This document shows positions 1 through 41,796 of a stretch of 41,796 bases of DNA, piece after piece. Both the position numbers and the translations under genes were made by a program. Source of the stretch: a virus; the IMG/VR virus record IMGVR_UViG_3300037585_003009, positions 1 through 41,796 of that record; one strand, written 5' to 3'. Below the pieces are notes generated by a model that ran no database searches, was not told the DNA's origin, and was given only the letters and a program-made list of their open reading frames with translations. Each line of letters begins with the position of its first letter. The first letter of the stretch is position 1.

Positions 1-199
1 AATAACAATAGCGCAAGACATAGTTATAGAATATAATTGTGAAGAAGGTAGAATGAACGCAATTGAAGCAGTGAAAAAAGACACTAATTGGGTTGCATTT
101 TCAGAAGGTTATTTATCAGGCGAATCTGTAAAATACAGCTGTTGTAAAACAGCTAATATCAGAGTTATTTCAACAGAAAAACACACACAAAGTAAATAG
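1..199 (+). CDS. Partial small hypothetical protein (second copy of the gene at 41363)
   Basis: The reading frame is open from base 2 to the TAG at 197-199 and lacks its start because the window begins inside the gene. It repeats the 69-aa gene at 41363-41572 with two base differences (positions 121 and 177 against 41494 and 41550). It is therefore one end of the sequence overlap between the window ends, probably the same gene from a variant genome rather than a true duplicate. The protein has two adjacent cysteines near the C terminus and no domain I recognise. Confidence 0.75.
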   Translation, partial: ITIAQDIVIEYNCEEGRMNAIEAVKKDTNWVAFSEGYLSGESVKYSCCKTANIRVISTEKHTQSK

Positions 200-206
200 A
201 TATGAA
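1..206 (+). repeat. Left part of the overlap between window ends
   Basis: Bases 1-206 match 41374-41579 with two substitutions. Past the shared ATGAA the two copies diverge completely. They become identical again at 961-1036 against 41721-41796. The left copy carries a methyltransferase gene between these flanks and the right copy a 55-aa gene. The pattern fits a circular or terminally redundant genome present as two allelic forms. Confidence 0.85.
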
Positions 207-963
207 CATCACAGATAAAATAACCATTACCAACGAGGACAACATGGAACTCATGGCGCGTTATCCTGATAATTATTTTAATTTGGCTGTGGTTGATCCT
301 GAATATGGAATCGGAGCAAGTAAGCCCTCGAGAAAACCTAACAAGTGCAAGCAAAAGAACGGTAAAATTTTGAATGTAAAATCCAAAGAGTACAAGCATA
401 AAGAATGGGATAACAAACCAGCAGGTGTTGACTACTTTAACGAATTGTTTAGAGTTTCAAAAAATCAGATAATTTGGGGGGTTAATTACTATGAATATGA
501 TCTACGTGGCGGAAGAATAGTATGGGATAAGCTAAATGGGGAAACAGACCAGTTCGATTGTGAAATAGCATATAACAGCTTAAACAATAGAACTGATATA
601 GTTCGTTTCAAATGGTCTGGAATGATTCAAGGGTTACACGCATCACGATTGGTAGATGTGGCAAATCACCAAAACGGAAACAAAAAGAAGAACGAAACTC
701 GAATACACCCAACTCAAAAACCTGTAGCACTTTACGAATGGATTTTAAACAAGTACGCTAAACCAAACGATAAGATTATTGATACTCACCTCGGCAGTGG
801 TTCAATTGCAATCGCTTGTAATAACCTAGGCTTTGAATTAACAGCGTGTGAGCTAGATAAGGATTACTTCAACGATACAGTGAAACGATTAAACAATAAA
901 TTTGGGAATGAGTACACGTTCGACGATGCGCCAAGTAATCAAACTAACATTTTTGGAGTATAA
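202..963 (+). CDS. DNA methyltransferase (N6-adenine/N4-cytosine, beta-type motif order)
   Basis: This 253-aa protein should transfer a methyl group from S-adenosylmethionine to an amino group of adenine or cytosine in a specific DNA site. The catalytic motif IV is near the N terminus as DPEY (residues 32-35, a DPPY variant). HPTQKP lies at 169-174, and the AdoMet-binding motif I is at the C-terminal side as DTHLGSG (194-200). Motif IV before motif I is the beta-class order of the N6_N4_Mtase family. The middle third (about 40-165) would hold target recognition. No restriction partner is adjacent, so it is probably an orphan phage enzyme protecting against host restriction. Its ATG is shared base for base with the alternative gene at 41575, and its stop codon abuts the operator repeats of the next promoter. 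The specificity cannot be read from sequence. Confidence 0.9.
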   Translation: MNITDKITITNEDNMELMARYPDNYFNLAVVDPEYGIGASKPSRKPNKCKQKNGKILNVKSKEYKHKEWDNKPAGVDYFNELFRVSKNQIIWGVNYYEYDLRGGRIVWDKLNGETDQFDCEIAYNSLNNRTDIVRFKWSGMIQGLHASRLVDVANHQNGNKKKNETRIHPTQKPVALYEWILNKYAKPNDKIIDTHLGSGSIAIACNNLGFELTACELDKDYFNDTVKRLNNKFGNEYTFDDAPSNQTNIFGV

Positions 964-1032
964 CCACTCATCACCAAAATAAACCACTCATCACAATTGA
1001 CAGACTTAACCAAGTGCTAAGAGGTATATTTG
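963..1032 (+). promoter_or_regulatory. Tandem-repeat promoter P1
   Basis: Two copies of ACCACTCATCA start at 963 and 983, 20 bp apart. A -7 box TATATTTG lies at 1025-1032, 42 bp after the start of the second repeat. No TTTG is found at the usual -33 position. The predicted transcript begins near 1038 and leads into the gene at 1056. The leader contains AAAAAGTAA just before the ATG. The whole block is repeated at 41723-41792. Confidence 0.8.
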
Positions 1033-1055
1033 AGAAAACTAAAAAGTAAAAATTT

Positions 1056-1409
1056 ATGAAAGATCAACTAATAAGCTTTGAAACTGCAAAACTAGCAAAA
1101 GAAAAGGGGTTCAATCAAGGCTTTCCATATATGAAATATGTGTGGAACGATAACACGGGTGATTATATAGGTCATTTTGCCAGTACAGTTAATTTTACCG
1201 TTTCCGTTTCTTGGGTTTCTGCACCCTCACAAAGTTTACTACAAAAGTGGCTAAGAGAAGAGAAGGGAATGAACATTGTACCACCTATCAATTATTTTAA
1301 ATTGGGTTATTCATGCTCTCCTTTCAAGCCATCAGATGGAAAGTATTTCGAAACATACGAATTAGCATTAGAAAACGAACTTATTTTTGCACTAAACCAA
1401 CTACCATGA
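1056..1409 (+). CDS. Conserved phage hypothetical protein
   Basis: This 117-aa protein is the first gene behind promoter P1. Its layout, an opening LISFETAKLAKEKGF, a central QSLLQKWLRE helix and a C-terminal YETYELALENEL helix, resembles a small protein common in phages of Bacteroidota whose role is unknown to me. There is no signal peptide or membrane segment. Its stop codon overlaps the ATG of the next gene (ATGA), so translation is probably coupled along the 1056-2222 operon. Confidence 0.8.
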   Translation: MKDQLISFETAKLAKEKGFNQGFPYMKYVWNDNTGDYIGHFASTVNFTVSVSWVSAPSQSLLQKWLREEKGMNIVPPINYFKLGYSCSPFKPSDGKYFETYELALENELIFALNQLP

Positions 1410-1663
1410 AACCAACTAAACACCAACAAAAAGTATTGCTTTGTATTTCCTTCGCTCTAATCGTTTCAGTTCCTTTTATATGGTTCTGGTACATAACAAC
1501 GGAGAAAGTGCAGCACAACGAACGTGAGACACAAATACAGCCAAATTACGAAACAAACGAAGGGCATGATCCAGTAGTGTTAACATACTCATGTTGTCAA
1601 GCTACAGGTACTTTAAGTCACTGCCCAAAGCATAAGTTAAAAGGAATAGAAGTTAAAAGGTGA
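1406..1663 (+). CDS. Small membrane-anchored hypothetical protein
   Basis: An 85-aa protein. I chose the ATG at 1406 because it overlaps the upstream stop as ATGA; the longer open frame back to 1313 lies wholly inside the previous gene. Residues about 8-30 form one hydrophobic membrane segment after a basic N terminus. The rest is polar and contains two adjacent cysteines and a third near the C terminus. It is probably inner-membrane anchored. Function not recognised. Confidence 0.65.
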   Translation: MKPTKHQQKVLLCISFALIVSVPFIWFWYITTEKVQHNERETQIQPNYETNEGHDPVVLTYSCCQATGTLSHCPKHKLKGIEVKR

Positions 1664-1929
1664 CTAAGATTGAAGTTAAGCCGCTACAGAGGTACTACAA
1701 GGGTGTTATACTTGTTAAAGCTTACGAAGAGTTAAACAAAACAGGAGACTATACAAAGAAGGAACTAGACGACCTTTTTAAATACTTGTGTGGTGTTGAG
1801 TTGTCAACTACAAAAATGGATTTAGAACAAATAAAAACATTATGTGAATGGTCACTATTTCACTGCCAGATGTGGAATATAAACGTAGACTACCCACAGG
1901 ACGAACTAGATAAATTGATAAGTATATGA
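1660..1929 (+). CDS. Hypothetical protein, GTG start
   Basis: An 89-aa protein starting with GTG at 1660, overlapping the upstream stop as GTGA; no in-frame ATG lies near the N terminus. It is mostly helical and acidic towards the C terminus, with no recognisable domain. Third gene of the coupled 1056-2222 operon. Confidence 0.7.
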   Translation: MTKIEVKPLQRYYKGVILVKAYEELNKTGDYTKKELDDLFKYLCGVELSTTKMDLEQIKTLCEWSLFHCQMWNINVDYPQDELDKLISI

Positions 1930-2222
1930 AAGAAACTGGACTAAAAGACAGAAACGGTTTAATGATACACGAAGGAAATTTTGTAAGCCTTGACGGAAAC
2001 ATGACTGCTGACAACTCTATGGGATTTTTGCCTAATGGATGGACATTTGATAAAGATGATGTTTACGAGGTATATTTTGATGAAACAATACAAAACTGGT
2101 CTTTGAAATTAGATGTAAAACCTGACAACGCTTACAACGTGAAATACATGAATCACGCTGTTTCATTATTGCATGATGAATCAGTAGAAATAGTTGATAA
2201 ACCAAAGAACTATCCAACTTAA
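1926..2222 (+). CDS. YopX-like protein
   Basis: This 98-aa protein opens with GLKDRNGLMIHEGNFV, the pattern of YopX-family phage proteins (DKNG.. I.EGD.V), and ends with a short strand-rich segment. YopX proteins are small beta-rich proteins widespread in phages; their function is not established. The ATG overlaps the upstream stop (ATGA). Last gene of the operon, followed by the first cassette-like spacer. Confidence 0.65.
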   Translation: MKETGLKDRNGLMIHEGNFVSLDGNMTADNSMGFLPNGWTFDKDDVYEVYFDETIQNWSLKLDVKPDNAYNVKYMNHAVSLLHDESVEIVDKPKNYPT

Positions 2223-2227
2223 TAAGG

Positions 2228-2299
2228 GTAGTTTACTTAGTAGCTGATGACATGGGGATAAAGCTAAAAGAAGACGAAGGTATAACGTTTAATTGGTAA
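2228..2299 (+). pseudogene. Possible 3' remnant of a lost gene
   Basis: An open stretch ends in a TAA at 2297 and reads LVADDMGIKLKEDEGITFNW. It has no plausible start, and the stop lies inside an attC-like element, just as full cassette genes end at such elements. It may be the tail of a truncated cassette gene. The segment is short, so chance cannot be excluded. Confidence 0.3.
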
Positions 2300-2355
2300 C
2301 GGTTTGGCTATGAGCCGTATGAGGTACGAATATGGGTTATTCATTGTGTTATAGC
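2280..2355 (+). repeat. attC-like imperfect inverted repeat 1
   Basis: Outer arms TATAAC (2281-2286) and GTTATA face each other, and a second inner pair TAAC/GTTA lies within. This is the R''-L''-L'-R' layout of integron recombination sites with the conserved AAC and GTT triplets outermost. It sits between a gene remnant and the gene at 2378. Pairing is weak compared with the copies at 2676 and 4106. Confidence 0.4.
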
Positions 2356-2377
2356 CAGTTATTTTAAAAATTAAATT

Positions 2378-2674
2378 ATGAAAGCAGAAAGAATAGAGTG
2401 TTTATCTGAAATACTTGAGGAAATTGGGGTTAAAGCCACAAGTGAGCAAATAAAACAAATAGCAGAAGATTATGCACTACACTTAGAAATGGAAAGTGAA
2501 ATTTCTTCTTACCAATTTATAGGTGGAAGTTCTAAGTGTGAAAAATGTGAGCGACTTGAAAAAGAGATTAATCAAAAAGAAAGCGAAATTTTAATATACC
2601 AAAATAGTATTAAGAAACGTAGAAACGCAGAGCGTGTTTGGCTAGAGGGAGATGCTGTAATGTATGAACGTTAA
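2378..2674 (+). CDS. Hypothetical protein in cassette-like context
   Basis: A 98-aa protein with an N-terminal helical part, a CxxC pair near residue 56-59 (CEKCERL) and a C-terminal stretch of heptad-like Glu/Lys/Ile that suggests a coiled coil. It lies alone between two attC-like hairpins, the arrangement of an integron gene cassette. Function unknown. Confidence 0.7.
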   Translation: MKAERIECLSEILEEIGVKATSEQIKQIAEDYALHLEMESEISSYQFIGGSSKCEKCERLEKEINQKESEILIYQNSIKKRRNAERVWLEGDAVMYER

Positions 2675-2675
2675 T

Positions 2676-2731
2676 TGGCTATAACGAGGTCGTGTAACAG
2701 GTCGTTTTAATGCCTGTTACATATTGTTAGC
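2676..2731 (+). repeat. attC-like inverted repeat 2
   Basis: The inner arms TGTAACAGG (2693-2701) and CCTGTTACA (2713-2721) are perfectly complementary over 9 bp around an 11-base loop. The outer arms are GCTATAAC (2677-2684) and GTTAGC (2726-2731). The unpaired bases between inner and outer arms are unequal on the two sides (about 8 and 4), as in real attC sites. It begins two bases after the stop codon at 2674. Confidence 0.55.
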
Positions 2732-2766
2732 TACTGTAAGCGGATTAATAAACTAAAATTTAAAAT

Positions 2767-2973
2767 ATGACACCAAAAGAAAAAGCAGAGGAATTGTACA
2801 ACATATTTGATATGATAATATACTCTGACCAAGACGAACACGACCAATGTAAAAGATGTGCTATAAGATGTGCAGAACAAGTTATAAATACATACGATTT
2901 GGAAGGGTATGACGAAGAAGATAGCAAGATGGAATATTGGCAACAAGTAAAGCAAGAGATTAGCTTATTGTAG
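2767..2973 (+). CDS. Hypothetical small protein in cassette-like context
   Basis: A 68-aa acidic helical protein with CxxC and a further cysteine (CKRCAIRC). Similar short proteins with a QCKRCA..CAEQVI core are, from memory, frequent in Bacteroidota mobile regions, but no function is known. Its stop codon overlaps the recurrent end sequence that starts GCTAACAA. Confidence 0.7.
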   Translation: MTPKEKAEELYNIFDMIIYSDQDEHDQCKRCAIRCAEQVINTYDLEGYDEEDSKMEYWQQVKQEISLL

Positions 2974-3007
2974 CTAACAAGCGAATAAAACACACTAACC
3001 GATTTAT
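2973..3007 (+). repeat. Recurrent cassette-end sequence, copy 1
   Basis: The sequence GCTAACAA-CGAATAAAACAC followed by ACTAACCGATTTA recurs, with small changes, at 4674, 7320 and 9694. Each copy directly follows the last small gene or structured segment of a cassette-like block, and normal phage genes resume after it. Confidence 0.65.
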
Positions 3008-3009
3008 CA

Positions 3010-3648
3010 ATGAATAAAAACAATCCTAAGTGTAGAAATTGTAAGGAGAGATTTAATAAAACTGATCCGAAAAATCCGTATTGCAAAAAGAAAGAGTGTC
3101 AGAAAGTTCATCGGGACATAGTTAACGAAAAGTTGTATCAAAAAGCTATGAAGAACCTGAACAAAATCAAGAGCGAAAACAAAATTTGGAAACAACAACT
3201 AAACGAAGAGAAAGCCAAAAAGAAAGACAGAAATACACTATCTAACTTAAAAATAAATGTCAGAACAGTGTGCCACGAATATATAAGACTAAGAGACAAA
3301 GGGAAAGCTTGTGTAAGTTGTGATAAAGAGTGGGATTCGTCCTTTCAGGCTGGACATTTATACAAAGCTGAGTTATACAGTCTTTTGAGGTATGATGAGC
3401 GCAACGTGCATGGACAATGCCAAGGCTGCAATATCTACAAGGATGGAAACGAAAGCAGCTACCACTTAAACATACTTTCTAGGATCAGTCAAGAGGATTA
3501 CAACGATATAAAAGAGATAGCCGCACAAGAGAAGAAAACTAATTTTAAATGGGATCGCGAAGAACTCAACAAAATTAGGGAGTACTACAAGCAGAAGATA
3601 AAAAACCACTCATCATCACAATTAACCGACCATCACAATAACAAGTAA
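3010..3648 (+). CDS. ninG: NinG/Rap-type recombination protein
   Basis: A 212-aa NinG family protein (lambda NinG/Rap), which acts on branched recombination intermediates. Two metal-binding clusters are visible. The N-terminal one has C8, C11, C25 and C30. The second is HNH/zinc-finger-like with CVSC (101-104), GH (115-116) and NVHGQCQGCN (132-141). A long basic helix links them. Length and order agree with the family. The last residues, about 199-212, are rich in His, Ser and Asn because they are encoded by the operator repeats of promoter P2, so this tail is probably not part of the ancestral fold. It partners functionally with the annealing protein candidate at 5360. Confidence 0.9.
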   Translation: MNKNNPKCRNCKERFNKTDPKNPYCKKKECQKVHRDIVNEKLYQKAMKNLNKIKSENKIWKQQLNEEKAKKKDRNTLSNLKINVRTVCHEYIRLRDKGKACVSCDKEWDSSFQAGHLYKAELYSLLRYDERNVHGQCQGCNIYKDGNESSYHLNILSRISQEDYNDIKEIAAQEKKTNFKWDREELNKIREYYKQKIKNHSSSQLTDHHNNK

Positions 3649-3674
3649 ACAACAAAACACTATAATTACCTTTC
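3605..3674 (+). promoter_or_regulatory. Tandem-repeat promoter P2, inside ninG end
   Basis: Repeats ACCACTCATCA (3605) and ACCGACCATCA (3625) are 20 bp apart, and TACCTTTC (3667-3674) lies at the fixed distance of 42 bp. The last base of the -7 box deviates from G. The repeats lie within the ninG coding sequence. This is the weakest member of the set by sequence but exact by spacing. Confidence 0.6.
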
Positions 3675-3677
3675 ACT

Positions 3678-3887
3678 ATGGACAAAAAGAAACAAATAAA
3701 AGCAAAGAAAAGTACTAATACAATGTCTCTATTTATGGTGACAGGATACGGAGTATTGATAGTATTTTTTCTCTTGTACTACAAATACCCTAAAATACTT
3801 CCTGTGTTGTCTTGTACGTTTATTATTTACCTTGTTGTAAGTACCGTGCTAGCATTAAGGGCGGTTAGAGCTTTGAGGGATGTATAA
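3678..3887 (+). CDS. Small two-helix membrane protein
   Basis: A 69-aa protein with a very basic N terminus and two hydrophobic segments, about residues 17-35 and 41-60, so an inner-membrane protein. The first ATG at 3678 is only 3 bases after the -7 box of P2, where transcription would not yet have begun. The in-frame ATG at 3723 (residue 16) is the likelier start for transcripts from P2. Function unknown. Confidence 0.65.
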   Translation: MDKKKQIKAKKSTNTMSLFMVTGYGVLIVFFLLYYKYPKILPVLSCTFIIYLVVSTVLALRAVRALRDV

Positions 3888-4093
3888 TGAACAAGAATAA
3901 ATACAGTAGCGATATGAAAGAAGATATTATAGTAGTATTAGAACAATTCAAATACGATAATTACAGCATTGACCAAGCAGCGGAAGAGATATTGGATTTA
4001 TTTAATGTTAGCGAATCGTTGCCGAGCGATATTGAAGTAGGTAAGGCAATGAGTGAGTTAAGTGAAATAGCCGATAAGGAATCAGAAAGATAA
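3887..4093 (+). CDS. Small acidic hypothetical protein
   Basis: A 68-aa acidic, helical protein whose ATG overlaps the upstream stop by one base (TAATG), which indicates coupled translation. No domain recognised. An attC-like hairpin begins 12 bases after its stop. Confidence 0.7.
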   Translation: MNKNKYSSDMKEDIIVVLEQFKYDNYSIDQAAEEILDLFNVSESLPSDIEVGKAMSELSEIADKESER

Positions 4094-4105
4094 ACAGCTA
4101 TTTTT

Positions 4106-4199
4106 GCTAACGTTTTCTGTATGGCTAGTAAGCTTACAACACTAAATTAAATTATTAACCAATGCACTTGATGCTTATTAGCTATACAGTGTGTTATAA
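4106..4199 (+). repeat. attC-like inverted repeat 3 (best example)
   Basis: The arms 4117-4133 and 4173-4189 pair over 17 positions with two G-T mismatches, around a loop of 39 bases. They are bordered outside by GCTAAC (4106-4111) and GTTATAA (4193-4199). The AAC and GTT triplets are the most conserved bases of integron attC sites, and total length (about 94 bp) is in the usual range. It lies between the stop at 4093 and the start at 4210. Confidence 0.6.
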
Positions 4200-4209
4200 A
4201 ATGTGAATT

Positions 4210-4527
4210 ATGGGAGTATTTGGAATGAGTGTAGGTTCTTATTATGAACCAGAAAAAGGGCTACCTAACCCAAAGCCAAACAACTATACAATAGTAAGAA
4301 GTGAAAGTATTAACGGTAAATTGGTTATTGAAATAAAATATCACGACTGTATAAACTACGAGGGTAGAAAAATAATGGTTTTCGATTGTTCATTAGCAGA
4401 TTTGAAAGAACAAAAGTTAATAGACCCTCATTTTTGTGATAATAAAGAATATTATTCACCTGTAGCAAGATTTGAACCTACGGATAAAGGTTGGTCTAAT
4501 GCTTGTTTTATGGCGAATGTTTTATAA
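4210..4527 (+). CDS. Cassette-type hypothetical protein
   Basis: A 105-aa soluble protein opening MGVFGMSVGSYYEPEKG, with DCINYEGRKIMVF in the middle and a C-terminal ARFEPTDKGW. From memory this resembles an uncharacterised family met in Bacteroidota integron-type cassettes. It follows an attC-like site and stands alone. Function unknown. Confidence 0.7.
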   Translation: MGVFGMSVGSYYEPEKGLPNPKPNNYTIVRSESINGKLVIEIKYHDCINYEGRKIMVFDCSLADLKEQKLIDPHFCDNKEYYSPVARFEPTDKGWSNACFMANVL

Positions 4528-4572
4528 TGCTAAATGTAAAAAGCGTTTTAATGATTTTTAAATAATGTTATT

Positions 4573-4680
4573 GTTAGTGTGTGGCGTAAATCGCCTACGG
4601 TCTTTGAACCGAATACCTGTAATGGGTAGCAATGAGGTGGAATTCCCGAATGTAGGTGTAGCCACATATTAACTCTAACA
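4573..4680 (+). ncRNA. Candidate structured RNA or geneless cassette
   Basis: The 284-base stretch 4528-4811 holds no gene. Within it, GTTAG (4573-4577) and CTAAC (4675-4679) enclose TGTGGC (4580-4585) paired with GCCACA (4661-4666). Inside this closing stem are small hairpins GCG/CGC, CGGT/ACCG and TACC/GGTA. The result looks like a branched fold and is richer in G and C than its surroundings. No promoter is evident and it is not a tRNA: no T-loop TTC motif is present. It runs into the cassette-end sequence. Confidence 0.35.
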
Positions 4681-4709
4681 ACCAAATAAAACACATTAAA
4701 CGATTTAGT
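4674..4709 (+). repeat. Recurrent cassette-end sequence, copy 2
   Basis: CTAACAACCAAATAAAACAC followed by ATTAAACGATTTA, matching the copies at 2973, 7320 and 9694. It is followed 12 bases later by the first repeat of promoter P3. Confidence 0.65.
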
Positions 4710-4720
4710 ACACTAAATTA

Positions 4721-4790
4721 ACCACTCATCATTAATATCTACCGCTTATCACTTTACTCATTATTAACAGGGTAAAGTGATTTATATTTG
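4721..4790 (+). promoter_or_regulatory. Tandem-repeat promoter P3
   Basis: Repeats ACCACTCATCA (4721) and ACCGCTTATCA (4741) are 20 bp apart, with TATATTTG at 4783-4790, 42 bp after the second. There is no TTTG at the -33 position. It drives the gene at 4812, whose leader ends in CAAAGTAATT before the ATG. Confidence 0.8.
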
Positions 4791-4811
4791 ATGCAAACAA
4801 ACAAAGTAATT

Positions 4812-5111
4812 ATGATAACAGAACTAACATTAAAAGAAAACAACGAGTACGAGATAGATGTTTTCAACTCTGAGTATGAAGTACTTTTCACGGTAGAAGG
4901 GTATGCAGAAATAGAAGCAACAGGTATTACTTTTTGTGTTATCTCAAAAACTACAGATTCATACGGTGAAACATTAGTCAATTTTGCAACTAAAGAATGG
5001 GTTATCTCAGTATTAGAAAATAACAATGAAATAAAGGACAGGATGGAGTCTTTAAACGTAACTATTAACCAATCAACTTTGAATTTTTATGAGTTACACG
5101 GAAAGCTTTAA
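4812..5111 (+). CDS. Hypothetical early protein
   Basis: A 99-aa acidic protein. I start it at the ATG at 4812: upstream in-frame starts at 4788 and 4791 overlap or touch the -7 box of P3, so they cannot be on the transcript, and 4812 has the typical AAAGTAATT leader. It begins MITELTLKENNEYEIDVF and appears strand-rich. First gene of the operon 4812-6171. Function unknown. Confidence 0.75.
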   Translation: MITELTLKENNEYEIDVFNSEYEVLFTVEGYAEIEATGITFCVISKTTDSYGETLVNFATKEWVISVLENNNEIKDRMESLNVTINQSTLNFYELHGKL

Positions 5112-5370
5112 TATAGATCAAGAGCGCAAAGCATACGAGTACGCACACGCTCAACCAGAGATCATGAAGTACGATATACTTCTAAAAGTTTACGGTTTTA
5201 CAATTAATCAATGGGACGCAATGACAGAACGCTACAGCAATAGTAAAGTAGTGCGTAAAGGTCGCTGTATTTCATTCGAAGGAACACAACAAGACTTTGA
5301 TAGTCTGTACGACCGATTAAACAGGGATCAATCAAAATGTAAAATAATAGGAGTATATAATGGAAAGTAA
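5089..5370 (+). CDS. Hypothetical protein
   Basis: A 93-aa protein overlapping the previous gene by 23 bases and the next by 11, which implies translational coupling. Its N-terminal half is helical and aromatic-rich. No domain recognised. It directly precedes the annealing protein candidate. Confidence 0.7.
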   Translation: MSYTESFNIDQERKAYEYAHAQPEIMKYDILLKVYGFTINQWDAMTERYSNSKVVRKGRCISFEGTQQDFDSLYDRLNRDQSKCKIIGVYNGK

Positions 5371-6004
5371 TAATTTAACATTGTGGAATTCGGTTGAAGA
5401 AACTGACCCAAATCACACAAAACAAGTAACCTTTGGTAATAAATTTACAAGCATTAACGCTACTTATCAAATTAAAAACGCTACCGAGAAGTTCGGAACG
5501 TATGGCGATAAATGGGGAATCAAATCAATAGATTATGAGTTTATTGACGTTGTAGATAATCAAGTAATGGTTTTAGCTAAGGCAATTTTTAAATACCCTT
5601 TAAATGGTGTTGACGTAACTTTTCCAATAAGCTCTACGATATTTATGCAGGAGTATTCTAAAAAGTGGAAATGTGTACAAGCTGATGACGAATGGGCAAA
5701 GAAGATTGAGACAGACATTACTACAAAAGCTCTATCTAAACTAGGGTTTAACGCTGATGTATTTATGGGTATGTACGATGATAACAAGTACATTAACAAC
5801 CTTAAAGAAAAATACAAGGACACACCACCACCAAAACCACTACCGCCAATTGACGACGAAAAGTTCGGTAAGTACTGCGATTGGATCAAGGATGCTATTA
5901 CAGATAAGAAGGGTAATTTAATTGATATAGATTACTTAAAAGCTCGTCACACCTTAAACGATGAGCAAGAGCAAGAATTAGCGAATGTAAACACAACAAC
6001 ATGA
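5360..6004 (+). CDS. Single-strand annealing protein candidate (DUF1071/Rad52-like)
   Basis: A 214-aa protein. SINATYQIKNATEKFGTYGDKW (about residues 31-52) followed by the downstream stretch ending DITTKALSKLGFNADVFMG is the pattern I associate with phage annealing proteins of the DUF1071/Sak3 type with a Rad52-like fold. Such proteins pair complementary single strands in phage recombination and replication. The C-terminal third has a PPPKPLPP linker and a polar helical tail. Its place in the early region near NinG, with an SSB-like gene elsewhere, fits a recombination set. The assignment rests on motif memory, not on a search. Confidence 0.6.
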   Translation: MESNNLTLWNSVEETDPNHTKQVTFGNKFTSINATYQIKNATEKFGTYGDKWGIKSIDYEFIDVVDNQVMVLAKAIFKYPLNGVDVTFPISSTIFMQEYSKKWKCVQADDEWAKKIETDITTKALSKLGFNADVFMGMYDDNKYINNLKEKYKDTPPPKPLPPIDDEKFGKYCDWIKDAITDKKGNLIDIDYLKARHTLNDEQEQELANVNTTT

Positions 6005-6171
6005 CACTACACCAAAAAACATTTAAAAACGTAGAAGACTGGAATGATTTCGTAAAGACTCAGCTAAACAGAAACGGAAAGAGAATCATACTTGTATCCG
6101 TGTTAAAAACAGAAGATAAAAGCATAATATTAACGAGCTTGGAGTTTTTCTATTATGTGCAGAATGGATAG
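6001..6171 (+). CDS. Small hypothetical protein (56 aa)
   Basis: A short open frame whose ATG overlaps the stop of the annealing-protein gene as ATGA. It reads from MTLHQKTFKNVEDWNDF to EFFYYVQNG. The coupling and coding-like composition support it as real. No domain recognised. Confidence 0.6.
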   Translation: MTLHQKTFKNVEDWNDFVKTQLNRNGKRIILVSVLKTEDKSIILTSLEFFYYVQNG

Positions 6172-6193
6172 TACGGATTAAAAACGAATTATT

Positions 6194-6388
6194 ATGAATA
6201 AATATATGTACTGGATTAAACAATTATTTAAAAAAGAAGAAACTACCAAGCAATGTGATATACATTTTGGCAGGAAATCATTTCCTTTAAGAGAGGGAAA
6301 AACGAAAAGTAATATTAAGAAATATAATGGACTAGGCAGACAAGCACCTCCACCTCCACCTGTACGGAATATTAAAAACAAAACTTAA
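6194..6388 (+). CDS. Small basic protein with polyproline tract
   Basis: A 64-aa lysine-rich protein with an amphipathic N terminus and a run of six prolines (about residues 51-57, APPPPPV). It follows the 56-aa gene by 22 bases and precedes the next by five. Function unknown. Confidence 0.55.
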   Translation: MNKYMYWIKQLFKKEETTKQCDIHFGRKSFPLREGKTKSNIKKYNGLGRQAPPPPPVRNIKNKT

Positions 6389-6393
6389 ATAAA

Positions 6394-6585
6394 ATGAAAA
6401 TAATTTGGAGAGATACAGAGTTGAAAACACATACGATTGACTTAACAAACGCAGTTGATGTCAAAATTGATGGTGTAGCAGTAACCTTAAATGAAGGTAA
6501 GGGAATACGAGTTAGTACAGACAACAGAATAGTAGTTATGCCTATGGCTGCAAATGCTGTAATGATAAAAGAATCTGAAAATTAG
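6394..6585 (+). CDS. Small beta-rich hypothetical protein
   Basis: A 63-aa protein predicted to be mostly beta strands, opening MKIIWRDTELKTHTIDL. Last gene before a block of very small genes separated by GCTAACG-type spacers. Function unknown. Confidence 0.65.
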   Translation: MKIIWRDTELKTHTIDLTNAVDVKIDGVAVTLNEGKGIRVSTDNRIVVMPMAANAVMIKESEN

Positions 6586-6596
6586 TATTGGTGCTA

Positions 6597-6613
6597 ACGT
6601 TTTGTATAAAACG
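6597..6613 (+). repeat. Truncated attC-like spacer
   Basis: The spacer after the stop at 6585 contains GCTAACGTTTTGTATAAAACG, in which CGTTTT and AAAACG form a short hairpin. The GCTAACG start matches the opening of attC-like site 3, but the long arms are missing. Confidence 0.35.
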
Positions 6614-6620
6614 AATAATT

Positions 6621-6764
6621 ATGGATAATTTACCAAAAGAATTAAAAGAAAAATTAGAAAAGTTTGCAAAGCAAAGAGCTAATGAAGTAGAAGATGTTAG
6701 TATAGACGAGTTTATACAATGCGTATTAGATGGTGCGTTGTGGATGTACTCTAATGCCACATAA
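6621..6764 (+). CDS. Very small hypothetical protein (47 aa)
   Basis: Reads MDNLPKELKEKLEKFAKQ at the start and ends ALWMYSNAT. Strongly helical and charged at the N terminus. It stands between two attC-like spacers. Similar short proteins are common in integron-type cassettes. Function unknown. Confidence 0.6.
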   Translation: MDNLPKELKEKLEKFAKQRANEVEDVSIDEFIQCVLDGALWMYSNAT

Positions 6765-6785
6765 TGATCTGTGTAAAATTACGTT

Positions 6786-6846
6786 GTGTAGTGCAACGAA
6801 ACAATGAATTTTAAACCTTGTTAGCGTTTCGTTTTGAGCGTTGGCA
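6786..6846 (+). repeat. attC-like inverted repeat 4
   Basis: AACGAAAC (6795-6802) pairs perfectly with GTTTCGTT (6826-6833) around a 23-base loop. GTTGGC at 6840-6845 forms the outer right arm; the left outer arm is degenerate. It separates two tiny genes, as expected for a cassette junction. Confidence 0.4.
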
Positions 6847-6861
6847 GTAAAAGATAATAAG

Positions 6862-7020
6862 ATGAAAGTAAGTGTTGAATTTACCAAAAAGGAATTAGAG
6901 TTATTGAAGAAAGCATTATTGTTTGGAATTACTCATAATGAAAACAATAAAGAGGCGAATGAGATGAACAAGATTGATGCAAAACTAAATTTATTGTGTG
7001 CGTTGGCAAATGAACGCTAA
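6862..7020 (+). CDS. Very small hypothetical protein (52 aa)
   Basis: Reads MKVSVEFTKKELELLKKALL at the start and ends LCALANER. It is helical, and its stop codon lies in the next GCTAACGG spacer, as in cassette genes that run into their attC. Function unknown. Confidence 0.6.
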   Translation: MKVSVEFTKKELELLKKALLFGITHNENNKEANEMNKIDAKLNLLCALANER

Positions 7021-7050
7021 CGGTAATGGTATAACTGTAGTTGCGTGGAA
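7015..7050 (+). repeat. Degenerate attC-like spacer
   Basis: GCTAACGGTAATGGTATAAC and the following GTAGTTGCG resemble shortened attC arms, with AAC and GTT at the outer positions. Pairing is poor. It lies between the stop at 7020 and the start at 7078. Confidence 0.3.
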
Positions 7051-7077
7051 TTATGAACGAATTAAACAAATAAAGAA

Positions 7078-7314
7078 ATGAGTTTTAAAAAACAATTTAA
7101 AGAAAAACTAATTAAGGAAGATGCTTGGATTAGTTTAACAAACGAACAAAGAGAAAGTATTATAAATTTAGGTGAACAGCAATTGCAGTTATACCTTGTT
7201 AGCTACCGAAGGGAACTGTTAGAAAATTTTGCTGATTGGATGGATGAGAATGTGAATTTTGATGGCATAAGGCAAAATGAGATAGACTCTTATTTAGATA
7301 CAAAAATTTTGTAA
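7078..7314 (+). CDS. Hypothetical protein, last of cassette-like block
   Basis: A 78-aa acidic helical protein opening MSFKKQFKEKLIKEDAWISL. It ends six bases before the recurrent cassette-end sequence. Function unknown. Confidence 0.7.
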   Translation: MSFKKQFKEKLIKEDAWISLTNEQRESIINLGEQQLQLYLVSYRRELLENFADWMDENVNFDGIRQNEIDSYLDTKIL

Positions 7315-7319
7315 TTGTA

Positions 7320-7348
7320 GCTAACAACTAAATAAAACACACCAACCA
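7320..7348 (+). repeat. Recurrent cassette-end sequence, copy 3
   Basis: GCTAACAACTAAATAAAACAC followed by ACCAACCACTC. The right half runs directly into the first operator repeat of promoter P4, where other copies read ACTAACCGATTTA. Confidence 0.65.
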
Positions 7349-7414
7349 CTCATCAACATATACTACCGTTCATCACATTATCACAGATAAAACAAAATAG
7401 GTTGAGTATATTTG
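7345..7414 (+). promoter_or_regulatory. Tandem-repeat promoter P4
   Basis: Repeats ACCACTCATCA (7345) and ACCGTTCATCA (7365) are 20 bp apart, with TATATTTG at 7407-7414, 42 bp after the second. It drives the structured transcript 7420-7872. Unlike most other copies it lacks the AAAGTAA leader directly before an ATG. Confidence 0.8.
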
Positions 7415-7597
7415 AAGTGTCGGTTAAAGACAGGCGCACCCAAACGAGGGGCGTAGATTGAAATATTGACAGATAGCAAAACAAATCGCCAGTGTAGTCT
7501 AGAAATGCCGTGAAAATCGGGGCGATTAAGTTGGAGCTTGACTCCTATAATTCCAATGCACGCTTTTGCAGTTGAAGTTTTCGCACGGTCGTAGTAA

Positions 7598-7798
7598 ATG
7601 TTGAATCATTCCGACCCTTCAGGCGCGTTAGAAATGTTAGTGCAAAACTGTGGCTATCTGTCAATTGAAATAAGAAACGGAGTTTGGTATTCGAGGAGTA
7701 AACTAACATTATTAACTGAATGCGTTAAGCTAGGAGTAAGTGAAGGATTGAGTAGCCGAATCGCTCCGTTTCTTTTTGAAAATATTGGTACAAGGTAG
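7598..7798 (+). CDS. Possible 66-aa protein inside the structured transcript
   Basis: Open frame from ATG at 7598 (alternative ATG at 7634) to TAG at 7796. The protein would have one tryptophan, two cysteines and a helical C terminus with no recognised domain. The start region overlaps the 3' edge of the structured segment, so translation could be controlled by folding. It could also be a chance frame in an RNA gene. Confidence 0.45.
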   Translation: MLNHSDPSGALEMLVQNCGYLSIEIRNGVWYSRSKLTLLTECVKLGVSEGLSSRIAPFLFENIGTR

Positions 7799-7835
7799 CC
7801 ATCAAATACCTTATTGAATAGTGGTTGGTTAGGTT

Positions 7836-7872
7836 ATCCGCAGGTGTTTTTTAATGTCTGCGGATTTTTTTT
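7836..7872 (+). terminator. Rho-independent terminator
   Basis: ATCCGCAG (7836-7843) pairs perfectly with CTGCGGAT (7858-7865) across a 14-base loop and is followed by a run of eight T. It ends the transcript from P4 immediately before promoter P5. Confidence 0.9.
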
Positions 7873-7942
7873 ACCACTCATCATTGATATTAACCACTCA
7901 TCACAATAACCAGAAATACTTGGTAGCTGTGTATTATATTTG
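7873..7942 (+). promoter_or_regulatory. Tandem-repeat promoter P5
   Basis: Repeats ACCACTCATCA at 7873 and 7893, 20 bp apart, with TATATTTG at 7935-7942, 42 bp after the second. It directly follows a terminator, so it must start a new transcript. The leader AACAAAAAAGTAATT leads into the ATG at 7958. Confidence 0.85.
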
Positions 7943-7957
7943 AACAAAAAAGTAATT

Positions 7958-8119
7958 ATGACAGAACCAACAGAACAAGCAATCAAAGACGCTCACTTTT
8001 TCGCTAATGAACAAGGAGTTGAATTCGTAATATTAGACGATTTGAGCTACTGGCCAGACCACTGGATCGAACGCAACCCAAGTGCGGCCGATAGGATTAT
8101 TTACTCAACTTTAGATTAA
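7958..8119 (+). CDS. Small acidic protein (53 aa)
   Basis: Reads MTEPTEQAIKDAHFFANEQG and ends RIIYSTLD. It is the first gene behind promoter P5, preceded by the typical AAAGTAATT leader, which supports it in spite of its size. Function unknown. Confidence 0.75.
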   Translation: MTEPTEQAIKDAHFFANEQGVEFVILDDLSYWPDHWIERNPSAADRIIYSTLD

Positions 8120-8167
8120 ACAACACCAAATGAGAATTAAATAAAACACTTAAAACTTAAATAAGAC

Positions 8168-8317
8168 ATGAGTAAAGAAGAAATGAACAAACTACGACAA
8201 ATACAAATCCTACTAAAAGATTTGGGGTATAAGAATATAGCATTAGGGTGGGAAGAAAACCCCTTTGAAACACAAATAAAACTAACAGCAAGTAAACAAA
8301 TCAAGAGACATGAGTAG
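8168..8317 (+). CDS. Small hypothetical protein (49 aa)
   Basis: Reads MSKEEMNKLRQIQILLKDLG and ends KQIKRHE. The next gene starts inside its end (8-base overlap), consistent with a coupled operon from P5. Function unknown. Confidence 0.65.
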   Translation: MSKEEMNKLRQIQILLKDLGYKNIALGWEENPFETQIKLTASKQIKRHE

Positions 8318-8585
8318 AGAACAAACACCGATTTCGCCATTGTCAATTGCAACAAAGTCCGTGTACGGCTTATATGATAGCTTAACGGATGCGCAGGAAA
8401 TAATTGATATTTCAAAAGACATTCAAAGATTAGTTAAAATTAAAGTACAGGAAGCTCTTAGTCCAATAATTGAAGAATGTAAAACAGTTATTGATAATCC
8501 TAATCAATTAGAAACTACAAAAGGATTCGCGTCTATGATTTGGTATGAGCTACAAAACGCGCACCAAACAAATAACTATGAATAA
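8310..8585 (+). CDS. Hypothetical protein
   Basis: A 91-aa mostly helical protein opening MSREQTPISPLSIATKSVYG. It overlaps both neighbours by 8 bases. Function unknown. Confidence 0.7.
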   Translation: MSREQTPISPLSIATKSVYGLYDSLTDAQEIIDISKDIQRLVKIKVQEALSPIIEECKTVIDNPNQLETTKGFASMIWYELQNAHQTNNYE

Positions 8586-8871
8586 AAGAAAGAAAGAAAT
8601 ACACGTAATAACAAATGCAGGATGCGCACAGTTTCCTAAAGATTCTATTCACCCTCTACAAATAGATGAAGAGGGCATAAGATGGACAATAAACGGAGTA
8701 AACAGCATACACCCAAGCGTAGACAGTAAGAAGGTATATTCTGAAAGGGTGCAGGGTAAAATGTGTAGGTTGTGCGGTAATATGTTCAATTACAACGGTG
8801 CAAAAGCATTTCGAGAAGGTAAGTGTTCAAGATGTTACAAAAGACTTACCAAGACAGTTAGTGAGGGATAA
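8578..8871 (+). CDS. Zinc-ribbon-like hypothetical protein
   Basis: A 97-aa protein. I take the ATG at 8578, which overlaps the upstream stop, rather than 8545. The C-terminal half carries CRLCGNMF and, 17 residues on, CSRCYKR: two CxxC pairs that probably bind zinc. It may bind nucleic acid, but nothing more specific is visible. A degenerate TAACG spacer follows. Confidence 0.65.
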   Translation: MNKRKKEIHVITNAGCAQFPKDSIHPLQIDEEGIRWTINGVNSIHPSVDSKKVYSERVQGKMCRLCGNMFNYNGAKAFREGKCSRCYKRLTKTVSEG

Positions 8872-8912
8872 CGCTCTGGGTATGGAGTGGTTTTTTACGG
8901 ATTTTAAAATGA

Positions 8913-9410
8913 ATGATTATGATTACTAGAAAGCAAATAGAGGAAATATTAGATGACACTTTAGAAGGAGATAACCCACCAGATTCAGCACCTACTGTTG
9001 TTGGTAAAGAGGAATGTGTAAATAGACTTATGGAGTTAGTAAAAAACTGCTCTATACCTGTTGTTAGCCAACAACGTGAACTGTTAGCTTTTAGGAAATG
9101 GCAAAAAGATAATTGGAAAGATGTCTACTTGTACAGCGATGATTTTATGATTAGTGAATTTTTTATAAAAATGAAAATAGATTTAGAACAAGCGTTAAAC
9201 CACCCTTTATGGATGGAACACGAGAGAAATAAAAGTCTTTACCAAATGGATGGTAAGAGAGATAAATGGGAAATAGTGTATTACCCAATATTTCAAGATG
9301 GTAAAACACAAGAATATTATGACGAACCGAGAGCGTTAATGCAAAACATTGATAAGGGTGGCTTTTGGAGCAAAGAAGTCCCTTTAAGGTACTTGGTTAA
9401 AATTAATTAA
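8913..9410 (+). CDS. Hypothetical protein
   Basis: A 165-aa soluble protein opening MIMITRKQIEEILDDTLEG. The stretch QQRELLAFRKWQKDNW is followed by YLYSDDFMISEFF, a pattern seen in uncharacterised cassette or phage proteins of Bacteroidota. The upstream spacer holds TAACGCTCTGGGTATGGAG, a possible attC remnant. Function unknown. Confidence 0.7.
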   Translation: MIMITRKQIEEILDDTLEGDNPPDSAPTVVGKEECVNRLMELVKNCSIPVVSQQRELLAFRKWQKDNWKDVYLYSDDFMISEFFIKMKIDLEQALNHPLWMEHERNKSLYQMDGKRDKWEIVYYPIFQDGKTQEYYDEPRALMQNIDKGGFWSKEVPLRYLVKIN

Positions 9411-9443
9411 CCATAATGGACAAGAATAAAAAACTTAACGATT

Positions 9444-9698
9444 ATGAAAGATAAACTTAGAAAGTTAGCAGAAGATTACACAGTAAGCACAGAAGCTGCA
9501 CAAGCACTCTACAATGAGTTATGTGTTTTATTTAGTGTTAGCAATAGTGCATTGATTGACTATATTGAAAATGAAGCTGAAATAGCTATGCCAATAAATG
9601 AATTAATGCACGAAGACGGCAGACACCTAACAAAAAAGGAATATGGCAAAGTGCTTCTTAAATACTTGGTAAAAGAACTGAGGGAGCATTATTGCTAA
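9444..9698 (+). CDS. Hypothetical protein, last of cassette-like block
   Basis: An 84-aa acidic helical protein opening MKDKLRKLAEDYTVSTEAAQ. Its stop codon is embedded in the recurrent end sequence GCTAACAACC. Function unknown. Confidence 0.7.
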   Translation: MKDKLRKLAEDYTVSTEAAQALYNELCVLFSVSNSALIDYIENEAEIAMPINELMHEDGRHLTKKEYGKVLLKYLVKELREHYC

Positions 9699-9727
9699 CA
9701 ACCAAATAAAAAACACTAACCGATTTA
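9694..9727 (+). repeat. Recurrent cassette-end sequence, copy 4
   Basis: GCTAACAACCAAATAAAAAACACTAACCG then ATTTA, nearly the same as the copies at 2973 and 4674. It overlaps the stop codon of the preceding gene. Confidence 0.65.
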
Positions 9728-9742
9728 GCAAAACAGATAAAG

Positions 9743-9970
9743 ATGACTAAGTACAGAATAAAAGAATACCAAGGGAAGTTTACAGTAGAGATAAGAGAGT
9801 TCGAAGAAATTCAAAGAGGTCAGATGCGTGAAAAATGGGTAAAATGGAAAAGTATTATAGGTGATACAATTAAATACGACACCCTCCAAGAAGCTAAGGA
9901 AGCTATTGATGACGATATAATGTTCAGTAAAGAACCAAAGTACCACTACTACCCAGAAGAGACAAAATAA
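9743..9970 (+). CDS. Hypothetical protein
   Basis: A 75-aa protein opening MTKYRIKEYQGKFTVEIREF, strand-rich at the start, with tryptophan pairs in the middle (KWVKWKS). It lies between the last cassette-like block and the packaging operon. Function unknown. Confidence 0.7.
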   Translation: MTKYRIKEYQGKFTVEIREFEEIQRGQMREKWVKWKSIIGDTIKYDTLQEAKEAIDDDIMFSKEPKYHYYPEETK

Positions 9971-9978
9971 ATAATTCG

Positions 9979-9986
9979 TAAATTTG
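9979..9986 (+). promoter_or_regulatory. Possible -7 box upstream of packaging genes
   Basis: TAAATTTG fits TANNTTTG, but no TTTG lies at the -33 position and the ACCACTCATCA pair is absent. It could be a late promoter for the packaging operon. If so, transcription would start at about the ATG at 9992, favouring the internal ATG at 10007. Confidence 0.35.
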
Positions 9987-9991
9987 AATAG

Positions 9992-10258
9992 ATGAAAGGG
10001 GAAACAATGGAGCGATCAAAAGACTACATAGAAATTGAAAAGCGAAGACAAAGATTAGAGGAAGCATTAAGTACATCAAAAGCTTTTAGCGAAGCTGTAT
10101 TAACGGCTAGAAAAAAAGATGAATTGCCCAATAATCCAATATACAGAATGGCTAATCCAGACAGTTTAATATTAAGAGGATCACTTGATACATTAATCGG
10201 TCTTTTTGCCTACTCATATTTAGAGCAATTGATTGAAGCTCATAAACAAAATAAGTAA
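9992..10258 (+). CDS. Hypothetical protein upstream of terminase
   Basis: An 88-aa protein, helical and highly charged in the first half. The ATG at 10007 is an alternative start. It ends three bases before the small terminase gene. Function unknown; the position suggests a role in packaging or late control. Confidence 0.65.
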   Translation: MKGETMERSKDYIEIEKRRQRLEEALSTSKAFSEAVLTARKKDELPNNPIYRMANPDSLILRGSLDTLIGLFAYSYLEQLIEAHKQNK

Positions 10259-10261
10259 ACA

Positions 10262-10762
10262 ATGGCAGCACCAAAAGGAAACCAATACTGGAAAAAACGC
10301 AGTAAGCACGGAAGAGATAAAATAATAAAAAGCCCTGAAGCTTTAGCAGAATCATCTGACGAATACTTTCAGTGGTGCGTAGATAATCCAGTAATACAAA
10401 CAGAGTGGAAAGGTAAACCACTAGAACTAGTAGAAACACCTCACCCAAGAGCGTTCAAAAAAAACGAATTAGCTAGATTTTGTGGTGTTGCTCAATGGCG
10501 AACATTAGAAGAGTTGTGCGGTAAAAAAGACGAAGAACAAACACAAATACAAAAAGATTTTTCGCAAGTTCTTACACGTATAGAGGGGATTATAGCCGAT
10601 ATGAAGTACACGTACGCAGTAGTTGGTATGTTTAATTCTACTATTGTGGCTCGTGATTTATCACTAAAAGACAGACACGACCACACAACAGACGACGACA
10701 AGTTAGACAACAATGTGACTTTCGAAATTATACGATCCAATGAATGTAAGGACGACAAATAA
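10262..10762 (+). CDS. terS: Terminase small subunit (DNA-packaging protein, gp3-like)
   Basis: A 166-aa protein opening MAAPKGNQYWKKRSKHGR, the start typical of gp3-type DNA-packaging proteins. Next come P..AF..NELARFCGV, a likely DNA-binding helical part, and a helical middle (FSQVLTRIEGIIADMKY) suited to ring assembly. It would recognise phage DNA and load the large subunit. It overlaps the large terminase gene by 23 bases. Identification rests on this start, on size and on position. Confidence 0.8.
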   Translation: MAAPKGNQYWKKRSKHGRDKIIKSPEALAESSDEYFQWCVDNPVIQTEWKGKPLELVETPHPRAFKKNELARFCGVAQWRTLEELCGKKDEEQTQIQKDFSQVLTRIEGIIADMKYTYAVVGMFNSTIVARDLSLKDRHDHTTDDDKLDNNVTFEIIRSNECKDDK

Positions 10763-11984
10763 TTTTGAATTCCTACTTGATAATTTTAATAAGTATCGAG
10801 GTATAGGTTTGCCTGGCGGTACAAGGTCTGCAAAGTCAATTAGTGCGATGCAGTTTATAGGGCTAAAATGCTTTGAAAGCAAAGGAAAAGAGATAATTAT
10901 AGGACGAGACACTTTAGCCAACCTAAAGAAAACTACACTAAATGATTTTAAAGCGGTCTGCTACGGTCAAAAAGGAATAGACCCGCTATACCCTAAGCTA
11001 AGGATTTACGACGAACACAGCAACCCTAGATGTGAGATAAACGGGAATCTAATAAACTTCTTTGGTTTAAATGATGACATAATGCGTACTCATGGTATGG
11101 ATAGTGATATATTTTACCTGAATGAAGCTGTAGCGATTAACAAATATTGCTATAACCAACTTAACCAAAGATGCAGAGAGGGTTACATACTTGATTGGAA
11201 TCCATCAGAACCAAATTCATGGTGCTATGAATTAGAGTCGCGGGAAGATGTTATTTTCAATTATTCATCATACCTCGACAATCCTTTTTTAAGTAAAGCA
11301 ATTGTTGATGAAATCGAAGCCTATTGCCCCTGGAACTTTGATGATCTACACCTACCAGAAGAAGAGAGAAGACCAAACGAGACAAATATAAGCCGTAAAA
11401 CAGCAGATAAAAAAATGTGGACAGTTTACGGAAAGGGTGAAATTCACAGAGGTAAAGAAATAATATTCCCTGAGTGGAAGATATACAAAGATGCACCAGA
11501 AAGTTATGACTACAAGTTTTATGGGTTAGATTGGGGTTGGAATGATCCTTTAGCCTTTATGGAAATAACAATAGTAGGGAATAAGCTTTACATCAAAGAG
11601 TTGCTATACGGGAGCGAAATAAAACCAGAAACATACATACCAGTTATACTAGATCAGCCACTGTTAAAAAGTCAAAAGGTGTATTTAGTATGTGACAATT
11701 CAGAGCCTAAAAGTATAACCGAGTTAAGAAGTAAAAATATTTCTGCGGTAGGAGCTAAGAAACCTAAAGGCTCAATTATGGACGGCATAAACCAGCTAAA
11801 CAGGTATCAAATATTTATACACGAGGATAGCTACAACTGTCAAAGAGAAGCGAATACGTACAAATACAAGGTAGACAGTAAAACGGGGTTAGTTTTGGAT
11901 GTGCCAATAGATAAAAATAATCATTGTTGGGACGCGGTACGCTACCCTGTACAAATGTTCTTAGACAACAAAACCCTAAAGTAA
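10740..11984 (+). CDS. terL: Terminase large subunit
   Basis: A 414-aa packaging motor with ATPase and nuclease domains. The Walker A loop is GGTRSAKS (residues 26-33). Walker B with the catalytic glutamate is DIFYLNEA (123-130). The RNase H-like nuclease shows its acidic residues at D264 (YGLDWGWNDP), D319 (VCDNSEP) and D398 (HCWDAVRY). Length and motif order match PBSX/Terminase_3-type large subunits. It cuts concatemers and pumps DNA into proheads docked on the portal encoded next. The end overlap of the window would fit headful or terminal-repeat packaging, but the type cannot be read directly. Confidence 0.95.
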   Translation: MNVRTTNNFEFLLDNFNKYRGIGLPGGTRSAKSISAMQFIGLKCFESKGKEIIIGRDTLANLKKTTLNDFKAVCYGQKGIDPLYPKLRIYDEHSNPRCEINGNLINFFGLNDDIMRTHGMDSDIFYLNEAVAINKYCYNQLNQRCREGYILDWNPSEPNSWCYELESREDVIFNYSSYLDNPFLSKAIVDEIEAYCPWNFDDLHLPEEERRPNETNISRKTADKKMWTVYGKGEIHRGKEIIFPEWKIYKDAPESYDYKFYGLDWGWNDPLAFMEITIVGNKLYIKELLYGSEIKPETYIPVILDQPLLKSQKVYLVCDNSEPKSITELRSKNISAVGAKKPKGSIMDGINQLNRYQIFIHEDSYNCQREANTYKYKVDSKTGLVLDVPIDKNNHCWDAVRYPVQMFLDNKTLK

Positions 11985-12091
11985 TACACATAAATGATAA
12001 CCTACACGGAGTCAAGTATGCAAAAAGTGTGTAATTGATAAGAATCTAAACAACATGATGACGTTTTTTTAATCATATACAAAAAAATTTG

Positions 12092-12099
12092 TACTTTTG
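12092..12099 (+). promoter_or_regulatory. Possible late promoter -7 box before portal
   Basis: The 133-base gap between terL and the portal gene contains TACTTTTG, which fits TANNTTTG, behind a T-rich and A-rich stretch. No -33 TTTG is present. It is the only gap in the head operon long enough for a promoter. Confidence 0.4.
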
Positions 12100-12117
12100 A
12101 TTTCAAACGTTTGGTAA

Positions 12118-13383
12118 ATGGCAAACTTCATTACGAAGGTAATAGATAAATCAATTGACAGAATTGCGCGTAAATCGCAGTCTATAAACTTCTACCCAGC
12201 AAATAAGAAAGTGTTTAGCCTTTTTGGTGGTGTTCTTAGTAATAGAGAGTATGCCGACCTAGAAACATTGATCAAATATTTTGAGTGCCACCCGTTAGTG
12301 TTTGAGGTAATAGACAACGTTTCCCAAAATGTAAGTCACATACCTTTAAAGATTACAACATCCAGAGACAGTGAAAAAGCTTTAGCGAACTCACGAATTT
12401 TAGAGATGTTACCAGCAGATATTCGTTATCAAGTAGTAGCTTCAATTGAATCATGTGGCAATGCGTTTCTTTATTTCCGTAAAGGTATCGGAATGGGTGA
12501 AGAAGTGGAATTCTGGTATGCCCCAAACGTAACTATAACAACATCAACAGTAACAGGAGAAGTTACGAAATACTGTTATTACGATGAGCATACTGGCACT
12601 TACGATGTACAGGGCGAGGATTTACAATACGTTCTACATTTAAAAAACCCGCAAATATCACAACATTATTGTGTTGATCTAGGTTTTTCGAAGTTGCAGG
12701 GGATGATGGATGTAGTAGAAAGCTCTAAGGAAAAATTTATAGCTGAGAAATCTATCTTTAAAAATAAAGGCGTTTCTGGGTTAATTGTATCAAAGACAGA
12801 TATTCCACTACTTGAGCCAGACAGAAAAGCACAGCAAGCAGATTTTGATGAACGAATAGGAGGGGCACAAAAGTTTGGAGGTGTGGCATTAACGTCTAAC
12901 GATGTTAATTTTCTACCTATTGGGATGAGTCCAACAGATTTAAAAATGTTGGAAGGTATAGTGTCAGATTTGCGCAGACTATGTTCAGCGTATAATTTAA
13001 GCTCGGTACTATTTAACGATGTTGCTAACTCGAAGTTTGACAACATGGAGGAAGCAGAAAAACAGGCTTATATAAACTGCTACATACCAACAGCCGAGAA
13101 AATATATCCCAAGATATTTGAATGGCTTAGTGAGCTACTAAATATTGACGAAATACCAAACGTAGACAAAACGAAAATCGAGGTGATTAAGTCAAGTACT
13201 AATGTAGTTGCAATGGCTTTGAAAGATTTTGATATACAAGTACAAAGAGATTTAGTTAGCCAAATGACCACAGACGAAGCGAGAGAGCTTTTAACACTTG
13301 GAGCGTTACCACAAGGTCAAACGGTAATAGGTAAGAACGGAAACACGCAAAGCAATGGAGAAGGAAGTGAAGAAGGGAATTGA
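12118..13383 (+). CDS. Portal protein (HK97 family)
   Basis: A 421-aa protein that forms the dodecameric ring at the capsid vertex through which DNA enters. The N-terminal part has the HPLVFEVIDNVSQNVSHIPL helix (about residues 59-78), and the GNAFLYFRKG strand and the NLSSVLFND segment are typical of HK97-type portals. The C terminus is a low-complexity Asn/Gly/Glu tail. It lies between terL and the protease/capsid genes, as expected. Confidence 0.9.
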   Translation: MANFITKVIDKSIDRIARKSQSINFYPANKKVFSLFGGVLSNREYADLETLIKYFECHPLVFEVIDNVSQNVSHIPLKITTSRDSEKALANSRILEMLPADIRYQVVASIESCGNAFLYFRKGIGMGEEVEFWYAPNVTITTSTVTGEVTKYCYYDEHTGTYDVQGEDLQYVLHLKNPQISQHYCVDLGFSKLQGMMDVVESSKEKFIAEKSIFKNKGVSGLIVSKTDIPLLEPDRKAQQADFDERIGGAQKFGGVALTSNDVNFLPIGMSPTDLKMLEGIVSDLRRLCSAYNLSSVLFNDVANSKFDNMEEAEKQAYINCYIPTAEKIYPKIFEWLSELLNIDEIPNVDKTKIEVIKSSTNVVAMALKDFDIQVQRDLVSQMTTDEARELLTLGALPQGQTVIGKNGNTQSNGEGSEEGN

Positions 13384-13483
13384 AAAGCTAGAAGAAAAAA
13401 TTAAATCTATGAAGGACTGCGACACTAAGACGCAAATCCTTAAAGACATAGAAAACAAGAAACAAAACACAGTACTAAAATGA
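13355..13483 (+). CDS. Small lysine-rich coiled-coil protein (42 aa)
   Basis: A short frame starting inside the portal gene (29-base overlap) whose TGA overlaps the next ATG as ATGA. Alternating Glu and Lys with hydrophobic positions suggest one coiled-coil helix. It fills an otherwise unexplained gap of about 100 bases in a tight operon, which supports it. Function unknown. Confidence 0.55.
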   Translation: MEKEVKKGIEKLEEKIKSMKDCDTKTQILKDIENKKQNTVLK

Positions 13484-14334
13484 GCGTTTTAAAGTTTCAA
13501 GATAAGGAGTTTAGCACTAGGCAAGAATTGTTTAAGCACTTGCGAGATAATCACGATAGACTTATACAACAAAAGAAAGCGATTGTAAAATATACCGACT
13601 CAGTTAGTGTTAAGTCATTTAGTAACGATCAAGCAAAAGCCGATACAACCAAAGAACTATCATCATTCGACTGGATGAAGGAAGGATATGTATATCCTGT
13701 AATTAACTCAACGGGCTACATGGATAGCCATAGTGACGTTCATTTATCTAGCATTTGGAATAAAAGCGCACAAGAAAAAAACGGAATGATCGTGTGGGAT
13801 AGTAACCACGAGCTAAAAATAGGTTCAGAGGTAGCGTATCCGAAAGACGTAAATATTATGTTGAAAGATATGCGTTTTAGTGATCTAGGTTATAATTCTA
13901 ATAAACAGACTACAGCACTGATCTTTGAGGTTCAGAAGGATGCAATAGTAAATAAAAGCATCATAGACAGAATTGACAAAGGTATAGCTACTCAACATTC
14001 GGTACGTATGAGATACGTAAAGATGGAATTTGCGATGAATTCAAACGAGGAGGAGGATCAGTTATACAAAATGCGCTATGATAAGTACATTGAAGACATT
14101 GCAAATAAAGAGATAGCCGAAGATCAAGGTTATTTCTGGGCAGTACTTGAAGCTGAAATCGTTGCCGAAGGGTCAAGCGTTGTAAATGGATCAAACGATA
14201 TTACACCTATGTTGATAGGTAAAAGCATTGAGCCGTCGAAAGGCACTCAATCAGATGAGCCGTCTGCGGACACTCAGAAAGAAGAAGCTCGGAAACGAGT
14301 ATTGTTAAACATGGCTAAAGCAGCCAGTAAATAA
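13480..14334 (+). CDS. Prohead protease-like protein
   Basis: A 284-aa protein between portal and capsid genes, where HK97-type phages encode the maturation protease. YVYPVINSTGYMDSHSDVHL (about 71-90) is followed by IVWDSNHELKIGSEV, which could hold the active-site histidine. A segment at about 165-180 (GIATQHSVRMRYV) could hold the serine, and LEAEIVAEGSSVVNG resembles the closing strand of the S78 protease fold. The C-terminal tail (from about 240) is charged and scaffold-like. The catalytic assignment is inference. Confidence 0.6.
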   Translation: MSVLKFQDKEFSTRQELFKHLRDNHDRLIQQKKAIVKYTDSVSVKSFSNDQAKADTTKELSSFDWMKEGYVYPVINSTGYMDSHSDVHLSSIWNKSAQEKNGMIVWDSNHELKIGSEVAYPKDVNIMLKDMRFSDLGYNSNKQTTALIFEVQKDAIVNKSIIDRIDKGIATQHSVRMRYVKMEFAMNSNEEEDQLYKMRYDKYIEDIANKEIAEDQGYFWAVLEAEIVAEGSSVVNGSNDITPMLIGKSIEPSKGTQSDEPSADTQKEEARKRVLLNMAKAASK

Positions 14335-14341
14335 AAATAAA

Positions 14342-15640
14342 ATGTTTGTAGAAAAAACAACAGATGAACTAGAAAAAATGACCGCAGATGAATTGCAGTC
14401 TTATCTAGTGGAAAAAATGGAAGCAGATCGAGACGCTCTATCTAAAAAAATGGAAGCGTTACAAACTGCAAAAGAAGAGGATATTGCAGCACTTAAAGAA
14501 GATTTGAAAGAAATGACTTCTAAATTTGAGGTTACTACTGAAAAATTACTCAAAGCGACTGCAAGGCAAGGGAAAGTTTTAACTAAATTGGTTGAAAACA
14601 ACACGAGCGACAAGGTAGAAAAGAGTGAGCTTTTACAGTTTATCGAAAAGAACGCGGAAGATTTAAACGGACGTGTACAAAACGGAAAAGTACAAGGTGA
14701 AAATTTAGGTTTTAAATCTGTAACAGTTAAAGCGGCTGCATTAATGACAACGGCAAACGTAATTAGCAACGTAGCTAACGGATTTAATCAGCTTTTTGGA
14801 AACTTTATTGATCCAGAAATCGGACACACACCTAAAGCGGGTACTTTTATTCTTCCTTTAGTTGATACACAACAAGCCCCAGGAACTGAAAATATCTGGT
14901 GGGTTGACCGTGTAAACGAAGAAGGTGACGCAGAGTTTATTGGAGAAGGTGATTTAAAACCACTTATTGACGGTGAGTACCAAGAATTTAAAACAGATGT
15001 GAAAGAGGTCGCAGAACGTTGGAAAATGTCAAATCGTTTGATTAATCACGCTCCATCGGTAGTCACTGACTTTAGACAACACGCAGATGAGTTGATCGAG
15101 AACAAGATTGACGATGGCGTATTGTATGGAGACGGTACAGGAGACAACTTGTCAGGAATTGCAACAGAAGCAGCACCTTTCGTAGTGCCTACAGGATTAG
15201 CGAACTACTACCCAGCAGCAAACATATTCGATGCGATTATGGCGGTAGCTACTTACGTTCGTTTGAATAACTTTAAAGGGCAATTAACTTGCGTTTTAAA
15301 CACTGTTTGGATGGCTAAGATGAAAGGTATTAAGGATGCAGATAACAACTATATTGTTCCTCCTTTCGTTGCTCCTGACGGCACACAAGTTGGAGAGGTT
15401 CGTATCGTATTCCATAACCGAGTGAATGAAGATAAAATCTTACTTGGAGATATGAAAAAATTCAAAGTTCGTATTTCTGAAAACGTTCAATACTTCGAAG
15501 GTTGGGAAAATGATGATTTCAGTAAAAACTTGAGTTCTCGTAAGCTTGAAGCGTTCTTAGGGACATACATGCACGGGGCAGACGCTGGATCAATCATTTA
15601 CGATGATATTTCAACAGTATTAACAGCAATCACAGTATAA
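14342..15640 (+). CDS. Major capsid protein (HK97 fold)
   Basis: A 432-aa protein. Residues 1 to about 85 form a charged coiled coil, the delta/scaffold domain normally removed by the protease. The HK97-like core follows, with IWWVDRVNEEGDAEFIGEG, the E-loop to spine helix region and LYGDGTGDNLSGI (about 260-272), a hallmark of this family. Codon choice is rich in GTA, GTT and GCA, suiting high expression. Confidence 0.93.
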   Translation: MFVEKTTDELEKMTADELQSYLVEKMEADRDALSKKMEALQTAKEEDIAALKEDLKEMTSKFEVTTEKLLKATARQGKVLTKLVENNTSDKVEKSELLQFIEKNAEDLNGRVQNGKVQGENLGFKSVTVKAAALMTTANVISNVANGFNQLFGNFIDPEIGHTPKAGTFILPLVDTQQAPGTENIWWVDRVNEEGDAEFIGEGDLKPLIDGEYQEFKTDVKEVAERWKMSNRLINHAPSVVTDFRQHADELIENKIDDGVLYGDGTGDNLSGIATEAAPFVVPTGLANYYPAANIFDAIMAVATYVRLNNFKGQLTCVLNTVWMAKMKGIKDADNNYIVPPFVAPDGTQVGEVRIVFHNRVNEDKILLGDMKKFKVRISENVQYFEGWENDDFSKNLSSRKLEAFLGTYMHGADAGSIIYDDISTVLTAITV

Positions 15641-15664
15641 TAAACAAACAAAAACAACACCGTA

Positions 15665-15862
15665 ATGGCAAAAGAAGGAAAAATGGACGCTAAAAAAATG
15701 CTCAAAGATGCAGCACAAGAAAAGCGTAAAATCTTTAAAAAAGACAGAATGAAGTTGGAAGTAATTACCGCTACAGCTTTTTACAAAAAAGGTCAAATTA
15801 TTGAACCGCACATTGTAATGGGTGAGCAGTTGATTAAAGACAAAATCGCTAAAGCAGTCTAA
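15665..15862 (+). CDS. Small basic protein after capsid
   Basis: A 65-aa lysine-rich protein with an N-terminal helix and a short C-terminal strand region. The next ATG overlaps its stop by one base. Possibly a capsid accessory or head-completion factor by position only. Confidence 0.7.
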   Translation: MAKEGKMDAKKMLKDAAQEKRKIFKKDRMKLEVITATAFYKKGQIIEPHIVMGEQLIKDKIAKAV

Positions 15863-16353
15863 TGTATATCACAGAGCAAGATTTCATTAATAAGTTTGAG
15901 TTAACACTAGGAGGATTTAACACGGATAAGTTTACAGCGTACATAGATCGTTATGAGACTATCACGCTACAAAATTTATTTGGGGTTGAGTTGTTCGACT
16001 TGTGGGAAGCTGGATTAACAGCAGCAAACCCAATTTATGAAACTTTGCGCGATCCGTTTACAGTGCAATTAGAATGCGGTGAAATATTAAATAGTAGGGG
16101 CATCAAGGATATTCTCCTTGGTGTCGTTTACTACTTTTATACAGCCGATAACTACACACAAAAAACAATCAACGGATCAGTAAAGATGAATGGCGAAAAC
16201 TCAGACAATGTTAGGTTGATCAAGGCTAATTTACAGTCGAGATATAACGAAGCAATGGAGAGTTATCATGCTATTCAGCGATACATCTGTGAGAATAAAG
16301 ACGTTTATCCTACTTACAAGGGTGTTGAAAAATCAATATTAAGTATTTTTTGA
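15862..16353 (+). CDS. Head-tail connector-type protein
   Basis: A 163-aa helical protein opening MYITEQDFINKFELTLGGFN. Its position directly after the capsid gene and its size agree with adaptor proteins that sit under the portal. I recognise the type from flavophage gene order, not from a named motif. Confidence 0.6.
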   Translation: MYITEQDFINKFELTLGGFNTDKFTAYIDRYETITLQNLFGVELFDLWEAGLTAANPIYETLRDPFTVQLECGEILNSRGIKDILLGVVYYFYTADNYTQKTINGSVKMNGENSDNVRLIKANLQSRYNEAMESYHAIQRYICENKDVYPTYKGVEKSILSIF

Positions 16354-17039
16354 GAGACATAGTTTACATAGTGCGTGATGAGATTGTAGGCAAAATGAAC
16401 AATCAGCTAAAGGTTAAATTAATCGTTGGCAATGTTCTAACTGTTTGCAGTTTGAAATGGGCTACCGTGGATAAGATTGTTAAGGATGATTTAGACAATG
16501 AGTACAAAGTGACCGAGGTTAATTACAATGATTTTACTATTACCGTAACACCTTTAGGATCGTATGTATTTACTGGTAAAACATTATTTTTAAACACTCC
16601 GTACTTTTTTACAGGTACGCCACTTGCTACCAACTCAGAATGGTTAACGTTTAGCAATGACGTAGGAAATAAAACACCGTTTATTTGGTTAGTAGAGCCA
16701 ACTTCGGAAAATGTTTACGACGATGAAGACACGGGATACCAACGCGATAGTAATTTACGTGTAGTATTCTTAGATACGAACAACATAAATCAATGGTTAA
16801 CAATGGACACACACGATAACAGGCTGCAAAGTTTGTATTATATGCGTGACGAGTTTATTAAGGTGATTAAAAGCAGCCCATTGTTTAAAGGCGTATCAAA
16901 TTCATCCGTTCGAAATATTACTAAGTTTGGCACTGAAAGCAGCAGGGGTTTCGAGACAAATATTATTGATTCAAATTTGACGGGGCTTGATTGTCGGCTT
17001 ACCCTGTCTATATACGAACAAGCTGACTGTAAATGTTAA
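16350..17039 (+). CDS. Neck or tail-completion protein candidate
   Basis: A 229-aa, strand-rich protein. The frame opens with TTG at 16350 overlapping the upstream stop (TTGA); the first ATG is at 16395 (residue 16). The C-terminal domain contains LTGLDCRLTLSIYEQADC. The place between connector and major tail protein points to a head-tail joining role. Confidence 0.6.
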   Translation: MRDIVYIVRDEIVGKMNNQLKVKLIVGNVLTVCSLKWATVDKIVKDDLDNEYKVTEVNYNDFTITVTPLGSYVFTGKTLFLNTPYFFTGTPLATNSEWLTFSNDVGNKTPFIWLVEPTSENVYDDEDTGYQRDSNLRVVFLDTNNINQWLTMDTHDNRLQSLYYMRDEFIKVIKSSPLFKGVSNSSVRNITKFGTESSRGFETNIIDSNLTGLDCRLTLSIYEQADCKC

Positions 17040-17052
17040 AAAATAGAATAAA

Positions 17053-17994
17053 ATGGCTATAGAAATAGGTTGTCAATGCGACACAGGCAACGGAAACACA
17101 GGGCTACCAGATTGTACTTCACTTTTCGGAGTGGCGAAAGGTTTGGGAATTCAAAACATGGTTGCAAAAGATGGTACTGAAAACAAAATTGATTTATCAG
17201 TAGCATCAATAGGTACTACATTCGTAGACTTACTAACAGAAGCAGACGTTTCAAAACGTTTGTATCCTATTACGGAAATTAGAAATATTACTTTCCCTAA
17301 AGAAGATACACAGTACGAAACAGATTCAAGCGGGCAAAAATCAGAACTTCGAGAAGGGATTCAATCTTTCTTGGGTGAAAAATGGGATTGTGAGCCAGCG
17401 TTCGTGGCAAAACTAAAACAAGGAAAATGTAAGCGCAACGGTGTGCTTGTGTTTAGCTTGAAAGGTGTACAAGGTATTCGTAAATTTGACGCTGTAAATC
17501 AGAGCTATTACTTAATTCCAATTGAAATAAGAGCTTACGCGCCTTACTACATGCCGCAAACAGATGCGAACAAAGCAAAGGCGATGATTCCTTTCGATTA
17601 CGCACCAACGGTTGAAACTGGTGAACTTTGGACGGTTAGCTGGGAAGATTTGGGTACTTCATACGAAGAAATGGTCGGACTAATGGACGTTAACTTCAAG
17701 ACAGTAGATACTATTACAGGTGGTGGTACTTCTTCTGTAGGTTTACGTTTGTATTCTGATTATGGTTCAGGATTGGACAACACAACAACTCAAAACATTG
17801 ACGGACTTGTAACAAGTGACTTCACATTGACCAACAAGGATACAGGTTTGGCAGTTGCAGGTTTATCCGTTACAGAAGTTCCAGACAATAAATATACTAT
17901 TGAATGGACATCAGAAGCGGCTGCAAGTGTAATTGAGATTTCAGTGAACACCTCTACAGGTTTTGAAGGAAAAACAACAGTAATCGAACCTTAA
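17053..17994 (+). CDS. Major tail (tube) protein with C-terminal Ig-like domain
   Basis: A 313-aa protein. The first ~210 residues hold the presumed tube domain, opening MAIEIGCQCDTGNGNTGLPD. The last ~90 residues (from about 225) are a Thr/Ser/Gly-rich beta domain with TIEWTSEAAASVIEISV, which looks like an added Ig-like decoration domain. Gene order (neck, this gene, terminator, tail genes, tape measure) supports the tail tube assignment. Confidence 0.7.
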   Translation: MAIEIGCQCDTGNGNTGLPDCTSLFGVAKGLGIQNMVAKDGTENKIDLSVASIGTTFVDLLTEADVSKRLYPITEIRNITFPKEDTQYETDSSGQKSELREGIQSFLGEKWDCEPAFVAKLKQGKCKRNGVLVFSLKGVQGIRKFDAVNQSYYLIPIEIRAYAPYYMPQTDANKAKAMIPFDYAPTVETGELWTVSWEDLGTSYEEMVGLMDVNFKTVDTITGGGTSSVGLRLYSDYGSGLDNTTTQNIDGLVTSDFTLTNKDTGLAVAGLSVTEVPDNKYTIEWTSEAAASVIEISVNTSTGFEGKTTVIEP

Positions 17995-18170
17995 TGGAAG
18001 GTTACACGATGTTTGGTAGAACCCAGTTGAAAGATAGCGACTTTCAAGGGATGACTAGAAAGCAACTAGAAAAACGTTTTAAATCACTCAATATTAGAGT
18101 AGTTGAAATGATTTGTGAAAAGTACGCTAAAGTCGAGAAAAAGAAGCCAAAGACGAAACAAAACGACTAA
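17994..18170 (+). CDS. Small basic tail-region protein (58 aa)
   Basis: The ATG overlaps the stop of the major tail gene (TAATG). It reads MEGYTMFGRTQLKDSDFQGM at the start and ends in a lysine-rich tail. It lies where tail assembly chaperones are encoded. Function not recognised. A terminator follows. Confidence 0.65.
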   Translation: MEGYTMFGRTQLKDSDFQGMTRKQLEKRFKSLNIRVVEMICEKYAKVEKKKPKTKQND

Positions 18171-18179
18171 ACGCTAATT

Positions 18180-18208
18180 AGCCCTGCCTATTTGGGTGGG
18201 GCTTTTTT
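18180..18208 (+). terminator. Rho-independent terminator inside the tail operon
   Basis: AGCCC (18180-18184) pairs with GGGCT (18199-18203); CC/GG extends the stem inside, and six T follow. It lies after the abundant tail protein genes and before minor tail genes, so it probably lowers downstream transcription. Confidence 0.8.
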
Positions 18209-18211
18209 ACA

Positions 18212-18664
18212 ATGATTGATCTAAAAAACGCACCATACAAAAGAGCAAAGTCAGCATTAATAAAATTAAATGCTGGGTTGGTATGGATCGAAACATTTAG
18301 ACGGGGAGACGAAAAGAAAAAAATACTTGATTATATACGTGATGATCAGTTGACGGCAAAGGGTGTAGATGGTGATGGAGATGTAATAGGATACTACTCA
18401 CTAACAACTTCGTTTATCAACCCAAAAAAGAGCTTTAACACGCCTTACACGTTGAACGATACGGGAGGGTTTTACAGGTCAATGTATATAACTGTTTTAA
18501 AGGATGCGCTAATTATTCGGGGCGATACTTTAAAAATGGAAGATAAACAGTGGTGGACTGACAAAATACTAGAATTGACAGATGATAGCTTGGCTAAACT
18601 TAGGGAAGATTACAAAAAAAGGCTACAAGATTACGCCAGAGACGTATTACTTGGACGTAGATGA
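18212..18664 (+). CDS. Tail-region protein, conserved in Bacteroidota phages
   Basis: A 150-aa protein containing TLNDTGGFYRSMYITV and a C-terminal ILELTDDSLAKLREDYKKRL helix. The order T-G-(G)FY-SM followed by a K-W pair and LT.DSL is one I recall from an unnamed tail or neck family in these phages. It overlaps the next gene by 83 bases in another frame. An A7 run lies in the overlap (near 18615). Confidence 0.65.
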   Translation: MIDLKNAPYKRAKSALIKLNAGLVWIETFRRGDEKKKILDYIRDDQLTAKGVDGDGDVIGYYSLTTSFINPKKSFNTPYTLNDTGGFYRSMYITVLKDALIIRGDTLKMEDKQWWTDKILELTDDSLAKLREDYKKRLQDYARDVLLGRR

Positions 18665-19202
18665 ATGCCCTTTAAAAGCGTGGCGTAAATGTTACGAGGA
18701 CGGTTATTCTTCTATACGTAAAGAATTAGTAGTAAAGCAAAAAAAGGCTACAATATGGACAAGAATACTAGAGCTGTTTTTTATTGACATGATTATTCTA
18801 ATGATTAAAAATAAAACCAAACCTAAACCAGATAAATTTACAGATTACGAAGCGTATGACACACTGTACAAAACTTTTGTTCACCGTATTGGTCACGACA
18901 AAGATTTCCAGAGCTATTTAGACAACATAAAAGCGTATAATTTAGCCTTAATAGACTACATAAATAGCAGAAGAATCGTGAACGGTGTGGAGATACACGA
19001 CCGTAAGAAACGAAACAAAATAAACGTACTCAAGGCAAAGTTAGAACGCTTTGAGAAAAACGGAGATGATACGGTAAGCATAGCCAAAACATTAAACAGG
19101 CTATCAAAAATGCAGGACACAACGATAAAAGAGAGTGATTTAACAGTATTAAGATACTTCGAACTAATAAAAGACTTTAAGCAATGGCAGAAGGAATTAT
19201 AA
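18582..19202 (+). CDS. Tail protein preceding tape measure
   Basis: A 206-aa helical protein with LDVDECPLKAWRKCYEDGY near the N terminus and a hydrophobic helix at about 63-76. It overlaps the previous gene by 83 bases and the tape measure gene by 19. The place between major tail and tape measure is that of the tail assembly chaperone pair. Joining it to the upstream frame would need a +1 or -2 shift. Its own ATG at 18582 could also serve. Confidence 0.65.
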   Translation: MIAWLNLGKITKKGYKITPETYYLDVDECPLKAWRKCYEDGYSSIRKELVVKQKKATIWTRILELFFIDMIILMIKNKTKPKPDKFTDYEAYDTLYKTFVHRIGHDKDFQSYLDNIKAYNLALIDYINSRRIVNGVEIHDRKKRNKINVLKAKLERFEKNGDDTVSIAKTLNRLSKMQDTTIKESDLTVLRYFELIKDFKQWQKEL

Positions 19203-22200
19203 AAGATAGTGACGTAACAGGAGAAGATATATACGGACTAGCTCGTAAATCACTAGAAAAGTATATAACTGCTATTGATTCAAGCAATAAAGACTTAGCG
19301 AAACAAGCTGAGTTGTTAGATAGAATTACAAAATCTGCGGACACTGCCAGCAAAAAGGGCATTGATCAGTTAGTTGTTAGTCGTAAAAAATTGGAGCAAG
19401 TAGCAGATAAAGCAAACAAGAACGATCAACAAGCTATTAGGACTCAGAAACAGCTACAAAAGGCACGTTTAGAAGAATTAAGGCTGCAAAAGCAAAGAGA
19501 ACAGGCATTTGATAAGTTTAATAAAAAGGAAGAGATAGCAAATAAAAGGCAAGTTAGAGAGTCAATAAAAAACAGAAAAAACACTCTAAAGTTAAACGAT
19601 GCGTACAAAATACTTTCGAGACAATATAATAATGCGCAAAAAAGACTAAAACGATTAACACTTCAATACGGGGAGCATGACAAGCGCACAATAAAAGCTA
19701 GGAAAAACCTTAAAAATTTAGAGGTAGCCTACAGGAAAGTAAACAAAGCAGCGGGAGATTCGCGTCCTTTTATTGGTGAATACGAGAGAAGTTTAGGTAA
19801 GCTCAGAACCACACTATTGAGAACGGCTTCATCTCTTGGTTTAGTTGGTGGCGGGTTTGCGATATTTAGCAAAGTAAAAAACACTATTGTAGGTTTTGAT
19901 CAATCAATGCAAAACTTATCCGCGATAACACGCGACAACACAGACGCCCTAAGAGAACAAGCGCGAGAGCTTGGAGGTAACACGGTGTTTACGGCTAGTG
20001 AAGCGGCAGACGCTATGACCAAGTTAGCTATGGCAGGTTTTGATACTAACCAAATATTAGCAGCAACACCCGCAACTTTGGCACTCGCTAGTGCAGGTCA
20101 AATTGAATTAGCAGAAGCGGCAGATATAGCGTCTAACGTTTTAAGTGGGTTCGGACTACAGGCAGAAGAAACTGATAGAGTTGTGGATGTGTTAGCTGCA
20201 ACGGCAACAACTACAAACACAACGGTTTCCAGTTTAGGAGAATCATTTAAAGAAATAGCACCAACGGCAAACAACTTAAATATTCCTATCGAAGAAGTTG
20301 CAGCAGCTATTGGTCTATTAGGTAACTCAGGAATAAAAGGAACAGACGCAACAACTACATTAAATAGTGCATTAAATAGACTTTCAAAGCCTACTGCGGA
20401 GATGAAAGCCAAAATGAGCGAATTAAATGTCGAGTTTTTTAATTCTAATGGGGAATTTATAGGGTTAACGAACACGGTTGATGTTCTTAACAAATCATTT
20501 GTTGGTCTAACAGATGAACAGAAAGCCAACGCCATAAGCACTATATTCGGAGCTAGGGCTAATAAACAAATGACATCCTTGCTACTTGGTCAGACAAAAG
20601 CAATGGTAGATGGTACTGAACAAACTCTAAAAGGTTCTGACGCTCTGAGAGAATTAACAAAAGAGTATGAAGAAGCGGAAGGGAGAGCGCAAGAGATGGC
20701 AGACGTTCAAGAGGACAGTGTTGCGGGTTCGTTTAAAATGCTTAATTCAGCTTTAGAAGAGTATATTTTAGGGGCAGATGAAGCGAATGGATTTAGTGAA
20801 AAACTAAAAAACACATTTAAGTTTTTAGCGAAAAACATTGACACTATACTAGGTACGTTAGGATCATTATTAAAATTGTATCTAATATACAAAACGAGAA
20901 TAATTGTATTAAATGCTCTTAATGGTAAATTTGGCGCAAGTCTTAAAAACATTTCAGCAGCATTTAAGAAGGGTGAAACAAACGGCAAAAGATTCACAGG
21001 GGCATTAAAATCTATCGGCAGTGCTTTAAAAGGTATAGGTATAACGGCAGCAATTGCAGCAGTGTGGAAATTGTACGAAGCTTGGGCAAATGTAGCTTTT
21101 AAGACTCAACAATATGAGAACTTCTTAAAACGCCAAGAAGCTTCTGAGACAAAGCAGGGTGAGTTCGCTCAAAAAAGATCAGACGCTCGTGCTAAAGAGT
21201 TTCAGGACAGAGTTAACGAAATAAACATACTCCGTTCACAGCGTAAAATTTCATCTGAGGAAGCTCAAAGACAAATAAAAGAGCTAACAGACGCGAGAAA
21301 AAGTCAAGTAGATTCTGATATTAAGAATGTCAGGAAAAGGAAAAACGAAGCACTTGCAGAGCTTGAAGCAGTGCGTAAAAAGAGACAGTCTGTATTTGAT
21401 GCAGCAGCCGATCAGTTTGGTATTGCAGCAGGAAAAGATGCAGAAGATGCAGTAAGAAAAGTTGCGGGAACTCAATCTTTTGGAGGTGGTTCTCTTTTAG
21501 ATTTAGTCAACGAGATAGATGCAGAGTTCAATGCAGCATCTGCCAAAGTTGCGGGACTAGGTGCAAAGCTAGTTATTTATAAAGATGAATCAGAAGGTTT
21601 AACACAATCTATTGTTGATCAGACTATAGAAATAAACAACAACACAAACGCTCAAGAAGGAAACGGAAAAGCAATAGAAGACAATACAGAGTCTATTGAA
21701 GATCAAACGGAAGCTTACAAAAACTTAAAAACAGAATTTGACAGACAGGTAGAAAGTGCCGCACAAGTTGCAAATAAACGTAGTAAGGAATTAGAAAAGG
21801 AAACACAAGTCGTACAAGACAACTTAAGAAAGCAACTAATAACAATTAACGATTTTGAAAAGGAGAGAGCGTTAACTTCTGAGGAAGCAGCAGCAAATAG
21901 AATAGCGGTTGAATTAGAAGCACTAGAAAAACAAAGAGAGTTATTGATCAAATACGGTCAAGATGTAAGAGATATTGACCTACAAATAAGTCAAAAGAGC
22001 TTAGAATTAGCAAAAGCAACAAGTGCAGACGTTGTGGACGTAGAAAAAGACGAAAACGCGCAACGTTTAGAAGCTAGAAAGGAATTATTTGACGCCTTAG
22101 AGGACTTGGGAGAAAAAGAGATAGACAACTTTATCAAACGCTCAAAACGCAAACAGGACGCACTAGATGAAGAAATAAACCAAATACAATCACTAGAAGA

Positions 22201-22882
22201 TGCTTTCCGTGATTCTGCAAAGAATCAAAACGCATTGGCTTCTGAAAGTTTAGCCGAATTAGAGTCTACTAAGAATGAAAAAATAAGACAGAAGCAAGAC
22301 GAAGCAAACAAACAGGCGGCACTTGAGGAATTGAAAGCAGCTTATGCAGCATTAAATAACTTTTTAGACAAAGGAGACGATTTTGCAAGTGCTACAGCTA
22401 AATCAATATCAGGAATAAAAGTGTTTAAAGATTTGGTTAGTTCTATTGCGTCAATACCTGGGTTTTTCAAAGGTACAAAGAACGCACCAGAAGGTTTAGC
22501 GTGGACAGATGAGCAAGGAGCAGAAATACACTTAGATAAACACGGGAATGTGAAAGATTGGGGTTCTGATGGTGGTGCTAGATTAAAGAAACTAGAGCAA
22601 GGAGATCAGATTTTAACACCGTCCGAAAGTAAAACAAGGCAAACCGAGATACTTAACAGGCAATTGAGTGGTGCGGCAATGCTACAAAACGTATCAATGA
22701 ATAAAACTAGCTCAACAGATCAATCGTTATTGCTAGAAATGCGTAAACTACGCCAAACTATTAATGATAAGCCTGAGTACTCTTTGCACCCGATATTAAA
22801 AAACGGTGTGTTAGTAGGACTAAATGAGCAGCAAAGGCGCGGTAGTAAAATTGAGAACTTTAAAACTTTAACAAGATCGTAA
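19184..22882 (+). CDS. Tail tape measure protein
   Basis: A 1232-aa protein that sets tail length and is later ejected with the DNA. Residues 1 to about 190 are coiled coil. The TP901-type core (about 235-440) includes GGNTVFTASEAADAMTKLAM and repeated Ala-rich helices. Hydrophobic segments lie near 550-575 and 610-635, followed by long coiled coil. The C-terminal ~100 residues include an aromatic GLAWTDEQGAEIHLDKHG segment that is common at the end of tape measures in Bacteroidota phages. It is the longest gene in the window. Confidence 0.95.
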   Translation: MAEGIIKDSDVTGEDIYGLARKSLEKYITAIDSSNKDLAKQAELLDRITKSADTASKKGIDQLVVSRKKLEQVADKANKNDQQAIRTQKQLQKARLEELRLQKQREQAFDKFNKKEEIANKRQVRESIKNRKNTLKLNDAYKILSRQYNNAQKRLKRLTLQYGEHDKRTIKARKNLKNLEVAYRKVNKAAGDSRPFIGEYERSLGKLRTTLLRTASSLGLVGGGFAIFSKVKNTIVGFDQSMQNLSAITRDNTDALREQARELGGNTVFTASEAADAMTKLAMAGFDTNQILAATPATLALASAGQIELAEAADIASNVLSGFGLQAEETDRVVDVLAATATTTNTTVSSLGESFKEIAPTANNLNIPIEEVAAAIGLLGNSGIKGTDATTTLNSALNRLSKPTAEMKAKMSELNVEFFNSNGEFIGLTNTVDVLNKSFVGLTDEQKANAISTIFGARANKQMTSLLLGQTKAMVDGTEQTLKGSDALRELTKEYEEAEGRAQEMADVQEDSVAGSFKMLNSALEEYILGADEANGFSEKLKNTFKFLAKNIDTILGTLGSLLKLYLIYKTRIIVLNALNGKFGASLKNISAAFKKGETNGKRFTGALKSIGSALKGIGITAAIAAVWKLYEAWANVAFKTQQYENFLKRQEASETKQGEFAQKRSDARAKEFQDRVNEINILRSQRKISSEEAQRQIKELTDARKSQVDSDIKNVRKRKNEALAELEAVRKKRQSVFDAAADQFGIAAGKDAEDAVRKVAGTQSFGGGSLLDLVNEIDAEFNAASAKVAGLGAKLVIYKDESEGLTQSIVDQTIEINNNTNAQEGNGKAIEDNTESIEDQTEAYKNLKTEFDRQVESAAQVANKRSKELEKETQVVQDNLRKQLITINDFEKERALTSEEAAANRIAVELEALEKQRELLIKYGQDVRDIDLQISQKSLELAKATSADVVDVEKDENAQRLEARKELFDALEDLGEKEIDNFIKRSKRKQDALDEEINQIQSLEDAFRDSAKNQNALASESLAELESTKNEKIRQKQDEANKQAALEELKAAYAALNNFLDKGDDFASATAKSISGIKVFKDLVSSIASIPGFFKGTKNAPEGLAWTDEQGAEIHLDKHGNVKDWGSDGGARLKKLEQGDQILTPSESKTRQTEILNRQLSGAAMLQNVSMNKTSSTDQSLLLEMRKLRQTINDKPEYSLHPILKNGVLVGLNEQQRRGSKIENFKTLTRS

Positions 22883-24604
22883 ATGGACATTAAAGCATTT
22901 TCAGATAATATACAGATAGTACCGCCAAACTTTCGAGACTTAGCATTTGTGACTGAGTTCTATGATAGACGTAGTGGTATTGATGTAAACGTTGACAGCA
23001 TTACATTGACTCGTGAGATGTACGCACGAGCGTATAAGTTCATATACCAAGAGCAGGGAAGGTTTGAAGGTGCAGCCGCAAAAGTTACCACAAATGATGG
23101 TACTGTACTAGATTATTACTTAGACTTTAGAGATGCGGTTATAGGATATGATACGATGCAAGAAGTCGGCTTCCACAAAAGAAAATCATTTAATCAATTC
23201 TTTGAAGATGCAGACGTATTAATATGGAAAGTAGTTAAAAATAAAGGCTTTCTTCCTGACAGCTTACGTTTAAAAGTTCCTTATAAGATCGTGCCAAATG
23301 ACCTAATACAGCAGCAAGCGTTCGCAATTGGTCAAGTTTTATTTTTGTCGTATCAACTATACACAGCAATATTTGAGACAGCTAAAGCGGTAGCAGCTGC
23401 ATTGGATTTTTTCGGCACTGGTGTAGCTACTGCCATAGCTCAAGCGGTTGCGTTAGTGGTATTTTTTGCCGCTACATTAATCTCGTTGATTCAGGCTTTA
23501 AATGACTTACAGGAGTTGTTCTTTCCTACGATAAGATATTTACACGCTTACAGGGATTACGACCTTATTAACGAAGCTTGCAAGGCGTTGGGCTATACAC
23601 TAGAAAGTGATTTGTTAGAAAACGAATTATACAACCTATGTACATTAGGAAAGCCAGAAGGTAAAGATAATGCAAGCGTAATCAATTTTATTCAAAACGA
23701 ATTAACTGTAACTTTTAACGAAGGTTATCCAACAGCGCAAGATAGTACGCCAACTTTAGGAACGCTAATAACTTACATTGAAGAAACGTACAACGCTCGA
23801 ACATTAGTCTATGATGGTGTAGTAAGAATTGAGCGTAGAAGCACATACACAAACACAGCGAGTGTATTAGTTATACCAACTCTAACAGATCAAGAGAACA
23901 AAGATGATGTATATAGATACCACACCCAAGAAGATTGGGGACGGTGTTACGATCATTACCAAATAGACTTCAATGATGTTCACTCACCAGATCAAGAAGA
24001 AGGTGTACGTTCTGAACACATTACGACTCAGATAAACACTATTAACGATGATTTAGTCCGTTTAACAGGTTTAAAAGAAAATAGCGTTCCTTTTGCTCTA
24101 GCAGGTAGAAAAAACTCTTATACAAGGGTAGAAGAGTTGGTAATAAGCTTGTTTGGTGACTTTTTTAACGTGTTGGCTCAATTGCCAGGTAGTACTCAAC
24201 CAGTTTTAAATTTCACTAGCCGTATAGGTGTTATGATGATTGAAAGTCAATTCTTTAGCGTAACTAAAAAAATGTGGTTGGAGGTAGATGATGATGGACT
24301 AGCAAAACAACCAGCAAACTACAAAGACTTTTTATCATTAGATAAAATTTACGACGAGTACAAAACAGATTTAGAGGTAAACGTAAACAATAGAATTATC
24401 AAAGAGTTCACTGTGCCGTTTACAGATCAAAACTTTATTGACTTACAATTAAACAACTTTGTACTATTTGAACAACCTTCTGGGCAGGTGTCAGTGGTTG
24501 AATTAATGAACGTTGAATATTTTGACAGACAGTATAAGGCAAATTTGCGTATCTTGTTACCCGACAACAGCGCGTTTAACACTCAAACAATAAAAATAAC
24601 ATGA
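22883..24604 (+). CDS. Distal tail / tail hub protein candidate
   Basis: A 573-aa protein beginning one base after the tape measure stop. The strand-rich N terminus (1-130) resembles a distal-tail type domain. Residues about 145-210 are strongly hydrophobic and Ala-rich, unusual for a hub protein, and could insert into the host membrane or contact the tape measure. The rest is mixed. Assigned by position and size. Confidence 0.6.
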   Translation: MDIKAFSDNIQIVPPNFRDLAFVTEFYDRRSGIDVNVDSITLTREMYARAYKFIYQEQGRFEGAAAKVTTNDGTVLDYYLDFRDAVIGYDTMQEVGFHKRKSFNQFFEDADVLIWKVVKNKGFLPDSLRLKVPYKIVPNDLIQQQAFAIGQVLFLSYQLYTAIFETAKAVAAALDFFGTGVATAIAQAVALVVFFAATLISLIQALNDLQELFFPTIRYLHAYRDYDLINEACKALGYTLESDLLENELYNLCTLGKPEGKDNASVINFIQNELTVTFNEGYPTAQDSTPTLGTLITYIEETYNARTLVYDGVVRIERRSTYTNTASVLVIPTLTDQENKDDVYRYHTQEDWGRCYDHYQIDFNDVHSPDQEEGVRSEHITTQINTINDDLVRLTGLKENSVPFALAGRKNSYTRVEELVISLFGDFFNVLAQLPGSTQPVLNFTSRIGVMMIESQFFSVTKKMWLEVDDDGLAKQPANYKDFLSLDKIYDEYKTDLEVNVNNRIIKEFTVPFTDQNFIDLQLNNFVLFEQPSGQVSVVELMNVEYFDRQYKANLRILLPDNSAFNTQTIKIT

Positions 24605-24810
24605 TAGATTTGAATGCAGCACTAAAAGGAGTGAACGACTTAATTAAGCAATTCCCTGTAGAGGTACGCGCAGAGTTGAACAAACTAAATCAAGACGCAC
24701 TAAAAATTGCAGCCAGTGACAAGTCAAGCGAACAGAAACAGGCTGAGCTAGAATTTTTACATAAATCATTTGAGATAAGAAACAAAGATGGGTTTAAGGC
24801 TAATACATAG
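24601..24810 (+). CDS. Small helical tail-region protein
   Basis: A 69-aa helical protein whose ATG overlaps the upstream stop by four bases; the next gene starts 23 bases before its end. Function unknown. Confidence 0.7.
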   Translation: MIDLNAALKGVNDLIKQFPVEVRAELNKLNQDALKIAASDKSSEQKQAELEFLHKSFEIRNKDGFKANT

Positions 24811-26974
24811 AGAGTTTACAGATTCTAATTCCAGAACAGGCAGCTATCCGAAAGGCGTTGCATTAGACACAGCGACAGCAAAATACACTATTGAATATGT
24901 ATGTACTTTAAATCTAAGTACTAACGTGCAAGTAATTAAAAAAGGTAAAAGAATTCGATTGTCTTCTGGTACATGGGAATCTTTAATTGGAGCTTACAAA
25001 GGGGCAAATATTGAATTTAAACTCGGAGGTGCGTCTGTAATCACAACAACTATCGACAGTGTTGATGGTGTAGATTTATATTTAACTAATTCAGGCTCAA
25101 AACCAAACACAGAATATGCAAAAGGTAGATTTACGCTATTAGAAACACCGAAAAGTTTTAGTAATTACGTCAATTTATACAAAAACTCATTTAAAACAGG
25201 TACAAAATACTCGTTAATAGATAACGAAGTGCAATGGTTTAAAGTCGAATTAAACAACGCGCTAAGTGTTTTGGGTGTTGACCAGATGCAGCAGCACGGT
25301 AAAAAGTCAGGAGGGAGTATAATAACCTCACAAATTGAACGAATTGCAGACGTTAGCGGAAATCAACGCTATGAAATAACAACAAATTTCAAGTATTGGA
25401 ACTTTCTCGATGCTAGTGTTTACGATGCAGATGATAGTACAGGGTTTTACACTAACATAGTAGCCGACACCGTACTTGATAGCACTATTGCACAGATTAA
25501 TTTAGAGGATAGTATTTTAGGTGATGTAGGTTACCAAAACGAAGCTTTAAATGGTGGCGAGTCCCCGTACACTTTGACTTATTGTAATTGGACGGATGAT
25601 AGCAGTAATGTATTGTCTGCATTTGATTATGGGCAAAACTCAAACTTTGAAATAAGAATAGAGGGAACATTTACGGGAAATGAGGAATTTAATTTTAAGT
25701 TCTACCGTTTAGCCGATCAATCTGAATACTCACGAAAGGAGTTGCCAGTAGAAAACAACGTAAGCGTTTTGATTAGTCCTAATTATATTGGTTTTGGCGT
25801 GCCTAGAAGTGATACAGGAAACGAAAACAGTTCAGGGGCGCGTTTTGATATGACGAACTTCACAGTTACTAATAACACTACTCACGTAATTATTACGGGG
25901 AGAATTGCAGCTAATGCCGCGATGACAACGTACCTAGAAAACAACGTTAAAAACTACGAGTATTTAGTAGCGATAGATGATCCAACTTTAACGTATAGTA
26001 GAGCAACAACGGTAAACGTTTTAACTGATTCACAAGAAGCAATAAAAACTATACTACCGCTAGGAGCATATACAACGACAACTTTAGTCTTAGAGGATAT
26101 AAACAACGACACGTTAACCGCTTCACCTGTTTTAATGGCTGAGGATTATGTTCGCTTGTCTTCTACTTTGGTATTACCTAAAAATACAGATGAAAATGTA
26201 TGGAAGTCGATAACGTTGCGCGTAATAGCATTGAAAAACGATGGTTCACAGTTTACATTAGAAAGCTTTGTGTATAACGTAGAGGATTTGCCAGCCATGC
26301 GAGACGGTACACTTTTACTAGACTACAATCAACCAAGAGGGTACAAACTGCCAACAACAAGCAATAAAAACGCGGTTACTGTTTCTCGACTTGCGACATT
26401 AGACACGGTATCGGATTTTGGTGTGGAAGTATCGTATGCCTTTCAAGTTAGAAATGAGGATTTTATACAACTCCCTGACGCTTCGAAAGATTTCTTTGGA
26501 GAAAAAACAAACAAGTGGTACACGTACTCAAGCGATCCAGACTATACTTTACAGGCTGAATTAGTATTGGAGCGTAATACAGGAATATACAGAAACGCTC
26601 TACCGTTTGGCATTAGTTTAGGCACAATCACACCAGTACTTACTTTCGAGAGATTAGACGGTACAGCAATTACAAAACCTCTACGCGGAGAAACCACACG
26701 TTTAATTTCAACAACTACAGCACCAACAAACTGGAACGGGGGAGAATGGGGGTCAATTAGCGTAAGAGGTGAGAATGATATAGTACTTTTTGAGTTAAGC
26801 ACTCTTGAAGACCCGACCGATAACAGCAACCCGTTACAACCTGACACGGGGGAAACTAGACTTAAAATAGATATAAGTGGAAACGATTTAGTATTAACCT
26901 GTTTGTTCGACCCTAGCAAACTAACCGCGAAAAGTATTATCTTTGGTACTAGAGCGCATGGAAACACAATATAA
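24788..26974 (+). CDS. Tail tip structural protein
   Basis: A 728-aa Thr/Asn/Ser-rich beta protein with several likely beta-sandwich domains. No enzyme motif is visible. It follows the hub candidate and precedes the fibres, so it is probably part of the baseplate or tip. It overlaps the preceding small gene by 23 bases. Confidence 0.65.
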   Translation: MGLRLIHREFTDSNSRTGSYPKGVALDTATAKYTIEYVCTLNLSTNVQVIKKGKRIRLSSGTWESLIGAYKGANIEFKLGGASVITTTIDSVDGVDLYLTNSGSKPNTEYAKGRFTLLETPKSFSNYVNLYKNSFKTGTKYSLIDNEVQWFKVELNNALSVLGVDQMQQHGKKSGGSIITSQIERIADVSGNQRYEITTNFKYWNFLDASVYDADDSTGFYTNIVADTVLDSTIAQINLEDSILGDVGYQNEALNGGESPYTLTYCNWTDDSSNVLSAFDYGQNSNFEIRIEGTFTGNEEFNFKFYRLADQSEYSRKELPVENNVSVLISPNYIGFGVPRSDTGNENSSGARFDMTNFTVTNNTTHVIITGRIAANAAMTTYLENNVKNYEYLVAIDDPTLTYSRATTVNVLTDSQEAIKTILPLGAYTTTTLVLEDINNDTLTASPVLMAEDYVRLSSTLVLPKNTDENVWKSITLRVIALKNDGSQFTLESFVYNVEDLPAMRDGTLLLDYNQPRGYKLPTTSNKNAVTVSRLATLDTVSDFGVEVSYAFQVRNEDFIQLPDASKDFFGEKTNKWYTYSSDPDYTLQAELVLERNTGIYRNALPFGISLGTITPVLTFERLDGTAITKPLRGETTRLISTTTAPTNWNGGEWGSISVRGENDIVLFELSTLEDPTDNSNPLQPDTGETRLKIDISGNDLVLTCLFDPSKLTAKSIIFGTRAHGNTI

Positions 26975-27984
26975 TGCCATTAATAGACAACATACATTTA
27001 GACCCTTACGAGCCGCCAAAAGAGCCTTTCAACCCACCTCCAATAATCGAGGATATAGAACGCTTAAATAAAGCTTGTTGCCGTCCTTTTGATGTTTTAG
27101 CTGACTTAGTTGATAACTCAAGAGTAAAGAATGATGTTAATAGTGTATTTGATTTTGGCGATAGTGTTACCTTCGTGTTAAAGAAAGATGGTGTTGTAAC
27201 TTCGTTTACTCCTGTTTCTGTGGAGTTTCCAAATGAAGCGGGAGCATGGTACACAACTATAGAATGGAGGTCTGTAGCTATTTTAGATGGGTTTGGCTGC
27301 TATTCAATAGAAGTTACGCCAATTGTAGCAGGACAAACACGACCGACATACACTTATGCACAATATAATCTACTACCATATACAAGTGGTGAAATAAGTA
27401 ACGCAGAGGGAACAACCAGAATACTTTCAAGATTCAACGATGTTAATGATAAGTATGACATCAATATGACTGATGCATTTTTATTAGATTCGTTACGTTT
27501 TGATGGTAAGTTCGGATACTTTCAAGATAATACTGAAATAGATAATTTAGAATACTTAGACGGAACACAAGAGAAGGTTAAGCGTGAAGACTTTACAAGC
27601 TATGAACTAAGAGTAGATTTAAACACGTACAACGTAATAGAAAAGTTACGAGATCATGTACTAGCTGAAAACTCGTGTTGGATTAGTGACCATAACTATG
27701 ACAGCTATTCACACCAGTATTATGATATTCCTGTTATTGTTAGCGAGGGATTTGCGCCCAACCATTTTGACGGCACAAGACAATTAACAGGTGTTGCAAA
27801 GTTTGAGGATAAAGTACGTAGAAATAGAACGCACTTTCAAGATAACAGACAAACATCGGAAGCAGACGCACCACCAAACGCTCCTGAAATAATGGATTAT
27901 AATGTGGTTGTTAACGGTGTTTTAGAGCAGTCTTTTTCTGCTCCAAGTGATCAAGATTTAACGATAAACATAAATATAACATAA
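26974..27984 (+). CDS. Tail tip structural protein
   Basis: A 336-aa protein with a proline-rich N terminus (DPYEPPKEPFNPPP), two adjacent cysteines (residues 34-35) and a beta-rich body. Start and stop overlap the neighbours by one base (TAATG), as along this whole operon. No domain recognised. Confidence 0.65.
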   Translation: MPLIDNIHLDPYEPPKEPFNPPPIIEDIERLNKACCRPFDVLADLVDNSRVKNDVNSVFDFGDSVTFVLKKDGVVTSFTPVSVEFPNEAGAWYTTIEWRSVAILDGFGCYSIEVTPIVAGQTRPTYTYAQYNLLPYTSGEISNAEGTTRILSRFNDVNDKYDINMTDAFLLDSLRFDGKFGYFQDNTEIDNLEYLDGTQEKVKREDFTSYELRVDLNTYNVIEKLRDHVLAENSCWISDHNYDSYSHQYYDIPVIVSEGFAPNHFDGTRQLTGVAKFEDKVRRNRTHFQDNRQTSEADAPPNAPEIMDYNVVVNGVLEQSFSAPSDQDLTININIT

Positions 27985-28979
27985 TGAAAGATATAACAAT
28001 ATCGGGCAATTCATTAGTGATAACAGACACAGTTACAAGCATAATCGAATTAGAAGTACCCGCAAAAGATTTCTATTTTAGTAATAGACACTTAAACGAA
28101 AATATTCTGAACGTGTATGATACGCACGGAATTAATGAAAGTATTGCTACTGAATGGAAGGGCAATATATCAGATGTAACTATTGACGGAGTCGCTGCAA
28201 CTGCAAGCACTTTGCGAACTTTTCAACAGGATCATCTGGGAAAGTCTAGCACCTCGGGAGGTAACGGGGTGAACTCAGTAACGGGTGACGGAGTAGGAGG
28301 AACAGCGAGTGATCCAGTTCTAACATTTCCAACACCAGCAGAAATTGGAGCAAAAGCAGATTTCACAGAGAATTCAGCATTTAATAAAGACTTTGGAACA
28401 GGTTCTGCGGACGTTTTGAGAGGTGATACAACGACAATAACACCAGCGCAAATTTCAGATATTACAACAAATAATTCAAAAGTGTCTTTTCCAGAAGCTC
28501 CCGCAGATGGTAATCAATACGCAAGAAAAGATAATTCTTGGGAACAGGTGTCAAGCGGTTCGGGCGATATGGAAAAGAGCGTATATGATCCTAATAACGT
28601 TGATGATAATGCTTTTGATTATGCTAATTTTTTAGGTGATTTTCAAGTAAAAGGTGGCAGGACGACTATAACGCTGAACAGTGATCAAGATAACCTAGAT
28701 TTAGATGGTTTTAACATTGTTTATCTAACAGCTCCCTCAAATATGCGTAGAATAACAGGAATAAAAGCCCCACCTTCTGGTGTTGAGAGAATCATTATTT
28801 TTGTAAATAACGACTCAAACAGAGTTAAAACGTTTGTAGCAAATAGCGGAAGCAGTTTAGCAGCAAATAGAATAGTTTTAAGGGGTAACGCAGGTCAAAA
28901 AAATTTAGATGATTATTTAATCGCTCTATGTATGTACAATCATACTATTAATAAATGGCAATTTACACGAATGCAATGA
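27984..28979 (+). CDS. Tail fibre protein A
   Basis: A 331-aa fibre. The N-terminal part holds ISGNSLVITDTVTSI, a Gly/Ser linker and a NSVTGDGVGG motif. The middle has the repeat-like PADGNQYARKDNSWEQV found in many phage fibres. The C-terminal ~135 residues (from about 195) are closely related to the protein at 31033: shared YDPNNV.DDAFDY.NFLG, RRITGI.APP.GV.R and AANRIVLRG. The C-terminal domain is therefore probably the receptor-binding tip. Confidence 0.75.
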   Translation: MKDITISGNSLVITDTVTSIIELEVPAKDFYFSNRHLNENILNVYDTHGINESIATEWKGNISDVTIDGVAATASTLRTFQQDHLGKSSTSGGNGVNSVTGDGVGGTASDPVLTFPTPAEIGAKADFTENSAFNKDFGTGSADVLRGDTTTITPAQISDITTNNSKVSFPEAPADGNQYARKDNSWEQVSSGSGDMEKSVYDPNNVDDNAFDYANFLGDFQVKGGRTTITLNSDQDNLDLDGFNIVYLTAPSNMRRITGIKAPPSGVERIIIFVNNDSNRVKTFVANSGSSLAANRIVLRGNAGQKNLDDYLIALCMYNHTINKWQFTRMQ

Positions 28980-29365
28980 GAAATTTTTACAAAAATTCAG
29001 AACAACCGATACCTGCAATAGCTTTTGAAAATTCACCTCCAAATGGATACGTATTAATCACTGATCCAGAGGTTAGGATGAGCCATTGGAAAGCTAAATA
29101 TAGAGAAAGAAAAGAGGACGGACAAAGATATTACACTGAAACACAAGCAGCACTTTACATTGATTTATTAAATGGAATATATACTGGTTTAGAGGTTTTT
29201 GAATTTGAAGAACACACTTCAAAATTAGCGGATCAAATATTTAAAGGGGATTGGTTGACGGCTCAAGAAACGTGTAACAACTTGGCGACTAGCGGTATTT
29301 TTGACACTGTAAAAAAAGCAGAAATACAGACAGAGATAGATACTTATGTAACTAATAATTATTAA
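28976..29365 (+). CDS. Fibre accessory protein A
   Basis: A 129-aa protein. I start it at 28976 (ATGA overlap with fibre A), because its paralogue at 31581 begins at the equivalent MR.FY. They share EDGQRYY.E.Q..LYI, LADQIFKGDWLTAQ and TSGIFD with the paralogue. Each copy directly follows a related fibre tip, which suggests a dedicated chaperone or attachment partner. Confidence 0.7.
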   Translation: MRNFYKNSEQPIPAIAFENSPPNGYVLITDPEVRMSHWKAKYRERKEDGQRYYTETQAALYIDLLNGIYTGLEVFEFEEHTSKLADQIFKGDWLTAQETCNNLATSGIFDTVKKAEIQTEIDTYVTNNY

Positions 29366-29366
29366 C

Positions 29367-29984
29367 ATGGCAACAGTAGATATTAACGTAACAGGAGGAA
29401 GTGGGACAGATACAAATCTGGGCAACAATGATCAACAAATAGATATTTCTGGATTTAGAAATGTAAACTATGGGGGGAATACTAGCTCGGACGGTGTAAG
29501 AATGAGAAACTTAGCTTTAGCTGATCACCACGAGTTTAACGGTGTTGGTGATTATAGACTAATTGCGGGACGTTTTGCAATGGGTGGCGGTTTAACCTCT
29601 CCTAACTATGGAGCTATATTAAATAAAACGGGATCGGCTGCGAATGTATATGCTTCTACAAATGTTATAAATAGTAGATGTTTTATAGGTCTAAAGACTA
29701 ATACAGGAAATCAAAACGTACTACTAACAAATACAGCTAGTGCAGGTCTTAGCGAATGTATTACTTTAGTAGGAACAGGAACAGCAATTACAAAAACAGG
29801 TATGTCAGTAGATGTTACGGGAGCAACAAATAATGTCGCTATAAATGTGATAAATGGAGACATAAAAACACCGTCAGGTGTCGGAGAAACTGTAACTTTA
29901 AGTTTTAATGCTCCTAACAGCGGGGACACATCCTCGGTAACTTTTGAAAAGGGATTATTAATTTCACACACAACAACACCATAA
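29367..29984 (+). CDS. Fibre-like structural protein
   Basis: A 205-aa protein, Gly/Asn/Thr-rich and beta-structured, opening MATVDINVTGGSGTDTNLGN. No catalytic motif. It lies between the two fibre modules and may be a fibre or decoration protein. Confidence 0.6.
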   Translation: MATVDINVTGGSGTDTNLGNNDQQIDISGFRNVNYGGNTSSDGVRMRNLALADHHEFNGVGDYRLIAGRFAMGGGLTSPNYGAILNKTGSAANVYASTNVINSRCFIGLKTNTGNQNVLLTNTASAGLSECITLVGTGTAITKTGMSVDVTGATNNVAINVINGDIKTPSGVGETVTLSFNAPNSGDTSSVTFEKGLLISHTTTP

Positions 29985-29987
29985 GAA

Positions 29988-30371
29988 ATGCAAGCAAAAA
30001 CAACGGTAAAAGTAAACTTCAACATACAAAACAGAGTAAACAGTCAAGGGAATGATTATGTTGTTGGTATTTTAGAAGAGTATGGGCAATGGTTACGTGA
30101 TCCAGAAACAGGAGAGCCAACAAGAGTAAGGTGTGTGTATACTTACTACACGTATGATCCAGTTACGAACGAAGCGACAAGTCCCCCAATTATTATGGAC
30201 GACTTTATTATCGACAATACAGAGTTTAATACTCTTTTTGCGCAGGTTGAGCCAACAATCCCTACAAACATGGACGAACACAAGAAAATTGAGTTGATGT
30301 ACTACATAGGTTTGCAGATAAATATGGCTGAGACTTTTAATATTCCGATGTCCGATATAGTTGTTTCGTAA
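29988..30371 (+). CDS. Tail-region hypothetical protein
   Basis: A 127-aa protein with a strand-rich N-terminal half and a helical C-terminal half (HKKIELMYYIGLQINMAETF). Its stop overlaps the next ATG. Function unknown. Confidence 0.65.
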   Translation: MQAKTTVKVNFNIQNRVNSQGNDYVVGILEEYGQWLRDPETGEPTRVRCVYTYYTYDPVTNEATSPPIIMDDFIIDNTEFNTLFAQVEPTIPTNMDEHKKIELMYYIGLQINMAETFNIPMSDIVVS

Positions 30372-31033
30372 TGGCTTTTAATTTAAAAATACAAGGTTAT
30401 TATTTCGTAATCACTGACACGGTAACTAATTTGGAGTCTATACGTGAAAAAACGGCACAACTCAAATTTAAGGTTGACGGCACTAAATACCGTTTCTTTT
30501 TAGATGCGAAAAACAATGTCGGCAGTGATATTAGTTACGAGCAAGGAGAAGATGAGACGGAGTTCGACTATGCCGATATTATAGACAATAGAACGGGATT
30601 AGCTTTTGTTACGAACGATGATTTAACTGACTTTTTAAGCGGTAAATTAGGCGAACCTGTTGGCGGGGGAGGTGGTGGCGTTCAATCTGTAACGGGTGAT
30701 GGAGTAGACAACACAGACCCAATAAACCCAGTTTTAAGTTTCCCAGATGCCGACGAAGTAGACGATACGTCAACCACGAAAAAGTTTGTCAGGAAGCTTT
30801 ATATAACACTTGACAGTGCAGAATCTTCTATAACTAGAGCGACAGGAGGAGGTAGAACTACTTTTACAATAACTCATAATTTTAATACAAAGGATATTTT
30901 AGATAGAGTTTACCGTATATCAGATGATAGGCGTATAAATTGGCGAATCGAAACACCAACAGTAAACACGCTTGAAGCCAGCAGAGCGGGAACGGTCGCT
31001 AATGGACTATTTAGAATATTATTAATAACATAA
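30371..31033 (+). CDS. Tail fibre protein B, N-terminal part
   Basis: A 220-aa protein related to the first part of fibre A: both carry FVITDTVT-like and SVTGDGV motifs followed by a PVL-FP segment, after a Gly-rich linker (GGGGGG at about 97). It lacks the fibre-tip domain, which is encoded separately by the next gene. Its stop overlaps that ATG by one base. A glycine-rich hinge and strands follow. Confidence 0.7.
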   Translation: MAFNLKIQGYYFVITDTVTNLESIREKTAQLKFKVDGTKYRFFLDAKNNVGSDISYEQGEDETEFDYADIIDNRTGLAFVTNDDLTDFLSGKLGEPVGGGGGGVQSVTGDGVDNTDPINPVLSFPDADEVDDTSTTKKFVRKLYITLDSAESSITRATGGGRTTFTITHNFNTKDILDRVYRISDDRRINWRIETPTVNTLEASRAGTVANGLFRILLIT

Positions 31034-31578
31034 TGGAAGTAAACGACATACTAAAGTTAATTAGTTTAACACAAACAGAAATAAACGCCCTGTCTGATAA
31101 CGTTGGGCTTTATTTCAATAGTACCACAGGAAAATTAAACCTGAATGGTACAGATATGAACAGTCAAGGAATGGACGCGACCATTTACGACCCGAACAAC
31201 GTACAAGATGATGCTTTTGATTACGAAAACTTTTTAGGCACTTTTCAACTAACAGGTACAGCGCAGACGGTTAGCATGTCATCAGATAGAGATAATCTAT
31301 CTATTACGGCTAATATTGTTAATCTTACTACAAGCTCACAAGATAGGCGAATTACTGGAATTGTTGCGCCACCTACAGGAGTAAATAGAGTTATATTCTT
31401 TTACAATCAAAGCAGCCAATACAGGATAAAATTTGTACATCAAAGCGGAAGTAGTAACGCAGCAAACAGAATAGTATTAAGAGGACAGGCGGGAACTAGA
31501 AATTTGTTACAGTTTCAAATGGCAGTATTAAGTTACAACCATTTGTTAAATCGTTGGTACGTTAGCAGAATAGGATAA
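31033..31578 (+). CDS. Tail fibre tip protein B
   Basis: A 181-aa protein whose residues from about 48 onward match the C-terminal domain of fibre A. Its first ~45 residues are helical and could tether it to the upstream protein. In fibre A, stalk and tip are one chain; here they are separate genes. Probable receptor-binding component. Confidence 0.7.
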   Translation: MEVNDILKLISLTQTEINALSDNVGLYFNSTTGKLNLNGTDMNSQGMDATIYDPNNVQDDAFDYENFLGTFQLTGTAQTVSMSSDRDNLSITANIVNLTTSSQDRRITGIVAPPTGVNRVIFFYNQSSQYRIKFVHQSGSSNAANRIVLRGQAGTRNLLQFQMAVLSYNHLLNRWYVSRIG

Positions 31579-31580
31579 AA

Positions 31581-31961
31581 ATGAGACAATTTTACACAGA
31601 TAGCACGGGGGCAATAGCATTCGAAACGGCAGCACCCACACCAGATTACGCGCTAATTACTGGAACGTTACGCGATAGCTTATGGGACGCGAAATATAAC
31701 GAACGATCAGAGGACGGACAAAGATACTATCACGAATCTCAAAGGAGCTTATACATTAGCTTTATTTCTGGAACTTACACTTTTACAGAAGTTAAGGATT
31801 ACGAAACTTATACAGCAAATTTAGCAGACGAAATATTCAAAGGAAATTGGTTAACAGCTCAAGATACTTGTGATAATCTTTCTACTAGCGGTATTTTTGA
31901 TGCTACGAAAAAGGCAGAAATAAAGTCAGATATAGACAACTACATTTTAAACAATTACTAA
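31581..31961 (+). CDS. Fibre accessory protein B
   Basis: A 126-aa paralogue of the protein at 28976, in the same place directly after a fibre tip. Conserved blocks are ERSEDGQRYYHESQ, LADEIFKGNWLTAQDTC and a C-terminal helix ending NNY. Probably a tip chaperone or attachment partner. Confidence 0.7.
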   Translation: MRQFYTDSTGAIAFETAAPTPDYALITGTLRDSLWDAKYNERSEDGQRYYHESQRSLYISFISGTYTFTEVKDYETYTANLADEIFKGNWLTAQDTCDNLSTSGIFDATKKAEIKSDIDNYILNNY

Positions 31962-31963
31962 AA

Positions 31964-32389
31964 ATGCGTTTAAAACCTTATAAATACTGGTCAAAGGAAC
32001 AAATGGAGTCTATTACAGTAGAGAACACTTCTAAAATGTCGATTGATCCTAAACTAAAAGCGTTAATTATAGATTTAATGATTAGCGTAATATATTCAGA
32101 GGATTGGGATGTCTCGGATGATTTTAATGGATGCACTTTTGTACAGGACACCTTACACCCTTCTATAGCTTGTTTGTTTCATGATTATGTAAATCTAACA
32201 GGCAGAGGTAGCGCAAGATCAGACAAGTTATTTTATGAATTAAAGAGAATCGAAGGGCTAGGAAAATTTAGAGCAAAATTTAGAATGTACGTTGTCAGAT
32301 TTGCATATATATTTTTCTTCTATTGGAAGATAACAAGGAAGCCAGACACACCAGAAATGAAAAGACTATTCGACTACTATAAAAAGTAA
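31964..32389 (+). CDS. DUF1353-like protein
   Basis: A 141-aa protein with HPSIACLFHDYVNLTGRG (about 65-82) followed by RSDKLFYEL: an HDY and D-x-x-F pattern like DUF1353, a family near phage tail or lysis genes with an uncertain role. The C-terminal third is aromatic and hydrophobic and may contact membrane. Confidence 0.6.
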   Translation: MRLKPYKYWSKEQMESITVENTSKMSIDPKLKALIIDLMISVIYSEDWDVSDDFNGCTFVQDTLHPSIACLFHDYVNLTGRGSARSDKLFYELKRIEGLGKFRAKFRMYVVRFAYIFFFYWKITRKPDTPEMKRLFDYYKK

Positions 32390-32413
32390 ATATTCTAAAT
32401 AACTAATAATTTA

Positions 32414-32421
32414 TATCTTTA
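32414..32421 (+). promoter_or_regulatory. Weak promoter candidate before lysis region
   Basis: The 62-base AT-rich gap 32390-32451 holds TATCTTTA, one base from TANNTTTG, about 30 bases before the ATG at 32452. No -33 TTTG is visible. Confidence 0.3.
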
Positions 32422-32451
32422 TACTTTAAAACATATTTAAACGTAAATAAC

Positions 32452-32661
32452 ATGAGTACTACGATACACTACTTAGATTCAGAAGCTAATCCGATTGATA
32501 ACACTATTGACGAAACGTCTACACTTTATTTGAACGGCAATATTTACGGAATGGTGATAAAGTTGACCGATTTAGACGGTAACGAGTACGAGTACGAGAT
32601 TCAACAAAATGCTAGTGAAGCTCCCATCTTTGGAGAAAGACCAAGACGAGAAGAAAGATGA
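32452..32661 (+). CDS. Small acidic protein
   Basis: A 69-aa acidic, strand-rich protein opening MSTTIHYLDSEANPIDNTID. Its end overlaps the next ATG by four bases. Function unknown. Confidence 0.65.
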   Translation: MSTTIHYLDSEANPIDNTIDETSTLYLNGNIYGMVIKLTDLDGNEYEYEIQQNASEAPIFGERPRREER

Positions 32662-33053
32662 GCGCATTAAAGAACCGTAGAGCGATAATAAAACTGTCAT
32701 TCACGGTTTTAATTTATGCAATACCACTATATTTTAGCAGAGACTCCCTAAACACTCATAAAGTAGATATTTATCTCCTTTCGGATAAACTACGATACCC
32801 TGAAAACATTGCTTATGATATAGCAGAACTTTTAGTCATTAACCTTTTAGTATATACTGTTTACTCCCTAATTCAATATAAGCAGTATAAAAGGTATGCA
32901 CTAGCTTTTTTAACTACCTCACTACTAGGAATCCCAGCATATTTCCTAATCTACTCTCAAGGATCAACGCTGTTTGTTTTACCTCTTTTAATACTACTTA
33001 TTTATGTTGCACACAGAAAAAACAGAAATGAAGAAAGAAATCACTTTGGGTAA
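32658..33053 (+). CDS. Multi-pass membrane protein (lysis-region)
   Basis: A 131-aa protein with a basic N terminus and about three to four hydrophobic segments (roughly 11-25, 49-68, 75-92, 98-115). It is ATGA-coupled to the upstream gene. It could be a holin or another membrane effector; the position just before the small membrane genes and endolysin candidate fits lysis. Confidence 0.55.
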   Translation: MSALKNRRAIIKLSFTVLIYAIPLYFSRDSLNTHKVDIYLLSDKLRYPENIAYDIAELLVINLLVYTVYSLIQYKQYKRYALAFLTTSLLGIPAYFLIYSQGSTLFVLPLLILLIYVAHRKNRNEERNHFG

Positions 33054-33273
33054 TTTACTGTCTGTGGGAGTTCCGATATTGCTAATTATTATTGGTTGGG
33101 GAATTTCTGTAAATAGTAGGATGGAAGCCAATGATGTACAAGTAGAAAATAATACTAGTACAATAGTTAGGAACGCTGACAAGATTGAGAAGGTTGATGA
33201 TAAAGTTGACCAGAACTTTAAGGAGATTCAATCCAAGCTAGACAGAATAATTGAAAGACTCGGTACAAAATGA
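33028..33273 (+). CDS. Membrane-anchored coiled-coil protein
   Basis: An 81-aa protein. I choose the ATG at 33028, giving a short charged N terminus before one membrane segment (about 8-28); the frame is also open from 33004. The rest is a coiled coil. Such proteins are common in phage lysis cassettes (holin or haemolysin XhlA-like layout). Confidence 0.6.
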   Translation: MKKEITLGNLLSVGVPILLIIIGWGISVNSRMEANDVQVENNTSTIVRNADKIEKVDDKVDQNFKEIQSKLDRIIERLGTK

Positions 33274-33470
33274 AAAAGACAAAATTTAATTGGCAAAATT
33301 ACTGGAATCCCACACCTAAGAAAGTTAGACAACTTGCAGATTCTCTACTTGTTTCCTGTGTTGCCTTGGGTATTGTCTTCCAGAACAACGACCTAGGAGG
33401 ATGGGGTATGGCATTTGAGATTATTGGTGTCGCTTTGAAGTTAGTATCTAACATGTTTACGGAAAAGTAA
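33270..33470 (+). CDS. Holin-like small membrane protein
   Basis: A 66-aa protein with FNWQNYWNPTPKKVRQLADS at the N terminus, then two hydrophobic segments (about 25-38 and 43-60) separated by a short polar turn. Similar small proteins occur just before the endolysin in Bacteroidota phages. ATGA overlap with the previous gene and one-base overlap with the next. Confidence 0.6.
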   Translation: MKKTKFNWQNYWNPTPKKVRQLADSLLVSCVALGIVFQNNDLGGWGMAFEIIGVALKLVSNMFTEK

Positions 33471-34054
33471 TGTATTACAGCGCACAACAAATAGTTGAAA
33501 TAGCCAAAGAAGCAGAAGAATATACTCATATTCCTAGCGGCTACTGGTGGGCAGCTATACGTTCTAATCCTCAAGATAGATTGGTTGACGAGTTTTGTTG
33601 TGTGTTTAACCTAATGAAAGGCGAAGATATTATAACAACAACAACTTGTACAACAGTCCCAGGTTTACAAGCGTTAAAAGGAGGTTTTCGGAGATACAAC
33701 AACAAAGGCGCGGGAGTTGTATGTGCAAATATTTGGATGTACCAATCTTTCAAATACGGTAAGCATGCAAGTAGAATGAGAGCCTTAAGAATGGTTAAGC
33801 CTGTTTGGAGTACTAGAGATGGTGATTTTGATAATGTAGCTGAAGAGTACGGAAAAAGAACTTTTAAGAATATTTACGCGAATGTTCACGGGGCTACTTT
33901 TAACAGATGGTCAAAATTAGTTCGTAAATATATTAAAGGATGGTCATACGCTTGTATTGTTTTAAACAACAACGAAGAGTACAACAAAATTATAGACCTT
34001 ACGGAAAGCGCTGGATGTGTTTCGGGAATAATTATTGACGAGTTTAGCGTATAA
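33470..34054 (+). CDS. Endolysin-type protein candidate
   Basis: A 194-aa soluble protein following the holin candidates by overlap. The sequence TTTTCTTVPGLQALKGG, a later NVHG (about 139-142) and GWSYACIVLNNNEEYNKII (about 156-174) match, from memory, proteins placed at the endolysin position in flavophages. The WS-x-C arrangement after a histidine could be catalytic, as in peptidoglycan-acting enzymes. No classical lysozyme or amidase motif is visible, so the activity is inferred. Confidence 0.5.
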   Translation: MYYSAQQIVEIAKEAEEYTHIPSGYWWAAIRSNPQDRLVDEFCCVFNLMKGEDIITTTTCTTVPGLQALKGGFRRYNNKGAGVVCANIWMYQSFKYGKHASRMRALRMVKPVWSTRDGDFDNVAEEYGKRTFKNIYANVHGATFNRWSKLVRKYIKGWSYACIVLNNNEEYNKIIDLTESAGCVSGIIIDEFSV

Positions 34055-34055
34055 A

Positions 34056-34085
34056 AAAGCCCTAGAAGTCCCATAAACACTAGGC
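34056..34085 (-). terminator. Leftward terminator, distal
   Basis: Read leftward, GCCTAG pairs with CTAGGGC around a 14-base loop and is followed by six T (plus-strand A run 34053-34058). It backs up the first leftward terminator and protects the lysis genes from antisense transcription. Confidence 0.6.
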
Positions 34086-34114
34086 GGCCCAAAACTACAT
34101 ATTCGGGCCATAAG

Positions 34115-34139
34115 AAAAAAACCCACTAATTAAAGTAGG
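34115..34139 (-). terminator. Leftward terminator, proximal
   Basis: Read leftward, CCTAC pairs with GTGGG (one G-T pair) and is followed by seven T. The stop codon of the 46-aa gene lies inside the hairpin loop. Confidence 0.65.
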
Positions 34140-34270
34140 CTGTTTAAGTATTCTTTTAACTTCTGTTTTAGTTCTTCCTTCCTGTTTTCTGGAACTCTAA
34201 AATTTATTACTACCGAGGGAACAGGTTTTTTCTTTCGTCCTGCTCCCTTTCTTTTTCCTCCGTGGTTCAT
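34130..34270 (-). CDS. Small basic ribbon-helix-helix-like protein (46 aa)
   Basis: The sequence opens MNHGGKRKGAGRKKKPVPSV, then VVINFRVPENRKEEL and a lysine-rich helix ending LNSLL. A short strand followed by helices is the start of an MetJ/Arc-type DNA-binding fold, and the GKRKGAGRKK segment would contact DNA backbone. Its ATG overlaps the stop of the upstream 91-aa gene by one base. It is a candidate regulator in the only leftward operon. At 46 aa it is short for a full fold. Confidence 0.65.
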   Translation of the reverse strand: MNHGGKRKGAGRKKKPVPSVVINFRVPENRKEELKQKLKEYLNSLL

Positions 34271-34545
34271 TATGCTACGTATTTCTTTGCGTTATCTAAG
34301 TCATTGATAAGGCTAACAACATCAACAGGTTTGATGTGCATTGAGACAGCCTGAATTTTTATTTTATGATCAGCTTGAGCATAAGCAAGGTTGATTAATG
34401 ACTCTAATCTATTCGCTTCTTTCTCATTTCCTAGTTCAAACTCATTTTGCAATTGAGGAATCATTTTCTGAGCTTGCGCTTCTAATCTTGAAACTGATTG
34501 CTCTACTGATTTTAATTCTTCGTATTGTGCTGCTGTGATTGTCAT
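34270..34545 (-). CDS. Leftward small helical protein
   Basis: A 91-aa protein, helical throughout, opening MTITAAQYEELKSVEQSVSR, with a likely coiled coil to about residue 60. It is preceded by a strong host-type promoter and by the leader AAAAAGTAAAATT before its ATG. It forms a two-gene operon with the basic 46-aa protein, perhaps as its partner. Function unknown. Confidence 0.75.
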   Translation of the reverse strand: MTITAAQYEELKSVEQSVSRLEAQAQKMIPQLQNEFELGNEKEANRLESLINLAYAQADHKIKIQAVSMHIKPVDVVSLINDLDNAKKYVA

Positions 34546-34581
34546 AATTTTACTTTTTAGTTTTGTGCCTTACCGACATAA

Positions 34582-34612
34582 CAAAGATACACACTTATTT
34601 GATTTCTGCAAA
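34582..34612 (-). promoter_or_regulatory. Leftward host-type promoter
   Basis: On the minus strand TTTG (34612-34609), 19 bases, then TATCTTTG (34589-34582): an exact match to the Bacteroidota -33/-7 consensus. Unlike P1-P8 it needs no repeat pair and should be active on entry into the cell. Confidence 0.85.
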
Positions 34613-34651
34613 CATTTATCAAGAAAAGTTTATTTTTTTTAATTTAGCAAT

Positions 34652-35125
34652 ATGAGAACACTAATAATTATACTGTTATACTTCAACGCATTTGGACAAG
34701 TAGACACAATACAACCACCCTGCAACCTTACACGCCAGCAGACGAGACTTTGGCACGATCTAAGGGAAACACAACTAAAACTATTCGACGCACAACACAA
34801 ACGAGAAAACACGAAAGAAATCAAATCTTTAAAATACGGTGTTCGATCCTTACGACTAGAAAACAAAAACATTAAGCGTGAGTACGAATTTAAACAGGAT
34901 AGTATAAAGCGTTCTAACAAACTTTTATTAGCTCAAGAAAGGAATCGCACCAAGGAAGCTAAAAAGACTCTCACAGCGAAGATAAAGCAGCAAGAAAACG
35001 AATACAAGATATTAAAGAAAGAAACCAATAAGAAAGTTAACGCAAATATTGTTTGGATCATTTGCGGAATAGCTGGTATTTTACTATTGATTTTGGTTGT
35101 TATGTTGGTTAAGCGTTCAAAATAG
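34652..35125 (+). CDS. Spanin-like secreted coiled-coil protein
   Basis: A 157-aa protein with a hydrophobic signal-like start (MRTLIIILLYFNAFGQ), a long charged coiled coil (about 30-130) and a C-terminal membrane helix (about 132-151) followed by KRSK. Two membrane anchors bridged by a coiled coil fit a spanin that fuses inner and outer membrane at lysis. It lies just beyond the leftward operon, downstream of the lysis genes. The start has no lipobox cysteine, so a single-protein spanin is the closest model. Confidence 0.5.
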   Translation: MRTLIIILLYFNAFGQVDTIQPPCNLTRQQTRLWHDLRETQLKLFDAQHKRENTKEIKSLKYGVRSLRLENKNIKREYEFKQDSIKRSNKLLLAQERNRTKEAKKTLTAKIKQQENEYKILKKETNKKVNANIVWIICGIAGILLLILVVMLVKRSK

Positions 35126-35175
35126 TTTATATTGTAACCGTTTTAGTATTTTCTCATAATTCATACTTTGTTTGA

Positions 35176-35203
35176 CCCTGTACTTAATTGTATGGGGTTT
35201 TTT
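35176..35203 (+). terminator. Rho-independent terminator
   Basis: CCCTGTAC (35176-35183) pairs with GTATGGGG (35190-35197), with two G-T pairs, followed by six T and, after a C, five more. It separates the spanin-like gene from promoter P6. Confidence 0.8.
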
Positions 35204-35209
35204 CTTTTT

Positions 35210-35279
35210 ACCGTTCATCATTAATATTTACCGTTCGTCACAATTGCCAACTTTTAACTGAGTTGTTTGACGATATTTG
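35210..35279 (+). promoter_or_regulatory. Tandem-repeat promoter P6
   Basis: Repeats ACCGTTCATCA (35210) and ACCGTTCGTCA (35230) are 20 bp apart, with GATATTTG at 35272-35279, 42 bp after the second. The first base of the -7 box deviates. It directly follows a terminator and drives the operon from 35298. Confidence 0.75.
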
Positions 35280-35297
35280 GAGTAACAAAAAACAAGC

Positions 35298-35510
35298 ATG
35301 ATTAGAGAGTTAACATATACAGCAGAGACAAGAGACAGCAAGGGAGGTTGCCCGACATACACAACAAGCACTTGCAAAGAAATGTGTTCGGACATAATAC
35401 AGGCTATAATAGTAGGGGAGAACGTAGATGTTAACAACCCTATTAAGCGAGGTAAAAAATACGAGTACAAAGGAAAAACAATAACATTAACAACAAATTA
35501 CAAGTTATGA
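35298..35510 (+). CDS. Small early protein
   Basis: A 70-aa protein with three cysteines, opening MIRELTYTAETRDSKGGCPT. First gene behind promoter P6; its TGA overlaps the next ATG. Function unknown. Confidence 0.75.
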   Translation: MIRELTYTAETRDSKGGCPTYTTSTCKEMCSDIIQAIIVGENVDVNNPIKRGKKYEYKGKTITLTTNYKL

Positions 35511-36130
35511 AAAAACAACATGAAAGTTACGGAATGATAAGCGTCTCAAAATTCGCATCTAACCATTCTCAATTTTTTGGTTCTGATCTAGTCCAAAATG
35601 GCGGTGTTACTATTGAGATAAACACAGCAGAAAAAGAAAGAAAATATAATTCAGAATGGTATCAACCAAAAAGTAATGTTATTTCTGTTAGATTATCATA
35701 TAATCAATATGTCGATATGATTACTAGCGGAATGAATACTGTGGGTGTTCCGTGTACTATCCAAAATGTACAAGGTAAAAGAATCGAGCAAATAGACCAT
35801 ATTGAAAACAAAAAAGAAATGTTTCAAAATGACATGCTCGACACTCATAAAGAATACCATAAAAGGATTGACGAAATTTTATCCATGCTTGACGGTAATA
35901 ACATAGGCAAAAGAAAAGCTGAAGAAATAAAGCACGAGATAGAAGTGTTAAAAGGTCATATTTCTGGTAACACTAATTTTGTTATGAAATGTTTTAACGA
36001 ATCTATGGAAAAGGCAGTGACAGAGGCAAAGCACTCCGTTTCTAACTACATAGATAACAAAATACACACACTAGGAATTGAATCTTTAAGAGAAGAGATG
36101 AAAGTATCAATAGACACTAATGAAAAATAA
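35507..36130 (+). CDS. Conserved phage hypothetical protein
   Basis: A 207-aa protein. The N-terminal half has SKFASNHSQFFGSDLVQNGG and a VGVPCTIQNVQGKRIE segment; the C-terminal half is a long helical region (about 110-200) suited to oligomerisation. I recall this architecture from an unnamed family frequent in gut and marine phages, often near replication genes. Overlaps both neighbours. Confidence 0.7.
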   Translation: MKKQHESYGMISVSKFASNHSQFFGSDLVQNGGVTIEINTAEKERKYNSEWYQPKSNVISVRLSYNQYVDMITSGMNTVGVPCTIQNVQGKRIEQIDHIENKKEMFQNDMLDTHKEYHKRIDEILSMLDGNNIGKRKAEEIKHEIEVLKGHISGNTNFVMKCFNESMEKAVTEAKHSVSNYIDNKIHTLGIESLREEMKVSIDTNEK

Positions 36131-36509
36131 GGCTATGACATCAAAACTAAAAGACTTTATTACCGTAGCAGTAGAGAATGAGTTTTACGATAAAACTACA
36201 CAGCTAGAATGCAAGGCGTATTTATTCAGGGGTATGAGAAACATGACTTTTGCTAAAATAGGCAACGATTTAGGAGTAGACAGACATAAAGCTAGTAAAT
36301 TAGTCAAAGAAATTGAGGGCAGAATCAAGTCTAAAAGCAAAGACAGGTTAATATCAAATTTTAGGCTAAAGTTTGACAGAATAGAACAAGAGTGTAAAGA
36401 ATACGCCTATCGTTTGACAATTGAAAAAGGAATAGAGATACTGGAAGCACCAACAGCCAGATTAAAAAATAAAAGGTTGGAATTGATCAATGAAATAAAT
36501 TGGAATTAA
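36120..36509 (+). CDS. Helix-turn-helix protein, candidate regulator
   Basis: A 129-aa protein with a HTH of the sigma-70 region 4 or LuxR type at about 41-68: MTFAKIGNDLGVDRHKASKL, followed by a recognition helix extension. The rest is basic and helical. The ATG at 36135 is an alternative start. It lies in the operon controlled by P6. It is one of few DNA-binding candidates in the genome and could be the factor that reads the ACCACTCATCA repeats, but nothing shows this directly. Confidence 0.65.
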   Translation: MKNKAMTSKLKDFITVAVENEFYDKTTQLECKAYLFRGMRNMTFAKIGNDLGVDRHKASKLVKEIEGRIKSKSKDRLISNFRLKFDRIEQECKEYAYRLTIEKGIEILEAPTARLKNKRLELINEINWN

Positions 36510-36510
36510 G

Positions 36511-36759
36511 ATGATTGAACTAGAAGCGACAAAAGCAAAAAAAGTGACCATACCAAAACGGATAAAAAGATTTGCGGTTGCGTACTACACTAAAGGTTCA
36601 GGTTGGGAAAATACAACAAGATTATTCACAACTCCTGAAAGCGCGTTAGAAGATTTTTTACGTTACTATGAAGGTGACACGAGTTCTTGGTCACCTAAAT
36701 TTTATACTGTTTATGAGCTTAGTTTAGAAGTTCCAATAATAGCAGCAAATGAAGAGTAA
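36511..36759 (+). CDS. Hypothetical protein
   Basis: An 82-aa protein with aromatic-rich middle (AVAYYTKGSGWENTTRLF) and acidic C terminus. It begins one base after the upstream stop. Function unknown. Confidence 0.7.
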   Translation: MIELEATKAKKVTIPKRIKRFAVAYYTKGSGWENTTRLFTTPESALEDFLRYYEGDTSSWSPKFYTVYELSLEVPIIAANEE

Positions 36760-36778
36760 GACGTTTAAACAAACTAAA

Positions 36779-36928
36779 ATGACACTAAAACAAGCCCAGC
36801 AAATAATTGAACAACATTTAGAATGGATCAAGAGCGACAAAACAGGAGAGTATAGGTACACAGAAAGTGCTTTTAACGAAGCTTTGAAGGTTGTACTGTA
36901 TAATTCACATAAAAATGGATTTGCATGA
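36779..36928 (+). CDS. Small helical protein (49 aa)
   Basis: Opens MTLKQAQQIIEQHLEWIKSD. I choose the ATG at 36779 after the upstream stop; the frame is also open from 36749. The last bases overlap the next ATG. Function unknown. Confidence 0.6.
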   Translation: MTLKQAQQIIEQHLEWIKSDKTGEYRYTESAFNEALKVVLYNSHKNGFA

Positions 36929-37065
36929 ACAAAGCGATTAACGATGTAGACAGGGAAAATTTCTTTACCAACTTTAACCCACAGCTACTAAAACAGATAA
37001 GAATTATTAAGCAATACACTAAAATCAAGGAAAATGAATATATTAGAAATAATTCAAAGCCTTAA
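36925..37065 (+). CDS. Small basic protein (46 aa)
   Basis: Opens MNKAINDVDRENFFTNFNPQ. The ATG overlaps the upstream stop (ATGA) and the gene overlaps the next one by 32 bases. Coupled overlaps support it. Function unknown. Confidence 0.5.
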   Translation: MNKAINDVDRENFFTNFNPQLLKQIRIIKQYTKIKENEYIRNNSKP

Positions 37066-37453
37066 AGAATGGATGCCCAGTTTTTTTGGAGTTGTGTCAT
37101 CTAGTGAGTTTTTAAGCCAATCAAAATTTACCATTGATCAATTAAGAAAAAATGATAGGTCGAGTGACGCTGTTTTAGATAGAAACTTATTGATAGCAAT
37201 ACTGTGTTTTGAAATGAAATCAGAAGATGTTGCAAGCTATATAAATAGAGATCGAACAACATGCAGAGCGTCTATTATATACTTGTATAGGCTTTCAGAA
37301 TATGGAAATTACATAAAGTGCCGCATACAAACACATTTTGAAGATTATGACAATTCAATAAACAACTTTAGAAGTGAAACACCGTTGGCACTTCTTAGGT
37401 TGCAATCAAACTTCAACGGTAAACAAATAAAAACAGTAAAATACTTAGAGTAA
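37034..37453 (+). CDS. DnaA domain IV-like DNA-binding candidate
   Basis: A 139-aa protein. The stretch LLIAILCFEMKSEDVASYIN followed by RDRTTCRASIIYLYRL (about 48-85) resembles the DnaA C-terminal helix-turn-helix with its RDHTTV signature. The ATPase part is absent. It may bind a phage origin or regulate replication; it stands just before the SSB-like gene. The resemblance is short and needs a profile search. Confidence 0.5.
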   Translation: MNILEIIQSLKEWMPSFFGVVSSSEFLSQSKFTIDQLRKNDRSSDAVLDRNLLIAILCFEMKSEDVASYINRDRTTCRASIIYLYRLSEYGNYIKCRIQTHFEDYDNSINNFRSETPLALLRLQSNFNGKQIKTVKYLE

Positions 37454-37454
37454 A

Positions 37455-37796
37455 ATGAGCTACAAATTAACAGGAACAATCAAAGTAATTAACGACACTG
37501 TACAGATCAGTGAGAAATTTTCAAAGCGTGAATTCGTAGTAACAGATAACGACGCTATGTACCCTCAAGATATTAGTTTGCAGTTAACACAAGATAAAGT
37601 TAGCATCTTGGATAATTACAACGTAGGCGATTCGGTAGAGGTGTCTTTCAATCTAAACGGTCGTGAGTGGACAAGCCCAAAAGGAGAAGTTAAATACTTC
37701 AACACGCTAAACGCATGGAGAATCGAAAAGTTAGACGCATCAAAAGCTAACACAGAACAGGCAGCTACACAAGATGATGATGACCTGCCATTTTAA
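37455..37796 (+). CDS. DUF3127 SSB-like protein
   Basis: A 113-aa OB-fold-type protein: MSYKLTGTIKVINDTVQIS at the start, REFVVTDND, and NLNGREWTSPKGEVKYFNTL near the end are typical of DUF3127. The last residues DDDDLPF are the acidic tip by which SSB proteins recruit replication partners. It should coat single-stranded phage DNA during replication and recombination. Confidence 0.85.
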   Translation: MSYKLTGTIKVINDTVQISEKFSKREFVVTDNDAMYPQDISLQLTQDKVSILDNYNVGDSVEVSFNLNGREWTSPKGEVKYFNTLNAWRIEKLDASKANTEQAATQDDDDLPF

Positions 37797-37812
37797 CTAA
37801 AACTAAAACAAA

Positions 37813-38073
37813 ATGAAACAAAATCAAATTGAAATCTCTGTACAGTTAATCGCCACGCTACAGGCGGCACTTTATAAAACGGAAGAGCTTGAGCAAACAG
37901 GCATGTATGTACACGAAGTAAAAAAACGTACAAAAACATACGTCAACTTTTTAGAAAAGCGTTTAAATTACTTTTATCAAGATATGGAGATAGAAAAATC
38001 CTCAGAGTTTATTGACATGGTAAACGGTATTACAAAGAGTTCAGAAGAAATAAAGCTAACAATAGAACAATAA
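37813..38073 (+). CDS. Small helical hypothetical protein
   Basis: An 86-aa helical protein opening MKQNQIEISVQLIATLQAAL, following the SSB-like gene by 16 bases. Function unknown. Confidence 0.7.
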   Translation: MKQNQIEISVQLIATLQAALYKTEELEQTGMYVHEVKKRTKTYVNFLEKRLNYFYQDMEIEKSSEFIDMVNGITKSSEEIKLTIEQ

Positions 38074-38079
38074 AGTAAC

Positions 38080-38244
38080 ATGGTAAAAGTCAGAGATATT
38101 AAGTGTCTTTGGTGTGGAGAAAAAACAGGTGAAATTATAGACGGTGAATCTATTTACAGTAAACAAAAGTGTAAATGTCACCACTCATCCATCAATACAA
38201 CCACTCAACACATTAAGCAACTTAAAAAGATGTTAAAGCGGTAG
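38080..38244 (+). CDS. Small zinc-binding protein whose tail is encoded by operators
   Basis: A 54-aa protein opening MVKVRDIKCLWCGEKTGEII, with CLWC and CKCHH as likely zinc ligands. The codons for CHHSSINTTTQH are the two operator repeats of promoter P7, and its stop lies in the -7 box TAGATTTG. Coding and promoter function share the same bases. Confidence 0.65.
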   Translation: MVKVRDIKCLWCGEKTGEIIDGESIYSKQKCKCHHSSINTTTQHIKQLKKMLKR

Positions 38245-38249
38245 ATTTG
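38180..38249 (+). promoter_or_regulatory. Tandem-repeat promoter P7, inside a gene
   Basis: Repeats ACCACTCATCC (38180) and ACCACTCAACA (38200) are 20 bp apart, with TAGATTTG at 38242-38249, 42 bp after the second. The leader AACAAAAAAAGTAAA leads to the ATG at 38265. Confidence 0.75.
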
Positions 38250-38264
38250 AACAAAAAAAGTAAA

Positions 38265-38483
38265 ATGGATTGGAAAACAATAGAACACGACGGGTTGCCA
38301 AAGCCTAAAATAGAAACTAAAAACGGTATGCGCACGATGGAATCGTCAATTGAATTACTTTGCTCAGACGGTGAATCAATATGGCACGATTTCTTTGATC
38401 CTGAAATGGATGCAGAACACTTTTACTTCGTTACTCATTACATTAGAGTAGACGAAATACCAGTACCAGATAAAAACAAGTAA
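38265..38483 (+). CDS. DUF551-like small protein
   Basis: A 72-aa protein. I start it at 38265 because the upstream in-frame start at 38247 lies in the -7 box of P7. MDWKTIEHDGLPKPK, a middle strand, and VTHYIRVDEIPVP at the end follow the DUF551 outline (W..I....LP ... TH....LP). The function of that family is unknown. Confidence 0.55.
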   Translation: MDWKTIEHDGLPKPKIETKNGMRTMESSIELLCSDGESIWHDFFDPEMDAEHFYFVTHYIRVDEIPVPDKNK

Positions 38484-38498
38484 CAAAAACTAAAAAAA

Positions 38499-38879
38499 AT
38501 GAATTTACAAGAATTTAAAAATTACATTGAACAATCAGAATCGGGAAAAGTGTTTGAATATAGTGTTAGTGAACCATTTTCATGGAGAGGGAGCTATGAC
38601 GAAGTAGCATTTGAAATTTTACAATCACCAATGAGCCGCGAGGATATTTTAAAAAATATTGAAATCGCTTACAACGAAACTTTTTATGGATACAAGGGCG
38701 GTGAATTTCGGTATTCAGGTTGTACACCTGTTAACTTTGAGCAAGATTATAGTCGTTGGACAGATGGTGGATATCGTGATAGATTAATTGCACGAATAGA
38801 AGGAAATGATTATTTTAAAAGTGAAGAATTGCGTTTAGTTAATTTAGCTTTCCCAATTTCTTTGCAGATAGATAAATAA
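38499..38879 (+). CDS. Hypothetical protein
   Basis: A 126-aa protein with PFSWRGSYDEVAFEI (about 26-40), FYGYKGGEFRY and WTDGGYRDRL. The pattern is distinctive and I recall it in phage and bacterial proteins without known function. The promoter of the downstream sRNA candidate overlaps its 3' end. Confidence 0.7.
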   Translation: MNLQEFKNYIEQSESGKVFEYSVSEPFSWRGSYDEVAFEILQSPMSREDILKNIEIAYNETFYGYKGGEFRYSGCTPVNFEQDYSRWTDGGYRDRLIARIEGNDYFKSEELRLVNLAFPISLQIDK

Positions 38880-38891
38880 GCAGTATATTAG
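38861..38891 (+). promoter_or_regulatory. Host-type promoter for the sRNA candidate
   Basis: TTTG (38861-38864), 19 bases, then TATATTAG (38884-38891), one base from the -7 consensus. It overlaps the end of the preceding gene. Spacing is the same as in the leftward promoter at 34582. Confidence 0.65.
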
Positions 38892-38896
38892 CAGAA

Positions 38897-38988
38897 CAGT
38901 TCGGTCTCACACTATAGAACAAAAGAAGTTATTGAACCTCGATAATGAAAACGAAGTGAGACCCGTTGGATTTATCGGGGTCTTTTTA
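38897..38988 (+). ncRNA. Candidate ~90-nt small RNA
   Basis: The gap 38880-39025 contains a promoter, a structured segment and a terminator but no gene. GGTCTCAC (38903-38910) pairs perfectly with GTGAGACC (38956-38963), enclosing a 45-nt loop with an inner TTAT/ATAA hairpin. The same GACCC can instead pair with GGGTC of the terminator, so two folds exclude each other. It could be an antisense RNA, a decoy, or an attenuating leader for the gene at 39026. Confidence 0.55.
38960..38988 (+). terminator. Rho-independent terminator of the sRNA candidate
   Basis: GACCC (38960-38964) pairs with GGGTC (38978-38982), followed by TTTTTATTT. Its left arm overlaps the 3' arm of the 8-bp closing stem of the RNA. 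Confidence 0.65.
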
Positions 38989-39025
38989 TTTAATAGTTTA
39001 TCGGTAGCTTAAAACCGTTAGTAAC

Positions 39026-39220
39026 ATGGCAAAATATGATTTAAAATTTTTAGACATTGATGAGTCTGAAAGAAGCATTTCAGTAACTACGTTCGAAGAT
39101 CAAGAAATAAGAATATGTATAGATATAGATGATAGTTTCAAAACCATATACCTCGACAAATCAACAGCAATAAAGTTCGCTAAAACATTACGTACTGAGA
39201 TTAACAAAATTCAGGACTAA
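39026..39220 (+). CDS. Small acidic hypothetical protein
   Basis: A 64-aa acidic strand-helix protein opening MAKYDLKFLDIDESERSISV. Its stop overlaps the next ATG by one base. Function unknown. Confidence 0.7.
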   Translation: MAKYDLKFLDIDESERSISVTTFEDQEIRICIDIDDSFKTIYLDKSTAIKFAKTLRTEINKIQD

Positions 39221-39954
39221 TGGCAATATTCAGGAAAGTACACACCTCTTTTTGGTCAGACACCTTTATTAGCGACCTTGACAGAGACAGAAAACTGTTT
39301 TACTTATATCTAATCACGAATGAACGCACAAAGCAATGCGGTATATACGAGATAAGCAAAAGACAAATTGCATTCGATTTATGTGTGAATGTTGATACTG
39401 TATCTAAACAGTTAGCATACTTTATAGAACAGAATAAAATCATGTATAATGACCTCACGAAAGAGCTTGCTATAAAAAACTGGAATAAGTACAACTCAAG
39501 TAGCTCACCAAAGGTTCAATCCTGCATAAACAAAGAGTTACAGCACGTAAAAGATACTGTATTGATAGAGTATATAAAGGGTATCTATACTGCATCGCAA
39601 GAAGAACAAGAAGAAGAACAAGAAGAAGAACAAGATTCGGAAACCGAATTATTAGTTTTTTCTTTTGATGAATTTTGGGAGTTACAACCTAACAAAGTAG
39701 CAAAGCAGAAATGTAAAGAGAAATATGAAAAACTTTCAGTTAAAGACCGCGAAGCGATTTACAACACTTTACAGAATTGGGTTAAATACAAGCCGTTTCA
39801 AGGTTACAGTCATCCGAACCCCGAAACATACCTAAATCAAAAAAGATGGGAGGACGAGATACCAACAGAGCCAAAGAATAAAAAGAGCGTTGCAGATTTG
39901 CAGTATGAGTCAATGATGAAACAAATAAACCAACACGGACATGATACTACCTAA
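39220..39954 (+). CDS. Replication initiator / helicase-loader (O- or DnaD/DnaT-like)
   Basis: A 244-aa protein. The N-terminal ~100 residues look like a winged helix: TSFWSDTFISDLDRDRKLFY, then QCGIYEISKRQIAFDL and a QLAYF helix. A low-complexity EEQEEEQEEEQ linker (about 127-137) joins the C-terminal domain FWELQPNKVAKQKCKEKYEK ... HPNPETYLNQKRWEDE, typical of phage replisome organisers that load the helicase. The helicase gene follows with a 14-base overlap. The linker comes from about three tandem 12-base units. Confidence 0.8.
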   Translation: MAIFRKVHTSFWSDTFISDLDRDRKLFYLYLITNERTKQCGIYEISKRQIAFDLCVNVDTVSKQLAYFIEQNKIMYNDLTKELAIKNWNKYNSSSSPKVQSCINKELQHVKDTVLIEYIKGIYTASQEEQEEEQEEEQDSETELLVFSFDEFWELQPNKVAKQKCKEKYEKLSVKDREAIYNTLQNWVKYKPFQGYSHPNPETYLNQKRWEDEIPTEPKNKKSVADLQYESMMKQINQHGHDTT

Positions 39955-40852
39955 AGGACATAGCGATAAATACCTAAAAGATTACAGAGAGGGTCGTATT
40001 CCAATGGGGCTTGGGTTAGGTTGTTTGTTAGATGAAAATTTTCTACATAAACACGGACAGTTAAATTTTATTTTAGGGCATGACAATGTAGGTAAAACTT
40101 ATTTTATTGAATGGTATTTTTTAGCATTAGCAATGGTTCACGGTTTAAAGTTTACTTTGTTTATGGATGAAAATCACGCGGGTAAAGTATTTAGAGATTT
40201 AATACAAATGTATATTGGTAAAAATTTTATGGAGCTCACAACCTATGAGATGAAACAAGGCACTGAATTTATGGAGCTCCACTTTAAAATTGTTGACAAT
40301 ACAAAAAGATACACCCCAACGGAGCTAGTAGAACTATTTGCAAGCTCTAACACGGATGTTCATTTAATTGACCCTTTTAACGGTTTAAAAACACCTTTAC
40401 AGTATGGATCAAACTATGATGTTTTGAACGAGCTCAAGATGTACACAAAAACAACTAACAAAACTATTTATATAAATGCTCACCCGACTAGTGCAAGTGG
40501 TCGTAGAATGGCAGAGTATCCAAAGGAGCATGATTGGGCAGGACACATTATGCCACCAGTAAAAGCAGACATCGAAGGCGGAAAGGCATTTGCAAATAAA
40601 GCTGATGATTTTTTAATCTGTCATAGACTTACAAAGCATTCTAATCTTTGGAAATACACAATGATAGAAGTTGACAAAATAAAAGATAGAGACACGGGTG
40701 GGGCTCCAACCAGTTTAGGCATACCTATAATGATGGACTACAACTTTGGTTTAGGTTTTTTAGTTGGGGGTGTTGATGTGCTGAAAAGAGAGCGAGAAAA
40801 AGCAACCGAGTACAAGCCTAACAGCTTAAATAAATTTAGAATTTTAGAATAA
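39941..40852 (+). CDS. RecA-fold replicative helicase/ATPase
   Basis: A 303-aa ATPase with Walker A GHDNVGKT (46-53) and Walker B TDVHLIDPF (about 138-146), followed by INAHPTSASGRR, a likely sensor segment. This is the DnaB/RepA/Twinkle-type core without a primase or N-terminal domain. With the adjoining O-like protein it should form the phage replisome. Confidence 0.8.
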   Translation: MILPKGHSDKYLKDYREGRIPMGLGLGCLLDENFLHKHGQLNFILGHDNVGKTYFIEWYFLALAMVHGLKFTLFMDENHAGKVFRDLIQMYIGKNFMELTTYEMKQGTEFMELHFKIVDNTKRYTPTELVELFASSNTDVHLIDPFNGLKTPLQYGSNYDVLNELKMYTKTTNKTIYINAHPTSASGRRMAEYPKEHDWAGHIMPPVKADIEGGKAFANKADDFLICHRLTKHSNLWKYTMIEVDKIKDRDTGGAPTSLGIPIMMDYNFGLGFLVGGVDVLKREREKATEYKPNSLNKFRILE

Positions 40853-41148
40853 TGATTGAATTTAACGAAACCATAAACGACCTAAACAACGCGAAAGTAT
40901 TTGAAGTAACATTCTCAGGTCAGAAGATAGGGACACTTATGAAGAACAATCTAACAAAAAAGTATTATTTAGGTGTTCTCGGTAAAAGTTGGGAGCTACC
41001 GTTTAAAGCAAAGAAGTTCATTCCTAAATTAGTTCAAGGAGCTTTAGACAGCTTACATTCTGATTTAATCATGCAAAGCATAAAGCGTTCGGGCTGGACA
41101 GAATCAAGATGGATAACATTAGAAAAAGCAAAACACACACAAACATGA
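40852..41148 (+). CDS. Hypothetical protein after helicase
   Basis: A 98-aa protein with strands at the N terminus and a helical KKFIPKLVQGALDSLHSDLI segment. One-base overlap with the helicase stop. Function unknown. Confidence 0.7.
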   Translation: MIEFNETINDLNNAKVFEVTFSGQKIGTLMKNNLTKKYYLGVLGKSWELPFKAKKFIPKLVQGALDSLHSDLIMQSIKRSGWTESRWITLEKAKHTQT

Positions 41149-41351
41149 AAAGAATATTTATATCAATTATCGCGACATTGGCGTTTATATCACTATCAAT
41201 TGTTATAGGTAATAATTTAGGAATTGACACAAAAAATAACATCATAATTACCGCATTACTGGGGGCAAGCGTTGAAATTTTGTTAATTGGTACTTACATT
41301 ATGATTAAAAGTTTTGTCGACGATTTTTTTAAAAAAAATAAACACACATAA
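41145..41351 (+). CDS. Small two-helix membrane protein
   Basis: A 68-aa protein. I start it at 41145 (ATGA overlap) rather than 41109. Two hydrophobic segments (about 4-22 and 34-54) are followed by a lysine-rich tail. Function unknown. Confidence 0.65.
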   Translation: MKRIFISIIATLAFISLSIVIGNNLGIDTKNNIIITALLGASVEILLIGTYIMIKSFVDDFFKKNKHT

Positions 41352-41362
41352 AATAAATACAC

Positions 41363-41572
41363 ATGAAGGAGACAATAACAATAGCGCAAGACATAGTTAT
41401 AGAATATAATTGTGAAGAAGGTAGAATGAACGCAATTGAAGCAGTGAAAAAAGACACTAATTGGGTTGCATTTTCAGAAGGTTATTTATCAGGTGAATCT
41501 GTAAAATACAGCTGTTGTAAAACAGCTAATATCAGAGTTATTTCAACAGCAAAACACACACAAAGTAAATAG
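41363..41572 (+). CDS. Small hypothetical protein (complete copy)
   Basis: A 69-aa protein opening MKETITIAQDIVIEYNCEEG, with SCCKTANIRVI near the end. The window's first 199 bases hold a second, partial copy. The gene forms the left flank of the variable locus that carries either a methyltransferase or a 55-aa zinc protein. Confidence 0.8.
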   Translation: MKETITIAQDIVIEYNCEEGRMNAIEAVKKDTNWVAFSEGYLSGESVKYSCCKTANIRVISTAKHTQSK

Positions 41573-41574
41573 AT

Positions 41575-41742
41575 ATGAAAGTATTTGTAAAAGACAAAAC
41601 AAAGAAGTACACTTGCGATATATGCGAAAAGCAATTTAATTGGAGTGAACAGTGCTGGCAATATGGAACAGCAGACAATACGGAAGCAGTTTTTTGCAGC
41701 ACTAAGTGTAAGGATAAGCATAACCACTCATCACCAAAATAA
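41575..41742 (+). CDS. Small zinc-binding protein, alternative allele to the methyltransferase
   Basis: A 55-aa protein opening MKVFVKDKTKKYTCDICEKQ, with CDIC and CSTKC as four likely zinc ligands. Its ATG and leader are the same as those of the methyltransferase at 202. Its last residues HNHSSPK are encoded by the first operator repeat of the next promoter. Confidence 0.7.
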   Translation: MKVFVKDKTKKYTCDICEKQFNWSEQCWQYGTADNTEAVFCSTKCKDKHNHSSPK

Positions 41743-41792
41743 ACCACTCATCACAATTGACAGACTTAACCAAGTGCTAAGAGGTATATTTG
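41723..41792 (+). promoter_or_regulatory. Tandem-repeat promoter, second copy of P1
   Basis: Identical to 963-1032: repeats at 41723 and 41743, TATATTTG at 41785-41792. Here the first repeat overlaps the end of a coding sequence. Confidence 0.8.
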
Positions 41793-41796
41793 AGAA

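Follow-up and report, generated by a model that had tools for sequence, protein, structure and literature searches.

An apparent integron-like system for gene swapping in phages of Bacteroidota, with an enzyme other than the usual integron integrase

We found that a viral genome (the window, the whole stretch of 41,796 nucleotides that was analysed) contains blocks of small single genes separated by attC-type sites, the recombination sites that let integrons shuffle genes. Related phages have such arrays beside a recombinase of their own, and Bacteroidota phages thus appear to exchange genes by means of an integron-like system that uses an enzyme other than the usual integron integrase. The best explanation of all the findings, to which we give a probability of about 0.7, is that these are phage cassette blocks with folded attC-type sites, acted on by a recombinase in trans that most likely belongs to an IntI-like family lacking the insertion specific to IntI. 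A sequence-only reading of the window had proposed integron-type cassettes in a phage. That proposal gained support from a site family with covarying stems, tandem arrays, exchange of cassettes as units, and members in Polaribacter phage P12002L.

Sites and cassettes in the window

We searched with two covariance models, with rough E-values from a short calibration. R1 was trained on 17 sites from other contigs and on none from the window. The training set of R2 included a near-copy, from Maribacter phage Panino, of the site at 6760, and the R2 score at that site is therefore partly circular and not independent. As a reference, R1 reached at most 16.9 bits in 357 kb of sequence surrounding canonical intI genes, and the noise level of R2 at canonical intI loci was 22.6 bits.

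The two spacers that had seemed best by eye were both matched by R1: 4106-4199, with AAC and GTT outermost and 17-bp arms containing two G-T pairs, and 2676-2731, with 9-bp perfect inner arms, which the model places at 2680-2732 (Table 1). An attC covariance search had been proposed as the check on the sequence-only reading, and the result that was to count against it, no such match at any spacer, did not occur. In both sites the outer AAC and GTT boxes lie apart from an inner imperfect stem, as in attC. The rest of the proposed list held up less well. The spacers at 6760-6826 and 4523-4573 were supported by R2 only, and the others are decayed or unsupported. There was no R1 or R2 match in the spacer at 2222-2377, although its positions 2293-2320 share 93% identity with the left arm of a site that looks intact in a sister phage (L199/L203), and no model matched the arms at 7017-7203. 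At 3883-4013 the R2 score (19.6 bits) does not reach the noise level of that model, and the R2 matches at 8867-9069 and 9412-9543 overlap the starts of genes 8913 and 9444.

Table 1. Cassette-type features of the window
Feature	Position	Strand	Basis or remark
Decayed attC-like spacer before gene 2378	2293..2358	-	2293-2320 resembles a site arm in L199/L203 (93% identity)
Cassette-type gene, 98 aa	2378..2674	+	ORF; ends just before site 2680-2732
attC-type site A	2680..2732	- (model strand, antisense to genes)	R1 26.0 bits, E 1.5e-4; R2 26.4 bits
Cassette leader GTTAGCTACTGTAAGCGGATTAATAAACTAAAATT after outer box	2726..2760	+	Identical leader precedes a different gene in viral contig L022
Cassette-type gene, 68 aa	2767..2973	+	ORF; short match to Flavobacterium phage FL-1 at its start
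Block-end motif CTAACAANYRAATAAAANACA, copy 1	2974..2994	+	4 copies vs 0 expected
attC-type site B, best preserved	4106..4199	-	R1 45.5 bits, E 1.1e-9; R2 56 bits
Cassette-type gene, 105 aa	4210..4527	+	ORF; homologues in phage contigs L004, L005
Degenerate attC-type site, outer AAC lost	4523..4573	-	R2 26.8 bits, E 2e-4; missed by R1
Block-end motif CTAACAANYRAATAAAANACA, copy 2	4675..4695	+	Motif and right flank also in viral contig L197
Cassette-type gene, 47 aa	6621..6764	+	Translation
attC-type site C, one outer box eroded	6760..6826	-	R1 14.3 bits; R2 29.4 bits (partly circular)
Cassette leader GTTAGCGTTTCGTTTTGAGCGTTGGCAG	6821..6851	+	Common to viral contigs, there before different genes
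Cassette gene, 52 aa, C-terminal -ALANER	6862..7020	+	Translation; this frame holds another gene in Panino
Cassette 3' end GCGTTGGCAAATGAACGCTAACG	7000..7022	+	Exact copy in 22 stretches of viral contigs
attC-like arms around start of gene 7078	7017..7203	-	10-bp perfect inner arms; energy z -1.6
Cassette-type gene, 78 aa, start within attC-like loop	7078..7314	+	ORF
Block-end motif CTAACAANYRAATAAAANACA, copy 3	7321..7341	+	4 copies vs 0 expected
attC-like arms around start of gene 8913	8867..9069	-	R2 32.2 bits with a very long insert; folding energy not below that of shuffles
Cassette-type gene, 165 aa	8913..9410	+	ORF
Weak attC-like match overlapping gene 9444	9412..9543	-	R2 24.4 bits; R1 15.5 bits
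Cassette-type gene, 84 aa	9444..9698	+	ORF
Block-end motif CTAACAANYRAATAAAANACA, copy 4	9695..9715	+	Break of homology with sister phage

The small genes between these sites are all on the + strand in the list of open reading frames. No tyrosine recombinase was found in the window, consistent with the sequence-only reading, which had seen no integron integrase there. With two R1 sites and no recombinase nearby, the window is a CALIN (two or more attC sites lacking an integrase in their vicinity) and not an integron, which would have an intI gene encoding the insertion, an attI site and an array. Movement of its cassettes thus needs a recombinase in trans.

Two simpler detectors were rejected. 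A scan for AAC and GTT with complementary arms was unspecific; many coding stretches scored 15-20, near the true sites. Folding energy relative to shuffles (z of -0.35 at 4103-4201 and -2.8 at 2677-2735) did not single out the sites; the evidence for them is comparative. An Rfam search of the window and a plasmid search with site B gave no match, and no Pfam family matched gene 2378 above its cut-off. We saw by eye no attC-like flank beside the homologues of gene 4210 in L004 and L005; thus, that gene alone is no proof of cassette origin.

The motif CTAACAANYRAATAAAANACA, which the sequence-only reading had overlooked, is present four times, with 0 copies expected by shuffling, and every copy follows closely on a cassette-type gene or a spacer. 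Cassette ends with GCGTTGGCAAATGAACGCTAACG read in frame to -ALANER in 12 of 14 distinct cassettes. The -ALANER terminus of many unrelated phage cassette proteins is encoded by the cassette end, a new observation. In bacterial genomes the exact leader pattern had no match and the 3' end pattern only two. How cassettes are made is an open question, on which the conserved frame with its varying genes and common -ALANER tail has a bearing.

As judged from sequence comparisons, the cassettes behave as units, which is new here. A sister phage (L203), 97.8% identical to the window in the terminase region, has homology to it on the right, starting at about 9689, and carries other cassettes on the left; the homology ends at CTAAC, at the shared boundary 9695. 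Further sister phages were sought via terminase and exonuclease, giving two close contigs and otherwise distant ones. In a jumbo phage (L018), one 394-bp cassette is present twice, 100% identical, with ends at AAC boxes and the second copy lying directly before the recombinase gene. A gene and one site are seen to move as a unit in the duplicate of L018 and, in the window's lineage, at one boundary, 9695. In addition, 82 bp of site C and its leader are 91.5% identical to Panino. The window and Panino have this site and leader in common and differ in the gene, a pattern suggesting that genes within the frame are exchanged by homologous recombination as well.

The site family and its linked recombinase

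The stems of the site family covary. There were 47 doubly changed cells, compared to 19.2±3.5 in shuffles, and the covariation score was 0.415, compared to 0.135 in shuffles; none of 500 shuffles reached it. Covariation was found again in a set of 61 sites; the inner stems vary among them, but the two A-T pairs of the outer box are invariant in all 61. This is the conserved structure with varying stem sequence that is expected of attC. The sites form tandem arrays in one direction in phages. Relative to the polarity of the sites, phage genes are antisense (92:2) and chromosomal genes sense (76:7), a difference that is also new here. We called the phage polarity the reverse of the canonical one from the end motifs, with CTAACAA on the gene side and GCGTTAG on the far side, in comparison with the aadA1 attC of R100; the call rests on end motifs because R2 does not match that site, which thus differs in sequence from the present type. 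Chromosomal arrays found here have sites in two length classes, about 50-66 and 127-133 nt.

The family is linked to a tyrosine recombinase. Of 40 regions around genes of a recombinase family that lacks the insertion specific to IntI, 28 had R2 sites, a link that is new here. Canonical intI loci, the expected home of such arrays, were tested with R1 and R2 and had none of this type (for R2, 36 sources, E 0.01). In all 35 hits, which came from 21 regions, the recombinase was on one constant side of the array, and in a second phage (L187) the sites reach to about 0.2 kb before the recombinase gene. Against the integron integrase model TIGR02249, linked recombinases scored 151 (the phage recombinase), 184 and 197 bits, below the curated cut-off of 265, and they are without an insertion of about 32 residues that is present in the compared IntI sequences. 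Many sites of this type are far from any gene of this family. The sequence-only reading had made capture dependent on a host enzyme. This needs correction, since the most closely linked recombinase family occurs in bacteria and also in some phages, so that a host integron need not be involved in capture.

Integrons are regarded as unable to function without the insertion in IntI (PMC8138268), and complete integrons are reported to be rare in Bacteroidota (PMC9024848). The need for the insertion becomes testable with a recombinase family that lacks it and lies beside attC-type arrays in both bacteria and phages. There is somewhat better than an even chance that this is a second integron-like system in Bacteroidota and their phages, with an insertion-less recombinase, array and recombinase complete in some jumbo phages, and a separate phage cassette pool antisense to the site.

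How the cassettes may move

In our proposal, the early region of the phage holds blocks of single-gene cassettes, with one attC-type site per gene. The sites would act as folded single strands in which the outer AAC and GTT boxes pair, and fixed mismatches in the inner stem would set strand polarity. A tyrosine recombinase in trans, most likely from the insertion-less IntI-like family of Bacteroidota and some of their phages, would cut at the GTT box, and whole cassettes would be inserted or exchanged at their CTAAC ends. We infer that this family is the catalyst, that this is the position of the cut, and that sites in the window are still active. In phages that carry the enzyme, the array is directly upstream of the recombinase gene and shares its strand; the entry point of new cassettes would thus be the end of the operon on the recombinase side. 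If this is right, phages of Bacteroidota have their own way to swap accessory genes. Several findings count against it: a number of sites in the window are decayed, the window has no recombinase, many sites are far from any gene of this recombinase family, and the window and Panino have different genes beside a common site and leader.

Alternatively, a host integron might supply a canonical IntI that moves these cassettes. Qi et al. 2023 (PMC9892861) reported that IntI1 recombines P12002L_attC2 with attI1, and R2 finds the present site type in P12002L, where the assayed site may be among the R2 matches. IntI above the cut-off is present in 105 of 396 genomes of a phylum sample, and one genome (G028) has a site at a distance of about 6 kb from intI. 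We nevertheless consider this unlikely: arrays of the present type were found at none of the canonical intI loci searched, compared to 28 of 40 insertion-less recombinase regions, and 14 of 20 genomes with the recombinase and R1 sites had no IntI match (these are drafts, and some may be missed).

It is also conceivable that the sites are relics of an ancient site-specific arrival and that the cassettes now move by phage mosaicism through homologous recombination. The eroded boxes at 4523 and 6760, the lack of a recombinase in the window and the different genes beside one site and leader in the window and Panino fit this notion. It is made improbable by the perfect duplicate in L018 ending at site boxes and by the sharp break at CTAAC between sister phages that are 97.8% identical in the terminase region, both of which point to recent site-specific events; of the two, only the break concerns the window's own lineage. 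Intergenic inverted repeats are common in phages, and the simple arm scan gave many similar-looking matches in coding DNA, as would be expected if the spacers were transcription terminators or other RNA hairpins that look like attC by chance. The R1 E-value at site B, the A-T pairs kept in every site while inner stems vary, the strict polarity and the linkage to a recombinase family make this highly improbable.

Comparison with known systems

The sequence-only reading had suggested that phage-borne arrays would link phages with integrons. That link is not new: phage-borne attC clusters had already been reported by Qi et al. 2023 (PMC9892861), and since P12002L, with its published attC, carries the present site type, such arrays are not new in kind. 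The window and the phage CALINs of that report, especially P12002L, are alike in being integrase-less attC clusters in a Bacteroidota phage with genes between the sites. In PMC9892861 the sites are regarded as attC of integrons and canonical IntI as the enzyme that recruits them; we did not find described there the insertion-less recombinase, the uniform inverted polarity, the block-end motif or the conserved cassette frame.

Like chromosomal integron arrays, the present arrays have tandem single-gene cassettes, AAC...GTT sites, two length classes (in the chromosomal arrays found here) and a recombinase at one fixed end. In contrast to them, the present recombinase is without the IntI-specific insertion and is mostly co-directional with chromosomal cassettes, and the phage genes are antisense to site polarity. 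By sequence, the phage recombinase matches XerA/XerC-like chains and IntI4 (PDB 2a3v), but differs in falling below the integron integrase cut-off and in being without the ~32-residue insertion of the compared IntI.

Cassettes and their sites in the window

A megablast search with the first 24 kb of the window gave a single match, between the spacer at 6770-6851 and a spacer of the Maribacter phage Panino (91.5% identity). The genes downstream of the two spacers differ, yet they end in a nearly identical stretch. We found the leader of the cassette at 6862, searched as a pattern with two degenerate positions, in 7 viral-contig stretches (one of the contigs, L008, was unlike a cassette) and its 3' end in 22, with unrelated genes between leader and 3' end. 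Of 84,980 genomes of bacteria and archaea, none had the exact 25-nt leader and two had the 3' end. The genes of 12 of 14 distinct cassettes finished in -ALANER, reading in frame into the 3' end.

The attC covariance search that the sequence-only reading had proposed was run on the window with our own models, R1 and R2. R1 was built from 17 sites (viral contigs and one MAG contig), with the loop trimmed and with zero window sites. R2 was built from 61 sites, among them the Panino site, a near-copy of window 6760-6826. Matches to the 6862 cassette's leader and 3' end led us to the training loci; these are independent of the window sites at 2680-2732 and 4106-4199, but not of that at 6760-6826, whose R2 score is partly circular because of the Panino near-copy. 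The spacers that had been picked out as most attC-like, 4106-4199 and 2676-2731, were both matched by R1, whose noise level over 357 kb of DNA around intI genes was 16.9 bits. In addition, R2 gave three matches in the window that overlap genes.

Among the 17 sites, 8 of 10 inner-stem pairs had two-sided changes, and the whole structure had 47 doubly changed cells, compared with 19.2±3.5 in shuffles. With 61 sites there were 232 compared with 96±8, in an alignment fitted to the structure, which biases the count towards it. Two A-T pairs in the outer boxes were invariant. Three genes start inside an attC-like loop and so read through the 3' arm and the GTTAGC box, the latter translated as VS.

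Coordinates of sites, repeats and related features
Feature	Location	Detail
Site	window 4106-4199	R1 45.5 bits, E 1.1e-9
Site	window 2680-2732	R1 26 bits, E 1.5e-4
Site	window 6760-6826	R1 only 14.3 bits; added by R2 (partly circular)
Site	window 4523-4573	added by R2
Genes starting in attC-like loop	window 7017-7203; window 8867-9069; L197 about 900-1160	
CTAACAANYRAATAAAANACA	window 2974, 4675, 7321, 9695	0 expected
CCACTCATCA	window 964, 984, 3606, 4722, 7346, 7874, 7894, 41724, 41744	all + strand; 0.02 expected
Duplicated unit	L018 8399-8792, 11401-11794	394 bp, 100% identical
Shared cassette gene	L006 609-866; L018 7317-7573	91% identity
Site near canonical intI	G028:C1 1203836 and 1210334	about 6 kb apart
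Diverged duplication, structural region	window 28584-29340, 31186-31936	67-72% DNA identity

Cassette movement and the window genome

The jumbo phage L018 carries two copies of a unit made up of a site, a leader and a 66-aa gene, beginning ATAACGG and ending CACCTAAC. A recombinase gene starts about 36 bp past copy 2. In another viral contig, L187, sites reach as far as 9898, with the recombinase starting at around 10.13 kb. A cassette-type gene or spacer directly precedes each of the four window copies of the block-end motif CTAACAANYRAATAAAANACA. A sister phage (L199/L203), 97.8% identical to the window over 10249-13296, matches it from 9689 rightwards and has a different site and gene immediately to the left. 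The comparison covers a single boundary in a single sister phage, as no sister contig reaches the other three CTAACAANYRAATAAAANACA boundaries. The cassette gene shared by L006 and L018 has differing leaders and following sites, and homology stops no more than about 4 bases from the site box.

The window, which is an entire virus record, contains terminase, portal, tape measure, NinG and exonuclease genes. Its ends overlap (1-206 is identical to 41374-41579, and 957-1036 to 41717-41796), so the genome is probably near-complete, and circular or permuted. Between nearly identical flanks, one end has a DNA methyltransferase gene (202-963) and the other a short ORF (41580-41716) in which a CxxC-type pattern occurs; this is apparently variation between strains, at a junction that is not an attC. 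The nine CCACTCATCA copies, in or near intergenic gaps, are possibly regulatory. That the window lacks an integron integrase, as the sequence-only reading had held, was borne out: its 41,796 bases gave no match to a tyrosine recombinase domain.

A recombinase family linked to the sites

An integron integrase search of the records behind the loci found a 267-269 aa recombinase in three large phages, under the integron cut-off. In a sample of 396 genomes from the phylum to which Sunxiuqinia belongs, 85 had relatives. Of 40 regions around these relatives, 21 had R1 sites and 28 had R2 sites at E 0.01; at that threshold R2 found none in 36 canonical-intI sources, R100 among them. The sole case seen of this site type near a canonical intI was in genome G028. 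The recombinase was on one constant side of the sites in all 35 matches (21 regions). Given the ORF direction of chromosomal arrays, this side is upstream of the cassettes; the recombinase points the same way as they do in 16 regions and diverges from them in 5. In nine whole genomes, picked for already having matches near the recombinase, sites concentrated there and also occurred elsewhere.

In an alignment with IntI of the same phylum sample, an insertion of some 32 residues was missing from the family. In a tree, 43 of these "patchless" recombinases were separated by a modestly supported branch from 27 IntI sequences, and array-linked patchless members were scattered through the family. 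In the open-access literature we came across no account that pairs patchless recombinases with attC arrays; subscription papers may hold one.

Integron-like cassette exchange is the simplest account, with an enzyme acting in trans for the window phage. Based on linkage, order and the duplicate adjoining the recombinase gene, we infer that the patchless recombinase is the likely catalyst. The decayed boxes of window sites and the Panino comparison show that decay also acts on these sites, as, probably, does homologous recombination.

Polarity and comparison with known integrons

Tandem same-direction R1 sites were found in many viral contigs and also in bacterial contigs. Flanking ORFs ran opposite to the model strand in 92 of 94 phage cases and on it in 76 of 83 chromosomal cases. 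Several DNA methyltransferase-like or -annotated genes are in the arrays of L029 (103-8896) and the Polaribacter phage P12002L (29-39 kb), which would fit an anti-restriction role.

According to IntegronFinder 2.0, Bacteroidetes proper has a single complete integron, in Salinibacter (PMC9024848). attC2 of P12002L recombined with attI1 via IntI1 (PMC9892861). In this phage R2 matches several sites, the best at 45.1 bits, both within and outside the methyltransferase region; attC2 may be one of them. Their model strand runs counter to the genes, in keeping with the phage polarity. The chromosomal order, a gene followed by CTAACAA...CGTTRGC, agrees with the aadA1 attC of R100; judging from these end motifs, the chromosomal polarity would be the canonical one and that of the phages reversed.
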